Below, piece after piece: positions 1-64,000 of a DNA stretch of 64,000 nt; position 1 is the first letter of the stretch, and each line of letters opens with the position of its first letter. The position numbers and the translations under genes were made by a program. This DNA is from Lathyrus oleraceus (lineage: Eukaryota > Streptophyta > Magnoliopsida > Fabales > Fabaceae): positions 464,621,027-464,685,026 of the forward strand of contig NC_066581.1 in NCBI RefSeq assembly GCF_024323335.1, given 5' to 3'. The notes beneath the pieces were generated by a model, which saw only the letters and a program-made list of their open reading frames with translations, ran no database searches and was not told the origin of the DNA.

Positions 1-31
1 ATTTTTGTGTTTGAACGGATGAACCCGTTGC

Positions 32-72
32 CTACGTACCTTCCATGAAAGGTAATGATCAAAACACCGTAG
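32..72 (-). promoter_or_regulatory. Two-stem LTR hairpin, S1' copy
   Basis: Outer stem CTACG (32-36) pairs with CGTAG (68-72). Inner stem TACCTT (37-42) pairs with AAGGTA (49-54). The same architecture with different inner-stem bases occurs in the other Ogre-type LTRs of the window. It lies downstream of the TATA box in LTR orientation, so it should be in the transcript leader. Confidence 0.55.
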
Positions 73-690
73 TTCGGCTAAAAGATTTCCAAAATATGAG
101 TGGGTTCATTTTAAACAAAAGCCCTAAGGTCTTTCGTTATCCACGGGAGAAAACTCAACCTTATACAAACAACGAGTCCACCATGTGAGAACAACTTCAA
201 CTTGCTAGTGAGGGGTTAACCCTATAATAAGCAAGGAAGTCTTACAATTCAATCACTAAGGACCAAGGTGATATTAACATCAACCAACTAGGATAAATCA
301 AACCTATGGCTAATGCATGAAAACTTATCAAGAATGGACAAAGCCATAAAACAATTGAATGAGTTGGATTAACCAATTAGGATTTATTCACAAAAGATGG
401 TCAAAGTATGATTAGAATTCAATTCAAAGAAGTATTATGAAATGGAGTTTGAAAAATCAAAGGCCTAAAGCCTAGGTTTCTAATTTGAAAAGAGATGAAA
501 ATGTTTGCACAATAGTTCAAGGTTTTTGAATTAACATGTGAAAAGGGAGTTTTGAAAAAACACACAAAAATGGAAGGGTGAGGAAGTAAAACTTCTTAGA
601 TGTTCACCTCTTGAAATCATATGGAAGATGATTCAAGTGTGTCCTTTGGAATAAGGCAACAAAGCAAGTAAGCAAATGCACAAAGCAAGG

Positions 691-1460
691 TGATACCGGA
701 TGCCAATCAATGGACTTACACCAATCTCACAAACAAAGGTGGATACCGGATACCAATCAATGGATTTACACCAATCTCCTAAAACAAAACAATGATACCG
801 GATGCCAATCAATGGACTTATACCAATCTCACAAAACAAACACGGATACCGGATACCAATCAATGGATTTACACCAATCTCCTAAAACAAAACAATGATA
901 CCAGATGCCAATCAATGGACTTACACTAGTCTCACAAAACAAAAACGGATACCGGATACCAATCAATGGATTTACACCAATCTCCTAAAACAAACAAATG
1001 ATACCAGATGCCAATCGATGGACTTACACTAGTCTCACAAAACAAAAATGGATACCGGATACCAATCAATGGATTTACACCAATCTCCTAAAACAAACAA
1101 ATGATACCAGATGCCAATCAATGGACTTACACTAGTCTCACAAAACAAAAACGGATACCGGATACCAATCAATGGATTTACACCAATCTCCTAAAACAAA
1201 CAAATGATACCAGATGCCAATCAATGGACTTACACTAGTCTCACAAAACAAAAACGGATACCGGATACCAATCAATGGATTTACACCAATCTCCTAAAAC
1301 AAACAAATGATACCATATGCCAATCAATGGACTTACACTAGTCTCACAAAACAAAAACGGATACCGGATACCAAACAATGGATTTACACCAATCTCCTAA
1401 AACAAAACCATGATACCAGAGGCCAATCAATGGACTTATACTAGTCTCACACCATATCAT
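691..1460 (-). repeat. Minisatellite in Ogre-type LTR, ~51-bp monomer in ~103-bp dimers
   Basis: About fifteen copies of a unit built around CCAATCAATGGAYTTACAC, alternating between a type with ATACCGGATACC and a type with ATACCAGATGCC. The alternation gives a higher-order period of about 103 bp. The plus-strand copy of the same LTR (56205-56670) carries only about nine units, so copy number varies between insertions. Short open frames crossing it (633-863, 710-898) are products of the repeat, not genes. Confidence 0.9.
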
Positions 1461-1711
1461 TGGAACAACTGCCAAGTAATGGACTTATGCTTGTCTCCTC
1501 CATGGACAAAGCAAACATGCTATAAAGCAAAGCTATGAAATGACATACAAATTATGATGATAAATGCACTAAGACACACTCAAGCAGATATGCACAGATG
1601 AATCAAGTAAGCAGACAAATCAATTCAGTTAGCACACACTATATACAAGCAATTAGGCTCAAGCAAGGTTAGACTTTACAGTCAACTGGAATGGGGTAAG
1701 TTGTGCTCTTA

Positions 1712-1734
1712 ACCTTAACATTGAGAGTTAAGGT
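1712..1734 (-). promoter_or_regulatory. Leader stem-loop with ATTGAGA loop, S1' copy
   Basis: ACCTTAAC (1712-1719) and GTTAAGGT (1727-1734) form a perfect 8-bp stem around loop ATTGAGA. Homologous stem-loops with compensating stem changes are at 32266-32288 and 48154-48177. Confidence 0.5.
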
Positions 1735-3998
1735 GAAGCAGATGAAATGGAGATGAGGGGTGTGCCTCATAGCTTCTATCCCTGGTCAGGGAGAGCTTTG
1801 AATAATAGAAGGTGTGGGAGTTCAGAAAGTTGGAACTCTTCTCCACAAGTGAATGAATCTATAGATCTTGGGTTAGTATCCATAATGCATCAACATGTAA
1901 TGTGAGCAAAGGGATGACACACTGAATAGTAGGAGATGGACTACACATCTCTTTTATCTACCAGTTGCCTTATCAAAGGGCTTTTCCTGCTTGGCACAAA
2001 GAGAAACAATCACAAGCATTGCCTCTTAAGGAGGACTTCAGACAGGTGCCTGGCCACATAACAAGCCAGGTCTTCCAGACTACATGAAGAAGAGAAATTA
2101 TACCTAAGTGGTTAAGCAACCAAGCAAAAGCAAGTTCAATGTGAACTTAAGCAACTAATGTACCTGTGGAAACATCAAACAAATCAGTACAACTATACAG
2201 ACAAACAACCAATAGTTAATACAACAGACAACCAATATAGGCAAAGGCATAAGCCACAAGTTGAACTCAAGAGAGTCAACATCAACCTACAAAACACACA
2301 TTAGTAACCAAAAGCAAATATCAAATGCTCTCAAGATGAGGCATCATCAATTGTGTAACTTGTATGTGTAACCTGAAACAAAACTTCAAACATGAGCAAC
2401 CAACCACTAGGTCAAAGCCTAGGGTCAAAGATAAGGAAAAAATCCAAAACAGAAGCTCAAATTTGACATGATGAAACTTCAAACAATTATTGATACATGG
2501 CAAAAAGTCTCACATTCATATCATTTACCAAATGCATTTTATGATCATTCTAAGTTCAAAGCAATTTTAAAGTACAAATGTGATCAACCAGAAAGATAAC
2601 TCTCAATTAAATCAGAAATGATTCACAAAAATCTGGAAAAATTCATACATGTTTAAGACATATCATATGATCAGCATGGAAAAAATCAGAACAATTGAGC
2701 ATCATTTGATAGGGTAAACACATAGCATAAGATGAACATGCAAAGGTGTGACACAAATTGTCACACCTACTTAGAAAATTCACAAACCAGAAACCACAAA
2801 TGATAAAATTGCAAAATCAACACCAAAATATCAATTAGAGTGTCTAGTTTCATCATGCAAATTTCCAGAAGCATTGGTTCAACACACATTATTTCACAAT
2901 GGAAAAGGCAAGCAATGTTCAAAATGGCATACATGTACAAAAACACTAGAAAAAAAAAATCCAGGCCAGGCACAACTTTGATTTTCATGTTGATAAAAAA
3001 CTATAGAGAAAAAGGAGATCATAGCAAAAATCCCCATGCAAATTGGATCATTATTTGATTTTATATGATTTTTCAAAGATTGCAAAAAAAATGAAATAAA
3101 AATTGCAAAGGAAAGTGGATTATATGAAATTATATGAAATTAATTCAAAAAAAGGATTTGGCGCTCAGCATCTAAACGATGCATTTCATTTAAAATGAAA
3201 CTGGCCAATCAGAAGCCAAGCATGGCGCGCGCATGCAAACCCTACGATCTTAGGCAACGATTTTTGGCGAAAATCTGGGAACGGAAAAGCGTTGCGTAAA
3301 ACAGGTGGAAAACCGTGGCCAAAAGCTCTGATTCATCTTCTTCAAATTCGTTTCCAGAAACAGCAAGGTTCAAGAACACATGATGAACTTTTTTCCCAGA
3401 AATACAAACTAAACATATATTCATGAAAATCTAACATCACACAACACGAATCAACATGCATTTCATCCAAAATCAACATCATACGCATGGATCGAGCAAC
3501 ATAAATTTTGACACGAAACTTTAAACATTCGATTCTCTCTCAATATGGCATGGAATCAAGTGAAACAAAGCTCAGAATCACCACACAAACGAGATCTATA
3601 AGCTTCACATAACAAAATTAAGAAAAGAGAGGATCGATTTCCACACCTCTTGTAGAGCAGTTTGCAATTCCACATGTTCCTGGCCTTGTAGTGCTTGGAT
3701 ATTCCTCTTGCGAGCTTATGGAGTGGATTGGAGGAGTTCTTGATGCTCAATTGGTCACGAATCAACAGTTTGAAGAATCCACCATTGTTGATGGCCTTGC
3801 TTTGAGCAGCTTGAAATGGCACGAATTCAAGTAGATCTTGCTTGAATGATGATCAGTGATGATGCTAGATGATGAACTAAGCAAGGATTTGTGAATTGAT
3901 ATGAAGAAATGAGAGAAAAATTTGAGAGAAAATTGAGAGCAAAAATTTGAGATCAGAAAAAATGAATTGTGGTTAGTGTTTTCTGTTAGGGTTTGAGG

Positions 3999-4005
3999 TT
4001 ATATA
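3999..4005 (-). promoter_or_regulatory. TATA box of S1' LTR
   Basis: Reverse complement reads TATATAA, about 1.12 kb into the LTR. The related LTR at 52500 has TATATAAG at the equivalent place. Confidence 0.6.
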
Positions 4006-5125
4006 CTCCTAATTAGTCATGCTTAATCATGTTTAACCAAAATGCTAATGAATGCTTAACTTTGGAGGTGTTTTGACAAAATGTGATTTTTCACCCTTGC
4101 ATGAAAATGGTGCATGAACAGTGCACGAATTTAAATGATTTTCACTTAAAAATGCATTTTAAAACCATTGGCAATTGTAAAATATTCAAATGAATTACCA
4201 ATTTTAAATTGTGAAAATTCCCTCCAAAAATCAAGTTTTTTTGCAAATGATCATGAAATGAGAAATGATGCAATGTTATGGAAGATTGTGAAATTATAGG
4301 TCATGACAATAATTTAGCAAAAAGAACCACTCCATTTGGCCATTTGGTTGAGAAGTTATGCATGTTTGAAGCTCCATGTACACCTTGCCATGTTTTGATC
4401 ATATCTCTTCAACCACAAATGAGAAATTGATGTTCGTGGACATTTTGGAAATGGAAGAGAAAGATCTACAACTTTCATGTTCAACAAGATTTCATTTGAA
4501 GCATTTTTGGTGATGTAATCTTGAGGAGAAAACCTTTCCATTTTTGGCAATTTCAAATTATAGGTCACTCTCTATTTTTGGAAAGTTTTGATCTGACTTT
4601 ATTTTCTTCAATGGTGATGTTTGAAATGTCAAATGAGACTTGTTTGAACATGAATGAAGTATTTCCCATCACTTCCCACCTCCAAAAATCACAGTTCACT
4701 TTGTAGTTGACTGGCTAGGGTTTCAGTTGACTGAAGAATGCCTTGATGAGATTCAAGCCTCTACCACTTGGGATTTTGATTCAACATGATGTCATAGCTC
4801 ATATGAACTCTTATGAATGATCATGGTGCCCAAATTCTCAAGAATGGCCACCATCTATTGCTCAATAAATGCCTTTGACTGTCTTGACCTGTGATTGCTT
4901 CATCTGTAAGTAACAAGGTTAGATGACATATTTTTGTACTTTTGGTTATTAAACAAGTGAAAAGCAATGATATACATGTGCCACACATGCTTGGTGATCA
5001 AGAATCACACTCAAAAGATAACCCACCCACAGGGAAGGAAACAAGGTGCACAAAGATCCTTGAGGCAATGATATGATATGATATGATGCCATGAGGGATC
5101 TTAGGGACAAAATTGGGATCTTACA

Positions 5126-5661
5126 GCATGCTTCGTGGAGTACCCATCAACTATCTTTATGGTCATCCAATTACGGACAACATTTGATCAGCAATAAGGC
5201 ACTCGACTCTACATCTAGGGTCCATAGAGGTTTCAGGTCGAAGGGTGGGATACACCATTATCACCATGAGAATAACTTATGACACTTTGCATAACATTCT
5301 ATATAGTATTCTCATAGCGGGTCAATCCAGTATAAATATTACTCTTAATATTCATACCTATGTTTAAGACTTGATAACTCTTTATCCATGATCCATGAGA
5401 TGTGATCATCAGTCTATAAACATAATAGCCTTCATGCTTTAATGTTATCCCACTTCACAATAAAGCTTGACTACGAATACTTTAAGAATAGTGTCCTTAT
5501 GTTTAACGTGATCTCATGATTAAGTCATACTTGATGCATTAAACGGACTAGCTATTCTAGGGACTTTATTAAACAAACATAATAAAGAAAAAGCCTTTTA
5601 TTATTAATAAATAATTCGATACAAGTACCAAAAGTATTGGCCTCTAGGGCTTACACCAACA
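5126..5661 (-). mobile_element. Ty1/copia LTR fragment (Angela/SIRE-like)
   Basis: The minus strand begins TGTTGGTGTAAGCCC at 5661, a start I recognise from legume copia LTRs. The next 536 bp read as LTR sequence with no coding content. The piece is cut at 5126 by the S1' LTR. Its right end falls inside ORF1 of element A: the coding frame resumes immediately at 5662 with residues NEFSNVPLLGT. So a copia element or solo LTR inserted into element A and was then hit by S1'. The remainder lies left of the window. A stretch at 5637-5661 opens in frame with ORF1 only by chance. Confidence 0.75.
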
Positions 5662-6308
5662 ATGAGTTCTCCAATGTACCTCTTCTTGGTACATGTGGTG
5701 GAATTAACTACAACCCTGTTTTGACTCGTCGTCAGCTTGGGTTCCCCTTAAAGGATAAACCTAACAACGTTTTGTTGGAAGGATTATTCTTTCAAGAGGG
5801 TAAAGATCCCCATAACTTGAAGGATAGGATGGTCCGCGCCTGGCACAAAGTCCATAGGAAAAGGAGGAATGAGCTTGGTCCGAAGAATTGTGTTACTTTG
5901 GAACCTTACACCTCTTGGGTAAGGAAGATAGCTCTTAAGTATCGCATGCTGTATGAATATCCGAGACCTACCCCTATGGTTATGGTTGGGCCTTCAACCC
6001 TCCCTAATCAAGGAGTAGAGGAGTTGAGAGACGAAGATCGGTCGCGTGCTTGGGCTCATGAGCATGAGGAACTTCTTCAGCAGTTCAAAAATAAAGATGC
6101 AATGATAGAATTTCTAGAGCATCAGGTTATTGATGAGCCTAATGATATGGCTACTTCCCTCCTTCCCCATTCATCTAGGTTTTGGAAGAGGAAGTATGAT
6201 CAGCTTGCCAAAGAGAAGGCCGATATGGAAGCAGCTTATGAGAGAGAGGTGAAGAGGCTTCGTGCAGCTTATCTTCCGATCTCGAAGGCTTTGGATGATT
6301 GCTTCTAG
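5662..6308 (+). pseudogene. Element A ORF1 (Ogre-specific upstream ORF), 5' truncated
   Basis: The frame begins NEFSNVPLLGT and runs about 215 codons to a stop after DDCF. The segment GGINYNPVL...RRQLGFP is the block found in the extra upstream ORF of Ogre-type elements (I associate it with a domain of unknown function, DUF7745-like; not verified). A homologous block, GCINYNPVLSLRQLGF, occurs in element D at about 63700. The C-terminal third (LLQQFKNKDAMIEFLEH onward) is charged and looks like coiled coil, as in D. Function is unknown; the ORF precedes gag and may be made from its own mRNA. The N-terminal half is lost to the copia insertion at 5661. A 263-bp noncoding spacer follows before gag. 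Confidence 0.7.
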
Positions 6309-6601
6309 GGATCCATAGGATGTTCATTCTCCGTTTCTCTTGTATTGTATTTGGTTACCAAAACTGTACTACTTATTTGGTGTAAAAAGTTTCCAAATAT
6401 TATTGCTATGAGTATTCCATATATGACTTAAAAGTTCAATATTTTCCAAATATTTGAAAATAGATCTCTAAAAAGTTCCTCTGATTAAAAACAAATCATA
6501 TGCACAAGCATTGCATGCATCATATGCATAAGAAAGTTTTGTTCTGAGCTCTTGATCAATGGTTTAACTCTTTGCTCTTCATTTATTTTGAAGACAAGCT
6601 G

Positions 6602-8149
6602 ATGCACCGGTATAATACCAGAGTAAATCATCCGAAGATAATGGAACATCTCGAGCAAGAGAACAGAAACTTAAAGGAAGAGATCGCTAGACTGACTGCC
6701 ATGATGGAGTCAGTTCTGGCTGCACAGAGTCAAGCTTCACCAACTCCTGCAACTCCTCCCGCGAGGACGGTCATATCTGAGGTAGCTACTTCAACCGTGT
6801 CTGCTGCAACAGTCCACTTCGCTCCAACTATGCCAACCGGATTCCCTTGGGGAATGCCTGCTAATTTCATGCCAGAGGGTTTTTCTCCTACTCTCGCTTC
6901 TATGCCAGTATCTAGCTCGGTCCTGTCTGTGCCACCTCCCTTTGTTCACACCCTTCCCCATGTAGAAGACACCACTTATCATTTCGAGCAGTCTGAGGGC
7001 CCGGACGTATATGAGAAGATGGACGGCATGAAAGATCAATTCCTTGAGTTGCGCAAGGAACTGAAGACTTTAAGGGGTAAGGACCTCTTTGGAAAAAGTG
7101 CTGCTGAGTTGTGCCTGGTGCCCAACGTTAAAATCCCTGTTAAATTCAAATTGCCTGACTTTGAGAAGTACAAGGGAAATACATGCCCGCTCAGTCATCT
7201 TGTGGTGTATGCTCGCAAGATGTCAACACAGACTAACAATGACCAACTGTTGATTCACTACTTTCAGGATAGCCTGACAGGTGTTGTGCTCCGGTGGTAT
7301 ATGGGGATGGAGAGTGCAAGCATCCGCACTTTCAACGATCTAGGCGAGGCCTTCGTGAAGCAGTACAAATATAATATGGATATGGCTCCAGACAGGGACC
7401 AATTGAGGGCAATGTCCTAGAAGGATAAGGAGACCTTTAAGGAATACGCCCAGAGATGACGAGAACTGGAAGCTCAGATAGTGCCACCCCTGGAAGATAA
7501 GGAAATGACAAAGATCTTCCTGAAAATTTTGAGCTCTTTCTATTACGAGCGAATGATTGCTAGTGCTCCCTCGGACTTCACCAAAATGGTGAATATGGGC
7601 ATGAGACTAGAGGAAGGGGTCCGTGAAGGACGTTTATCTCGAGATGATGGTTCCTCAGCAAAGAAATATGGAGGATTTGCTAGGAAAAAGGAGGGAGATA
7701 CTCATGTTGTGTCCTCCCATGTTAAAACAAGGCCCTCTGTGAGGAGGAAGGAAGTTCGTTCAACTGTCAACCAACACCAGGTGGCTCATAGAGCACCTGC
7801 TTTCAGAGAAGTTCAACAACAACCACAATAACAACATCGTCAACAACAATAGGCCTACCAGCCTTGCAACAATAACAACACCAGCACCAGCAACTACGAG
7901 AGGAAGAGGGTGACTTTTGACCCGATTCCGATGACTTATGCTGAGCTTTATCCTTCCTTGATCGATAGGAAGCTGATAACTCCTCGTGATCCTCCTGTTG
8001 TGCCAGCCAATCCTCAGTGGTGGTACAAGCCCGAACTCTATTGTGTATATCTTTCCGGTGCTCCCGGACATGATGTGGAGAATTGCTATCCATTTAAGAC
8101 CAAGGTGAAAGACCTTGTGAGAAGTGGGATACTATTTTTGAGGATGTAG
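6602..8149 (+). pseudogene. Element A gag
   Basis: Start chosen at the ATG of MHRYNTR (6602), because element D has LHRYATR and B has HRYGT at the same place. N-terminal coiled coil (HLEQENRNLKEEIARL), then the capsid-like core with KFKLPDFEKYKG and a region ending KQYKYNMDMAPDRDQL. C-terminal YCVYLSGAPGHDVENCYPFK is the Ogre counterpart of a zinc knuckle. In-frame stops: TAG near 7418, TGA near 7458 (where AQRW is expected) and TAA near 7829. A 1-base frameshift in a T run near 8140 shifts the frame into the protease region. Codons on both sides of each stop remain in one frame, so this is a decayed single gag. Gag would form the cytoplasmic particle. Confidence 0.82.
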
Positions 8150-9913
8150 GTCCGAATGTGAAGAAGAACCCATTGCCCGAGCATGGGAAAGCAGCTGTTA
8201 ACATGGTCCAGGGATGCCCTGGCAAGTATAAAGTTCTTTATGTGAATGACAAAAGGCAATCCTTGGTAGAGATGCATAAGTTGTTGTCTGAACATAGCCA
8301 TTATAAGCATGATCATGATAGGTTCCAGGTGTGCACTATCAATGAGAGAGGATGTCGTCAAGTGAGAAGGGATATCCAAGAGATGTTGGATCAAGGGATG
8401 ATTGAAATACTTCAGAATCGTAATGAGGGCGAAGTCGATGTTTTCACTCCCGTGTTTAAAATTCCTGAGCCTGTTGTTATCAGATATGATGGCAGCAAGA
8501 AGAAAGTATCACCAGCTCTTGTGATTAAGCCATCGGGTCTTGTCCCGTATGTATCAGACAAAACAGGCTCGTACCGTTATAATGCAGTCATGATGGAGGA
8601 TGGAAAGGAGGTGTCGTTTCCCTCAACTTCTGTAGTGATCATTTTAGATGTTAGTGGAGTGACCCGTAGGGTTTGTGTTTTCTCGGCTCAGCCGAAACCC
8701 CACGAAGATGTCGTGAAGAGAACTGTTGTTAATCCTGCCAGTCCCGTGGGGACTTCTTTTTCAAATAATTATGTTCCTGTTATGAAGGGTGTTGACCCTG
8801 TGGTTGTGAAAACCAATAATACTTCTATCCTAGTTGGCCAGTCTTGCATTTTGAGGGAGGATGGTGATGAGATGCTGAGGCTCATCAAAAGGAGTGAATA
8901 TAATGTTGTTGATCAGCTGCTACAAACTCCATCAAAGATATTTGTATTTTCTTTGTTGATGAATTCAGAGCCACACCGCGAAGCTTTGCAGAGGGTGTTG
9001 GACGTGGCATACGTGGATCACGATGTCACAATCGAGCAGTTTGATAACATTGTTGTAAATATAATTGCTTGCAACAATTTGAGCTTATGTGATGTTCATC
9101 TTCTCGAGGAGGGAAAAGACCATAATTTGGCTTTGCATATATCTATGAATTGTAAATACGATGCCATGTCCAATGTGTTGGTGGACACAAGGTCATCACT
9201 CAATATATTGCCAAAATCCACTCTTGCTAAACTTTCATACCAGGGGCCTCCCATGAGGCAGAGTGGAGTGGTAGTGCAAGCTTTCGATGGATCACACAAA
9301 ACTGTGATCGGCGAATTAGAACTCCCAATCAAGATTGGACCTAGTGATTTCCAGATCACTTTCCAAGTCATGGATATTCATCTGTCATATAGTTGTTCGC
9401 GTGGCAAACCATGGATTCACGAGGCATGCGCCGTGACATCCACCTAACACCAAAAGTTGAAGTTCATGAAGAACAAGAAGTTGGTGGTGATAGGGGAGAG
9501 AAGGCTCTATTGGTTAGCTATTTTTCTTCCTTATCCTATATTGATGCTGAGGATGAGGTTGGGAGTCCGTTCCAAGCCCTATCTATTGTTGAGCCTTCGA
9601 GGAAAGGACTTTCTTCATTTGTCTCCTATAATGATGAAAAGTTGGCCATTGAGCATGGTGCAACTACTGGTTTGGGGAAAATGATAAAGTTGGAAGATAA
9701 CAAGTCCTGAGCTGGCATAGGGTACTCTTCTGGTGTTTCTAATGATCTTGGGTTGTTCCAAAGTGGAGGTTTCATCCACGCCGTTGAAGATCAGGAAGCT
9801 GCTTCCATTGTTGAAGATGATGAAGAGGAAGACCTTGGCAACTTTGTCATACCTGGAGGAATCTGCAATAATTGGGTCATTGTTGATGTTCCAACAGTTA
9901 TCCATAAGTCAAC
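8150..9913 (+). pseudogene. Element A gag C-terminus and protease region (exon 1 end)
   Basis: An open stretch of 429 codons (8158-9447) continues gag from NPLPEHGKAAVNMVQG into a retropepsin-type aspartic protease. The protease block is NVLVDTRSSLNILPKSTL, followed by QSGVVVQAFDGSHKTVIGE and ITFQVMDIHLSYSC...GKPWIH. The catalytic triplet reads D-T-R where D-T-G or D-N-G is expected, so the enzyme would be inactive. After 9447 the homologous protein continues with a frame change near 9446 and a stop near 9708, then runs to HKST just before the intron donor at 9914. This whole protease segment is missing from elements B and D. Confidence 0.8.
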
Positions 9914-10185
9914 GTAATGTGTTCATTCTGTTTAAAAATCCTTCTCCCATGCCAAAAGGAGAAGTGAAGACATTGTTGGCATAATTGATTAATACAATGA
10001 TATTCATTCAATAATCGCATGTTAAATGTTTTTTTTCCAAATTATTTTCCATTTTTTGTTTTCTGCATGAAATTGGTGATCACCATAAAACCCTAAAAAA
10101 GAGAATAAAATCAATTTTTCATTTGCATAATTATTTTCCAAGTTTGAATTCTGAAATCTCTTTTATACTCAAAATCATTATGCAG
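9914..10185 (+). other. Element A intron between protease and RT
   Basis: Donor GTAATG at 9914 and acceptor TTATGCAG ending 10185. Joining the flanks keeps frame: exon 1 ends HKST and exon 2 continues with IKPIEHNDPTPSPNFEFP. Length 272 bp, AT-rich, with stops in all frames. Introns at the same protein position are at 29221-29464 (B) and 60582-60839 (D). An intron here is a known hallmark of Ogre elements. Confidence 0.75.
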
Positions 10186-13100
10186 GTTAATCAAACCTAT
10201 TGAACATAATGATCCAACACCATCTCCCAACTTTGAGTTCCCTGTATTTGAGGTAGAAGAAGATGATGTTGAAGAGATCCCTGATGAGATTACCCGTCTG
10301 CTTGAGCACGAGGAGAAGATCATCCAGCCACATCTTGAGGATTTGGGAATAGTCAACTTAGGGTCTGAAGACTGCGTTCGTGAAGTGAAGATTGAGGCAC
10401 TCCTGGAAGAGTCTGTTAAGAAGGGGTTGATTGAGTTACTACGAGAATACGTCGACGTCTTTTCCTGGTCGTATAAAGACATGCCTTGTCTAGATACTGA
10501 TATCGTGCAACATTTCTTACCGCTGAAGCCTGAGTGTGTGCCTGTGAAGCAGAAGCTCAGAAGAACTCATCCTGATATGGCAGTGAAGATTAAAGAGGAA
10601 GTTCAGAAGCAAATTGATGTGGGGTTTCTGGTGACTTCTACATATCCTCAATGGGTGGCCAATATTGTGCCTGTACCTAAGAAAGATGGAAAAGTCCAAA
10701 TGTGTGTGGATTACCGTGACTTGAATAAAGCTAGTCTGAAAGATGATTTTCCTCTACCACACATTGATATGTTGGTAGACAATACAGCTAAATTCAATGT
10801 CGTCTCATTTATGGACGAATTTTCCGGTTATAATCAGATTAAAATGGCACCCGAGGATATGGAGAAGACAACATTCATCACGCCTTGGGGAACATTCTGT
10901 TATCGAGTGATGCCCTTAGGTTAGAAGAACGCCGGAGCCACGTATCAACGTGCTATGACTACCTTATTTCATGATATGATGCACAAGGAGATTGAGGTGT
11001 ATGTTGATGATATGATTGCTAATTCGAAAACGGAAGTTGAAGATGTAGAACACTTGTTGAAGCTTTTCCAACGTTTGAGGAAGTACAACCTCCGCTTGAA
11101 TCCGAACAAGTGTACATTTGATGTCCGTTCCGACAAGTTATTGGGCTTTATTGTCAGCGAGAGAGGTATTGAAGTTGATCCTGCCAAGGTCAAAGCAATA
11201 CAAGAGATGCCTGCGCCCAAGACCGAGAAGCAAGTCCAAGGTTTTCTTGGCCGCTTGAATTACATTTTGAGATTTATATCCCACATGACTGCCACATGTG
11301 CGCCTATATTCAAGCTCCTCCAGAAAGATCAGCGTCATGATTGGACCGAGGATTGCCAAAAGGCCTTTGATAGTATCAAAGAGTATCTGTCCGAGCCTCC
11401 GATTCTGTCTCCGCTTGTTGAAGGGAGACTGTTGATTATGTACTTGACTGTGCTGGATGATTCCATGGGTTGTGTCCTTGGTCAGCAAGATGAATCAGGA
11501 AAGAAAGAATATGCAATATACTACTTGAGTAAGAAGTGTACTGACTTTGAGTCTCGGTACTCAATGCTTGAGAAGACGTGATATGCTTTGGCTTAGGCTG
11601 CTAAACGCTTACGACAGTATATGTTGAATCATACGACATGGTTGATATCCAAAATGGATCCAATCAAGTATATCTTTGAAAATCCTGCTTTAACTGGGAG
11701 GATTTCCCGTTGGCAGATGTTGTTATCTGAGTATGATATTGAGTATCGAGCTCAAAAAGCTATTAAAGGTAGTATCTTGGCTGACCATTTGACGCATCAA
11801 CCAATTGAAGATTATCAGTTTGTGCATTGTGACTTCCCTGATAAAGAGGTTCTGTATTTGAAGATGAAAGATTGTGATGAGCCTACGCCCGATGAAGGGC
11901 CAAAGCCTGGTTCCCGGTGGGGTATGGTGTTCGATGGTGCTGTCAATCAGTATGGAAATGGTATTGGGGCAGTGATTATTACTCCTCAAGGCACACATTT
12001 TCCATTTACAGCAAGACTAACTTTCAAATACACGAATAACATGGCAGAGTATTAGGCTTGTATTATGGGTTTGGAAGAATGTATTGATCTTAGGATCAAA
12101 CATCTTGATGTTTATGGCAATTCAGCCCTTGTTGTTAACCAGATTAAGGGTGAATGGGAAATGAATCAGCCTGGCCTCATCCTATATAGAGATTATGCGA
12201 GGAGGATTTCAACTTTCTTTACTAAGGTCGACTTCCATCACATTCCTCGAGATGAGAATCGGATGGCAGATGCTCTCGCTATGCTTCCTTCAATGATTGT
12301 AGTGAAGTATTGGAATGAAGTCCCCAATATTACTGTGATGCGCTTGGATAGACCAACTCATGTGTTTGCAGTTGAAGAGGTGAAAGATGATAAGCCGTGG
12401 TATTGTGATATCAAGTGTTTTCTCCAATGTCAGGTTTACCCACCTGGGGCAGCTGTTAAAGACAAGAAGACTTTGAGGAGATTATCTGGCAGTTTCTACC
12501 TTAATGGTGATGTGCTTTACAAAAGGAATTTTGACATGGTTCTGCTCAGATGCGTGGATAGACACGAAGCAGACTTGTTGATGACTGAAGCCCGTGAAGG
12601 TTCATTTGGTACTCATTCCAGTGGACATGCTATGGCAAAGAAGATGTTGAGAGCAGGCTACTATTGGTTGACAATGGAGTCTAACTGCTACAAGTATGTG
12701 AAGAAATGCCACAAGTGTCAAGTTTATGCGGATAAGATTCATATTCCCCCGAAACTTCTGAATGTTATTTCCTCACCATGGCCTTTCTCCATGTGGGGAA
12801 TTGACATGATTGGCATGATTGAACCAAAGGCATCGAATGGTCACCATTTTATTCTCGTAGCTATTGATTACTTCACCAAGTGGGTGGAAGCGGCATCATA
12901 TGCAAATGTGACCAGGCAGGTGGTTGTAAACTTTATCAAGAACCAACTCATATGCCGATATGGTGTGCCAGACAAGATCATTATTGATAATGGATCTAAC
13001 CTGAACAATAAGATGATGAAGGAGCTGTGTAGCGAGTTCAAGATTGCACATCATAATTCTTCTCCCTATAGACCCAAGATGAATGGGGCTGTTGAAGCTG

Positions 13101-13624
13101 CTAACAAGAACATCAAGAAGATTATTCAGAAGATGGTTGTTACGTACAAAGATTGGCATGAGATGATGTCGTTTGCTTTACATGGCTATCGTACATCTGT
13201 TCGCACTTCAACAGGGGCAACCCCTTTCTCCCTTGTATATGGCATGGAGGTTGTGCTCCCCATAGAGGTCGAGATCCCATCAATGAGAGTCTTGATGGAA
13301 GCCAAGTTAACTGAGGCTGAATGGGTTCAGAGTCATTATGACCAACTGAATTTGATTGAAGAAGCGATTAAATGCCATGTTCCATGGCCACTTATATCAG
13401 AAAAGGATGAAGAAAGCCTTTGATAAGAAGGTCAAGCCTCGTGTGGCTCGAGAAGGTAACCTCGTGCTCAAGAAAGTCTTGTCTTTCACACCCAATTCCA
13501 GGGGAAAGTGGACTCCAAACTATGAAGGTCCATATGTTGTTAAGAGAGCCTTTTCAAGCGGTGCTTTGTTGCTTACAACTATGGATGGGGAGGATTTCAC
13601 TCGTCCTGTGAATTCAGATGCAGT
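10186..13624 (+). pseudogene. Element A RT - RNase H - aRNase H - integrase
   Basis: Order: linker to VKQKLRRTHPDMAVKIKEE; RT with CVDYRDLNKAS and active site VYVDDM (about 10999); first RNase H ending near YYLSKKCTDFESRYS; second, archaeal-type RNase H from about 11920 (VFDGAVN, then DVYGNSALV, then HIPRDENRMADAL); integrase with zinc finger GHAMAKK...CHKCQ and catalytic blocks WGIDMIG, IIDNGSN and GAVEAAN. In-frame stops: TAG near 10922, TGA near 11579, TAG near 11594, TAG near 12053. There is also a frameshift near 13356 in the C-terminal region. The frame continues to NSDAV at 13624, where element B interrupts it. Dual RNase H places it in the Tat/Ogre group. Nonfunctional. Confidence 0.88.
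13620..13624. repeat. Target site duplication of element B (GCAGT), left copy
   Basis: GCAGT here is repeated at 38415-38419, immediately outside B's two LTR ends. Removing B and one copy rejoins element A's integrase frame. Confidence 0.9.
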
Positions 13625-13958
13625 TGTCGCAACCTGAAAAATACAGTGTGCAAAAAAACAACCGGCGAAAGAAAATGACAGAAGAGTCGCCACCGTGCGT
13701 TATTTATCCCAAAGGAGGGAAAGGAAACGCTCGAAGTAAACCTGAAAAGAGGAAAGGAAAAGACAAGGTCTCGCAACCAAATCTTGGGTTAGGGAGTCGG
13801 TTATGCGAAGGGAAGGTATTAGCACCCCTACGCATCCGTAGTACTCTACGGGATCCACTTTTGTAGTTCTTGTCTAAAATGTGTGAGTTTATCTTGTGCT
13901 GTTTACTAAAAAAAGGGGTTAAATGAAAATGACTCGCGCGGATGTCGCATCCACTGCA

Positions 13959-14096
13959 TACGTATCTCATCTGAATATGAGAATCAGAGTCTTCGTAGCT
14001 CAGCTGACCTATGGGTTGGGGGGATGTGTGCTCGCTAAGACATCGCGTCTTATGCCTACGTATCTCATATGGAATGAGAATCAGAGCAAGCCGTAG
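13959..14096 (-). promoter_or_regulatory. Two tandem two-stem LTR hairpins, element B 3' LTR
   Basis: Copy 1: inner stem TCTCAT (13965-13970) with ATGAGA (13977-13982), outer TACG (13959-13962) with CGTA (13994-13997). Copy 2: inner TCTCAT (14063-14068) with ATGAGA (14074-14079), outer CTACG (14056-14060) with CGTAG (14092-14096). Both have the linker ATCAGAG between right inner and right outer arms. The 5' LTR carries the same pair at about 36955-37095. Confidence 0.55.
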
Positions 14097-14993
14097 TTCG
14101 GCTAACTACGGGGTTAAGGATTATGTTTTGGGGGCGGACGACGTTACTACGCAATCTACCGGATGCTCGACCTTTGGAGACTTACTCACCTGTAGTAGAA
14201 GGAGTAAACGTGTGTTTAGGAGAAGAAAAATCAATGAAGGGTTAGGGTTTGGGATGCTCATGCAAAAAGGCAGTCCTTGACGAAGGAACCATGCTACCTG
14301 CGGGGATACGAACACATACAAAACAAACATGTATAAAGTAAATGTGCCAACAAGGCAATCAGAATAAATCTCCCAAATGGTATCCCACAAGAAAAGTGGA
14401 ATATCCAGCGAGCTATCCCTGCAAAAGTCATGTGAGCCTTCACAAAAACTCAACAAAAGGGTTAGTGAAACAAGATAAGGATTAGGAGAAAACATGCTAT
14501 GACAAACGTAATTCAGATTAGAGCAAAACAATATGGTTTTTCATGGATAACAGTATGGTTATAGAAACCTCAAACTCTGTGGCATACACTTCAGAAATTA
14601 AACGATTAAGCATTCAAGGCATTATTTATACATTCATACATAATTATGAACTCGTGGGCAAAAACCTAATGAAATTCATCCATCATACCTCAAACGTTCA
14701 GAGTATTCAACTTCAAAGCACAAAGGTAATGGGAATAAGGGCAAACCTGATTGGAGAGATCGGTTGAAATCAAATGGCACGGCTGGATTTGCAAACCAAT
14801 GTTAGGGTTTGCTTGAGCTGAAAGTGTGTGAGTCAGAATGAACCTTTCAGAGTTTCCTGGAGGTTGCTCTGAACTCTGTTAGCTCTTCTCTCACTATCTT
14901 TTTCCCCAGGGTTCTTCTCTCACTATCTTTTTCCCAGACAGGGTAATAGGAATAGAATCCCTTTTGTTTCACTGAAACTCTGGATTTATAACC

Positions 14994-15000
14994 TGATTTT
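14994..15000 (-). promoter_or_regulatory. TATA box, element B 3' LTR
   Basis: Reverse complement TATAAAT, about 410 bp from the LTR start. Equivalent site in the 5' LTR is 37981-37987, extended by the preceding base. Confidence 0.5.
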
Positions 15001-15409
15001 TGTGGACCTGTGGGCTCAAATGAGAGAGGTCCAAGTCCAAGATTTTTTCTTTTATTTATTTATTTATTTATTTTTGTTTTCCGTTTTCTTTTTCCTTTTT
15101 TTTCGTTTTTTTTTCAAAACACGTGGGCTTCGCCTAGCGAGCATGGCAGCTCATGAACAAACCTTTGCTCCTTCAAGATTAATGTTTTGACTGACGAATA
15201 GACCCCTGTTGGAAGTAACTCAAGTCTTTCCCTTGTGTTGACTGATCATCTAAATAGAGCCCACAAAGTGTCCTGGATGATGTTCAAGATTCTTGGATCC
15301 GATTCCGATTGACATGATGAAATGTTAAATGACCTAAAAATGAATGCATGCATAAGGGGTAAAGCGTATGCTTCCAGGAAAAATGAAGGGTAAATTTTGG
15401 GGTATTACA

Positions 15410-15426
15410 GCTGCCCCTATTCAATC
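15410..15426 (-). promoter_or_regulatory. Polypurine tract of element B
   Basis: Sense strand GATTGAATAGGGGCAGC directly abuts the 3' LTR start TGTAATACC. Element D has GAATAGGGGCAAC in the same place. It is the expected plus-strand priming site. Confidence 0.75.
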
Positions 15427-17461
15427 AACTAGAGACCTGGAAAGAAGATAACAGCGGCTTTCGTGCTTTCGAGGTATCAAGGGATTGAATACAATATAAG
15501 CCCGAAAATTTGCACTGAAGTGAAGTGAAGTAACAATGCCTGTCAGAATCGGCAAAGAGGTGGTCTTGAAAGAAGAATCCGTCTGGTACGGTGAGAGTCA
15601 GTCTGAATACCGAAAAAGAATGTTAACCTGGATACAAAAATAAATGGTAACACAGAAATAACGATGGCCTGAATGCCGCTCATCAGTCTGAATACCGAAA
15701 AATACTTCGATCTAAACATCGGGAGATATGAGATTATTAATATCGGTCTGAACACCGAGAGGCTGGCCTGAATGCCACAAGTTGCGTCGACCTGAACGTC
15801 GGAACTTCTTCGATCTGAACATCGGAAAACTGGCCTGAATGCCACAAGTTGCATCGACCTGAACATCGGAAACTTCTTCGATCTGAACATCGGAAAATTG
15901 GCCTGAATGCCACAAGTTGCATTGACCTGAACGTCGGAAACTTCTTCGATCTGACATCGGAAAACTGGCCTGAACGCCACAAGTTGCATCGACCTGAACG
16001 TCGGAAACTTATTTGATCTGAACATCGGAAAACTGGCCTGAACGCCACAAGTTGCATCGACCTGAACGTCGGAAACTTCTTCGATCTGAACATCAGAAAA
16101 CTGGCCTGAACGCCACTTCGGTCTGAATACCGGAAACTTCATGCCTGTCAGCATCGGCAGAAATACGGAACGATAATAGAGGCGGCGTGTGGGCCAATGA
16201 GACTTGCTGGGGATAACAAAGGTAAGTCATGAAGAATCTTCAGTCTGAGTACTGGAAACAACTTCTGGCTTATCACTTGGGATACCGAGAATGTTTTATG
16301 CTTACATGCGTATGTTTGAATTTTTCAATGGCGTAATGCTCCATGAAAATGGAAATGCTACGCAATTTGCAATGCAATATGATTCTACATGCAGGGATGT
16401 GAAATGCTGGGTAGAATGCCAAGCTGAGGCAAGGGGATCTGCTGGGGAAATGATCACCATCTTCTGGACCCTGACAAGGCTGATGGAGATGCATAGCGCA
16501 AAGAATTCTATGGGGAAATAACCCGCCACACGGTGTTCTAGCAATGACGAAATACCGAGATTCTAACTGGGGAGAGAACGACACTGAAAACCTGTTGTTG
16601 GGGAAAACGATAGTGGTTCTGGCAACCACGATTTGCGAGAGATGACTCAGCAGGGGAAGCAAACACCGATACGGTACCGAGGTTCTGCTTCAAGGAAAGA
16701 AACCATGGACCTGGCATTGGGATTATCGATCTGGCCACGAACTCTGAGGAGCAGCCGCTTCTGCTGGGAAGATACGGTCTGGCACTGTCAACTCCGCTGG
16801 GGGTATATAGTCTGACACTGTCAACTCTACTGGGAGTGTATAATCTGAAACCAACGCTTGGGGGGAGGTACAGTGGTGAGAACCTGCTAGGGATTGAAGA
16901 ATCCAACGCTCTGATCAGCTCTGCAGGGATAAGATACCGAATTCGTCTGTTGGCGGAAAACATTCACGATCATCTGCAGGGGATTTTAAGGAAATGCCCC
17001 GAGGGTACCTGTTCTGAATAGGCAATCCAAAGCACTTAAAATTTACTGCAATTTTAGATGTTTATTAAGTATGTACCTGTAAAGCTCTTATGTGTCATGA
17101 TGCAATGTTTATCAAAAAATTCGGACGTCATTTTTGCAAACAAAATAAAAAAATGAAAATGAAAATAGAGATATACTGAATAACATGATTTTATTGATTG
17201 AACGGCCTCTGAATAGGCATTTACATCAGGAAGCAATCCCTGGAAAGAGGTAATCACACAACAGATAAAAACAAACATTAATCTAATGGCAATGCGAAAT
17301 GGATTTCTATTGGGTTCCAATTCTGCTATGACTTGCTCGTGTTCAAGATCCTCCAGATGATCAGCTTTCTGAAAGAGTGATTGGACTATTTCCTATCCTT
17401 CAAAAGTTTCCATTCATTGACACGAGATGAGATTCAGAACTACTCAGAACGCAGTCATTCG
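15427..17461 (-). other. Element B 3' UTR
   Basis: Noncoding interval of about 2 kb between the integrase hairpin array and the polypurine tract. It holds the 68-bp tandem repeat (15740-16130). Between about 16200 and 16990 it has a dispersed motif reading TCCCCAG on the sense strand, about a dozen variants. A module at 17040-17330 (around TTTATCAAAAAATTCGGACG) is also present in element D at 51490-51730. Open frames across it, including a 203-codon one at 15543-16154, come from the repeats. Confidence 0.75.
15740..16130 (-). repeat. 68-bp tandem repeat in element B 3' UTR
   Basis: Five to six units of about 68 bp containing GGCCTGAATGCCACAAGTTGC and one or two variants of CGATCTGAACATCGG. 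The CTGAACRTCGG sub-motif recurs at about 20 bp inside each unit. Unit phase is broken at both edges by single copies of related motifs. Confidence 0.88.
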
Positions 17462-17481
17462 CTTAATCCCTAACTTTTGCC

Positions 17482-17670
17482 TGGATCGCCCTTTTCGGGT
17501 TTTCAATCCATCGGGATACCCATTTTTTCCTAAGTTGCCTTTTCAGGTTTTCAACTTACCGGGTGTACAATCTTTTCACTTTTAATCCCTAATTTTTGCC
17601 CGAACCTGTTTCATTTTCTTGGTTCGCCGGGATGCCCATTTTTGCCTGGACTACTCTTTTTATTGTCCAG
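17482..17670 (-). promoter_or_regulatory. Tandem hairpin array after integrase stop, element B (four hairpins)
   Basis: Sense (minus) order: CTGGAC/GTCCAG (17670-17646); CGAACC/GGTTCG (17626-17601); TAAGTTG/CAACTTA (17558-17531) with inner CCTGAAAAGG; TGGATTG/CGATCCA (17510-17482, one T-G wobble) with inner CCCGAAAAGGG. Each is followed by a run like CCAGGCAAAAATG. The array begins 11 bases after the stop codon at 17681. Equivalent arrays are at 38460-38610 (A) and 51876-51951 (D). Function unknown; the sense-strand wobble suggests an RNA structure. Confidence 0.65.
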
Positions 17671-17680
17671 CGGGTCTATT

Positions 17681-17766
17681 TCATGCGAAGTATTTTTTAA
17701 CTGCGTCTGAGTTCACCGGGGAATTGAAGTTTTCACCATCCATCGTTGCAAGCATTAAGGCCCCAC
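17681..17766 (-). pseudogene. Element B integrase C-terminal tail
   Basis: Reads GALMLATMDGENFNSPVNSD then AVKKYFA and a TGA stop at 17681. It is the end of the integrase frame at 25827-29220, separated by element C. Without C the join reads FDGGALML, as in the uninterrupted homologue. Confidence 0.88.
17762..17766. repeat. Target site duplication of element C (CCCAC), left copy
   Basis: CCCAC is repeated at 25827-25831 just outside the other LTR end. Confidence 0.93.
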
Positions 17767-19538
17767 TGTAACACCCTTCTAAATACCCCAAATATTTAAT
17801 TAAAACAACAGCATATAAATCAATATCAGAGTAATCATGCACCAAGGGTGTCACATAATACTTCACATAATTCACCGTAAAATCAGTCATGCTCATTATT
17901 TAATCCAACATAAACACTTCTTTAAAAATTCGCAGCGGATAGAAACATTCAACATCTGTAATATCTTAAAATTAACATTTATTCAACAAATAAAACATCC
18001 CGTCCCGATGTTACATCTATCAGAGCATGACCCACTAAAACCACTATAGACTTCAAGCACTAGCTTCTACTCAACTCACTGCTCGTTACCTGAAAAATAT
18101 AACTGTAAGGGTGAGTTCCTCAATCGATATAACAAATATTATAAATCATCATGTTATGTTAAGTAACTTTACACGTTAATCACCCACATCATATCATGCA
18201 TTCGGTAGCAGCATATTCAACTCACATCATATTCAAACACAACGTAAATGCAACTCAAATGAGACTCGACTCGTCATGCATGTGGTACCATTTGGAGTAA
18301 AACTCCCAACTTAAAATCATTGCCAGTTTAGTGGGCATCAAGGCATAAGCCTTCAACTTTCAACTTAAAATTTTTGCCAATCCAGGCCAACGTGGTGTGA
18401 GCAAAAGCCCCATAATTTTGCCAATCCAGGCCAACGTGGTGTGAGCAAAAGCCCCAACTTAATGCATATGAATGTATATGGCATGTACGACTTGAAAGTT
18501 CAACAACATAATAACAACGACTACATAACAGCTTTTTCAGCAACAACAACTTAAAAATCAACTTTGGCTCATCAGCCTACAACTCAGCATTTTCAACAAA
18601 ACAACTGATATTCAACTTTGGCTCATCAGCCTACAACTTAATATTTTCCACAAAAACAACTTATCAACATATTTGCATCAACATTTCACAACATAGACTC
18701 CACGAATTTATTTATCACAATTGGATACAATAGGCCAATCACCAATTACACTTACATCATAAAAATCAACCATTTTTACATACTGCAACAGTGTTAACCG
18801 GTTAACGCTATAGGTTAACCGGTTAACGCAGGAAAATTACACTTCCAGGCAAAACGCAACAGTGTTAACCGGTTAACGCTATAGGTTAACCGGTTAACGC
18901 AGGCAAAACTCAACATTTTTCACAATTTATAACAGTGTTAACCGGTTAACACCCTGGGTTAACCGGTTAACGCAGGCGAAACAGCAGTTCCTGCGCTAAC
19001 ACAAGGCAGAATGCAGAGTTTCCGCATTTTCCGCCGTTGGAGGACTTCCGGACCTCCGATTCAACTTCCGTAAAAAGCTGTACGTCCAGAAATTCACAAT
19101 ACACTCAAATACAGATTCAATTACAACTTATACACAACATATCCAACACAACTTCTCAGTATTCAACAATCCCAATTAGGGTCAATTCAACGGTTTCTCA
19201 CTACCCATGACATGTTAATCTATAATACCCATTAAACGACGATAAACCCCCCTTACCTTAACAATCCGGCAACTCTTCGAGCTTCAAGCTTTTCCGTTCT
19301 CCAACCTTTGCTCTACAGCTCTTTGCCCTTTTCCTCTTCTCTGCAGCTTCTCAGTTTTCACGTAAAAACCTTTTCCAAAAATGAAAACCTTTTCTCTTAT
19401 TCCACTTATATATTTTCCAATAATAATTATTATTCCAAAATAATAATAATAATCCAATAATTCAATTTATTTAATTAAATTATTAAATATATTATTAACT
19501 TAATTAAATAATTCTTTTACTTTATTTGGGGTGTTACA
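17767..19538 (-). repeat. Element C 3' LTR
   Basis: 1772 bp; minus strand TGTAACACCCC at 19538 to GGGTGTTACA at 17767. TATATAAG lies at 19405-19412 (minus). It contains a duplicated 40-bp piece (GCCAATCCAGGCCAACGTGG at about 18374 and 18419), a duplicated CAACTTTGGCTCATCAGCC piece, and six 14-bp palindromes at 18793-18971. A 170-bp AT-rich segment precedes the TATA box. Confidence 0.95.
18793..18971. repeat. Six copies of palindrome GTTAACCGGTTAAC, element C 3' LTR
   Basis: Perfect 14-bp palindromes at 18793, 18814, 18864, 18885, 18937 and 18958. They form three pairs with start-to-start spacing of 21 bp within a pair; each pair is introduced by CAGT and followed by CGCAGG. They lie downstream of the TATA box in LTR orientation. 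The 5' LTR has the same six at 25080-25258. Possible transcription-factor dimer sites (core GGTTAA resembles the plant GT element) or RNA/DNA foldbacks; unproven. Confidence 0.9.
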
Positions 19539-19551
19539 ACTCTCCCCCACT
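19539..19551 (-). promoter_or_regulatory. Polypurine tract of element C
   Basis: Sense strand AGTGGGGGAGAGT abuts the 3' LTR start TGTAACACC. It is preceded by CGAGGACGAAAACTC, a frequent end of chromovirus 3' UTRs. Confidence 0.9.
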
Positions 19552-19580
19552 AAAAGAGTTTTCGTCCTCGAAAACATACC

Positions 19581-22500
19581 TCAAACAAATAACTCTGGAT
19601 AGGACTCCTTCATCTGACTCTCCAGTTCCCAAGTCACATTGCCACCTGCTGGTCCTCCCCAAGCTACCTTCACCAAGGCAATCTCTTTACCCCGCAACTG
19701 CTTCAACTCTCGATCCTCGATCCTCATAGGTGATGTTTCAACAGTCAGGTTATCTCTCACCTGTACATCATCTACTTGGACTACATGCGACGGATCATGA
19801 ATGTACCTCCTCAACTGAGACACATGAAAAACCTCATGCAAATTCGCAAGTGACGGCGGTAAAGCGACACGATAGGCTACCTCTCCTATCCTCTCTAAAA
19901 CTTGATAAGGACCAATAAATCGAGGTGTCAACTTCTTCGACTTCAAAGCCCGACCAACACCTGTTATCGGAGTAACACGAAGAAACACATGATTTCCCTC
20001 TTGAAACTCAAGTGACGTCCTCCTCTTGTCATGATAACTCTTCTGACGACTCTGAGCCATCCTCATCTTCTCCTGAATCATCTTAATCTTTTCTGTAGTT
20101 TGTTGAACAATTTCCGGTCCGACCATAGCACTCTCACCGGACTCACACCAACATAACGGTGTCCGACATCTCCTACCATACAAAGCTTCAAACGGCGCCA
20201 TACCAATGCTCGAATGAAAACTATTGTTGTAGGTAAACTCAATCAAAGGTAAATAACAATCCCAACTACCTCCCTTTTCCAAAACACAAGCTCTCAAAAG
20301 ATCCTCTAATGACTGAATCGTCCTCTCAGTCTGACCATCAGTCTGCGGATGATATGCAGAACTCAATCTCAGCTTAGTTCCCAAAGCCTTCTGCAAACCT
20401 TCCCAGAACTTCGATGTAAATCTAGGATCTCTGTCCGAAACAATATTAGACGGAATTCCATGCAAACTTACAATCTTCTCAATATACAACTCAGCCAATT
20501 TTTCTAACGGATAATCCATTCTAATCGGAATGAAATGAGCCGACTTTGTCAATCTGTCAACAATCACCCAAATAGCTTCAAAATTCTTAATTGTCCTCGG
20601 TAAACCAGAAACAAAATCCATACTAATACTATCCCACTTCCACTCTGGAATAGCCAACGGTTGCATTAGCCCAGACGGCTTCTGATGCTCAATCTTTGAC
20701 TTCTGACAAGTCAAACAAGAATAAACAAAGCTCGCGATTTCTCTTTTCATTCCCGGCCACCAAAATAACTTCTTCAAATCATGATACATCTTCGTGGCTC
20801 CAGGATGAATACTCAACCCACTACGATGTCCTTCCTCAAGAATACTCTTCTTAAGCTCGGTAACATCCGGAATACACACCCGACTACCAAACTTCAAAAT
20901 ACCATTCTCATCAACTCTGAATTCGCCACCTTGACCTTGATTCACTAGAGTCAACTTATCAACCAAAAGCATATCAGATTTCTGACCCTCTCTGATCTCA
21001 TCCAGAATACCACTTGTCAACTTCAACATTCCCAATTTAACACTATTGTGAGTACTCTCACACACCAAACTCAAGTCTCTAAACTGCTCAATCAAATCCA
21101 GTTCCTTAACCATTAACATAGACATATGTAATGATTTCCGACTCAATGCATCAGCCACTACGTTTGCTTTACCCGGATGGTAATTCAAACCAAAGTCATA
21201 ATCCTTTAGAAACTCTAACCATCTTCTCTGTCTCATATTCAGCTCTTTCTGATCAAACAAATACTTTAAACTTTTATGGTCACTGAAAACCTCAAATCTT
21301 GACCCGTACAAGTAATGTCTCCATAACTTCAGAACAAACACCACAGCTGCCAACTCTAAATCATGCGTCGGATAGTTCCTCTCATGAACCCTCAGCTGTC
21401 TTGAAGCATAAGCTATAACCTGCTTATTCTGCATCAACACGCCACCCAAACCCAACAATGAAGCATCACAGTAAACCTCAAATGGTTCCGACGGACTCGG
21501 TAATATCAGAATATGAGCAGTAGTCAACCTCCTCTTTAGCTCTTGGAAACCTTCTTCACATTTTGAGTCCCAAACAAACGCTTGCCCCTTTCTAGTCAAC
21601 ATCGTCAATGGTAACGCCAACTTAGAAAATCCCTCAATGAACTTCCTATAATAACCAGCCAAACCAAGAAAACTTCGAATCTCAGCAACAGACTTCGGAG
21701 CTTCCCACTTAGATACCGCTTTTATCTTAGAAGGATCAACAGCCACACCACCTCTTGAAATCACATGACCAAGAAAACTTACCTCCCATAACCAAAATTC
21801 GCACTTGGACAATTTAGCAAATAACTTCTTTTCTCGTAGGACTTCTAAAACCACTCTCAAATGCTCAGCATGCTCTTCTTCAGATTTCGAATACACCAAA
21901 ATATCATCAATAAACACCACAACAAACTTGTCTAGGTACGGATGGAAAATCCTATTCATATACTCCATAAATACTCCAGGTGCATTAGTCACACCAAAAG
22001 GCATTACAGAATACTCATAATGTCCATACCTTGTTCTGAAAGCAGTCTTCTGAATATCCTCTGTTTTCACACGGATCTGATGATACCCAGATCTCAAATC
22101 TATTTTACTGAACACACTTGCACCAACCAACTGATCCATCAAATCATCAATCCTCGGCAAAGGATACCGATTTTTGATCGTCACTTTATTCAGTTGCCTG
22201 TAGTCCACACACAACCTCATAGTACCTTCTTTCTTCTTAACCAATAGCACTGGTGCACCCCACGGTGACACACTCGGACGAATAAATTTCTTATCCAACA
22301 GATCTTCCAACTGACTCTTCAATTCAGTTAACTCAACAACAGACATACGGTACGGAGCCATCGATATCGGCCTAGTACCAGGTACCAAGTCAATAGAGAA
22401 CTCCACTTCACGCTCTGGCGGCAATTCATTCACTTCTTCCGGAAACACATCAGGAAAATCACACACCACTGCTAGATCGCCAATCACCAGTTTATCTTTA

Positions 22501-23939
22501 GCCTCCAAAGTCGCTAACAACATAAATAACTCTGCCCCATCTGCTACTTCCTCATCCACTTGTCTCGCTGATAGAAACAAACTCTTTCCTTCCTCACTCT
22601 CAGGAAATATCACAGTCTTATCAAAACAATTGATAGAAACTCGGTTAAACACCAACCAGTTCATACCCAGAATAACATCAATCTGCACTAGTGGAAGACA
22701 CACTAGGTCCATCCTAAAGTCCCTACCAAAAATACTCAAAGGACAATTTAAACAAACCGAAGTAGTAGTCACTGAACCCTTCGCAGGAGTATCAATTACC
22801 ATACTACCAAACATCTCAGATATCTCTAACTTAAGTTTCACAGCACAATCCAAAGATATAAAGGAATGAGTCGCACCTGTGTCAATAATAGCTACAAGAG
22901 GAAAGCCATTAATATAACACGTACCTCGGATCAAACGATCATCTGCAGAAGTCTCAGAACCCGATAAAGCAAAGACCTTGCCTCCTGACTGATTCCCTTT
23001 CTTCGGCTTCTGACACTGACTTCCAATATGCCCTTCTTCTCCGCAATTAAAACAAATCACTTCCTTGTGCTTGCAATCGGCTATTGCATGACCAATCTTA
23101 CCACAGCGAAAACACCTCTTTACTTCAGCAGTGCATACATTACTCTTATGACCAGCTTGACCACACTTGAAGCAAACTATACCAGTAGGAGCACCTCCCC
23201 CACTAGCTCTCTGAGCCGGAGCAGCTCTTTGTCTCCCTTTTCCAGCTGGAACATCATACGGCTTGCCACGGTTTTGATGTTGCTTGCCTCTGCAGTCACT
23301 GACAATCTTGTAATGAGCATTATTGTCTTCTTCAAATATCCTGCAGCTATCAACCAAATCAGTAAAAATGCGTATCTTCTGATACCCAACAACCTTCTTA
23401 ATTTCAGAGCGCAATCCGTTCTCAAACTTGATGCACTTTGAAAATTCAGCACCAGCACCAGTGTAATGAGGATAAAATTTGGACAGCTCTACAAATTTCG
23501 CAGCATAATCAGTGACAGACATGTTTCCTTGCTTCAGCTCAAGGAATTCAATTTCCTTCTTACCACGGACATCTTCCGGATAATACTTCCTCAGAAATTC
23601 CCTACGGAATACATCCCAAGTAATGACTTCACCTGCCACGGTCAACCTCTCGTGAGTCTCTAGCCACCAGTCATCAGCTTCGACTGCTAGCATGTGAGTA
23701 CCATACCGAACCTTCTGAGCTGGAGTGCAATCCATAACACGGAAGATTCTCTCAATCTCTTTCAACCATCCCAAGGCTGCATCTGGATCATGCTTCCCTT
23801 TAAACACCGGCGGATTCTCTCTCTGAAAAGTCGCCAAGCTACGTGACCCAGCATCACCACCAGCATTTGGCAAGTTCTGCACCGCTTGTGCCATTGCTTG
23901 CATTGCGGCAACCATTGCAGCGTCATTCCTTCCAGCCAT
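19581..23939 (-). CDS. Gag-Pol polyprotein of element C, 1452 aa
   Basis: A single open frame from the ATG at 23939, the first after the primer site, to TGA at 19581. Domains: capsid-type gag (about 35-215); three CCHC knuckles (256-269 [14 protein letters not shown], 276-289, 296-309); aspartic protease with [10 protein letters not shown] (DTGA at 353-356); reverse transcriptase (about 540-720) with CVDYRQLNK and active site FIDDI (676-680); RNase H (about 819-935, VYCDAS and later DALSRK); integrase with zinc-binding H1038/H1045 and C1075/C1078 and the triad D1108 (SMDFV), D1169 (VSDRD), E1205 (QTERT); GPY/F module (FIGPYQV, about 1341); and C-terminal chromodomain (about 1400-1452, [15 protein letters not shown] to TWELE...YPELFV). 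Length and order fit a complete chromovirus. No stop or frameshift and all catalytic residues present, so it is probably functional. The chromodomain is expected to guide integration to heterochromatin. Confidence 0.96.
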
Positions 23940-24037
23940 TTCAACTTATCAATACAACACAACTTAACGTTAGATTAATAACAATTACACAATTGTTAGA
24001 CAGTAACGACACGACAACTGGCCGGACAGACCGACCT

Positions 24038-24049
24038 GCTCTGATACCA
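24038..24049 (-). promoter_or_regulatory. Primer binding site of element C (initiator Met tRNA)
   Basis: Sense strand TGGTATCAGAGC, four bases after the 5' LTR end at 24054. It is the standard complement of the plant initiator methionine tRNA 3' end. The 98 bp between it and the gag ATG are leader. Confidence 0.93.
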
Positions 24050-25079
24050 CTAATGTAACACCCTTCTAAATACCCCAAATATTTAATTAAAACAACAGCA
24101 TATAAATCAATATCAGAGTAATCATGCACCAAGGGTGTCACATAATACTTCACATAATTCACCGTAAAATCAGTCATGCTCATTATTTAATCCAACATAA
24201 ACACTTCTTTAAAAATTCGCAGCGGATAGAAACATTCAACATCTGTAATATCTTAAAATTAACATTTATTCAACAAATAAAACATCCCGTCCCGATGTTA
24301 CATCTATCAGAGCATGACCCACTAAAACCACTCTAGACTTCAAGCACTAGCTTCTACTCAACTCACTGCTCGTTACCTGAAAAATATAACTGTAAGGGTG
24401 AGTTCCTCAATCGATATAACAAATATTATAAATCATCATGTTATGTTAAGTAACTTTACACGTTAATCACCCACATCATATCAGGCATTCGGTAGCAGCA
24501 TATTCAACTCACATCATATTCAAACACAACGTAAATGCAACTCAAATGAGACTCGACTCGTCATGCATGTCGTACCATTTGGAGTAAAACTCCCAACTTA
24601 AAATCATTGCCAGTTTAGTGGGCATCAAGGCATAAGCCTTCAACTTTCAACTTAAAATTTTTGCCAATCCAGGCCAACGTGGTGTGAGCAAAAGCCCCAT
24701 AATTTTGCCAATCCAGGCCAACGTGGTGTGAGCAAAAGCCCCAACTTAATGCATATGAATGTATATGGCATGTACGACTTGAAAGTTCAACAACATAATA
24801 ACAACGACAACATAACAGCTTTTTCAGCAACAACAACTTAAAAATCAACTTTGGCTCATCAGCCTACAACTCAGCATTTTCAACAAAACAACTGATATTC
24901 AACTTTGGCTCATCAGCCTACAACTTAATATTTTCCACAAAAACAACTTATCAACATATTTGCATCAACATTTCACAACATAGACTCCACGAATTTATTT
25001 ATCACAATTGGATACAATAGGCCAATCACCAATTACACTTACATCATAAAAATCAACCATTTTTACATACTGCAACAGT

Positions 25080-25258
25080 GTTAACCGGTTAACGCTATAG
25101 GTTAACCGGTTAACGCAGGAAAATTACACTTCCAGGCAAAACGCAACAGTGTTAACCGGTTAACGCTATAGGTTAACCGGTTAACGCAGGCAAAACTCAA
25201 CATTTTTCACAATTTATAACAGTGTTAACCGGTTAACACCCTGGGTTAACCGGTTAAC
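25080..25258. repeat. Six copies of palindrome GTTAACCGGTTAAC, element C 5' LTR
   Basis: Same six sites and spacing as in the 3' LTR, with no substitution in any of the twelve copies, although the LTRs differ elsewhere. Confidence 0.9.
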
Positions 25259-25692
25259 GCAGGCGAAACAGCAGCTCCTGCGCTAACACAAGGCAGAATG
25301 CAGAGTTTCCGCATTTTCCGCTGTTGGAGGACTTCCGGACCTCCGATTCAACTTCCGTAAAAAGCTGTACGTCCAGAAATTCACAATACACTCAAATACA
25401 GATTCAATTACAACTTATACACAACATATCCAACACAACTTCTCAGTATTCAACAATCCCAGTTAGGGTCAATTCAACGGTTTCTCACTACCCATGACAT
25501 GTTAATCTATAATACCCATTAAACGACGATAAACCCCCCTTACCTTAACAATCCGGCAACTCTTCGAGCTTCAAGCTTTTCCGTTCTCCAACCTTTGCTC
25601 TACAGCTCTTTGCCCTTTTCCTCTTCTCTGCAGCTTCTCAGTTTTCACGTAAAAACCTTTTCCAAAAAATGAAAACCTTTTCTCTTATTCCA

Positions 25693-25700
25693 CTTATATA
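25693..25700 (-). promoter_or_regulatory. TATA box of element C 5' LTR
   Basis: Reverse complement TATATAAG after an AT-rich upstream stretch; the likely promoter for genomic RNA. Confidence 0.65.
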
Positions 25701-25826
25701 TTTTCCAATAATAATTATTATTCCAAAATAATAATAATAATCCAATAATTCAATTTATTTAATTAAATTATTAAATATATTATTAACTTAATTAAATAAT
25801 TCTTTTACTTTATTTGGGGTGTTACA

Positions 25827-28800
25827 CCCACCATCAAAAACCTTGGTGACAATATACGGTCCATCATAGTTAGAAGTCCACTTGCCCCTGTGATCTGTCT
25901 AAGGAGGAAGGATCCTTTTCAACACCAAATCTCCGACCTGGGAACATCGAGGATGCACTTTCTGATCAAAGGCTCTCTTCATCCGACTCTGATACAACTG
26001 CCCATGACAAATGGCTTCCATTCGCTTCTCTTCGATAAGACTCAACTTATTGAACCTTGTCCGAATCCATTCAGCTTTGTCTAACTTGACATCCAACAGG
26101 ACTCTTAGAGAAGGAATCTCCACTTCAACAGGTAGGACTGCTTCCATACCATACACAAGGGAGTAAGGGGTTGCCCCGGTCGATGTACGTACTGAAGCAC
26201 GGTACCCATGCAAGGCGAAGGGTAGCATCTCATGCCAATCTCTGTACGTAACGACCATCTTCTGCACAATCTTCTTTATGTTCTTATTTGCTGCCTCAAC
26301 AACGCCGTTCATCTTAGGGCGGTAAGGGGAAGAATTGTGATGTTGAATGCTGAAGTCCCGGCACAACTCCTTCATCATTTTGTTGTTGAGATTAGAACCA
26401 TTATCAGTAATGATTCTTTCAGGAATTCCATAGCGACAAATGATTTCTTTCTTGATGAAACGGGCAACCACATGTCTGGTGACATTCGCCAACGATGCTG
26501 CTTCGACCCACTTGGTGAAATAGTCGATGGCAACAAGGATGAAGCGGTGCCCATTGGAAGCGGTCTGCTCAATCTTTCCAATCATATTGATGCCCCACAT
26601 AGCGAAAGGCCACGGAGAAGACATCACATTCAAAGGATTCGGCGGCACATGCACCTTATCAGCATAAATCTGGCATTTATGGAACTTCCGAGCATATTTA
26701 AAACAATCAGATTCCATGGTCATCCAGTAATAACCTGCTCTCAACAATTTCTTAGCCATTGCATGTCCACCGGCATGAGTACCGAAGGAGCCTTCATGAA
26801 CTTCCTGCATTAACATGTTTGCTTCGTGTCTGTCCACGCATCTGAGCAAAACCATGTCGGAGTTCCTCTTATACAGCACATCATCTTTGTTCAAGAAGAA
26901 ACTGCCTGCCAATCTTCTCAAAGTCTTTCTATCATTGTTGGATGCCCCTGCAGGGTACTCTTGATTCTTCAGAAAGCCCTTGATGTTGTGATACCAGGGC
27001 TTGTCATCAACTACAAGTTCAGCAGCAAACACATACGCGGCCCTGTCGAGGCGCATCACATCGATCTTGGGAGCATGGTTCCAACGGATCACCGTGATCA
27101 TGGAGGATAGAGTAGCAAGAGCATCTGCCATCTGGTTCTCATCACGAGGTATATGGTACAGCTTTACTGTTGTGAAGAAAGTCAACAATCTTCTCGTGTA
27201 ATCTCTGTAGGGGACCAGAGTAGGCTGGAGAGTGTTCCAATCACCATTCACTTGATTGATTACCAGAGTTGAATCTCCGAATATGTCCAAAGTCTTGATT
27301 CTCAAATCAATGGCTTGCTCAATACCCAAGATACAGGCTTCATACTCAGCTTCATTATTGGTGCACTCGAAAGTCAGACGAGCGGTGAAAGGCATGTGGG
27401 CACCTTTCGGAGTTGTAATGACAGCACCAATTCCACTTCCTCTGGCGTTGATGGCCCCATCAAACATTAAAGTCCAGTTTTCGTCTGGATCAGGTCCCTC
27501 TTCAACAACTGGCTCTTCATAGTCTTTCATCTTGAGGAACATGATGTCTTCATCTGGAAAATCAAACTTCATCGGCTCATAATCTTCAACCGGCTGTTGA
27601 GCAAGATAGTCTGACAGAATACTCCCCTTGATGGCTTTCTGGGAAGTATACTGGATGTCGTACTTTTTCAGTACCATTTGCCAACGAGCAACTCTTCCGG
27701 TGAGAGCTGGCTTCTCAAATATATACTTGACTGGATCCATTTTGGAGATCAGTAAGGTTGTGTGAGACAGCATGTATTGTCTCAATCGCTTAGCAGCCCA
27801 TGCAACTGCACAACATGTTTTTTCAAGCATTGAGTATCTCGACTCGCAATCTGTGAATTTCTTACTCAGGTAGTAGATGGCATGTTCTTTCCTACCTGTC
27901 TCGTCGTGTTGACCGAGAACACAACCCATGGAATTGTCTAGTACTATCAAATACATAATCAGCGGTCTCCCTGGGACCGGAGGCACAAGGATAGGAGGAT
28001 TCTGCAAATACTCTTTTATCTTCTCGAACGCCCTTTGACAATCATCATTCCACCTGATAGCATGATATTTTCTCAACAATTTGAATATTGGCTCACACGT
28101 GGCTGTTAGGTCAGAGATGAACCTTGCAATTTAGTTCAACCTCCCTAAGAAACCACGGACTTGTTTCTCTGTTCTTGGCTCAGGCATTTCCTGTATCGCT
28201 TTCACTTTGGCCGGATCCACCTCAATCCCTTTTCCGCTAACAACAAAACCCAGTAGTTTTCCAGATCTCACCCCAAAAGTACATTTGTTCGGATTAAGCC
28301 TCGGCTTGAATTTCCTCAAACGCTCAAACAGTTTCTGCAAATTCACCAAATGTTCTTCTTCTGTCTGAGATTTGGCAATCATATCATCAACATAAACCTC
28401 GATTTCATGATGAATCATATCATGGAACAGAGTCACCATCGCTCGCTGATATGTTGCTCCGGCATTTTTCAGACCAAACGGCATCACCTTGTAGCAGAAG
28501 GTGCCCCATGGGGTTATGAATGTTGTCTTCTCCATGTCTTCTAGTGCCATCTTAATTTGATTATAGCCAGAAAAGCAATCCATGAAGGAGAATACCGAGA
28601 ACTGAGCCGTGTTATCCACCAAAACGTCAATGTGAGGTAAGGGGAAATCATCTTTAGGACTAGCCCTGTTCAGATCCCGGTAGTCAACACACATCCGTAC
28701 CTTTCCATCCTTCTTAGGTACCGGAACGATATTTGCAACCCATGACGGATAATTTGTGACTGCTAGAAACCCTGCATCCAACTGTTTTTGCACTTCTTCC

Positions 28801-29220
28801 TTTATCTTGACAGCCATCTCTGGTCTTGTTCTTCTAAGCTTTTGCTTGACCGAAGGACAACCTTCTTTGAGCGGCAAGCGATGTACCACGATGTCTGTGT
28901 CAAGCCCTGGCATGTCCTGATAAGACCAAGCAAAGATGTCAACATGTTCTTGCAGCAATTCAATCAACCCCTTCTCCACATTTTCTTCCAAAGCAGCCCC
29001 TATCTTGATTTCTCTCTTGGCGTCCTCGGTGCCGAGATTAATCACTTCAACAGACTCTTGATGCGGTTGAATGACCATTTCCTCTTATTTTAATAACCTG
29101 GTAAGTTCTTCAGGGAGTTCACAGTCTTCATCACCCTCTTCTTCAGCTTGAAAGATTGGATTTTCAAAGTCGAAGCGAGCCATAGCAGAACCGTTATCAA
29201 TAGGATTCGGTGATGTGCAT
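25827..29220 (-). pseudogene. Element B RT - RNase H - aRNase H - integrase (exon 2)
   Basis: Begins after the intron acceptor with TSPNPIDNGSAMARFDFENP. RT has CVDYRDLNRAS and YVDDM; first RNase H YYLSKKFTDCESRYS; second RNase H LMFDGAIN, NNEAEYEAC, DIFGDSTLV, HIPRDENQMADAL; integrase zinc finger GHAMAKK...FHKCQ (first Cys of the CxxC pair replaced by Phe) and catalytic WGINMIG (N where D is usual), ITDNGSN, GVVEAAN. Stops: TAA near 29097 where D has Gln, TAA near 28131 (Tyr codon), TAG near 25896. Otherwise the frame is long and clean (726 codons in one stretch). The last 27 or so codons are beyond element C at 17681-17766. Inactive copy. Confidence 0.88.
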
Positions 29221-29464
29221 CTGCATGAGTGATGGTATGTGCTTATGAGTGTGAACAAAAAAGTGGAAACTAAACAAAACATTGCCATTTTTTTTTGAAA
29301 AACTGCAAAAATAGAAAGACAGGGAACGAAATATTTGAATGCAAAAAGACGTCCCTTATTTATGATAAAAAATGCAAGTGTCACATAGATGAGCCCTATA
29401 ATGAGTCATTACGCCCTAGCGGAACGTAAGACTTGGATATGCATGAATAAACAAAGAAAATTAC
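29221..29464 (-). other. Element B intron between gag and RT
   Basis: Minus-strand donor GTAATT at 29464 and acceptor CTCATGCAG ending 29221; 244 bp. Splicing joins ATCLEE to CTSPNPID in frame. The position is homologous to the introns of A and D. Confidence 0.72.
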
Positions 29465-31125
29465 TCCTCGAGACAAGTGGCTTGGACAATCTCCTCAGAA
29501 GACCAATTGTTGAGAACTTCACCCGGGATCCTCGGACGCACCCAGTTATCGATGTCGCAATCACTATCCCCATCTTCATTGTTGACCGCAGAGACTAATT
29601 TGACTTCTCCTTCAACCATGTTAACGTTGGCTCCACCATGCTGGGGCATGGGATTGTTGACGACATTAGGAGCTGGTGCAAAGTTAATGGCCTTTGAATC
29701 AATGAGGTCCTGAACTACGTGCTTAAAAGCTTTGCAGTTCTCAATATTGTGGCCAGGTGCCCCAGAGTGGAAGCTACACCTAGCGTTGGCGTCATAACCC
29801 ACCGGAAGCCTACCAACGGGAGGAGCCAGAGTGCACAACTGCACAAGTTGTAGTTGTTGAAGACTAGAAAGCCACCGAGCGTACGACATTGGAAGAGTGT
29901 CGAAACGCCGGTCCATCGTCCTTGGCCTCGGTTGATAGGTGGGTCTGTTACCCGGTTGTTTTGGTTGGTACTGAGATAGTTGACGTTGTGGTTGTTGTTG
30001 TAGTAGTGGTGCTGCAGCTGGAATGGTCACATCCGCAACATACGGTTGCTGATGATAGTTCTGAAAGTTATTCCTCCGGTTATCCCTATTCTGATAAGAA
30101 GATATGGCACTTGCATCCCCTTCTCTCCTCTTCTGTCCCTGAATGAACGACTTCGTCACCCCTGATGAGGATCCACCCCTACTCTGGGTCTTGTATGTGC
30201 TCAGGTAATTCTCCACCCTCTCTCTAGTAGAGACTACATCAGCAAAATTGGAGGCATTGCAACCCACCAGGCGCTCCAAATAAGGTCCTGGCAGAGTGTT
30301 CATGAACATGTTAGCCATTTCCTTCTCCAACATAGGAGGTTGAACACGGGAAGCTGTTTCTCTCCAGCGTTGAGCGTATTCTCTGAAGCACTCATTGCTT
30401 TTAAGAGACAGATTTTGAAGTTGAGTTCTGTCCGGAGCCATGTTTGCATTATACTGATACTGCTTCACGAAAGCCTCAGCCAAATCCCTCCAGCAATGGA
30501 TGTGGGCTCTGTCCAGCCTCATATACCATTCCAGGGATGCCCCAGCTAGGCTGTCCTGGAAAAAGTACATAAGCAACTTTTCGTCATCGGAGTATGCAAC
30601 CATTTTACGGAAATAGGCTTGCACATGGGTCTTCGGGCAAGAGTTGCCATTGTATTTGTCAAATATTGGGACCTTGAATTTCGGTGGCACTCTCACACCT
30701 GGGATCATCCCTAAGTCAGCAACATCTACACCCAGAGGATTTTGTCCTTCCACTGCCTTCAACCTCTCTTCCAATCTTCTAAACATGGGGTCCACACCAT
30801 GACCCATACCAAAGTCTTCCTGCAGCAGGGGGAACTGATCGTCCTGATCATCATGAACGGGCTGTTGACCGGAGGTGACATGTAGGATTGGGATAGGCCC
30901 CGGTCCATTGGGTCCATTAGCCTCTCCAGCTGGAGGATCAGTCACCGTCTCTGGTTGAGCAGGGGGATTCCTCTGTATCATCTACCTGAGCTCTTGTTGT
31001 CCCTGAGCCACCCCTTGAACCACATCCATTAATTGATTCATGCGGATTTTCATCTCGGCGAACTCTGCCTATAGGCTTTCCATTACTCTCTATTGGTTTC
31101 TGCAGGTACCGTACCGGTGAATGCC
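29465..31125 (-). pseudogene. Element B gag (no protease)
   Basis: Homology begins at HRYGT (about 31125). The clean frame (506 codons) starts at 30981 after three stops in the N-terminal coiled-coil part. Core blocks: KFKVPIFDKYNGNSCPKTHVQ, FFQDSLAGASLEWYM, EAFVKQYQYNANMAPDRTQL, FREYAQRWRETA. The Gln/Pro-rich linker is followed by CSFHSGAPGHNIENCKAF, the zinc-knuckle counterpart. After NPMPQHGGANVN the protein passes within 30 residues to NEDGDSDCDIDNWVRP and the intron donor. About 550 residues present in element A, including the protease, are absent. Element D has the same junction. Confidence 0.85.
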
Positions 31126-31181
31126 TGGGTCAGCTATCCTGCTGATGGAACACCAAACAAACTGAGAACACTGTGGCGGTA

Positions 31182-31186
31182 CCTGT
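31182..31186. repeat. Target site duplication of solo LTR S2 (CCTGT), left copy
   Basis: CCTGT recurs at 35503-35507, directly after the LTR's other end. The interrupted sequence is element B's leader just upstream of gag. Confidence 0.88.
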
Positions 31187-31509
31187 TGTCGCATTACGCG
31201 AAAAACCGGCGGGAAAAAAGAACACAGAGCCGCCACCGTGCGTTATTTATCCCAAAGGAAGGAAAGGAAACGCTCGAAGTAAACCTGGAAAGGACATGGT
31301 CTCGCGACCAGAGATGCAAGGATCGGGAGTCGGTTATGCGAAGGGAAGGTATTAGCACCCCTACGCATCCGTCGTACTCGACGGGATCCACGCTCAAAAA
31401 GAATAGAAGAAAGGTTGCTAAAGAAACTGCTCAAAGAATGCACAAAACTGGACTGAAACACAGATGAAAGACGGAAGGAGAGGACTCGGCAGGATATCGC
31501 ATCCTGGGC

Positions 31510-31549
31510 CTACGTAGTCTGTCATGGACAAACATCAGAGTCGACGTAG
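31510..31549 (-). promoter_or_regulatory. Two-stem LTR hairpin, S2 copy 1
   Basis: Outer CTACGT (31510-31515) with ACGTAG (31544-31549). Inner TGTC (31520-31523) with GACA (31527-31530), extended by GT/AC across one mismatch. Linker CATCAGAG. Confidence 0.55.
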
Positions 31550-31603
31550 TTCGGGGACAGGGGAAACATGCTTGCTAGGATGTCGCATCCAATGCATATG
31601 TAT

Positions 31604-31640
31604 CTTCTCTAACCAGAGAAAGAATCAGAGCACTCGTAGC
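31604..31640 (-). promoter_or_regulatory. Two-stem LTR hairpin, S2 copy 2
   Basis: Inner TTCTCT (31605-31610) with AGAGAA (31615-31620), loop AACC. Linker AATCAGAG, then CGTAG. The left outer arm is degraded (ATATG). Confidence 0.5.
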
Positions 31641-31669
31641 TCGGCTAACGCTGGCCAAACAAAACACAA

Positions 31670-31895
31670 ACAGGAAACCGACTGCCAATCGCTGGACTTA
31701 CGTCAGACTCCACACAAACAGGCAAACCTGGAAACCGAATGCCAATCGCTGGACTTACATCAGACTCCGAACCAACAAGCACACACAGGAAACCGACTGC
31801 CAATCGCTGGACTTACGTCAGACTCCAACAAGCAGACAGGACACAGGAAACCGACTGCCAATCGCTGGACTTACGTCAGACTCCAAACAGAAAAG
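31670..31895 (-). repeat. Minisatellite in S2, four units
   Basis: Four units of about 55-60 bp with the core TGCCAATCGCTGGACTTACG. The core matches the S1/S1' minisatellite core (CCAATCAATGGACTTACAC), so the repeat is shared between LTR families but differs in unit length and number. Confidence 0.85.
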
Positions 31896-31955
31896 GATAA
31901 CAAACACACACAAAAAGAAAAGAAAGTGCCCTGAGAGATCAGCTCAATCTCCTGC

Positions 31956-31994
31956 CTACGTACCTCATCTGGTATGAGGATCAGGGCGACGTAG
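31956..31994 (-). promoter_or_regulatory. Two-stem LTR hairpin, S2 copy 3
   Basis: Outer CTACGT (31956-31961) with ACGTAG (31989-31994). Inner CCTCAT (31963-31968) with ATGAGG (31974-31979). Linker ATCAGGG. Confidence 0.58.
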
Positions 31995-32265
31995 TTCCCC
32001 TTAACAGGGAAAGAACTTCTAACCTAACCAGAGATAAAGGGAGATAACAAGCTACTAGGGAGACTACGACTCGAGCCTAGAAGTTGTCATGCATACGATC
32101 CCTATGTTGAGGTCTCTATCCTAACTTGCACAGGAAGCAAGCTATCCTAAACAGCACAATCACAAGCACAAGAGAGCAAGCACACACACTATATGCAAAC
32201 AAATGGCACGTACAAGGCTAGGCTGTAGAAACAAGCCAACTGGAATGGGGTGTTTTGAGCTCTTA

Positions 32266-32288
32266 ACCCTAACATTGAGAGTTAGGGT
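32266..32288 (-). promoter_or_regulatory. Leader stem-loop with ATTGAGA loop, S2 copy
   Basis: ACCCTAAC (32266-32273) and GTTAGGGT (32281-32288) pair perfectly around ATTGAGA (32274-32280). Confidence 0.5.
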
Positions 32289-34541
32289 GAAGCTGATGAA
32301 ATGGGAGATGAGGGTTATGCCTCATAGCTCTTATCCCTGGCCTGGGAGAGCTTGAATCCCATAGAAAGTGTGGGAGTTCAGAATGAAGGAACTCTTCTCC
32401 ACATGACTAACACAACAAGATCTTGGGTTCTTATTCACAATGCATCAACACATGGTGTGAGCAAAGTGAATGACACAACTGAATAGCAGGGGATGGATTG
32501 CACATCCCTTTTATCTGCCAATTGCCTCTTAAGAGGACTTTACCTGCTTGGCACAAAGTTAAACAAGCACAAACATTGCCTCTTAAGGAGGGCTTCAGAC
32601 AGGTGCCTGCCAAAGTAACATGACAGGTCTTCCAGACTACATGAAGATCAAAGGAATTATACCTAAGTGGTATGCCAACCACAAGCAAAGCAAAGCAAAG
32701 TTCAAATGAACTTAAAGCAACTTAGGTACCTGTGGAAACATCTAAACCAATCAGTACAGAATCCAGACAATAGTCAACAGTCAATATCAAACAGACAACC
32801 CAATATGCAACACATAAGCCATAAACACAAGTGAATTGTCATCAAAGCCTACAAAACAAACCAATGTTAGCCAACAATAACAAATGATCAAGCTCAAATG
32901 AAGGAGCAACATCAATCATGGAGATGCATACTTGAACCTGAAATTCACAACCAAATGGTAAGTCTAAACCACTAGGTCAAAGCGTAGGGTCAAAAGTGAA
33001 TCAAAAATCCAAAACAGAACTTGATATTCAACATGGATCATATTCCATCAATCAAGAACAAGTCCTAAAAAGGACCAAACCAAAAGCAATAGGCAAGTTC
33101 ATGTAATAGGCAAGAGAAGTCAATGACCAATTCAAGGCACACATTTGATCACCATGAATGAAAATCCTTAATCAAAACAGAAATGATTCAAATAATTCTG
33201 GAAAAATTCATGAACATTCAACACCTCTAACATGATCATCACACAAAAAATCAGAAGCATTAGAGGTCATTTGATATGGAAATCAAATTGCACAAGTTGA
33301 TCATCCAAAGGTGTGACACAAATTGTCACACCATGCAAACATGTCCATAAAACAGAAATGGCAAATGGGAAAAATACCAAACCAAGCCTAAAACATCCAT
33401 TAACATGTCTAGAATCAGCATGTAAAATTTCATGTCCATTGGATTAAAATCAAGCATTTCATGATAGGAAGAGTAAGGCAAGGTCATACATGCACACATG
33501 ATCAATCAACCTAGAGCAAATAAAATTCCAGCCGTGCACAACTTCAAAATTCATGATCATAAAAAACTAGACATCACAAGGATCATTTTGCAAAAAATTG
33601 GGAGTGATTTGATGCATTTTTCAATTTATTATGGATTTTAGAAGTTAGCATAAAAAATGAAAATCAAAATAAACATGTAGCATGTAATTTGGAGGGAATT
33701 GGTAAAATGGAAAACAATTTGAAAAGCAAGCATCGGCCAGGATCGAACCGTGTTCGAATTTGAAATGGCGCGCGCTCATGAAATGCAGGCGTTTTGCCTG
33801 AAAACCCTAACAAAACCCAGAATCCATCGCTAACGGACGCTAATCCGTCACTACCATGAAGATCTTCATCTTCTTCATGAAGATGAAGATGAAGATGATG
33901 AATGTTCATCCTGTTTTCCAGAAATTCCCAGAATTATGCAGATTTCAAAAAAAATTATGTCATTCAAATCCTTATTCCATGTACATCATAGATCAACTAA
34001 CAATTCATTCTAAAACATCATAACAAGTTCAAATCGTGCAAAATAAATTTGATGAACCAAACTTCAAGTGAGCATATCTCATGTTATAGTGCACCATTTC
34101 ACGTGATTTTTCTACCAGAATGATCGGCAACACAAGCTCTATACAAATATGTCCATGGATTTGAGAATTGTGAAGGTCAAAAAACTCACCTCTTGAAGAG
34201 CAGGTTATGGTTTTGCACGATCCAGCACTTGTAACGATCCAGATCAGTTCCAAGATGCTTGTAGAGATAATTGATGAAGAAATTGAAGCTCCAACATGTG
34301 TGAATCCAGCTTAATTTGAAAACTCCATTAACACCTTCAAGCTTCAAGCATGATTGAATCTGGCACGAATTCTTCAAAATGCACGTTGAATCACACTCTA
34401 AACTTCACCAGGATCAAGAATTATGCAAGGAAATGAGTGTTTGTGTGAGGAATTTTGAAGTTCTTTGTGAGAGAAAATTTTGATCAAAATTCCAAATCTA
34501 GATATGAAAATGTGAGTTCTGATCAATAAGTTATGATTAAC

Positions 34542-34549
34542 CTTATATA
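34542..34549 (-). promoter_or_regulatory. TATA box of S2
   Basis: Reverse complement TATATAAG, identical to the S1 box and about 950 bp into the LTR. Confidence 0.6.
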
Positions 34550-35507
34550 TGCCCTCTTAATCAACCTGAAATCATGATTAGGCCAAAGCTAAATGAGATT
34601 AGAAGGATATAAGGTGCATGCACAAATTTGCATTTTCACCTCATGCATGAGATGCACACGTGAACAGTACACCAAGCTGGCCCAAATCCACTCAAAATTA
34701 CTCCATGCACACATTGGAATTGGAATTACATGCATGTGATCAACCAATTTTGATTTTGGCAAATCTCCTTCAAAAACTTCATGAACAAGCAAGTGATCAT
34801 ATGATAACATTTCATGCAATGTGATGGTTGATCTGGAAACCTCATGTCATGAGGAACATTTTGCAAAAAGAACCACCAAATTTGGAGTCTTGGTTCAAAA
34901 GATATGGCCATTTGAAGTTTCAAGCACACTTTGCCAAGATTTGAACATAACTCCTTAACCATTCATTAGAAATTCATGATCTTGGACTTTTTGGAAATGG
35001 GAGAGAAAGATCTTCAACTTTCATGTTGGAGAAAATTTCATTTGAAGCTTCTTTGATGTTGGAAAGTTGAGTTGAAGTTGGTCCAAAAACTTGCCATCTT
35101 TGGAAACTTGAAATTACAGGTTACTTTCCGTTTTTGGAAACTTTTGATCTGGCTTCAAAATCTTCAAGGTAGATGTTTGATATGTTGAATGAACCTCTTT
35201 GGGACATGAATGAAGTGTCTCAAACCATTTCTCCATCTCCTAGCCCTCAGTTGACTTTCAGTTGACTTTGAGCCGTCAACACTTGACCAAATTGCTCCAA
35301 AATGAACCTTGGGTGATGTAAGCTCTCTAGAACAACCATAGGGCCTTTATCTCATGGAAAAACCCTTGCTCTCTTGCACAAATGGATTCTCCTGACCAGT
35401 TTTGACTGATGCAATGCAATGGACTATGCAATGTGAATGCAATGTTAATGACCTAAAATGAAATGAATGTACAAATGGGAGGTGCAAATTTGAGGTGATA
35501 CACCTGT

Positions 35508-36621
35508 TATGCAAGACATGCTAATGAATATGTAAATGCAATGACATGTTTATCAATTCCAAAGGTATTCTACCCCCTTGATTCCAGTCTCTCAATAGAT
35601 AAACGATGTAAAAAAAAAAGACTAAGCTGTTGATGAGAACCAAGAAAATTCCGACTAGAATCAAGTAGAAGATATAAACCCCACAGAAATGGATAAACAT
35701 GTGTGAATGATTATGAATGCAAAATGATGTGATGCAAAATGATGTGAATGCAGTGCAGTGGCATGGGAATCAGGATCGCTGTATCTGCTTGAACATCTGT
35801 CAGGTTGCACTGTCTAGAGAGAAATTAAGAGCACACCAAACAAAGGTCATGGGATGGATCATGTTATCCTTAATATCAACCACCCATTTTGGTGGATTAT
35901 GGTTTACACCTTTTCAACACCCAAGTTTCATTGATATTAAGGATACCTGATCGGATCAACCATGAATCAAGGGTTTGTTGCAAGTCACGAGCATGGAGTT
36001 TAGGTTAAGAACCACCCAAAAGGAGTGTACTAAGGTTTAAACCTGCCAAACATGTTCTACAAAAGGTTCCCATAGTCATAATCCCATCTTTCGGATATTA
36101 TCGGAGGAACGACTACTCGTATTCCAAAAATATTCTCAAGAGAGACTCTTATGAGTGTAGTATCACGTAACAATCGTATCAAATCTTACACTTGAACAAC
36201 TTTCGCACTACGTCCTACGAATAGGCCAAGATGGGTTTGGTAAACTAAGGTCCTCGGCTTCTAAGATCTATATTGGAAAAAGTAATGTCTAACCACAATT
36301 TACTTGTGTGACATTATTGATCTCAACATGACCTCCATCAAGTGAATGGGCTTGCAAGTCAACTTGCTAAGGAATAACTCCACACAAGTCGACAAGACTA
36401 TGCCATTCTCCTATCCTAAGTGCACTCGAGTTCGGGTATAGAACTCATCTCCCAAAGATCACCAAGCAGCCATAGCCAGCCAACAGATACAGCAATGATA
36501 TGTACACAATGCAATAAGGTAAAGCAGGTAAATAAATAACTGTACAAAAGCATGAACACCCAATAAACAAACAAACTACAATGGCTAGGAGGGACTCGCT
36601 TAGGGAAACCGGGTCCCGAGT
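35508..36621 (-). other. Element B 5' leader
   Basis: 1.1 kb between the 5' LTR and S2/gag. I see no ORF1 homologue and no primer binding site I can assign to a tRNA; the first sense bases after the LTR are ACTCGGGACCCGG. It contains a 15-bp perfect inverted repeat (35865-35945). Small open frames are not credible as genes. Confidence 0.65.
35865..35945 (-). promoter_or_regulatory. Long inverted repeat in element B leader
   Basis: TATCCTTAATATCAA (35865-35879) and TTGATATTAAGGATA (35931-35945) are perfect complements separated by 51 bp. The loop itself starts with CCACC...GGTGG, a second stem. Position in the transcribed leader suggests an RNA role such as packaging; inference only. Confidence 0.6.
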
Positions 36622-38414
36622 TGTCGCAACCTGAAAAATACAGTGTGCGAAAAAACAACCGGCGAAAGAAAATGACAGAAGAGTCGCCACCGTGTGTTAT
36701 TTATCCCAAAAAAGGGAAAGGAAACGCTCGAAGTAAACCTGAAAAGAGGAAATGAAGAGACAAGGTCTCGCAACCAAATCTTGGGTTCGGGAGTCGGTTA
36801 TGCGAAGGGAAGGTATTAGCACCCCTACGCATCCGTAGTACTCTACGGGATCCACTTTTGTAGTTCTTGTCTAAAGAGTGTGAGTTTTTGTTGTGCTGTT
36901 TACTAAAACAAGGGGTTAAATGAAAATGACTCGCGCGGATGTCGCATCCACTGCATACGTATCTCATCTGAATATGAGAATCAGAGTCTTCGTAGCTCGG
37001 CTGACCTATGGGTTGGGGGGATGTGTGCTCACTAAGACATCGCGTCTTATGCCTACGTATCTCATCTGGAATGAGAATCAGAGCAAGTCGTAGTTCGGCT
37101 AACTACGGGGTTAAGGATTATGTTTTGGGGGCGGAAGACGTTACTACGCAATCTACCGGATGCTCAACCTTTGGAGACTTACTCACCTGTAGTAGAAGGA
37201 GTAAACGTGTGTTTAGGAGAAGAAAAATCAATGAAGGGTTAGGGTTTGGGATGCTCATGCAAAAAGGCAGTCCTTGACGAAGGAACCATGCTACCTGCGG
37301 GGATACGAACACATACAAAACAAACATGTATAAAGTAAATGTGCCAACAAGGCAATCAGAATAAATCTCCCAAATGGTATCCCACAAGAAAAGTGGAATA
37401 TCCAGCGAGCTATCCCTGCAAAAGTCATGTGAGCCTTCACAAAAACTCAACAAAAGGGTTAGTGAAACAAGATAAGGATTAGGATAAAACATGCTATGAC
37501 AAACGTAAGTCAGATTAGAGCAAAACAATATGGTTTTTCATGGATAACAGTATGGTTTCAGAAACCTCAAACTCTGTGGCATACACTTCAGAAATTAAAC
37601 GATTAAGCATTCAAGGCATTATTTATACATTCATACATAATTATGAACCCGTGGGAAAAAACCTACTGAAATTCCTCCATCATACCTCAAACATTCAGAG
37701 TATTCAACTTCAAAGCACAAAGGTAATGGGAATAAGGGCAAACCTGATTGGAGAGATCGGTTGAAATCAAATGGCACGGCTGGATTTGCAAACCAATGTT
37801 AGGGTTTGCTTGAGCTGAAAGTGTGTGAGTCAGAATGAACCTTTCAGAGTTGCCTGGAGGTTGCTCTGAACTCTGTTAGCTCTTCTCTCACTATCTTTTT
37901 CCCTAGGGTTCTTCTCTCACTATCTTTTTCCCAGACAGGGTAATAGGAATAAAATCCCTTTTGTTTCACTGAAACTCTGAATTTATAACCTGATTTTTGT
38001 GGACCTGTGGGCTCAAATGAGAGAGGTCCAAGTTCAAGATTTTTTCTTTTATTTATTTATTTATTTGTTTTTTTTCGTTTTTTTTTTGTTTTTTTTTCTT
38101 TTTTTTCTTTTTTTTTTGTTTTCCGTTTTTTTTTCAAAACACGTGGGCTTCGCCTAGCGAGCATGACAGCTTATGAACAAATCTTTGCTCCTTCAAGATT
38201 AACGTTTTGACTGACGAATAGACCCCTGTTGGAAGTAACTCAAGTCTTTCCCTTGTGTTGACTGATCATCTAAATAGAGCCCACAAAGTGTCCGATTCCG
38301 ATTGACATGATGAAATGCAATATGAAATGTTAAATGACCTAAAAATGAATGCATGCATAAGGGGTAAAGCGTATGCTTCCAGGAAAAATGAAGGGTAAAT
38401 TTTGGGGTATTACA
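36622..38414 (-). repeat. Element B 5' LTR (1793 bp)
   Basis: Same family as 13625-15409 in the same direction; flanked on the right by the second GCAGT (38415-38419). The differences from the 3' LTR include a 27-bp and a 12-bp indel near the LTR start and a longer T-rich tract (38040-38135). CTACG hairpins are at about 36955-37095. Confidence 0.92.
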
Positions 38415-38438
38415 GCAGTCAAGAAATACTTCGCCTAA
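38415..38438 (+). pseudogene. Element A integrase last codons
   Basis: After the GCAGT duplication the frame reads AVKKYFA then TAA (38436-38438). It continues the integrase interrupted at 13624; the same AVKKYFA ends element B's integrase. Confidence 0.88.
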
Positions 38439-38459
38439 AAATAAAAACAGAATAGCTCG

Positions 38460-38610
38460 CTAAGTTGAAAACCCGAAAGGGCGGCTTAGGCAAAAATGAG
38501 CGTCTCGGTGGATTGAAAACCCGAAAGGGCGGTCCAGGAAAAAGTTAGAGACATTAAAAATGAATGTACATATCCCGCTAGATTGAGTACGTCACCCTGG
38601 GGCAATCTAG
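38460..38610 (+). promoter_or_regulatory. Tandem hairpin array after integrase stop, element A (three hairpins)
   Basis: Hairpin 1: CTAAGTTG (38460-38467) with CGGCTTAG (38482-38489), two T-G wobbles, inner CCCGAAAGGG. Hairpin 2: TGGATTG (38509-38515) with CGGTCCA (38530-38536), two T-G wobbles, inner CCCGAAAGGG. Hairpin 3: CTAGATTG (38578-38585) with CAATCTAG (38603-38610), perfect. Hairpins 1 and 3 are followed by GGCAAAAAT. The inner GAAA loop is a stable RNA tetraloop. Confidence 0.65.
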
Positions 38611-40264
38611 GCAAAAATTAGGGATTTTTGGCAAGTAACTGCATCCTGACAAGACTTTGTTCTGCAACTGTCTTTTGTCAAGGATTCTCGCTCAATCGTC
38701 ATCAACTGAAGCTTCAAATACAGTGGATTCAGAGTTGGTGGAGAAACGGTCATTATGTTCAATGTAGCCCTTTTCCATGTATATCACCAATTTCAAATTT
38801 GTAAAGATCCATTGGTCTCGCCATTTGCGGACTACCATTCTATTAATAAATTTGAACCTTTATCCAATTCTTTGCACTCTTACTTGTTTCTGTTTAACAA
38901 ATGTTTACATGTTTTAATTGATGAATATCATTGTTTTAAACAAATAAAGTTCTATAAACTATTTTAAACAAAATGAACATTCACATTGACTAAAAGGATA
39001 AATGGAATGTCCTCAGTGCTTTCCAAAGGACAGTATGATCATCAAAAGCATGAGATGAAAGCTCTCAGTAGAGTAAGCATGTGTTCCCTGCAGAGTTTTC
39101 TTTTAGACAGTTGTCTCCTCAGCAGGAAGTTTCCTAGGGCAATCGATGAAGGGTTTGTTTCCCTTTTCATCCCCAGCATGTCACGTGTTGACAAAGGATT
39201 CATTTCTGATTTCCTCAGCCAAGGCAGTTCCTTTAAGAATACTTGCAGTTTATCCCCAGTAGGGTTGCCTGATCCGAGTTTGATAATTTGTTATCCCTCT
39301 CAGTCTGAAGATTTCTTCTAGTATTGAGAGATGATGTGGAAGATATGTTGTTTCCTTACCCAATGGAGAAAATTGTTCTATCTCCCCTTTGGCAGAGGTT
39401 CCTCTCCAGCAGATAGAAGGGAATGTTTTGATTGATGTGTATCTGGTTGGTGTTTGTTCCCCATGGAATTTCACATGATTCCTTGATAAGTTCCCCAGTA
39501 GAATTTCTTCTACGGTGGATCTTACTGATATTCAGCCACCTATTCCTGAGGATTGATAGGAAGTCCCCGGCAGGTTCTTCTGCATCTTCCTTATGTCAGG
39601 ATTGTTGGCCCCTAGAAGACTCCTTCTGTGTAGATTTTGTTTCTTGCAGTTGGAAGTTGTGACTTTGCCTGTCCCTAGTTGTGATCGATGTATTCCTGTG
39701 TTTTATCATCCCCATCAGAGTTGAGTTCTCCTGTAGGCTTTGCCCTTCTTGTTGAGATGTTATACCAAACGTCCGTTCGTGATTCTTGGACCTGTTTGTG
39801 TTAGATATATCTGTCTGTCAGCATTAATCATACATAAATCATGCATATACACACATAATCATAGCATTCAGATATTCATGATGCATTTTTTGCCATATAT
39901 CTTTGATTGTTATCTCCTGCTATTGGTGAAATTTTCTTCCCCAGATAGATGTTTGTGCCTGATCTCTCCATATGGAGTCATCCTCATAGGCAGAAAGTGT
40001 CTACCTTTCCTTCTTTCTTCCCCACTGAGTTATGTCCTCGTGGATGATTATTATTTTAGTTTCCTCTCCAGTTATGTATCGGGATGGAATTACTCCCCTG
40101 AGATATATCCTCATTAGGTTGAGTCTCGTTTGATTGTGTTTTTCCAGTTTGTGCCAGGATCGACTCTCCCTTCTTGTTATCCCCTACAATTCCTTGTGGT
40201 TTAGTTGTTCAATTGCTTAGAAACCAGTAGATGTGCATATTTTCCCAACGATTTCTGTGGCCTT

Positions 40265-40985
40265 TTACCCAGTAACCGGTAGTTGTAAGTCCTATTTCTG
40301 TGGTTTTCTACCCAGTAATCGGTAGATGTAATCCCCTATTTGTTGGTTATCTTTACCCAATAGCCGGTATTGATACTCCTTCGTTTTCGAGTATTTCACC
40401 CAGTAACCGGTGATATATCTCTTGGATAATTGCTTTTTGTAAGCAATTTATCCCTTGCGAGTCGTCTTTCATTTACCCTTATTTGGTAATGATTGTTTCT
40501 CTTTCTGATTGGTCATCATTTTATACCCAGTAACCGGTATCCCGATGTCCTTTCTTTTTCGGTCGATTTATCCTTCATTAACCCAGTAACCGGTTGTGAA
40601 TAATCTTCCATGCGAGTATGTTATCTACGTTATGACAGTAATAGATAATATATCTCATGCGCTCTTCAGTCGAAGTCTTTTTCTTCCCCAGTCGAGTAAG
40701 ATTCTTTTTCCTTGCGAAATCGAATGCCCGTCATGTAAGTCAAGTTTGCTTTTTCAGCCCTGCTTTTGGATGATGAGTGTCTTGGATATGTTCCCAATTC
40801 ACGCTTGGTTGGTCACCTACTATATGCCCAGGAACCGGTATCCCTGGTGTTCCTTCCTTCTGCTCCCTATTATGACTTTTTGTCCCCTATGGAGTCGAAT
40901 TTCTCCTAGAGCGTGTTGTTCTCTCACACAGTAACCGGTGTTTTGATAACATGTCTCGCTTTGAGTTTATTACCCTATAACCGGT
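40265..40985 (+). repeat. Irregular repeat CCAGTAACCGGT in element A 3' UTR
   Basis: About nine copies of CCCAGTAACCGGT or close variants (near 40268, 40312, 40356, 40390, 40522, 40580, 40828, 40930, 40972) at uneven spacing of about 35-250 bp. Each includes the palindrome ACCGGT or a one-base variant. Confidence 0.75.
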
Positions 40986-41322
40986 AATATCTCGTTTTTT
41001 CTTTCTCAGCTGAGTCCTTTGTGGACATCCCCGTCTAAGTCTGAATTTTTATCTGAAGTATCCGTTGCGGATAATTTTGTTGTATTGGCATATTCCCCAA
41101 TACATGCCTCTTTGTGTCAGCTCGAGTCTTCCCGTCGATTTATTTTCGTGGAATCCCTTCGTGTCTCCCAGCAAGTTTTCAAGTCGTGACTTGCTCACGC
41201 TTTTTTACCTTATTTCCCCCAGAGCCTTTGTCTCCCTAGTGAGTGTGTTACTCCTATGGATTTTCAGTTTCTCCCGATTTCTTTTCCTTCGTGGCAATTA
41301 TTCACCATGACGATTTTATTAT

Positions 41323-44034
41323 TGTATGCATACATTTGCATCATGAGGTCTCTTAGGGACCAAAATTCGTCTCTTTGTTATTATTTAAGCCCATTCTACT
41401 TCGTCGAGATAACCCAAAGGGCTTGAGGATTGTTTCCCAAGGAAACCCTAATTCAACTATGCCTTGATTGTGCCTTGCTCATGAAGAAACCTCAATCTAT
41501 GATCAAATTTAATCAAGGGAAGTTCTTTCATTCATTATGTTATGCATATATGATCTTATTTGAGGATCCTCAATCATTTATTCATCAAGATTGGAAGTTT
41601 CGCCTTGAAAAGTTGACCAGTCAAGTCATCTGACTAAACTGAGGTCCACTGAGATATAACTTGTAATGTGTTTGTCAATTGAAGATTACCCAAAGAGAAA
41701 AAATGTTCTTAATAACCATATTAACAACTTTCATGTTCATCAAAAATCCATTTGAAACTTGGAAGGTCATTATTCATTTCAAAATATTATAGGTCATTTT
41801 GACTGAAACCCTAATTTTGGGTCAACTTCCCAAGGATATAACTTCCTTAATTTTTATGATTTTGAGGTGACACCAAATGCATTGGAAAGCTTAATATTTA
41901 TACTTCAAATTTTATGTTGTACAAAATTTCATAATCCTAAAATAAATACATGTGATTATACAAAACATTATAGGTCACCTTGGACCTAATTCATTGAATT
42001 TGAAAAAATACCCAACTTCAAATGCCCATAACTTTGTCATGGAAAATCTTAATGATGCAAAATATGAGTATAAATTGATCATCTTGAAAATATTTACAAC
42101 TTTTATGTTGGAGGTGTTTCCATTTAAAGCTTGCATCATGGAAACAGAGGGGCTTGAATATGCTTGCTTTTGGTGAAAATTTTCAAAGGTGACTTAAACA
42201 TGTCTTGTACCTAAGCTTTCACAGCCAGTTTTCATTAATTTCCCAAATGCCAAATGAATTTTTGTCCAACATGACTTTTGTTCCTTATTTCAAGGGCTTT
42301 CCAACAATTACTCACATTACTTTTTTGGACTTTCCATGTAGGAGTTTCGAAGAGCTCTTCTTTTATGTCCATTTTAACATTTCATGGTGAAACTCAATGT
42401 GCAAGCTGATTACATAACATGTACAAGTCCAATTCCATTTCAAATGAGTTCAGCTTGGTTTTGCATCCACCATTGGGCCTCACATGCACCTGTACAGGCC
42501 CATGCACCAAAGTTCAAATTGTCATGCACACGAGGGAATCATGAACTCAGCCACATTTCAACTATAAATAAGGCTTCATTCTCATTCATTTAACAACCCT
42601 TTGGAGACCTGAAATGTTGTAGCACTGAAATCCCAACCATTACCAAAGGAATTTTCCAGATTTTTCTCTCATTTTCAAGCTTGAAATTCGACATCATTAG
42701 TTGATTTTCAAAGCTCAATTCCTTAGCCTCTCATCTCCATTACAACTCCAGAGCAAAAAGGAATCAAGATCTTGAAGAATTCGTGGCCTTAAGAGCTCCA
42801 ATTCAGAGGTAGAACTTCAAACTTTTTGGATCTAGATCTTGCAATTCAATGTAGTTTTCTCTTGTTTGTGTGGTTTTCTGAAGTCCTCACACTTGAGGCA
42901 AGCCAATGGTGGTTCCAATTTTCCATTTCGTGCACTTTCAGTTTGAACACCATGATCTTTCACTTCACATTCCTCTCAAAATAGGAAGAGTGAGAAAGAT
43001 CCATGGATACAGTGGTGATGTACATCACCCGAGCTTCAATTTGATGTCCTTGTTTTTCATTTTTGTTAAAAAAAATTCTCTGCAAGTGGTGACTGGAATC
43101 TGGTAGCTCACCGGAGAAGATGGTGGTTTCCACCACCATCACCACGTGTATGCATTCATGACCCTTGGATTGTGCTCCCACGTTCTAATCCTGACCATTC
43201 CTTATGTTTACTTGTTTTAATTCAACATGCCGCGCGTTTGACTCAAGTGCACCATGCGCCCTTGCATCTGATCCATCCATCCACACCACGTCATTTAAAG
43301 AAGCTGATCATGTGGCGGTGGATTTTTCCTTTATTTCTATTTTCATTTTAATTTCAGTCAATTCCTTTTATTTTCAAAAATTCATAAAAAATTTATTTGA
43401 AGTCACAAAAATATGAGACCAATTCCAAAAAAAATCTTGAAAAATCTAGTTTCATATTTTGATTTTTAAATATTTTTGTGACTTTATTTAATATTTTTTG
43501 TGAATTATGTGGTTTTTAATAGTTTTAATTCATTTTAAATTACTCTCTGATATTTGAAAAATCCAAAAATATTTTCTTAACACCTATGGATCATGATAAG
43601 TCAATAAAAAATAGTCTCATCAATTTATTATTTGATTTGAGATTTATTTGAGATTTTAGTTCATATTGTGTTATTTTTTAGTGTTTTTAATTGGACCTAT
43701 GAGAAAATATTTGAGATTTTAGTTCAAATTTGTGGATAAAATTAGTCAAAGTTTATTTGATCATGTTAGACCTATGAGAATTTAATTGGACTTGTTGAAG
43801 TTGATTTGATTTGAATTTGAGGTTTGACCTTATTTGATTATTTTTATTTGCATTTTATTTTAATTCAAAAAAATACAAAAAAATTATGGTTGACTTGTTG
43901 ACTCGTAATCTTCATTTCTTTTCTGTTTGGCATTGATTGATGTTGACTTGGTTCACATTTGATCAATTGGATTTGATGCTTGTATTCTCTTTCCCTCCCT
44001 TTCATCTTCATCCTATTCTTTTCATCTGAAATTC
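41323..44034 (+). repeat. Probable 3' LTR of element A, truncated
   Basis: Long noncoding sequence of the style of Ogre LTRs, with a plus-strand TATAAATA at 42563-42570, cut by the SIRE-like LTR at 44035. The start is uncertain: TGTATGCATAC at 41323 is offered because it follows the 3' UTR, but no clear polypurine tract precedes it. A segment near 41341-41375 (TGAGGTCTCTTAGGGACC) resembles, in reverse, the first bases of the S1 LTR. No gene is visible. Confidence 0.5.
42563..42570 (+). promoter_or_regulatory. TATA box in element A 3' LTR
   Basis: TATAAATA in plus orientation, the direction expected for element A. Confidence 0.5.
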
Positions 44035-45242
44035 TGGTATCAGATATGAGATGTCGAAGGTAATGTCATGACACTAATATCTGAGTAATGCAAACAGGAT
44101 AAAGATAGAGAATAGTAATGCAAGAGACACAAGCAATTGTTAACCCAGTTCGGTCCAACTCACCTACATCTGAAGGCTACCAAGCCAGGAAGGAAATTCA
44201 CTACAATAGAATCAGTTCAAAGACTCTTCGTACACTTCAACAAGTTACAGTGTTTCTCACCTAATCTCTACCCGTGCAATTTCTACCTAAGCACTCTTAG
44301 ATATGAGAACCCACTCACTTCCCTACAATCACACCAATGATTTTAAACAACAATCCCTTGTGAAAAGAAAAAACTTTTCAATAACACACACTTGATTTTA
44401 CTTCACAGTTTTAATCAAGTAGACACACTCTTGATCTTGCTTAACAGCTTTGATCAAGAAGACACACACTTGATCTTGCTTAACAGCTTTGATCAAGTGG
44501 ACACACACTCTTGCTTACAAGCTTTGAGTGACAAATTACAACCACAAATCAGACCAATTCAATCATCTAAGGATGACTTGAATGGATTACAAGTCTCACG
44601 ACTAAACAAGACACAAACCCTAGCTCTCTCTCAATATTTCGCTCAGTATTGGTTGTGTGTTGAATCAGGTTTTCCAAGTCCCTTTTTATAGAAGCTTTCA
44701 ACTAGGCTTGGACATCTTGAAAACCCTAAACTATTTTCCAATCAAATCTTCTCATGACAGTTGGTTAGATCTCCTTGGAAAATAAGTAAATTAGGTTGTA
44801 ATCAATGATTGAATGCGCCTGCAAATCAGATCTTCAATCATACACAGATTGCCATTAAATGCGCAATCACAAAACACCAGACATTCATACTGAATATTCA
44901 GTGTACAGGATGTCATGACATCGGGTCTGACATCCTGGAACAATCCTGCATAATTCCATAATTCCATTTATAATTTCCAGCAGGTACAACCATATCAGAT
45001 GTTATGACATCGTGTATAACATCCTGAAACAATCCTGCATAATTATGTTTCTTAAACTCCAGCAGGTACATAATATCAGATGCCATGACATGGTGTATGA
45101 CATTCTGAAACAATCTTGCATAATTATGTTTTCCATTTAAACTCCAGCAGGTACACAGATATCTCAAGTTAAGACATCACATGCAATATCTTGTGAACAC
45201 TCTTTGTTTTACCAAAATTGCTGCCAACACTTAGAACCAACA
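44035..45242 (-). repeat. SIRE-like 3' LTR (1208 bp)
   Basis: Minus strand starts TGTTGGTTCTAAG at 45242, directly after the polypurine run AAAGGGGGAGTT (sense), and ends at 44035 (plus TGGTATCAGATATG). It contains about three repeats of a 40-bp unit (CTTGATCTTGCTTAACAGC, 44390-44520) and three of a roughly 75-bp unit (AATCCTGCATAATT, 44915-45165). The left flank AATTC is the expected target duplication; its partner is not in the window. Confidence 0.8.
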
Positions 45243-46292
45243 AACTCCCCCTTTGGAAAATATTGGCTAAAACATATATCTATCCATTTTATTCACAAGA
45301 GAAAACACATCAGCAGTTAAACAGCATAATAGCAGTTTAAGCAGCAGCAGAAGCAAACACAATTACTAGCTATAGCTACTAGTAATACACACAAGCACAA
45401 GGGTACTTCTTCTCCCCCTAAATCTGTGCTACACAAATAGAATTACTAATTATAGATGCAACTAGTAAGACACACATATGCACAAGGGTACTGCTTCTCC
45501 CCCTAAATTTGTGTAATACAAACATCTCCTTTGGTAATAACAACACCTATAACCACAACATCTGTAACAATCAGAATATCATTCTGACATCTGCTTCAAC
45601 ATCCCCTGTGCACCACATCAGACATCCCCTTTGACATTTGTAAACAGAACAGCATTCTGTCTTACATCAAACACACCTCCAACAATAGTTGTTTATCTGT
45701 TCAGCTTCACCAGCACATACTTCTCCTCACAGCACCAGCTCCACATAAACACTTCTCCCCCTTTTTAGTCAAAATTGACCAAAGGTGACCAATTAGACAA
45801 AATAAATGTCAATTAGCCTAGCAGAGAACGTCAGATCAGATGTTATAACATTAAAAATGTTAAAACATAATTGTTAGGAGATACAACTCATCATCATACA
45901 CAGCTGTGATAGTTGAGATAATGAACAAATCCATGGAACTCATTAAGAGCCCAAGAAATTACATAAAGGCATCAGTAAGGATTGCCATAAACAACAAATA
46001 TTTCAACAGAAAACCATAGTAAAACAACAAAAAATTTAGCATCCAAAACAGCAGGGGGACCAACTTTCATAACAGTCAACCCAACCCAGTCTTCATCACA
46101 GCACACAGTCTTCATTTCAGGAGGAACTTCACTACTTAGTTTGAGGAAGTAACATCTTCTTTTCACAACCACCTTGCAAAACTCCTTGCTATTTTTGTAA
46201 GAACTATCCTCTGGGATATAGACCACAAACTCCTTTGATTGCTATAGATTCTCATGAACACAAATCCCTAATTTCCCTCTTAAACATTCAAA
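45243..46292 (-). other. SIRE-like post-pol region
   Basis: About 1 kb between the pol stop and the 3' LTR. The sense strand carries at least four purine runs of the form AGGGGGAG (45245, 45412, 45500, 45755). An 84-codon frame at 45972-46226 has no recognisable match; no envelope-like ORF is evident. Confidence 0.6.
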
Positions 46293-47358
46293 TTAATTGG
46301 CATCCAAAGCTTTTGTGAATATGTTAGCTAATTGCCTCTCAGTAGTAACATGCTTCAGTGTTATGATCTTCTCTTCCACAAGTTCTCTAATGAAGTGATG
46401 CCAAATATAAATGTGCTTTGTCCTACTGTGCTGAATAGGATTTTTGGAGATATTTATAGCACTCAGGTTATCACAGTATAATGTCATGACTTCTTGTGTG
46501 ACATTGTACTCAGACAACATTTGTTTCACCAAACCAGTTGAGAACAACTACTACCAGCTGCTATGTATTCAGCTTTAGCAGTGGATAGAGATACACAGTT
46601 CTGTTTCTTGCTAAACCATGATATCAGATTGTTCCCTAAGAAGAAACATCCTCCTGATGTGCTCTTCCTATCATCAGCACTCCCAGCCCAGTCATCATCA
46701 CAATACCCAGTCAGCATAGATCCAGATCCATGAGTATATAACATCCCATAGTCACTGGTGCCATTGACATATTTCAGTATTCTCTTTACTTGGTTTATGT
46801 GACTGACTTTTGGTTCAACTTGATATCTAGCACAAACACCAACAACAAATGCAATGTCAGGTCTGCTTGCTGTGAGATATAGCAGACTTCCTATCATGCT
46901 TCTGTATAGACTTTGATCTACACTGACACCATTTTCATCTTTAGAGATTTTCACATGTGTAGGAGCAGGTGCCCTTTTATGGCTTGCATTCTCCATGCCA
47001 AACTTCTTCACGATGTTCTTGGCATACTTGCTTTGAGATAGAAAGATAGATTCTTCCATATGTTTGACTTGTAGCCCAAGAAAGTAGGTCAGTTCTCCAA
47101 CAAGGCTCATCTCAAACTCAGATTGCATTTGTCTAAACAAAATGCTCAACCATCTGATCTGACATCCCACCAAATACAATGTCATCTACATATATTTGTA
47201 CCACAATGAGCTTCCCTCCTTCATTCTTCACAAATAGAGTTTTGTCAATACCTCCTTTTTTTGTATCCATTGTTAGTGAGGAACACTGTGAGTCTCTCAT
47301 ACAAAGCCCTGGGAGCTTGCTTCAACCCATAGAGGGCTTTCTTCAATCTGTACACATG
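46293..47358 (-). pseudogene. SIRE-like RT C-terminus and RNase H
   Basis: RT: GLKQAPRALYERL, then the YVDD active-site block near 47190, SEFEMSLVGELTYFLGLQV, SQSKYAKNIVKKFGM. RNase H: GYCDDDWAGSADDRKSTSGG and STAKAEYIAAGSSC, ending HFIRELVEEKI...IFTKALDAN. All are typical of the copia SIRE group. Frameshifts are near 47260 (extra base in an A run), near 47133 (stop TAG in the original frame) and near 46536 (one base missing after QLVW). The upstream part of pol, integrase and gag are missing because of element D. Confidence 0.88.
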
Positions 47359-47712
47359 TGTCGCTCCCCGGATTTCCCGAATCCAAGTACAAACGCGAAA
47401 AGAGTGGCGAGGAAAAAAGAGTAGAGTCGCCAGCTATGTACTTTTATCCCAAGAGGAGGGAAAGGTAGTACTGCATAACCAAGAGGGAACGGATAAAACA
47501 AAGTCTCGAACCAAAGAAAACTGAGTAAGGGGGCCGGTTACGTGAAGGGAAGGTTATCGCACCCTCTCACGTCTGTGGTACTCCACAGGATCCACGCTTG
47601 CTATTTATGTCTAAAGTGTGTGTATAAAAAGTCCTATATGCAATGCGAAAGAGAGAAAATCAAAGTAGGGAAAAGAAAGAGTTATTGCTCGCACAGGCCC
47701 TGCCCTGCTGCA

Positions 47713-47750
47713 TACGTATCTCAAGAAGGATTGAGAATCAGAGCATCGTA
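47713..47750 (-). promoter_or_regulatory. Two-stem LTR hairpin, element D copy
   Basis: Inner TCTCAA (47719-47724) with TTGAGA (47731-47736). Outer TACG (47713-47716) with CGTA (47747-47750). Linker ATCAGAG. Compared with element B (TCTCAT/ATGAGA) the last base pair changed on both sides. Confidence 0.58.
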
Positions 47751-48153
47751 GCTCGGCTAACCTATTTTTGTTTGTTTTGTGTTTGTTAGGTGAACGACGT
47801 TACTACGCAATCTACCGGATGCTCGACCTTTGGAGACTTACTCGCCTGTAGTAGAAGGAGTTAACGAGTTCCTAGGAGAAGAAAAATCAATGAGTTTGTT
47901 TGTGTTTTAGGAATGCCCATGCAAAAAGGAAGTCCTAGACGAAGGAACCGTGCTACCTTAATTGACATGCAAACGAGAGACTATACGAAGCCTAGCAATC
48001 CTATGGGGAGACGATCACACCATACAAAACAAATATGCATAAAATAAACACGCCAACAAGGGGGCTCAAACATACGTGGGTAGGGCTTTAGTCAAGAGGG
48101 GTCATATCAACCTCGACAAACAAGCCATGGAAAGATAATCAAATGGGCTCTTA

Positions 48154-48177
48154 ACCACTGACATTGAACGTCAGGGT
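48154..48177 (-). promoter_or_regulatory. Leader stem-loop with ATTGAAC loop, element D copy
   Basis: CTGAC (48158-48162) with GTCAG (48170-48174), extended by ACC/GGT across one bulged A. Loop ATTGAAC (48163-48169). Confidence 0.48.
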
Positions 48178-49142
48178 GAGCAGATCAAGCGGGTAATGAG
48201 GATAAAACCTCATAGCTCTTAACCCTGGACAGGGTGAGCTCACGACAAAAAGTGGGGATTCAGAAAGGTGGAACCCTCTCCACTGACTGACCGGGCAAAA
48301 GATCTTGGGCTTTTGTTTTGAAGCATCGACACGTAGTGCGAGCATAAAGAACGACACACTAAATAACGGGGGATTGACTACTAATCCCTTTTATCCGTCA
48401 ATTGCCTCTTCATGGAGGTCTTTAGCACTGGTGCCTCCTTTTGGAGGTCTTTGGGTACAAAAGTAAACACACAAAAACATTGCCTCCTATCGAGGTCTTC
48501 CAGCTAAGAAAGCGGTAAAATACGGGAAAATATGTAAAAGGGATCAAGAGATCTACCACACGGACAAAGGTCCGAAGTAATAGTAACTAAAGAAATAAGA
48601 AACCTAGATATCTCTCAGGCTAGCACCATCAAAGAAAACAAGTCAGCAAAGCAATCAGAATAAATCTCCAAATGGTATCCCACAAATAAAGGGGAATACC
48701 AAGCAAGCTATCTCTTCAAGGTTCATGTGAGTCCTCACAAAAAAAAACTCGACAAACAGGTTAGAATAACAAGGTGGGGTGCAATCAAGAGTTGCACCGA
48801 ATAAGAGAATCAAAATGTAACCACATGAATCATGCCATTAAAGTTCATAAAAAGCTCACAAAAAGAAACCAAGGATAGGAGGCCTAAACCTTTTGTCAAA
48901 CAAATGCATTAAAAGGGTATCAAAACTCAAAGTCAGGGGTAAGGATCCACACATCAAGACATGACATACCTACTGATTGGAGAGATCGATTGAAATTGAA
49001 TTGCACCGTTGGCTTTGCAGAACAATCTTAGGGTTTATATGAGAGGGAATTGGTTCTTTGCAGATGAGTTCCCTTCAGTCTCTGGAGGTTGCTCTGAATT
49101 AGTTAGAATCTCTCTAGGGTTTTTCCACTGAATTTTTTTAGA

Positions 49143-49149
49143 ATTTATA
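49143..49149 (-). promoter_or_regulatory. TATA box of element D 3' LTR
   Basis: Reverse complement TATAAAT in the same local context as in B's LTRs. Confidence 0.5.
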
Positions 49150-49277
49150 ACCTGATTTTCGTGGCTTTGTGGGCTTAACTGAGAGAGGTCCAAGTCCAAG
49201 ATTTTTCTGTTATATATATTTATATATTTTTCATTTTTTTTTTCGTTTTATTTTAATTTTTATTTATTTATTTATTT

Positions 49278-49290
49278 ATATATATATATC

Positions 49291-49381
<91 letters not shown>
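49278..49381. repeat. (TA)n microsatellite in element D LTR
   Basis: About 100 bp of nearly pure TA dinucleotide after a T-rich stretch, upstream of the TATA box in LTR orientation. Element B's LTRs have a T-rich tract at the same place. Confidence 0.95.
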
Positions 49382-49383
<2 letters not shown>

Positions 49384-49820
49384 TTTCAAAACGCGTGGGC
49401 TTCGCCTAGCGAGCATGACAGTTCAGGAAATTCCTCTGAGCGCAGGTGATTCTGGTGGCTTTTCTTGGGACTCGCTAGGCGACCCATTTTGCTCGCCTAG
49501 CGAGCATGACAGCTCATGAACAAACTTTTGCTCCATCAAGATTAACGTTTTGAAAGTAACTCAAGTCATTCCCTGTCCATTTCCTCTTCAGTTGACCAAC
49601 AGTTGACTTCTAGCTTCATAGTTGAATTTAGAACTGTACTGAGCCCATTAAGCTTGATCCTTCAGATAGAACCAACAAAGTGACTTGAATGATATCCGAG
49701 CTTCTTGAAAGATAAACTCTTGGAGCTAATTCTAATTGACATGATGAAATGCAATATGAAATGTTAAATGACCTAAAAAAATGAATGCATGAATGAGGAG
49801 GGCAAATTTGAGGTGCTACA

Positions 49821-49836
49821 GTTGCCCCTATTCAAT
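49821..49836 (-). promoter_or_regulatory. Polypurine tract of element D
   Basis: Sense GATTGAATAGGGGCAAC directly before the 3' LTR start; homologous to B's. Confidence 0.75.
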
Positions 49837-51850
49837 CAACTGTGAACCTGAACAGATGAAAGCAGCGGCTATCAGACTTTCAAGGTAAATAGGGATTGAA
49901 TACCAAAAGAACCAGAGAATTTGCACTCTGCAGGTGACGGATCAAGGAAAGCGGGGCCATTTACCGATGGTGTCTTCAAAACAAAATTGATATTTACCGA
50001 TATCAAAGAAAGCGGGGCCATTTACCGATGGCGGCTTCAAAACAGATTTGATATTTACTGATATCAAGGAAAGAGAGGCCATTTATCGATGGCGGCTTCA
50101 TAATAAATTTGATATTTACCGAGATCGAGGAAAGCGAGGCCATTTACCGATGGCGGCTTCACTGGGGAGGGAAGAGTGAAACAAGACCAGACATTTACCG
50201 ATGACTGGGATGGAACTCGATGTTTTACCGACATCGAACAAAGATGTTTATAAGTGAAACAAGGCCAGACATTTACTGATGACTGGGAAGGAACTCGATG
50301 TTTACCGACATCGAACAATGATGTTTACCGACACCGAACAATGAGGTTTACCGACACCAAAGAGAGAATACGCTTATGAAACGAAACCATTTACCGATGG
50401 CGAAAATGAAACACTCGATATTTACGGATAGCGAATCTGCTGGGGAATCTTAAACGACAAAACCATTTACCGATGGTTAAAAAGCGGTCGATGTTTACCG
50501 ACATCGAACAATGATGTTTACCGACACCAAAGAAAGGAAAGGACACACACGGGTGTTGACGGAACGATTTTTTGTAGACACCGTGAGAGACATACCATTT
50601 ACTGATGGCCAACGATTGGAATTCGACGTTTACCGACATTGAAAGATGATGTTTACCGACATAAAAGAAAAGCACAAACATTTACGGGGAATCAACACGA
50701 CACTTACCGATATCACAAGGATGATATTTACATATGTCAAAATAAGGAAGACACTTGCCGGGGACTAAACTGGGGAGAGAATCAGGCTTTCCTTTCACGG
50801 ACTGGTGAGAAAATAAATCTCACTGGGATTATCGATTCTGAATGTTGCCAAGAGCAACTGCTGCAAATGTGCTACACTGATGTTGAAAAATGATCTGTCT
50901 CTTCCGGAGATATGATCCAACCTGGATTAATACATGTATGCATATGTTTGAGTTTTCCATGGCGTAATGCTCCATACTGAATGGAAATGCTACGCGATTT
51001 GAGAATGTGAATGCAAATGATGATTACTACATGCAAGATGCAAAGGGAGGAATACTCCTGCTAGGAAAGCAAATGATCACTTTACTGAGCACACAATTCC
51101 TGATTCGATCTTCCAACTCTATGGGGAGATACAACAATTCTGCTGAGGATACTTATTAAACTGACATTCTCGGAACGGTAGAGAAACCAACTCAACTGGG
51201 GAGTCACTTGTTGGGAAACCACCAACCTCTCGACTATGCTGGGGAAACAAATTCTGAACTCGACTTAGACGACCCAACTTCTTACGTGACTGGACAGTGT
51301 TGAAACAACAGGGTCTTCCTTCGAACAAACTTTGGCTCATCTGCTTTAGCCATCAATCAAAGATAGTGACCTGCGAAACGGCAGTACATACATGCCTAGG
51401 GGATCGTATGGACAAAATATACTCAAGTGTACTCAACATTCAAAATGATTTTCAGATGTTTTATCTTTCCGCATGTCATTGTCTAGCCTTCATGTTTTTA
51501 GATGCAATGTTTATCAAAAATTCGGACGTTTTTTGCAAACAAAACAGTAAAATAAAAATAAAAGAGAGCAATTTGACTGAATAACGACTTTTATTGATTG
51601 AAAATGGCCTATAAAGGCAAATACATCAGGAAGCAATTCCTAGGAAGAGGTAATTGCGCCAAAAGAGAAAATAAACTATCCTATTGGCAATGTGAACACG
51701 ACATTCCACTATTTTCCAATTCTGTTATGACTCATAGATCTTCACTTTCCCCCAAATTCTTTGCTTTCTGAGAAGAGTGATTGGACCGATCATATCCTTC
51801 AAGATGGTAGACACTGAAACGCGATGAAGTACAAATAACTCAGACTGTAG
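49837..51850 (-). other. Element D 3' UTR
   Basis: About 2 kb noncoding. It holds the ATTTACCGATGG repeats (49960-50700), a stretch with sense-strand TCCCCAG variants (about 50780-51250) and a module at 51490-51730 (around TTATCAAAAATTCGGACG) conserved with B. No credible gene. Confidence 0.7.
49960..50700 (-). repeat. Tandem repeats in element D 3' UTR
   Basis: Units of about 60 bp built from CCATTTACCGATGGCGGCTTC and GATATTTACCGATATC, first regular (49960-50165) and then degenerate (to about 50700) with variants such as GATGTTTACCGACATC. Each sub-motif is itself a near-palindrome around TTTACCGA. Unrelated in sequence to the repeats at the same place in A and B. Confidence 0.85.
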
Positions 51851-51875
51851 TCTTCGCTTTAATCCCTCTTTTGCC

Positions 51876-51951
51876 TGGACCGCCTTTTTAGGTTTTCAAT
51901 CCACCGGGATACCCATTTTTGCCTAAGCCGCCTTTGCAGGTTTTCGACTTA
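51876..51951 (-). promoter_or_regulatory. Tandem hairpin array after integrase stop, element D (two hairpins)
   Basis: Sense hairpin 1: TAAGTCG (51951-51945) with CGGCTTA (51930-51924), one T-G wobble, inner CCTGCAAAGG. Hairpin 2: TGGATTG (51903-51897) with CGGTCCA (51882-51876), two T-G wobbles, inner CCTAAAAAGG. Both are followed by GGCAAAA. The array starts about 20 bases after the stop codon. Confidence 0.63.
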
Positions 51952-51970
51952 CCGGGTGTACATATTATTT

Positions 51971-52499
51971 TTATTCTTTATCCTTAGTTATAAGCATAAA
52001 GGCTCCACCAAAAAAGACCTTTTTAACAACATATGGACCTTCATAATTCAGAGTCCACTTGCCCCTGTTATCTGTACCGGGAGGAAGGATCCTCTTCAAA
52101 ACTAAGTCACTTATCTGATAGCTTCGAGGACGCACTTTCTGATCAAAGGCCTTCTTCATCCTCCTCTGATATAGTTGTCCGTGGCACACAACTGCTAATC
52201 TCTTTTCCTCAATTAAATTTAACTCATCAAACCTGGCTTGAACCCACTCAGCCTCGTCGAGTTTTACATCCATCATCACCCTCAAAGAGGGGATTTCAAC
52301 TTCTACTGGCAAGACTGCCTCCATGCCATACACAAGTGAAAACGGAGTTGCCCCGGTTGACGTACGCACTGAGGTACGATACCCATACAAAGCGAAAGGC
52401 AACATCTCATGCCAATCCTTGTACGTCACAACCATCTTTTGCACAATCTTCTTAATGTTCTTGTTTGCCGCCTCTACAGCACCATTCATCTTTGGTCTG
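51971..52499 (-). pseudogene. Element D integrase C-terminal part
   Basis: Continues the integrase core from PKMNGAVEAANKNIKKI through YRTSVRTSTGATPFSLVYG and EGPYVVKKVF, to a stop after KDKE (51971). The last 20 or so codons seen in A and B (ending AVKKYFA) are missing, so a deletion lies here. The part before PKMNG is across solo LTR S1. The residues encoded upstream of PKMNG at 52500-52534 belong to the LTR, not the protein. Confidence 0.88.
52495..52499. repeat. Target site duplication of solo LTR S1 (GTCTG), left copy
   Basis: GTCTG recurs at 57679-57683. Removing the LTR and one copy rejoins the integrase frame at SPYR/PKMNG. Confidence 0.93.
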
Positions 52500-53628
52500 T
52501 GTAAGACCCCAATTTTGTCCCTAAGATCCCTCATGGCATCATATCATATCATTTCATTGCCTCAAGGATCATTGTGCACCTTGCTTGCTTCCCTATGGGT
52601 GGGATATCTTATTGAGAGTGGTTCATGATCACCAAGCATGTTTTGCATTTGTATATCATTGCTTTTCTTTTATCACTAACCAAATGTACAAAAATGTGTC
52701 ATCTAACCTTTGTCTTGCAGATGAAGCATCAACAGTCAAGACAATCAAAGGCAGTCATTGAGCAATAGATGGTGGCCGTTCTTGAGAATTTGGATCCCAT
52801 AATCATTATCAAGAGTTCATATGAGCTATGATGCCATTTTGAATCAAAATCCCAAGTGGTAGAGGCTTGATTTTCATCAGAACATTTCCAGGTCATCTGA
52901 AAGCCTAGAAAGTCAACTGCCAAGTCAACTGTGGATTTGGAGGTGGGAAGTGATTAGAAATACTTCATTCATGTTCAAACAAGTCTCATTTGACATTTCA
53001 AACATCAACATTGAAGAATTTAAAGTCAGGTCAAAACTTTCGAAAAATAGAAAGTGACCTATAATTTGAATTTGCCAAAAATGGAACGGTTTTAACCCAA
53101 CTTCAACTTCAAATTACATCATCAAGATGGCTTCAAATGAAATTTTGTTGAAAATGAAAGTTGTAGATCTTTCTCTCCCATTTCCAAAATGTTCAAGATC
53201 ATCAATTTCTCATGTGTGGTTAAAGAGATATGATGAAAACATGGCAAAGTGAGCATGAAACTTCAAATGGACATAACTTCTCAACCAAAGCTCCAAAATG
53301 GGTGGCTCTTTTTGCATTCTTCTTCTTTTGACCTCTAGTTTCCAAACCATGCACTGCATTTCACAAATTAAATTCATATGAGCATTGGATAATTCATTGG
53401 TTTTTTGGAGGGAAACATGAAATTCAAATTTGGTGCATTGTTATAACATTTTATCATCACCAATTGGCTCCAAAATTGAATTTTAAGTGAAATAAAATGA
53501 TTTTCGTGCACTGTTCACATGCATATCATGCATAGAGGTGAAAAAAGCCAATTTGCACTTACACCTTAAAACTCAATTAATTCCATTTGCATTTGGTTTA
53601 AGCTTAATTAAACATGATTAGTAGGAGG

Positions 53629-53636
53629 TATATAAG
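53629..53636 (+). promoter_or_regulatory. TATA box of S1
   Basis: TATATAAG, 1.13 kb into the LTR, preceded by GTAGGAGG and followed by GCATAACCC. Confidence 0.6.
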
Positions 53637-55975
53637 CATAACCCTAACTGTTTTCAGCAACTAACAACTCATTTTTCAGATCTAGATCTCAAAACTCTCA
53701 AAATTTCCTCTCAAAATTTCTTGCATTTTTTTCACATTCAAGCCATTGCCATTGCTTGATCCTTGTTCCTGAAGTGTTATCAAGGAGATTTGCACGTGGA
53801 ATCGGTAGAAACAGAGCTGCATTGAAGCATACACCAAGCTTGAAGCAACAATGGTGATTCCAAGTTTTGATGAGATCGTGTGCAAATGAGCTCCATTTTC
53901 TTCTCCTAACTTATACAAGCATCCTGGAGGAGTATTGAAGCCATTACAAAGCCTGAATCAAGCTAATTCCAGATCTGCTCTTCAAGAGGTTACCAATCGA
54001 TCTCTCTAATTCTTAAAATTCTTGTGATATTGTTGTAGATCTAGGTTTGCTGATCACTCCGAGCTTTAAATCATGAAATTCCATGCACTATTGGCTGAGT
54101 AATGTTGATTTAAAGTTCCATGTATGAATGTTCATGTGCTCGATTCTCCTTGTGTGTGTTGAATTAGACTTAGCCATGCATGGATTTGTAACCTAGGATG
54201 AAGGATCTACACAATGATGTGTTCAATTGTGATTTCTGGGAATTTTGTTCTTGCTGCATATCACTGTTCATGAATGGCACGATGAAGAAGATGATACTTG
54301 CTTTTGGCAACGGTTTTAATCCATTTGGAAACAGTTTTCTGGTTCTGCGTGTTTTAGTCTAGGGTTAGCGTACGATTGGTCCACGTCCTCGCTTGTTTGG
54401 CAAAATGTTTGGCTCAGATGCGTTTGACCAAGAACGCGTCAGCTTTGACTGCCACTGGGATTAATGAAACGCAGCGTTTCAATCCCTGGCGCGCCAAATA
54501 TTTAAATCCGTCCCGACTTCGATTCCCAGCAATGCAAATATTTCAAATGCTTTCATGATTTTCTCATTTCCCTCCACATTGTTCTATACTTGCTTCACAT
54601 GATTTTTATTTTCTTTCTCAACTTCAAAAATTCATATTAAATTGAAAACTCATCCAAAAATTACCAGGTTTTTTGCATTGTGATCCTTGATCTCTCTAGT
54701 TTTTTATCATCATGATTTTACAAATTGTGCTTGGCTGGATAATTTTTTGTGCTAGAATGTTTGAACATGTATGCTTATTTGACCTTGCCATGCTTATACC
54801 TTTGTGAAATGCTTGTTTCTTATCCAATGATTCTGAAATTTTGCATGATGAAACTAGACACGTTGCTTGACATTTTGGTGTTGATTTGGTATTTTTACCA
54901 TTTATCATTTATGTTTTATGATCATGTTAAGTTGGTGTGACAATTTGTGTCACACCTTTTGATGTTCAACTTATGTGATGTGTTTACCTTGCCAAATGAT
55001 CTCCAATTGTCCTGATTTTTTGTGTGATGCATGTTATGGATGTTGTGAATGAGCATGAATTTTGTTGGAATTATTTGAATCATTTCTGATTTAATTGAGA
55101 TTTTTCATTTTGGTTGGTCACATTTGAGCTTTAAAATTGCCTTGAACTTCAAATTATCATGAAATGATTTTGGTTAATGATATTGATGTGAGACCTTTTG
55201 GAATGTTTCAAGATGTGTTTGAAGTTGATTCATGTTAAATTTCAGCTTCTGTTTTGAATTTTTTCTCCATCTTTGACCCTAGGCTTTGACCTAGTGGTTT
55301 GTTGCTTATGTTTGAGCTTTGATTTCAGGTTGAACATCCAAGTTCCATAGTTGTTGATGCTTCATCACTTGAGCATTGATGTTTGCTTTTGATTACTAAC
55401 CTTTGTGTGTTTTGTAGGTTGATGTTAACTGATTTGAGTTTGACTTTTGGCTTACACATTGTGTACATTGGGATTGTTTGTTGCTTATTTGACTATTGTT
55501 TGATTGTCTGAACTTTGTACTGATTTGTTTGATGTTTCCACAGGTACATAAGTTGCTTTAAGTTCATTGTGAACTTTGCTTTGCTTGGTTGCTTAACCAC
55601 TTAGGTATAACCTCTTCTTCATGTAGTCTGGAAGACCTGTCCTGTTATGTGGGCAGGCACCTGTCTGAAGTCCTCCTTAAGAGGCAATGCTTGTGTTTGT
55701 TTATCTTTTGTGCCAAGCAGGAAAAGTCCTCTTATGAGGCAATTGACAGATAAAAGAGATGTGTAATCCATCTCCTGCTACTCAATGTGTCATCCACTTT
55801 GCTCACACAATGTGTTGATGCATTGTGAATACTAACCCAAGATCTTATAGAGTCAAATCATTTGTGGAGAAGAGTTCCTACTTTCTAAACTCCCACACCT
55901 TCCATTGTTTAAAGCTCTCCCTGACCAGGGATAAGAGCTATGAGGCACACCCCTCATCTCCATTTCATCTGCTTC

Positions 55976-55998
55976 ACCCTAACTCTCAATGTTAGGGT
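55976..55998 (+). promoter_or_regulatory. Leader stem-loop, S1 copy
   Basis: ACCCTAAC (55976-55983) with GTTAGGGT (55991-55998), loop TCTCAAT: the complement of the stem-loops in S1' and S2. Confidence 0.5.
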
Positions 55999-56204
55999 TA
56001 AGAGCTCAAGTTACCCCATTCCAGTTGGCTGTAAAGCCTAACCTTGCTTGAGTCTAATTGATTGTATATAGTGTGTGCTAACTGACTTGATTGTCTGCTT
56101 ACTTGATTCATCTGTGCATGTTTTCTTGAGTGTGCCTTTGTGCATTTATCATCATCATTTGTATATCATTTCATAAGCTTGGTTTTGTAGCATTTTTCTT
56201 TGTC

Positions 56205-56670
56205 CATGGAGGAGACAAGCATAAGTCCATTACTTGGCAGTTGTTCCTATGATATGGTGGGAGACTAGTATAAGTCCATTGATTGGCATCTGGTCTCCAT
56301 GTTTGTTTGTGTTTTGGGAGATTGGTATAAGTCCATTGATTGGCACCCGGTATCCATTTTGTTTTGTGAGATTGGTATAAGTCCATTGATTGGCATCTGG
56401 TATCATTGTTTCTTTGTTTTAGGAGATTGGTATAAGTCCATTGATTGGCATCCGATATCCATTTTGTTTTAGGAGATTGGTGTAAGTCCATTGATTGGCA
56501 TCCGGTATCCATTTTGTTTTGTGAGATTAGTGTAAGTCCATTGATTGGCATCTGGTATCGTTGTTTTGTTTTAGGAGATTGGTGTAAATCCATTGATTGG
56601 TATCCGGTATCCATGTTTGTTTGTGAGATTGGTGTAAGTCCATTGATTGGCATCCGGTATCCCTTTGCTT
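56205..56670 (+). repeat. Minisatellite in S1, about nine units
   Basis: About nine ~50-bp units with core AAGTCCATTGATTGGCA, the reverse complement of the 691-1460 repeat. The open frames across it (172 codons minus, 90 codons plus) repeat the same peptide and are artefacts. Confidence 0.9.
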
Positions 56671-57271
56671 TGCTCATTTGCTTTTGCATTGTTGCCTATT
56701 CCAAAGGAATCACTTGAATCATCTACATATGATCTCAAGAGGTGAACATCTAAGAAGTTTTACTTCCTCACCATCCCACCTTTTGTTTCTTTAAACCTCC
56801 ATGTGCATGTTAATCCGAACTGGAAAATTATTGTGCAAACATTCTCATCTCTTTTCAAATTACAAACCTAGGCTTTAGGCCTTTGATTTTTCAAACTTCA
56901 TTTTCATAATACTTCTTTTGAATTGAATTCTAATCATACCTTGACCACTTTTGTGAATAATCCTAATTGGTTAATCCCACTCATTCAATTGTTTTGTGGC
57001 TTTGTCCATTCTTGATAAGTTTTCATGCATTAGCCATAGGTTTGATTTATCCTAGTTGGTTGATGTTAATCTCACCTTTGTCCTTAGTGATTGAATTGTA
57101 AGACTTCCTTTCTTATTATAGGGTTAACCCCTCACTAGCAAGTTGAAGCTTTTCTCACATGGTGGGCTTGTTGTTTGTATAAGGTTGAGTTTTCTCCCGT
57201 GGATAACGAAAGACCTTAGGGCTTTTGTTTTAAAATCAATCCACTCATATTTTGGAAATCTTTTAGCCGAA

Positions 57272-57313
57272 CTACGGCGTTTTGATCCTTACCTTCCATG
57301 GAAAGGTACGTAG
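57272..57313 (+). promoter_or_regulatory. Two-stem LTR hairpin, S1 copy
   Basis: Outer CTACG (57272-57276) with CGTAG (57309-57313). Inner TACCTT (57290-57295) with AAGGTA (57303-57308). The apex contains the palindrome CCATGG. Confidence 0.58.
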
Positions 57314-57678
57314 GCAACGGGTTCATCCGTTCAAACACAAAAATAATAACTTGTATATTCTTTCTCTCATCCCTTCAATCCATGTTTTCACAATAAATAT
57401 TTCATAAACAAATAACATTTCGTACAACAAGTGTGAAAAGGGCTCCCTAGGAGTACCTAGGACGTTTTGGGTGCCTAACACCTTCCCATTGCGTAATTAA
57501 CCCCTTACCCAGATCTCTGACCTTTTCATTAGTTTCCTATGTGTAAAACTTCTTAGGCTTTTGTTCGCTTTTTAGCCATTCCTTTGGATAAATAAAAGTG
57601 CGGTGGCGACTCGATTCATTGTATGCTTTGCTTTTGATTTAGTCAATAAAATCATAAAGTGACGAATACACCGCTACA

Positions 57679-60581
57679 GTCTGTAAGGAGAAGAATCGTG
57701 GTGTTCGATCTTAAAGTCTTTGCAAAGCTCTTTCATCATCTTGTTATTGAGATTCGAACCATTATCAGTGATGATTCTCTAAGGAACCCCATAACGACAA
57801 ATAATTTCTTTCTTAATGAATTGAGCAACCACTTGTCTGGTAACATTGGCATAGGAAGCTGCTTCCACCCACTTGGTAAAATAATCAATTGTGACTAGGA
57901 TGAAGCGGTGTCCATTAGAAGCAGTAGGTTCAATCTTTCCAATCATATTGATGCCCCACATCGCGAATGGCCAAGGAGAATTCATAATATTCAGAGGGTT
58001 TGGTGGTACATGCACTTTATCCGCATAGATCTGACATTTGTGGCACTTCCGAGCGTATTTAAAACAATCAGATTCCATGGTTATCCAGTAATAACCGACT
58101 CTTAAGAACTTCTCGGCCATTGCATGACCACCAACATGGGTACCGAAAGATCCCTCGTGTACTTCCTGCATTAACATGTCTGCTTCGTGTCTAACCACGC
58201 ATCTGAGCAGAACCATGTCAAAGTTCCTCTTGTACAACACATCATCCTTGTTCAAGTAAAAGCTTCCAGCTAGCCTTCTCAATGTCTTCTTGTCATTCTT
58301 TGACGCTCCTTCAGGATACTCTTGGCTTTTGAGGAAATTCTTAATATCATAAAACCACGGCTTCTCATCAATCACAGACTCGGCTGCAAACACATATGCA
58401 GGCCTCTCGAGTCGATTCACAGCAACATGTGGCACATGATTCTGCCAATGAACTTTAATCATGGAAGACAATGTGGCTAAGGCATCAGCGTTTTGATTTT
58501 CATCTCGAGGTACATGATACAACTTTATTGTCTTGAAGAAAGTCAGGATCCTTCTGGTGTAATCTCTATAAGGAATCAAATGCGGCTGATGAGTATTCCA
58601 GTCTCCATTGACTTGGTTAATCACTAGAGCAGAATCTCCATAAATGTCTATAGTTTTGATCCTTAGATCGATGGCTTCCTCAATCCCCATGATACAGGCC
58701 TCGTACTCAGCTTCGTTGTTGGTTACTTCAAAAGTCAATCTGGCAGAAAAAGGTATGTGTGCACCTTTAGGATTAATGAGTACTGCCCCAACACCATTTC
58801 CATTCACATTTACCGCCCCATCAAACATCAGTGTCCACTTGTCATTGGGATCCGGTCCTTCCTCGACAAGAGGCTCTTCACAATCTTTCATCTTTAAGTA
58901 CATGATATCTTCATCAGGGAATTCAAACATCATCGGTTGATAGTCATTAATTGGTTGCTCGGCAAGGTAATCAGACAGAATACTACCCTTGATGGCCTTT
59001 TGCGACGTGTACTGGATATCATACTCTGTCAAAATCATCTGCCAACGAGCCACTCATCCGGTAAGAGCCGGATTTTCAAAGATATACTTTACTGGGTCCA
59101 TCTTAGAAATCAACAAGGTAGTATGGTTCAACATATACTGTATTAGTCAGCGAGCAACCCATGCCAAAACGCAGCAAGTTTTCTCGAGCAGTGAAAATCT
59201 TGTTTCACAGTCGGTAAACTTTTTGCTAAGGTAGTATATTGCATGCTCTTTTCGACCAGACTCGTCATGCTGTCCCAATACACACCCCATCGAATTCTCT
59301 GTTACTGAAAGGTACATTATCAGAGGCCTCCCAGGAACTGGAGGTATAAGAATTGGAGGTTTCTGCAAATATTCTTTTATCTTATCAAAAGCTTTTTGAC
59401 AATCATTGTTCCACCTGATTGCTTGATCTTTTCTTAGCAATTTAAATATCGGTTCACACGTAGCAGTTAGGTGAGATATGAACCGTGCAATGTAGTTGAG
59501 CCTCCCTAAAAACCCACGAACCTGCTTTACCGTTCTTGGTTCAGGCATTTCTTGAATAGCTTTTACTTTCGCTAGATCAACCTCAATCACTTTCTTACTG
59601 ACAATGAAACCTAACAGCTTTCCAAATCTCACTCCAAACGTACACTTGTTTGGATTCAGCCACAGTTTGAACTTTCTCAATCTTTCGAACAACTTTTGCA
59701 AGTTTACCAAATGCTCCTCTTCTGTCTGAGACTTCGCAATCATATCATCCACGTACACTTCAATTTCTTTGTGCATCATGTCATGAAAGAGAGTCGTCAT
59801 AGCTCTTTGGTAGGTAGCACCGGCGTTCTTCAACCCAAATGGCATTACCTTATAACAGAACGTCCCCCAAGGTGTAATGAATGTCGTCTTCTCCATGTCT
59901 TCTGGCGCCATCTTGATCTGATTATTGCTAGAAAATCCATCCATGAAAGAGAAAACCGAGGACTGAGCAGTGTTATCGACCAATACATCAATGTGAGGTA
60001 ATGGGAAGTCATCTTTCGGACTGGCTCTATTTAAATCTCGGTAATCGACACACATCCTGACTTTACCATCCTTCTTTGGCACGGGTACGATGTTGGCCAC
60101 CCAAGGGGGATAAATGGTAACTGCTAGAAAACCTGCATCCAACTATTTCTGAACCTCCTCTTTGATCTTGACAGCCATATCAGGACTAGTTCTGCGAAGC
60201 TTCTGCTTTACCGAAGGACAATCTTCTCTGAGAGGTAGCCTGTGCAACACAATATCTGTATCCAAACCAGGCATATCTTGATACGACCATGCGAATACAT
60301 CCACATATTCTTGCAGTATTTCAATCAGCCCTCTCTTGACCTTTTCCTCTAAAGCAGCCCCTATCTTGATCTCTTTCTTTGCATCCTCAGTACCAAGGTT
60401 AATGACTTCCAACTCTTCCTGATGAGGTTGAATGACCCTTTCCTCCTGTTTCAATAGTCTGGCCAATTCTTTGGGGAGTTCACAATATTCTTCATTCTCC
60501 TCTTCGGCTTGGTAAATGGGATTATCAAAGTCATACTGAGCCATAACAGAACTGTTTTTAATGGAATCTGCAAGATCAATT
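57679..60581 (-). pseudogene. Element D RT - RNase H - aRNase H - integrase N-terminal part (exon 2)
   Basis: From the intron acceptor: IDLADSIKNSS, MAQYDFDNPIYQAEEE, then RT with CVDYRDLNRAS and YVDDM; RNase H YYLSKKFTDCETRFS; second RNase H LMFDGAVN, NNEAEYEAC, DIYGDSALV, HVPRDENQNADAL; integrase GHAMAEK...CHKCQ, WGINMIG (N where D is usual), ITDNGSN. Stops: TAG near 60143 (Gln codon), TGA near 59150 and TGA near 59054 (CGA-type), TAG near 57779. Continues across S1 at 52499. Closest relative in the window is element B. Confidence 0.88.
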
Positions 60582-60839
60582 CTGCACGAACGATGTTTCA
60601 TGCTTTATTTTAGAAAAGAGTTCAAGGAAGTCACAAAAAACAAAAAAACATTGCCATTTTTATTGTCTTGAAAATGAAAGTAAAAACAGAAAGACAGTGA
60701 GCACAAATTTGATTCCAAAACGTCCTTTATTGATGATAATCATTGAAAATTTAAAACATGATGTGGCCCTACAATGAACCACTACGCCTTGGGCAGAGCG
60801 CATGGTTTTCATGCAAAGTGAAAAATAAAAGAGAATTAC
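60582..60839 (-). other. Element D intron between gag and RT
   Basis: Donor GTAATT at 60839, acceptor TTCGTGCAG ending 60582; 258 bp. Joins TLHTK to IDLADS in frame. A second AG 14 bases further would break the frame. Confidence 0.72.
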
Positions 60840-62668
60840 TTTGTATGAAGAGTAACTTGGACTATTGCTTTAGTAGACCAGTTGTTGATCTTCTCCCCTG
60901 GAGCACACGGGCGCACCCAATCATCCATATCACAATCACTGTCACCATCTTCCTTGTCTGTTGCAAAGACATCCTCGTGATTCATCAAGTTCAAACTTTC
61001 CCCATCTTCCACGCTATTTACTCTGGGCCCTCCATGCTGAGGCATAGGATTATTCACCATATTCGGAGTAGGAGCAAAGTTAATCATCTTGGCATCAATC
61101 AAATCCTGAACTTTATGGTGATAAGCCCGACAATTCTCGATGTGGTGCCCTGGCGCACCAGAATGAAAATCACAACGGACATTAGCATCATAACCAGCGG
61201 GAATCCTTGTTAATGGAGCCATAGTGTGAAGTTCAACAAACTTTAACCTGAGCAGTTCAGAGAGTAACTCAGCATAAGTCATTGGCAACGGATCAAAATG
61301 ACGATCTGGCATTCTTTGTCTTGGTTGGAATTGGCGTTGTTGTTATTGTTGTGGTTGTCCTCTTTGTTGTTGTTGAGGTTGAGTTGCTTGAATAGTCACA
61401 GCAGCAACTTGACGGTATTGTTGTCCTCTGTTTCCATTTCTCTGATTATATATAGCATTTGTCTCACCCTCTCTCCTTCTGGGTGCCCCTGAAAATGGTT
61501 TCTTAGCACTTGAAGAACCAAGGTCTTGGATTTTTCCCGCTTTGATAAGACTTTCAGTTCTTTCTCCACAAATCACAACATCCGAAAAACTACCAAATAG
61601 GCAACTTCCCATACGATCCATGAATACACCTTGCAGGGTTCCAATGAACATATCAGTCAATTCTCTCTCCAACATCGGAGGTTGTACTTTCACAGCTAGC
61701 TCGCGCCACCTCTGGGTGTATTCCTTGAAACTCTCACCAGTCTTTTGAAACAAATTCTGCAACTGGGTTCTGCTCGGAGCCATGTCCATGTTATGATTGT
61801 ACTGCCTCAAAAAAGCTTCGCCTAACTCTCTCCAGCTTCTGACAGATTCTTTTCTCAAGTCCATGTACCAATCCAAAGATGCTCCAGACATGCTGTCTTG
61901 GAAAAAGTACATCCACATTTTTTCATCATCAGTATAAGCGGATGTCTTCCGGTAGTAAGCTTGCACATGAGTTCGGGGACAAGAAGTGCCATTGTACTTG
62001 TCGAAAGATGGCGCTTTGAACTTGTACGGGATCCTCAACCCATCAACTAAACCCATATTATAAACATCAAAACCCAAAGAATTCTGGCACTCCATGGCGC
62101 GAATCTTTTCAGCAAGGGCGTCGACCTTTCTATCTCTATCTTCCATCTTTCCAAATTCATCATCATCACTGGGAATAGTGAACATATCTTCTTGCTTGTC
62201 AACCAAATGAGAAGGATGGTGAACTGGAGCACGTTCCGCTCGAGCATTAGCAGCCTCTGTAATGATGGGTTGTCCATTGATTCTAATACCACGCAATTCG
62301 TCACCATCAGCATGGTTGTTGACAGGGTTGGTAACAGCAGCATCATCGACAGGGGTCCCTTCTGGCGGATTCTGACCGACAGGGGGAATCACAGTTTCTT
62401 GTCTTTGGACCAAGGCTCGGAGTTCCTCTTGCCCTTGCACTACCCCTTGCATCATACTCATGAACTGGGCCATGTTGGTCCTCATCTCTGCTAGATCTGC
62501 TTGAAATTGATCCATGGTCTTCTGTTGATTCTGCCTTGTCGCGTAACGGTGCAGGCGGTACTCAGCAATTCTGCCTGAAACGGGAACCAGAATGAGAAAT
62601 CCTCTTCCAGAACACCTGTAATGATGCAAGAATGATATGTGTATGATGCGTATGCTATGTTTTATCAT
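60840..62668 (-). pseudogene. Element D gag (no protease)
   Basis: The homologous region starts at LHRYATRQNQQ (about 62551); the first ATG after it is MDQFQADL (62515), while an upstream ATG at 62668 gives a longer frame. An acceptor-like TTTCAG precedes it, so an upstream splice is possible. Core: KFKAPSFDKYNGTSCPRTHV, FFQDSMSGASLDWYM, LRQYNHNMDMAPSRTQL, YTQRWRELA. A Gln-rich linker has one TAA stop near 61340. Then CDFHSGAPGHHIENCRAYH and MPQHGGPRVNSVEDG, passing after a short acidic stretch to KEDGDSDCDMDDWVRP and the intron. The protease region is absent at the same junction as in element B. Confidence 0.87.
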
Positions 62669-63022
62669 TTCTCAGGTATTCAAGAGTCTCGTCCACCTTT
62701 GAAAAATGGCAACCTGCACTCGTAGGCGGAACATAAACAACAAAGAAGCAACATACACTTGATGGAAAGCAAAAGTGAAACATCAATAATCTCATCTATA
62801 GTCATGAGAAATAAGGTTCATACAAACATAGTTCAAGCAAAGATTCAGTTCATCAGTGTAGAACAAGGAATCCCATCCAACAATCCTGGAGGTGATTCTC
62901 AAAATAACAACAAGACAAACTAGGAAAGTTGTCCTTCAAGAATGAGAGTCTTCAAACTGGCACCGATCCATTAATCGGTCACACTCTGAACACTCAGGTA
63001 GAGGCGTGAGCTTCTCTTTCAG
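62669..63022 (-). other. Element D spacer between ORF1 and gag
   Basis: About 350 bp with stops in all frames and no feature I recognise. Element A has a 263-bp spacer in the same place. Confidence 0.6.
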
Positions 63023-64000
63023 TTATATCCTGAGTTCAACAACTTCCTCTAGGAAATGAGATGCACGGATGTCACCCCCTCTGAGCTGACTCTCTGCTGC
63101 ATGCCTCAGATCTACCTCTTTCTTCAACTGAGTATCTTTGTTCTTAAGCTGTCTTTCCAAGTCTCGTATCTTCTTTTTGTAATTGGCTTTCGCTTTTTGT
63201 AATCTCGAGCGTTCATGGTGTTCTTCATCCAACATTGTTTCTATCTCATCATAGGACCTCTTTTTGTTTCTCGATCTACTAGCACTTTCACCTTGCACTC
63301 CTTTGAGTTTATGAGCCAAATTCAGCCTATCAGCTTTTGCTTTGTAAAGCTCCATTTGGATCTCTTGTTCATTTTCTTTCAACTGGAGATTCTCCATTAA
63401 GGCTTGTTTTTAATACTCAGCAGGCACATTCTCAGAAAGGATCAAAGGCGGTTGCTCCTGTAATGGTTCCATCCGGTCATATGGTAGCAACAAAGTCCCA
63501 ACTCTTTCCTTGACCCACTCAGTGTAAGCAGGCATAGCAATTGCAAACTTCCTCCCTAAAATAGATCCATCTTTTATACCGATATTCTCCCAAGCTTTTC
63601 CCACTTTCTCCAATCTTGCTTGATCGCTTCATTTCTCAAAGTACACACTTTCAGCTATCTCGACATCTTGCGGCCTTTCATTCATGACAAAACCTAACTG
63701 ACGGAGAGAAAGAACCGGGTTGTAGTTGATGCAACCCCTAGTTCCTATGAGTCGAACATTGCGAAACTCTCCACAACTCATAATGACGTTGCACACGTTA
63801 ATCCTATAAGCTTGCCACTTGATATCATAAGATGTAAGCGACATGATCCTCTGAGTCCATTTATGAGTATTCTAAGTATCCACAAACGGTCCATTGGTTG
63901 GTAGAAAAGACAAGAACCACTTGAGTAGCAACGGGAGACAACACCTGATAGCTCCACACTTACCATGCCTGTTGTGTATCGCATAATAGGTGTCGGCTAA
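63023..64000 (-). pseudogene. Element D ORF1 (Ogre-specific upstream ORF), 5' end outside window
   Basis: Minus-strand order: a piece reaching the window edge; WQAYRINVCNVIMSCGEFRN, then IGTRGCINYNPVLSLRQLGF (homologous to element A's ORF1); KAWENIGIKDGSILGRKFA and YTEWVKERV; then a 124-codon charged coiled-coil segment (LQLKENEQEIQMELYKAKAD to FLEEVVELRI). Stops near 63630 (TGA) and 63410 (TAA), plus at least one frame change near 63840. Function unknown; it is the extra ORF typical of Ogre. Confidence 0.7.

Follow-up and report, generated by a model that had tools for sequence, protein, structure and literature searches.

Does the row of hairpins that follows the integrase gene in Ogre-lineage retrotransposons form a conserved RNA structure, and if so, what would such a structure do for the element? 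The question arises from an initial annotation of the window (the whole 64,000-nt stretch of Lathyrus oleraceus DNA analysed here), in which arrays of two to four hairpins were assigned to three elements, A, B, and D, directly after the integrase stop codon. Ogre elements are a main cause of the large genomes of Fabeae. The genome searched comprises 3.80 Gb in 1,550 contigs.

Host elements and hairpin units

Nested LTR retrotransposons fill the window (Table 1). Element B is flanked by a GCAGT target-site duplication and was found to be inserted inside the integrase gene of A, where it splits the last integrase codons; this corrects the initial annotation. By self-comparison, C and D read as a single element interrupted at 52498/57679, with the stretch earlier named element D as its 3' part and the upstream part in 57679-62671. 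The protein domains of B are ordered RT_RNaseH, RVT_3, Integrase_H2C2, and rve. RVT_3 precedes Integrase_H2C2 in A and C too, and the D fragment by itself gave no domain match. According to the accessible part of one paper, Ogre is defined by an additional RNase H (aRH) that sits between the RNase H and integrase domains, a trait common to Retand (PMC6317226). This second RNase H was found in A, B, and C, as in Ogre (Ty3/gypsy, OTA, Tat). The same source describes an extra ORF upstream of gag, with a plant mobile domain in 57% of Ogres (PMC6317226); in A, an ORF upstream of gag (5586-6305, plus strand) matches DUF7745 (PF24924, 2.7e-31) and not the plant mobile domain. The Ogre-lineage copies of the window are decayed and their ORFs are separate. 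Nested in B is a Ty3/gypsy-type element (17767-25826, minus strand) with LTRs that are 99.5% identical and an uninterrupted 1454-codon frame. Tandem repeats of 103 nt lie at 628-1545 and others of 67-68 nt at 15751-16156, in the 3' region of B.

Table 1. Features of the hairpin arrays, closing helices, and host element B in the window
Feature	Position	Strand	Remarks
A unit 1	38454..38502	+	basal GCTC/GAGC, internal loop, middle CTAAGTTG/CGGCTTAG, apical CCC-GAAA-GGG
A unit 2	38501..38553	+	basal GTCTC/GAGAC, middle TGGATTG/CGGTCCA, apical CCC-GAAA-GGG
A unit 3	38571..38626	+	basal ATCCC/GGGAT, middle CTAGATTG/CAATCTAG; R1 E 1.8e-8, outside training set
B unit 1	17633..17677	-	R1 E 0.0013, outside training set
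B unit 2	17584..17634	-	R1 E 2.1e-6, outside training set
B unit 3	17517..17566	-	in R1 model
B unit 4	17465..17518	-	in R1 model
D unit 1	51910..51959	-	counterpart of B unit 3
D unit 2	51861..51911	-	counterpart of B unit 4
A closing helix, 5' arm (integrase codons)	13614..13624	+	pairing with 38638-38649 by eye; severed by the insertion of B
A integrase tail after the insertion	38415..38438	+	GCAGT target-site copy, codons VKKYFA, stop TAA 38436-38438
A closing helix, 3' arm (GGCAAGTA ACTGCA TC CTGA)	38630..38649	+	helix counted on related copies
B closing helix, 5' arm (CTCAG-A-CGCAGT ... TTCGC, integrase codons)	17685..17711	-	stop TGA 17681-17683
B closing helix, 3' arm (GCGAA..ACTGCG-TT-CTGAG)	17443..17462	-	pairs with B 5' arm
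AATAAA after array, A	38845..38850	+	
AATAAA after array, B	17190..17195	-	
AATAAA after array, D	51590..51595	-	
Element B	13625-38414	-	both LTRs present
LTRs of B	13625-15411 and about 36622-38414	-	95% identity over 1,813 aligned columns (self-comparison)

All nine hairpins of the initial annotation were found in place, and its description of arrays of two to four held, while the basal stems and a helix closing the array had been missed. Each unit consists of a basal stem of 4-5 bp, an internal loop, and a middle stem of 5-8 bp. The loop has 1-2 nt on its 5' side and GG(C/A)AAAA.. on its 3' side. It is A-rich and conserved, reads G(G)/GGCAAAAA(U), and lies above the basal stem in every unit. 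As had been noted for most hairpins, GGCAAAA follows seven of the nine; GGAAAA follows the other two. An AAAA bulge and a 3-bp apical stem are present in six of the nine, and the caps are GAAA, GAAAA, GCAA, or AAAA. Basal stems vary by element with their pairing kept: GCTC/GAGC and GTCTC/GAGAC in A, ACCC/GGGT and ATCCC/GGGAT in B and D, and in fetched copies also ACTC/GAGT (L026) and AGCC/GGCT (L084). Across the basal and middle stems of A, B, and D, 100 of 101 pairs are standard. Eight of these are G.U, all with the U on the 5' side, and the one remaining pair is A.C. D is without the integrase tail and the first two hairpins (51960-52005, minus strand), both of which are present in its relative L113. 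The stop codon in D is not the usual integrase stop, a further correction to the initial annotation.

A model, R1, was built on six of the window units. It recovers all nine, including the three left out (Table 1), and the next-best match in the window has an E of 1.9. When each 5' arm was paired with its own 3' arm, 60/60 middle-stem pairs formed, which was equalled by none of 20,000 arm permutations and exceeds chance. Folding energy alone is weak evidence, modest both for units and for whole regions. For seven units, 3 to 49 of 500 dinucleotide shuffles were at least as stable, with weaker results for unit 3 of A (170/500) and unit 1 of D (148/500), and for the three whole regions the counts were 26, 21, and 67 of 300. 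The antisense strand is less stable in seven of the nine units and in all three regions, and more stable for unit 3 of A and unit 1 of B. Chance palindromes were rejected as an explanation by the recovery of left-out units, the arm permutations, and the pairing in related copies.

Covariation and the closing helix

Further analysis of related copies examined pairing and covariation. In 34 B-like copies, 97.5% of 2,210 base-pair cells were standard, against 19.6-47.2% when partners were slid, and 19 of 65 pairs were changed on both sides, against 1-3 in the slides. Their covariation score was 0.226, compared with 0.125 after shuffling, and was reached by 0/500 shuffles, a count that is not a probability because shuffles ignore relatedness; the number of further pair types was no higher than in shuffles (358/500). 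Slid partners keep the relatedness, yet the comparison is biased towards a structure that was read from a single row. The A-type set comprised 38 copies (39 reduced rows minus the B-type L041), with copies cut by other sequence kept (L014, L101, and the 3' end of L040). Here 94.8% of 2,391 cells were standard, against 26.3-47.0% in slides, and 63 cells were changed on both sides, against 27 after shuffling. Nine A-type pairs were changed on both sides, with a shuffled mean of 7.8 (147/500 shuffles reach 9). Among 72 distinct A-type rows without L041, 96.2% of cells were standard.

Near and distant copies were compared over 74 A-type loci, L041 among them. Near-identical copies (46 pairs, 95% or more) gave 0 double changes among 93, and pairs under 85% alike gave 4,507 among 21,547. 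The share of changes that keep the pair was equal in near and distant copies (54-57%). Single changes provide no evidence, because their share is about that expected from transitions alone (68 of 128). Without an imposed structure, RNAalifold on A8 gave 61 pairs, 16 of them with double changes. Its prediction includes all four middle stems, the two apical stems, the unit 4 basal stem, and the greater part of the closing helix. For the B-like copies, RNAalifold pairs some CCC/GGG basal arms across units; the partner register of these arms is ambiguous because those basal stems hardly vary. In A-type copies the basal stems differ from one another in sequence, and their pairing is local. On the sense strand, G.U exceeds A.C by 325:61 in A-type copies and 97:30 in B-like copies, in line with the suggestion that the sense strand folds as RNA, and the loop letters are conserved. 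Unconstrained tandem duplication was rejected, since double changes are kept across families. Within this genome, covariation was found in larger alignments, with some measures weaker than others; its absence there would have refuted the initial annotation.

Comparison of copies showed the array to be closed by a predicted helix. The integrase gene contributes its last ten codons (N-x-D-x-V-K-K-Y-F/Y-A), and their partners lie just downstream of the last unit. The whole is, as judged from its pairing, one multibranched RNA domain of roughly 240-270 nt that encloses three (A-type) or four (B-like) units. The N-x-D-x-V codons are paired first. Both lysine codons then fall in a bulge of 7-9 nt, after which pairing resumes over the Y-F/Y-A codons and ends either immediately before the stop or one base earlier. 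The minimum-energy fold of B joined the integrase end to the sequence after the array. In A, the TACTT and GCC of the tail pair with 38630-38637, and the same helix is intact in L022. Of 26 distinct 5' arms displayed, 21 give this helix as their best duplex. The displayed best duplex differed in L026, L071, L084, L088, and L099; L026 and L071 were missed because the 3' anchor of the script skipped arms that are present in the sequence, and in L084 the helix pairs partly only.

Changes in the codons were found to be mirrored downstream. TCAG/CTGA is replaced by GCAG/TTGC in L026, GCCG/TGGT in L030, and GCTG/CGGC in L031, with Ser and synonymous Ala codons. In place of GCAGT/ACTGC, L113 has GTAGT/ACTAC, with Val for Ala, and the L103 family has ATAGT/ACTAT, with Ile for Ala. 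Each of the integrase variants DAV, DVV, and DIV has its matching downstream change. The 5' arm of D has been lost; its 3' arm reads ACTAC, and therefore a GTAGT 5' arm is expected, which is what its relative L113 has. In the B-like copies, 6 of 11 pairs in the main helix and 2 of 5 in the stop-proximal helix were changed on both sides. A duplex test was made on 58 distinct sequences (106 loci were parsed, 67 of them with a full 60-nt 3' region). A copy's own 3' region binds better than those of other copies (mean -18.9 vs -14.6 kcal/mol; 0/5,000 permutations), and the duplex z was below -2 against shuffled 3' regions in 41/58. In only 9/58 did a copy's own 3' region rank first, alone or in a tie, because related copies share arms. 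A tree-based count, in which 3' arms were placed in only 20 of 47 loci, gave 2 double changes kept, 10 single changes kept, and 5 changes to broken pairs.

Codon variation was taken from the 56 in-frame copies usable out of 90 loci. Four-fold codons had a heterozygosity of 0.078 in the tail (4 codons) and 0.235 upstream (19 codons), and two-fold codons varied slightly less in the tail (0.141, 6 codons) than upstream (0.187, 15 codons). The freely varying A-type codons AAT/AAC and TTC/TTT lie outside the closing helix or at its bulged base. Contrary to a rule that only paired sites are conserved, the conserved lysine codons sit in the bulge. Taken together, the hairpin array and closing helix are almost certainly a real conserved RNA structure, on the evidence of comparative pairing, and the pairing looks as if it is maintained by selection.

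Two explanations bear directly on these observations. The units might be DNA palindromes that serve as recombination or template-switch sites and seed the variable tandem repeats known from the interval between pol and the 3' LTR. The units are indeed tandem, and the accessible part of one study describes the region between pol and the 3' LTR as hypervariable and as the source of most Lathyrus sativus satellites (PMC7004042). The excess of G.U over A.C would not be needed by a DNA cruciform, however, and the closing-helix arms are more than 200 nt apart and made of codons; together with the conserved loop letters, this makes the DNA explanation distinctly improbable. Because a stem overlaps the stop-proximal codons, a signal for stop-codon read-through or recoding may also be considered. 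Translation past the stop would end almost at once, at an in-frame AAA TAA in A and after six sense codons and a TAA in B, and such a signal was rejected in both elements; as a general function it is highly improbable.

Occurrence and downstream context

Exact matches to a codon pattern for the integrase tail DAVKKYFA, which contains no letters of the array, number 29,854 across the genome, against 0 for the reversed control. R1 units follow the stop in all 90 loci chosen by this tail (30/30 and 60/60), which are the first 90 of the first 100 matches listed (L013-L102) and all lie in the first 15 Mb of contig C1. The other refuting condition of the initial annotation, absence of the array from other Ogre elements of the same subfamilies, did not hold for these loci. 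A second integrase pattern, YGTEAV-[LIMF]-P, has 1,269 matches, and units were found in 22 of the first 30 loci. One of the other eight, L104, runs into other sequence. The R1 unit is absent from the remaining seven, which belong to a Tat-type lineage with the integrase end LRQYYS (L105, L106, L114, L117, L118, L121, and L132). After the integrase stop in the three LRQYYS copies printed (L105, L114, and L132), a GC-rich palindrome near CCACG-GGGAGA-CGTGG was observed.

In the reverse direction, 7/7 loci found by a hairpin word follow the integrase tail, as do 59/59 exact unit-2 words on C1:1-16.36 Mb (43 by position and 16 by tblastn). Within the sampled loci, the domain thus occupies a single site in a single lineage. 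The A-type unit 2 has 17,883 exact 20-mer copies in the genome. No coding-free element carrying the domain was found among the 59 unit-2 sites, which cover the A-type unit on C1:1-16.36 Mb. In viral contigs a hairpin word had 0 matches, and a search for integrase relatives gave only four short matches (34-44% identity) in the RNase H part, with none in a second search; prokaryote genome contigs contained no integrase relatives. A hairpin word matched one locus in genome contigs, L005, where the R1 matches are short and weak (14-28 nt, best E 0.015). Two local arrangements were also observed. L026, L027, and L028 (C1:1962557, 1970291, and 1978026) have the same array sequence at spacings of 7,734 and 7,735 nt, which looks like a tandem array of an Ogre-lineage segment of roughly 7.7 kb. 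In L143 (C1:10836532-10837032), a long AT dinucleotide run replaces the last codons between the integrase tail and the array.

A conserved AATAAA with TGTA upstream follows the array in A, B, and D. In 80 of the 90 loci the word lies 380-580 nt past the point where the tail motif begins, with distance peaks at 420-460 and 500-540 nt; four words of the same letters average 40. In B, the AATAAA is about 1.8 kb before the 3' LTR and a long region lies between them. These positions make AATAAA a possible candidate poly(A) site for a short pol message. The domain could then be a 3'-UTR element of pol mRNA that controls termination, stability, or localisation, where a shorter mRNA ends at the AATAAA some 200-270 nt past the array and read-through RNA reaches the 3' LTR. 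That the domain begins in the final codons and straddles the stop fits this function, as does the accessible account of barley BARE, in which translated and packaged RNAs form separate pools and the polyadenylated ones are without the R domain (PMC3735527). A-rich stretches raise the number of AATAAA-like words, however, as the control average shows, and three to four near-equal repeated units exceed the needs of termination. A 3'-UTR function is the main rival to the reading preferred below and is regarded as somewhat unlikely.

Proposed role and comparison with known systems

The preferred reading is that the domain is a cis-acting mark on genomic RNA for export and/or packaging, to which we assign a probability of roughly 0.45. 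In pea and Medicago, the intron of Ogre RNA is reported, in the accessible part of the source, to be removed from only part of the transcripts (PMC6317226). Unspliced genomic RNA must therefore exit the nucleus and be distinguished from message. An export or packaging mark is favoured by analogy, because animal LTR elements meet this need with folded RNA elements. Judged from its site in B, after pol and before the 3' LTR, the domain would lie in the full-length transcript. Its A-rich internal loops, repeated from unit to unit, would present a row of like docking sites for one protein, either a host RNA-export factor or the Gag of the element itself, and their likeness suggests that several copies of this protein would be bound side by side. 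Marked by the domain, full-length RNA that retains its intron would leave the nucleus and/or enter particles. Recruitment of an export receptor and binding of Gag are thus both putative functions, proposed from the layout of the loops.

The position of the closing helix allows a more specific proposal. Because it occupies the codons just before the stop, a ribosome cannot complete integrase without opening it, and closure would consequently mark RNA that is not being translated through pol. The domain may thus act as a translation-sensing switch, in which only RNA untranslated through pol would fold the whole domain, show its three or four like A-rich loops to a host or Gag protein, and commit to export or packaging, although this version is rather unlikely. 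Several points count against the export or packaging mark. Known packaging signals are usually located in the 5' leader. No coding-free carrier was found among the 59 places, though one would be expected of a free-standing signal if such derivatives exist, and the downstream AATAAA would fit the mRNA 3'-UTR role equally well. Since no unit was found in the LRQYYS lineage, the function is either not general or done otherwise.

Protection from 3'-to-5' or 5'-to-3' RNA decay, as by xrRNAs or 3'-end structures, would also make use of a compact multibranched fold directly after the coding region. Searches of Rfam 15 gave no match in the window at gathering score, a search of the A and B regions up to E = 1 also yielded nothing, and the local hairpins are only moderately stable, so that this function is improbable. 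None of the entries listed by full-text literature searches describes such a domain. These two results agree with the initial annotation, to which no described element of this kind was known.

According to the accessible part of a 2025 review, there are no direct studies of how plants export the RNA of LTR elements (PMC12786077), and a conserved domain at a fixed place behind a tail motif of 29,854 copies is a concrete object for this question. The RNA constraint in the integrase codons matters for how selection on these genes is read, and the copies provide a deeply sampled natural data set of compensatory mutation. The domain is present in thousands of copies; if the switch is real, one genome would contain tens of thousands of copies of it, and to our knowledge no element of the kind has been described before from plant LTR retrotransposons.

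Among known systems, retroviral Psi lies at the opposite RNA end from the Ogre-lineage domain. In the part of the MMTV account available, Psi consists of stem-loops held by long-range interactions (PMC11449360), and this arrangement resembles that of the domain. The tandem repeats of Tat/Ogre 3' UTRs (Macas et al. 2009, cited in PMC7004042 and PMC6317226) occupy the same interval between pol and the 3' LTR. As the accessible excerpts describe them, these repeats differ from element to element in both sequence and length and give rise to satellites, whereas the hairpin domain has conserved pairing, is fixed at the stop codon, and has three to four units in the copies seen. Retand elements, also of the Tat clade, have a long POL-3'LTR region after pol, which the available portion of the source describes as tandem repeats and antisense ORFs and which is mentioned there without hairpins, stems, or secondary structure (PMC11963269).

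The closest likeness is to RNA elements that export full-length transcripts. The MPMV CTE is such a structured cis-acting RNA in a retrovirus. CTE and RTE are multi-stem domains towards the 3' end, as is the Ogre-lineage domain. The accessible parts of the sources describe the mouse IAP RTE and MusD MTE as structured cis-acting RNAs that export the full-length RNA of LTR elements (PMC12786077, PMC3362945). The domain described here shares with them a structured, covarying RNA; unlike them, it occurs in a plant host, it is without a match to a described Rfam family, and a helix built with integrase codons surrounds its three to four similar units. In kind it belongs with the retroelement cis-acting RNAs; its new features are the arrangement of the units in tandem and the use of integrase codons for the helix.
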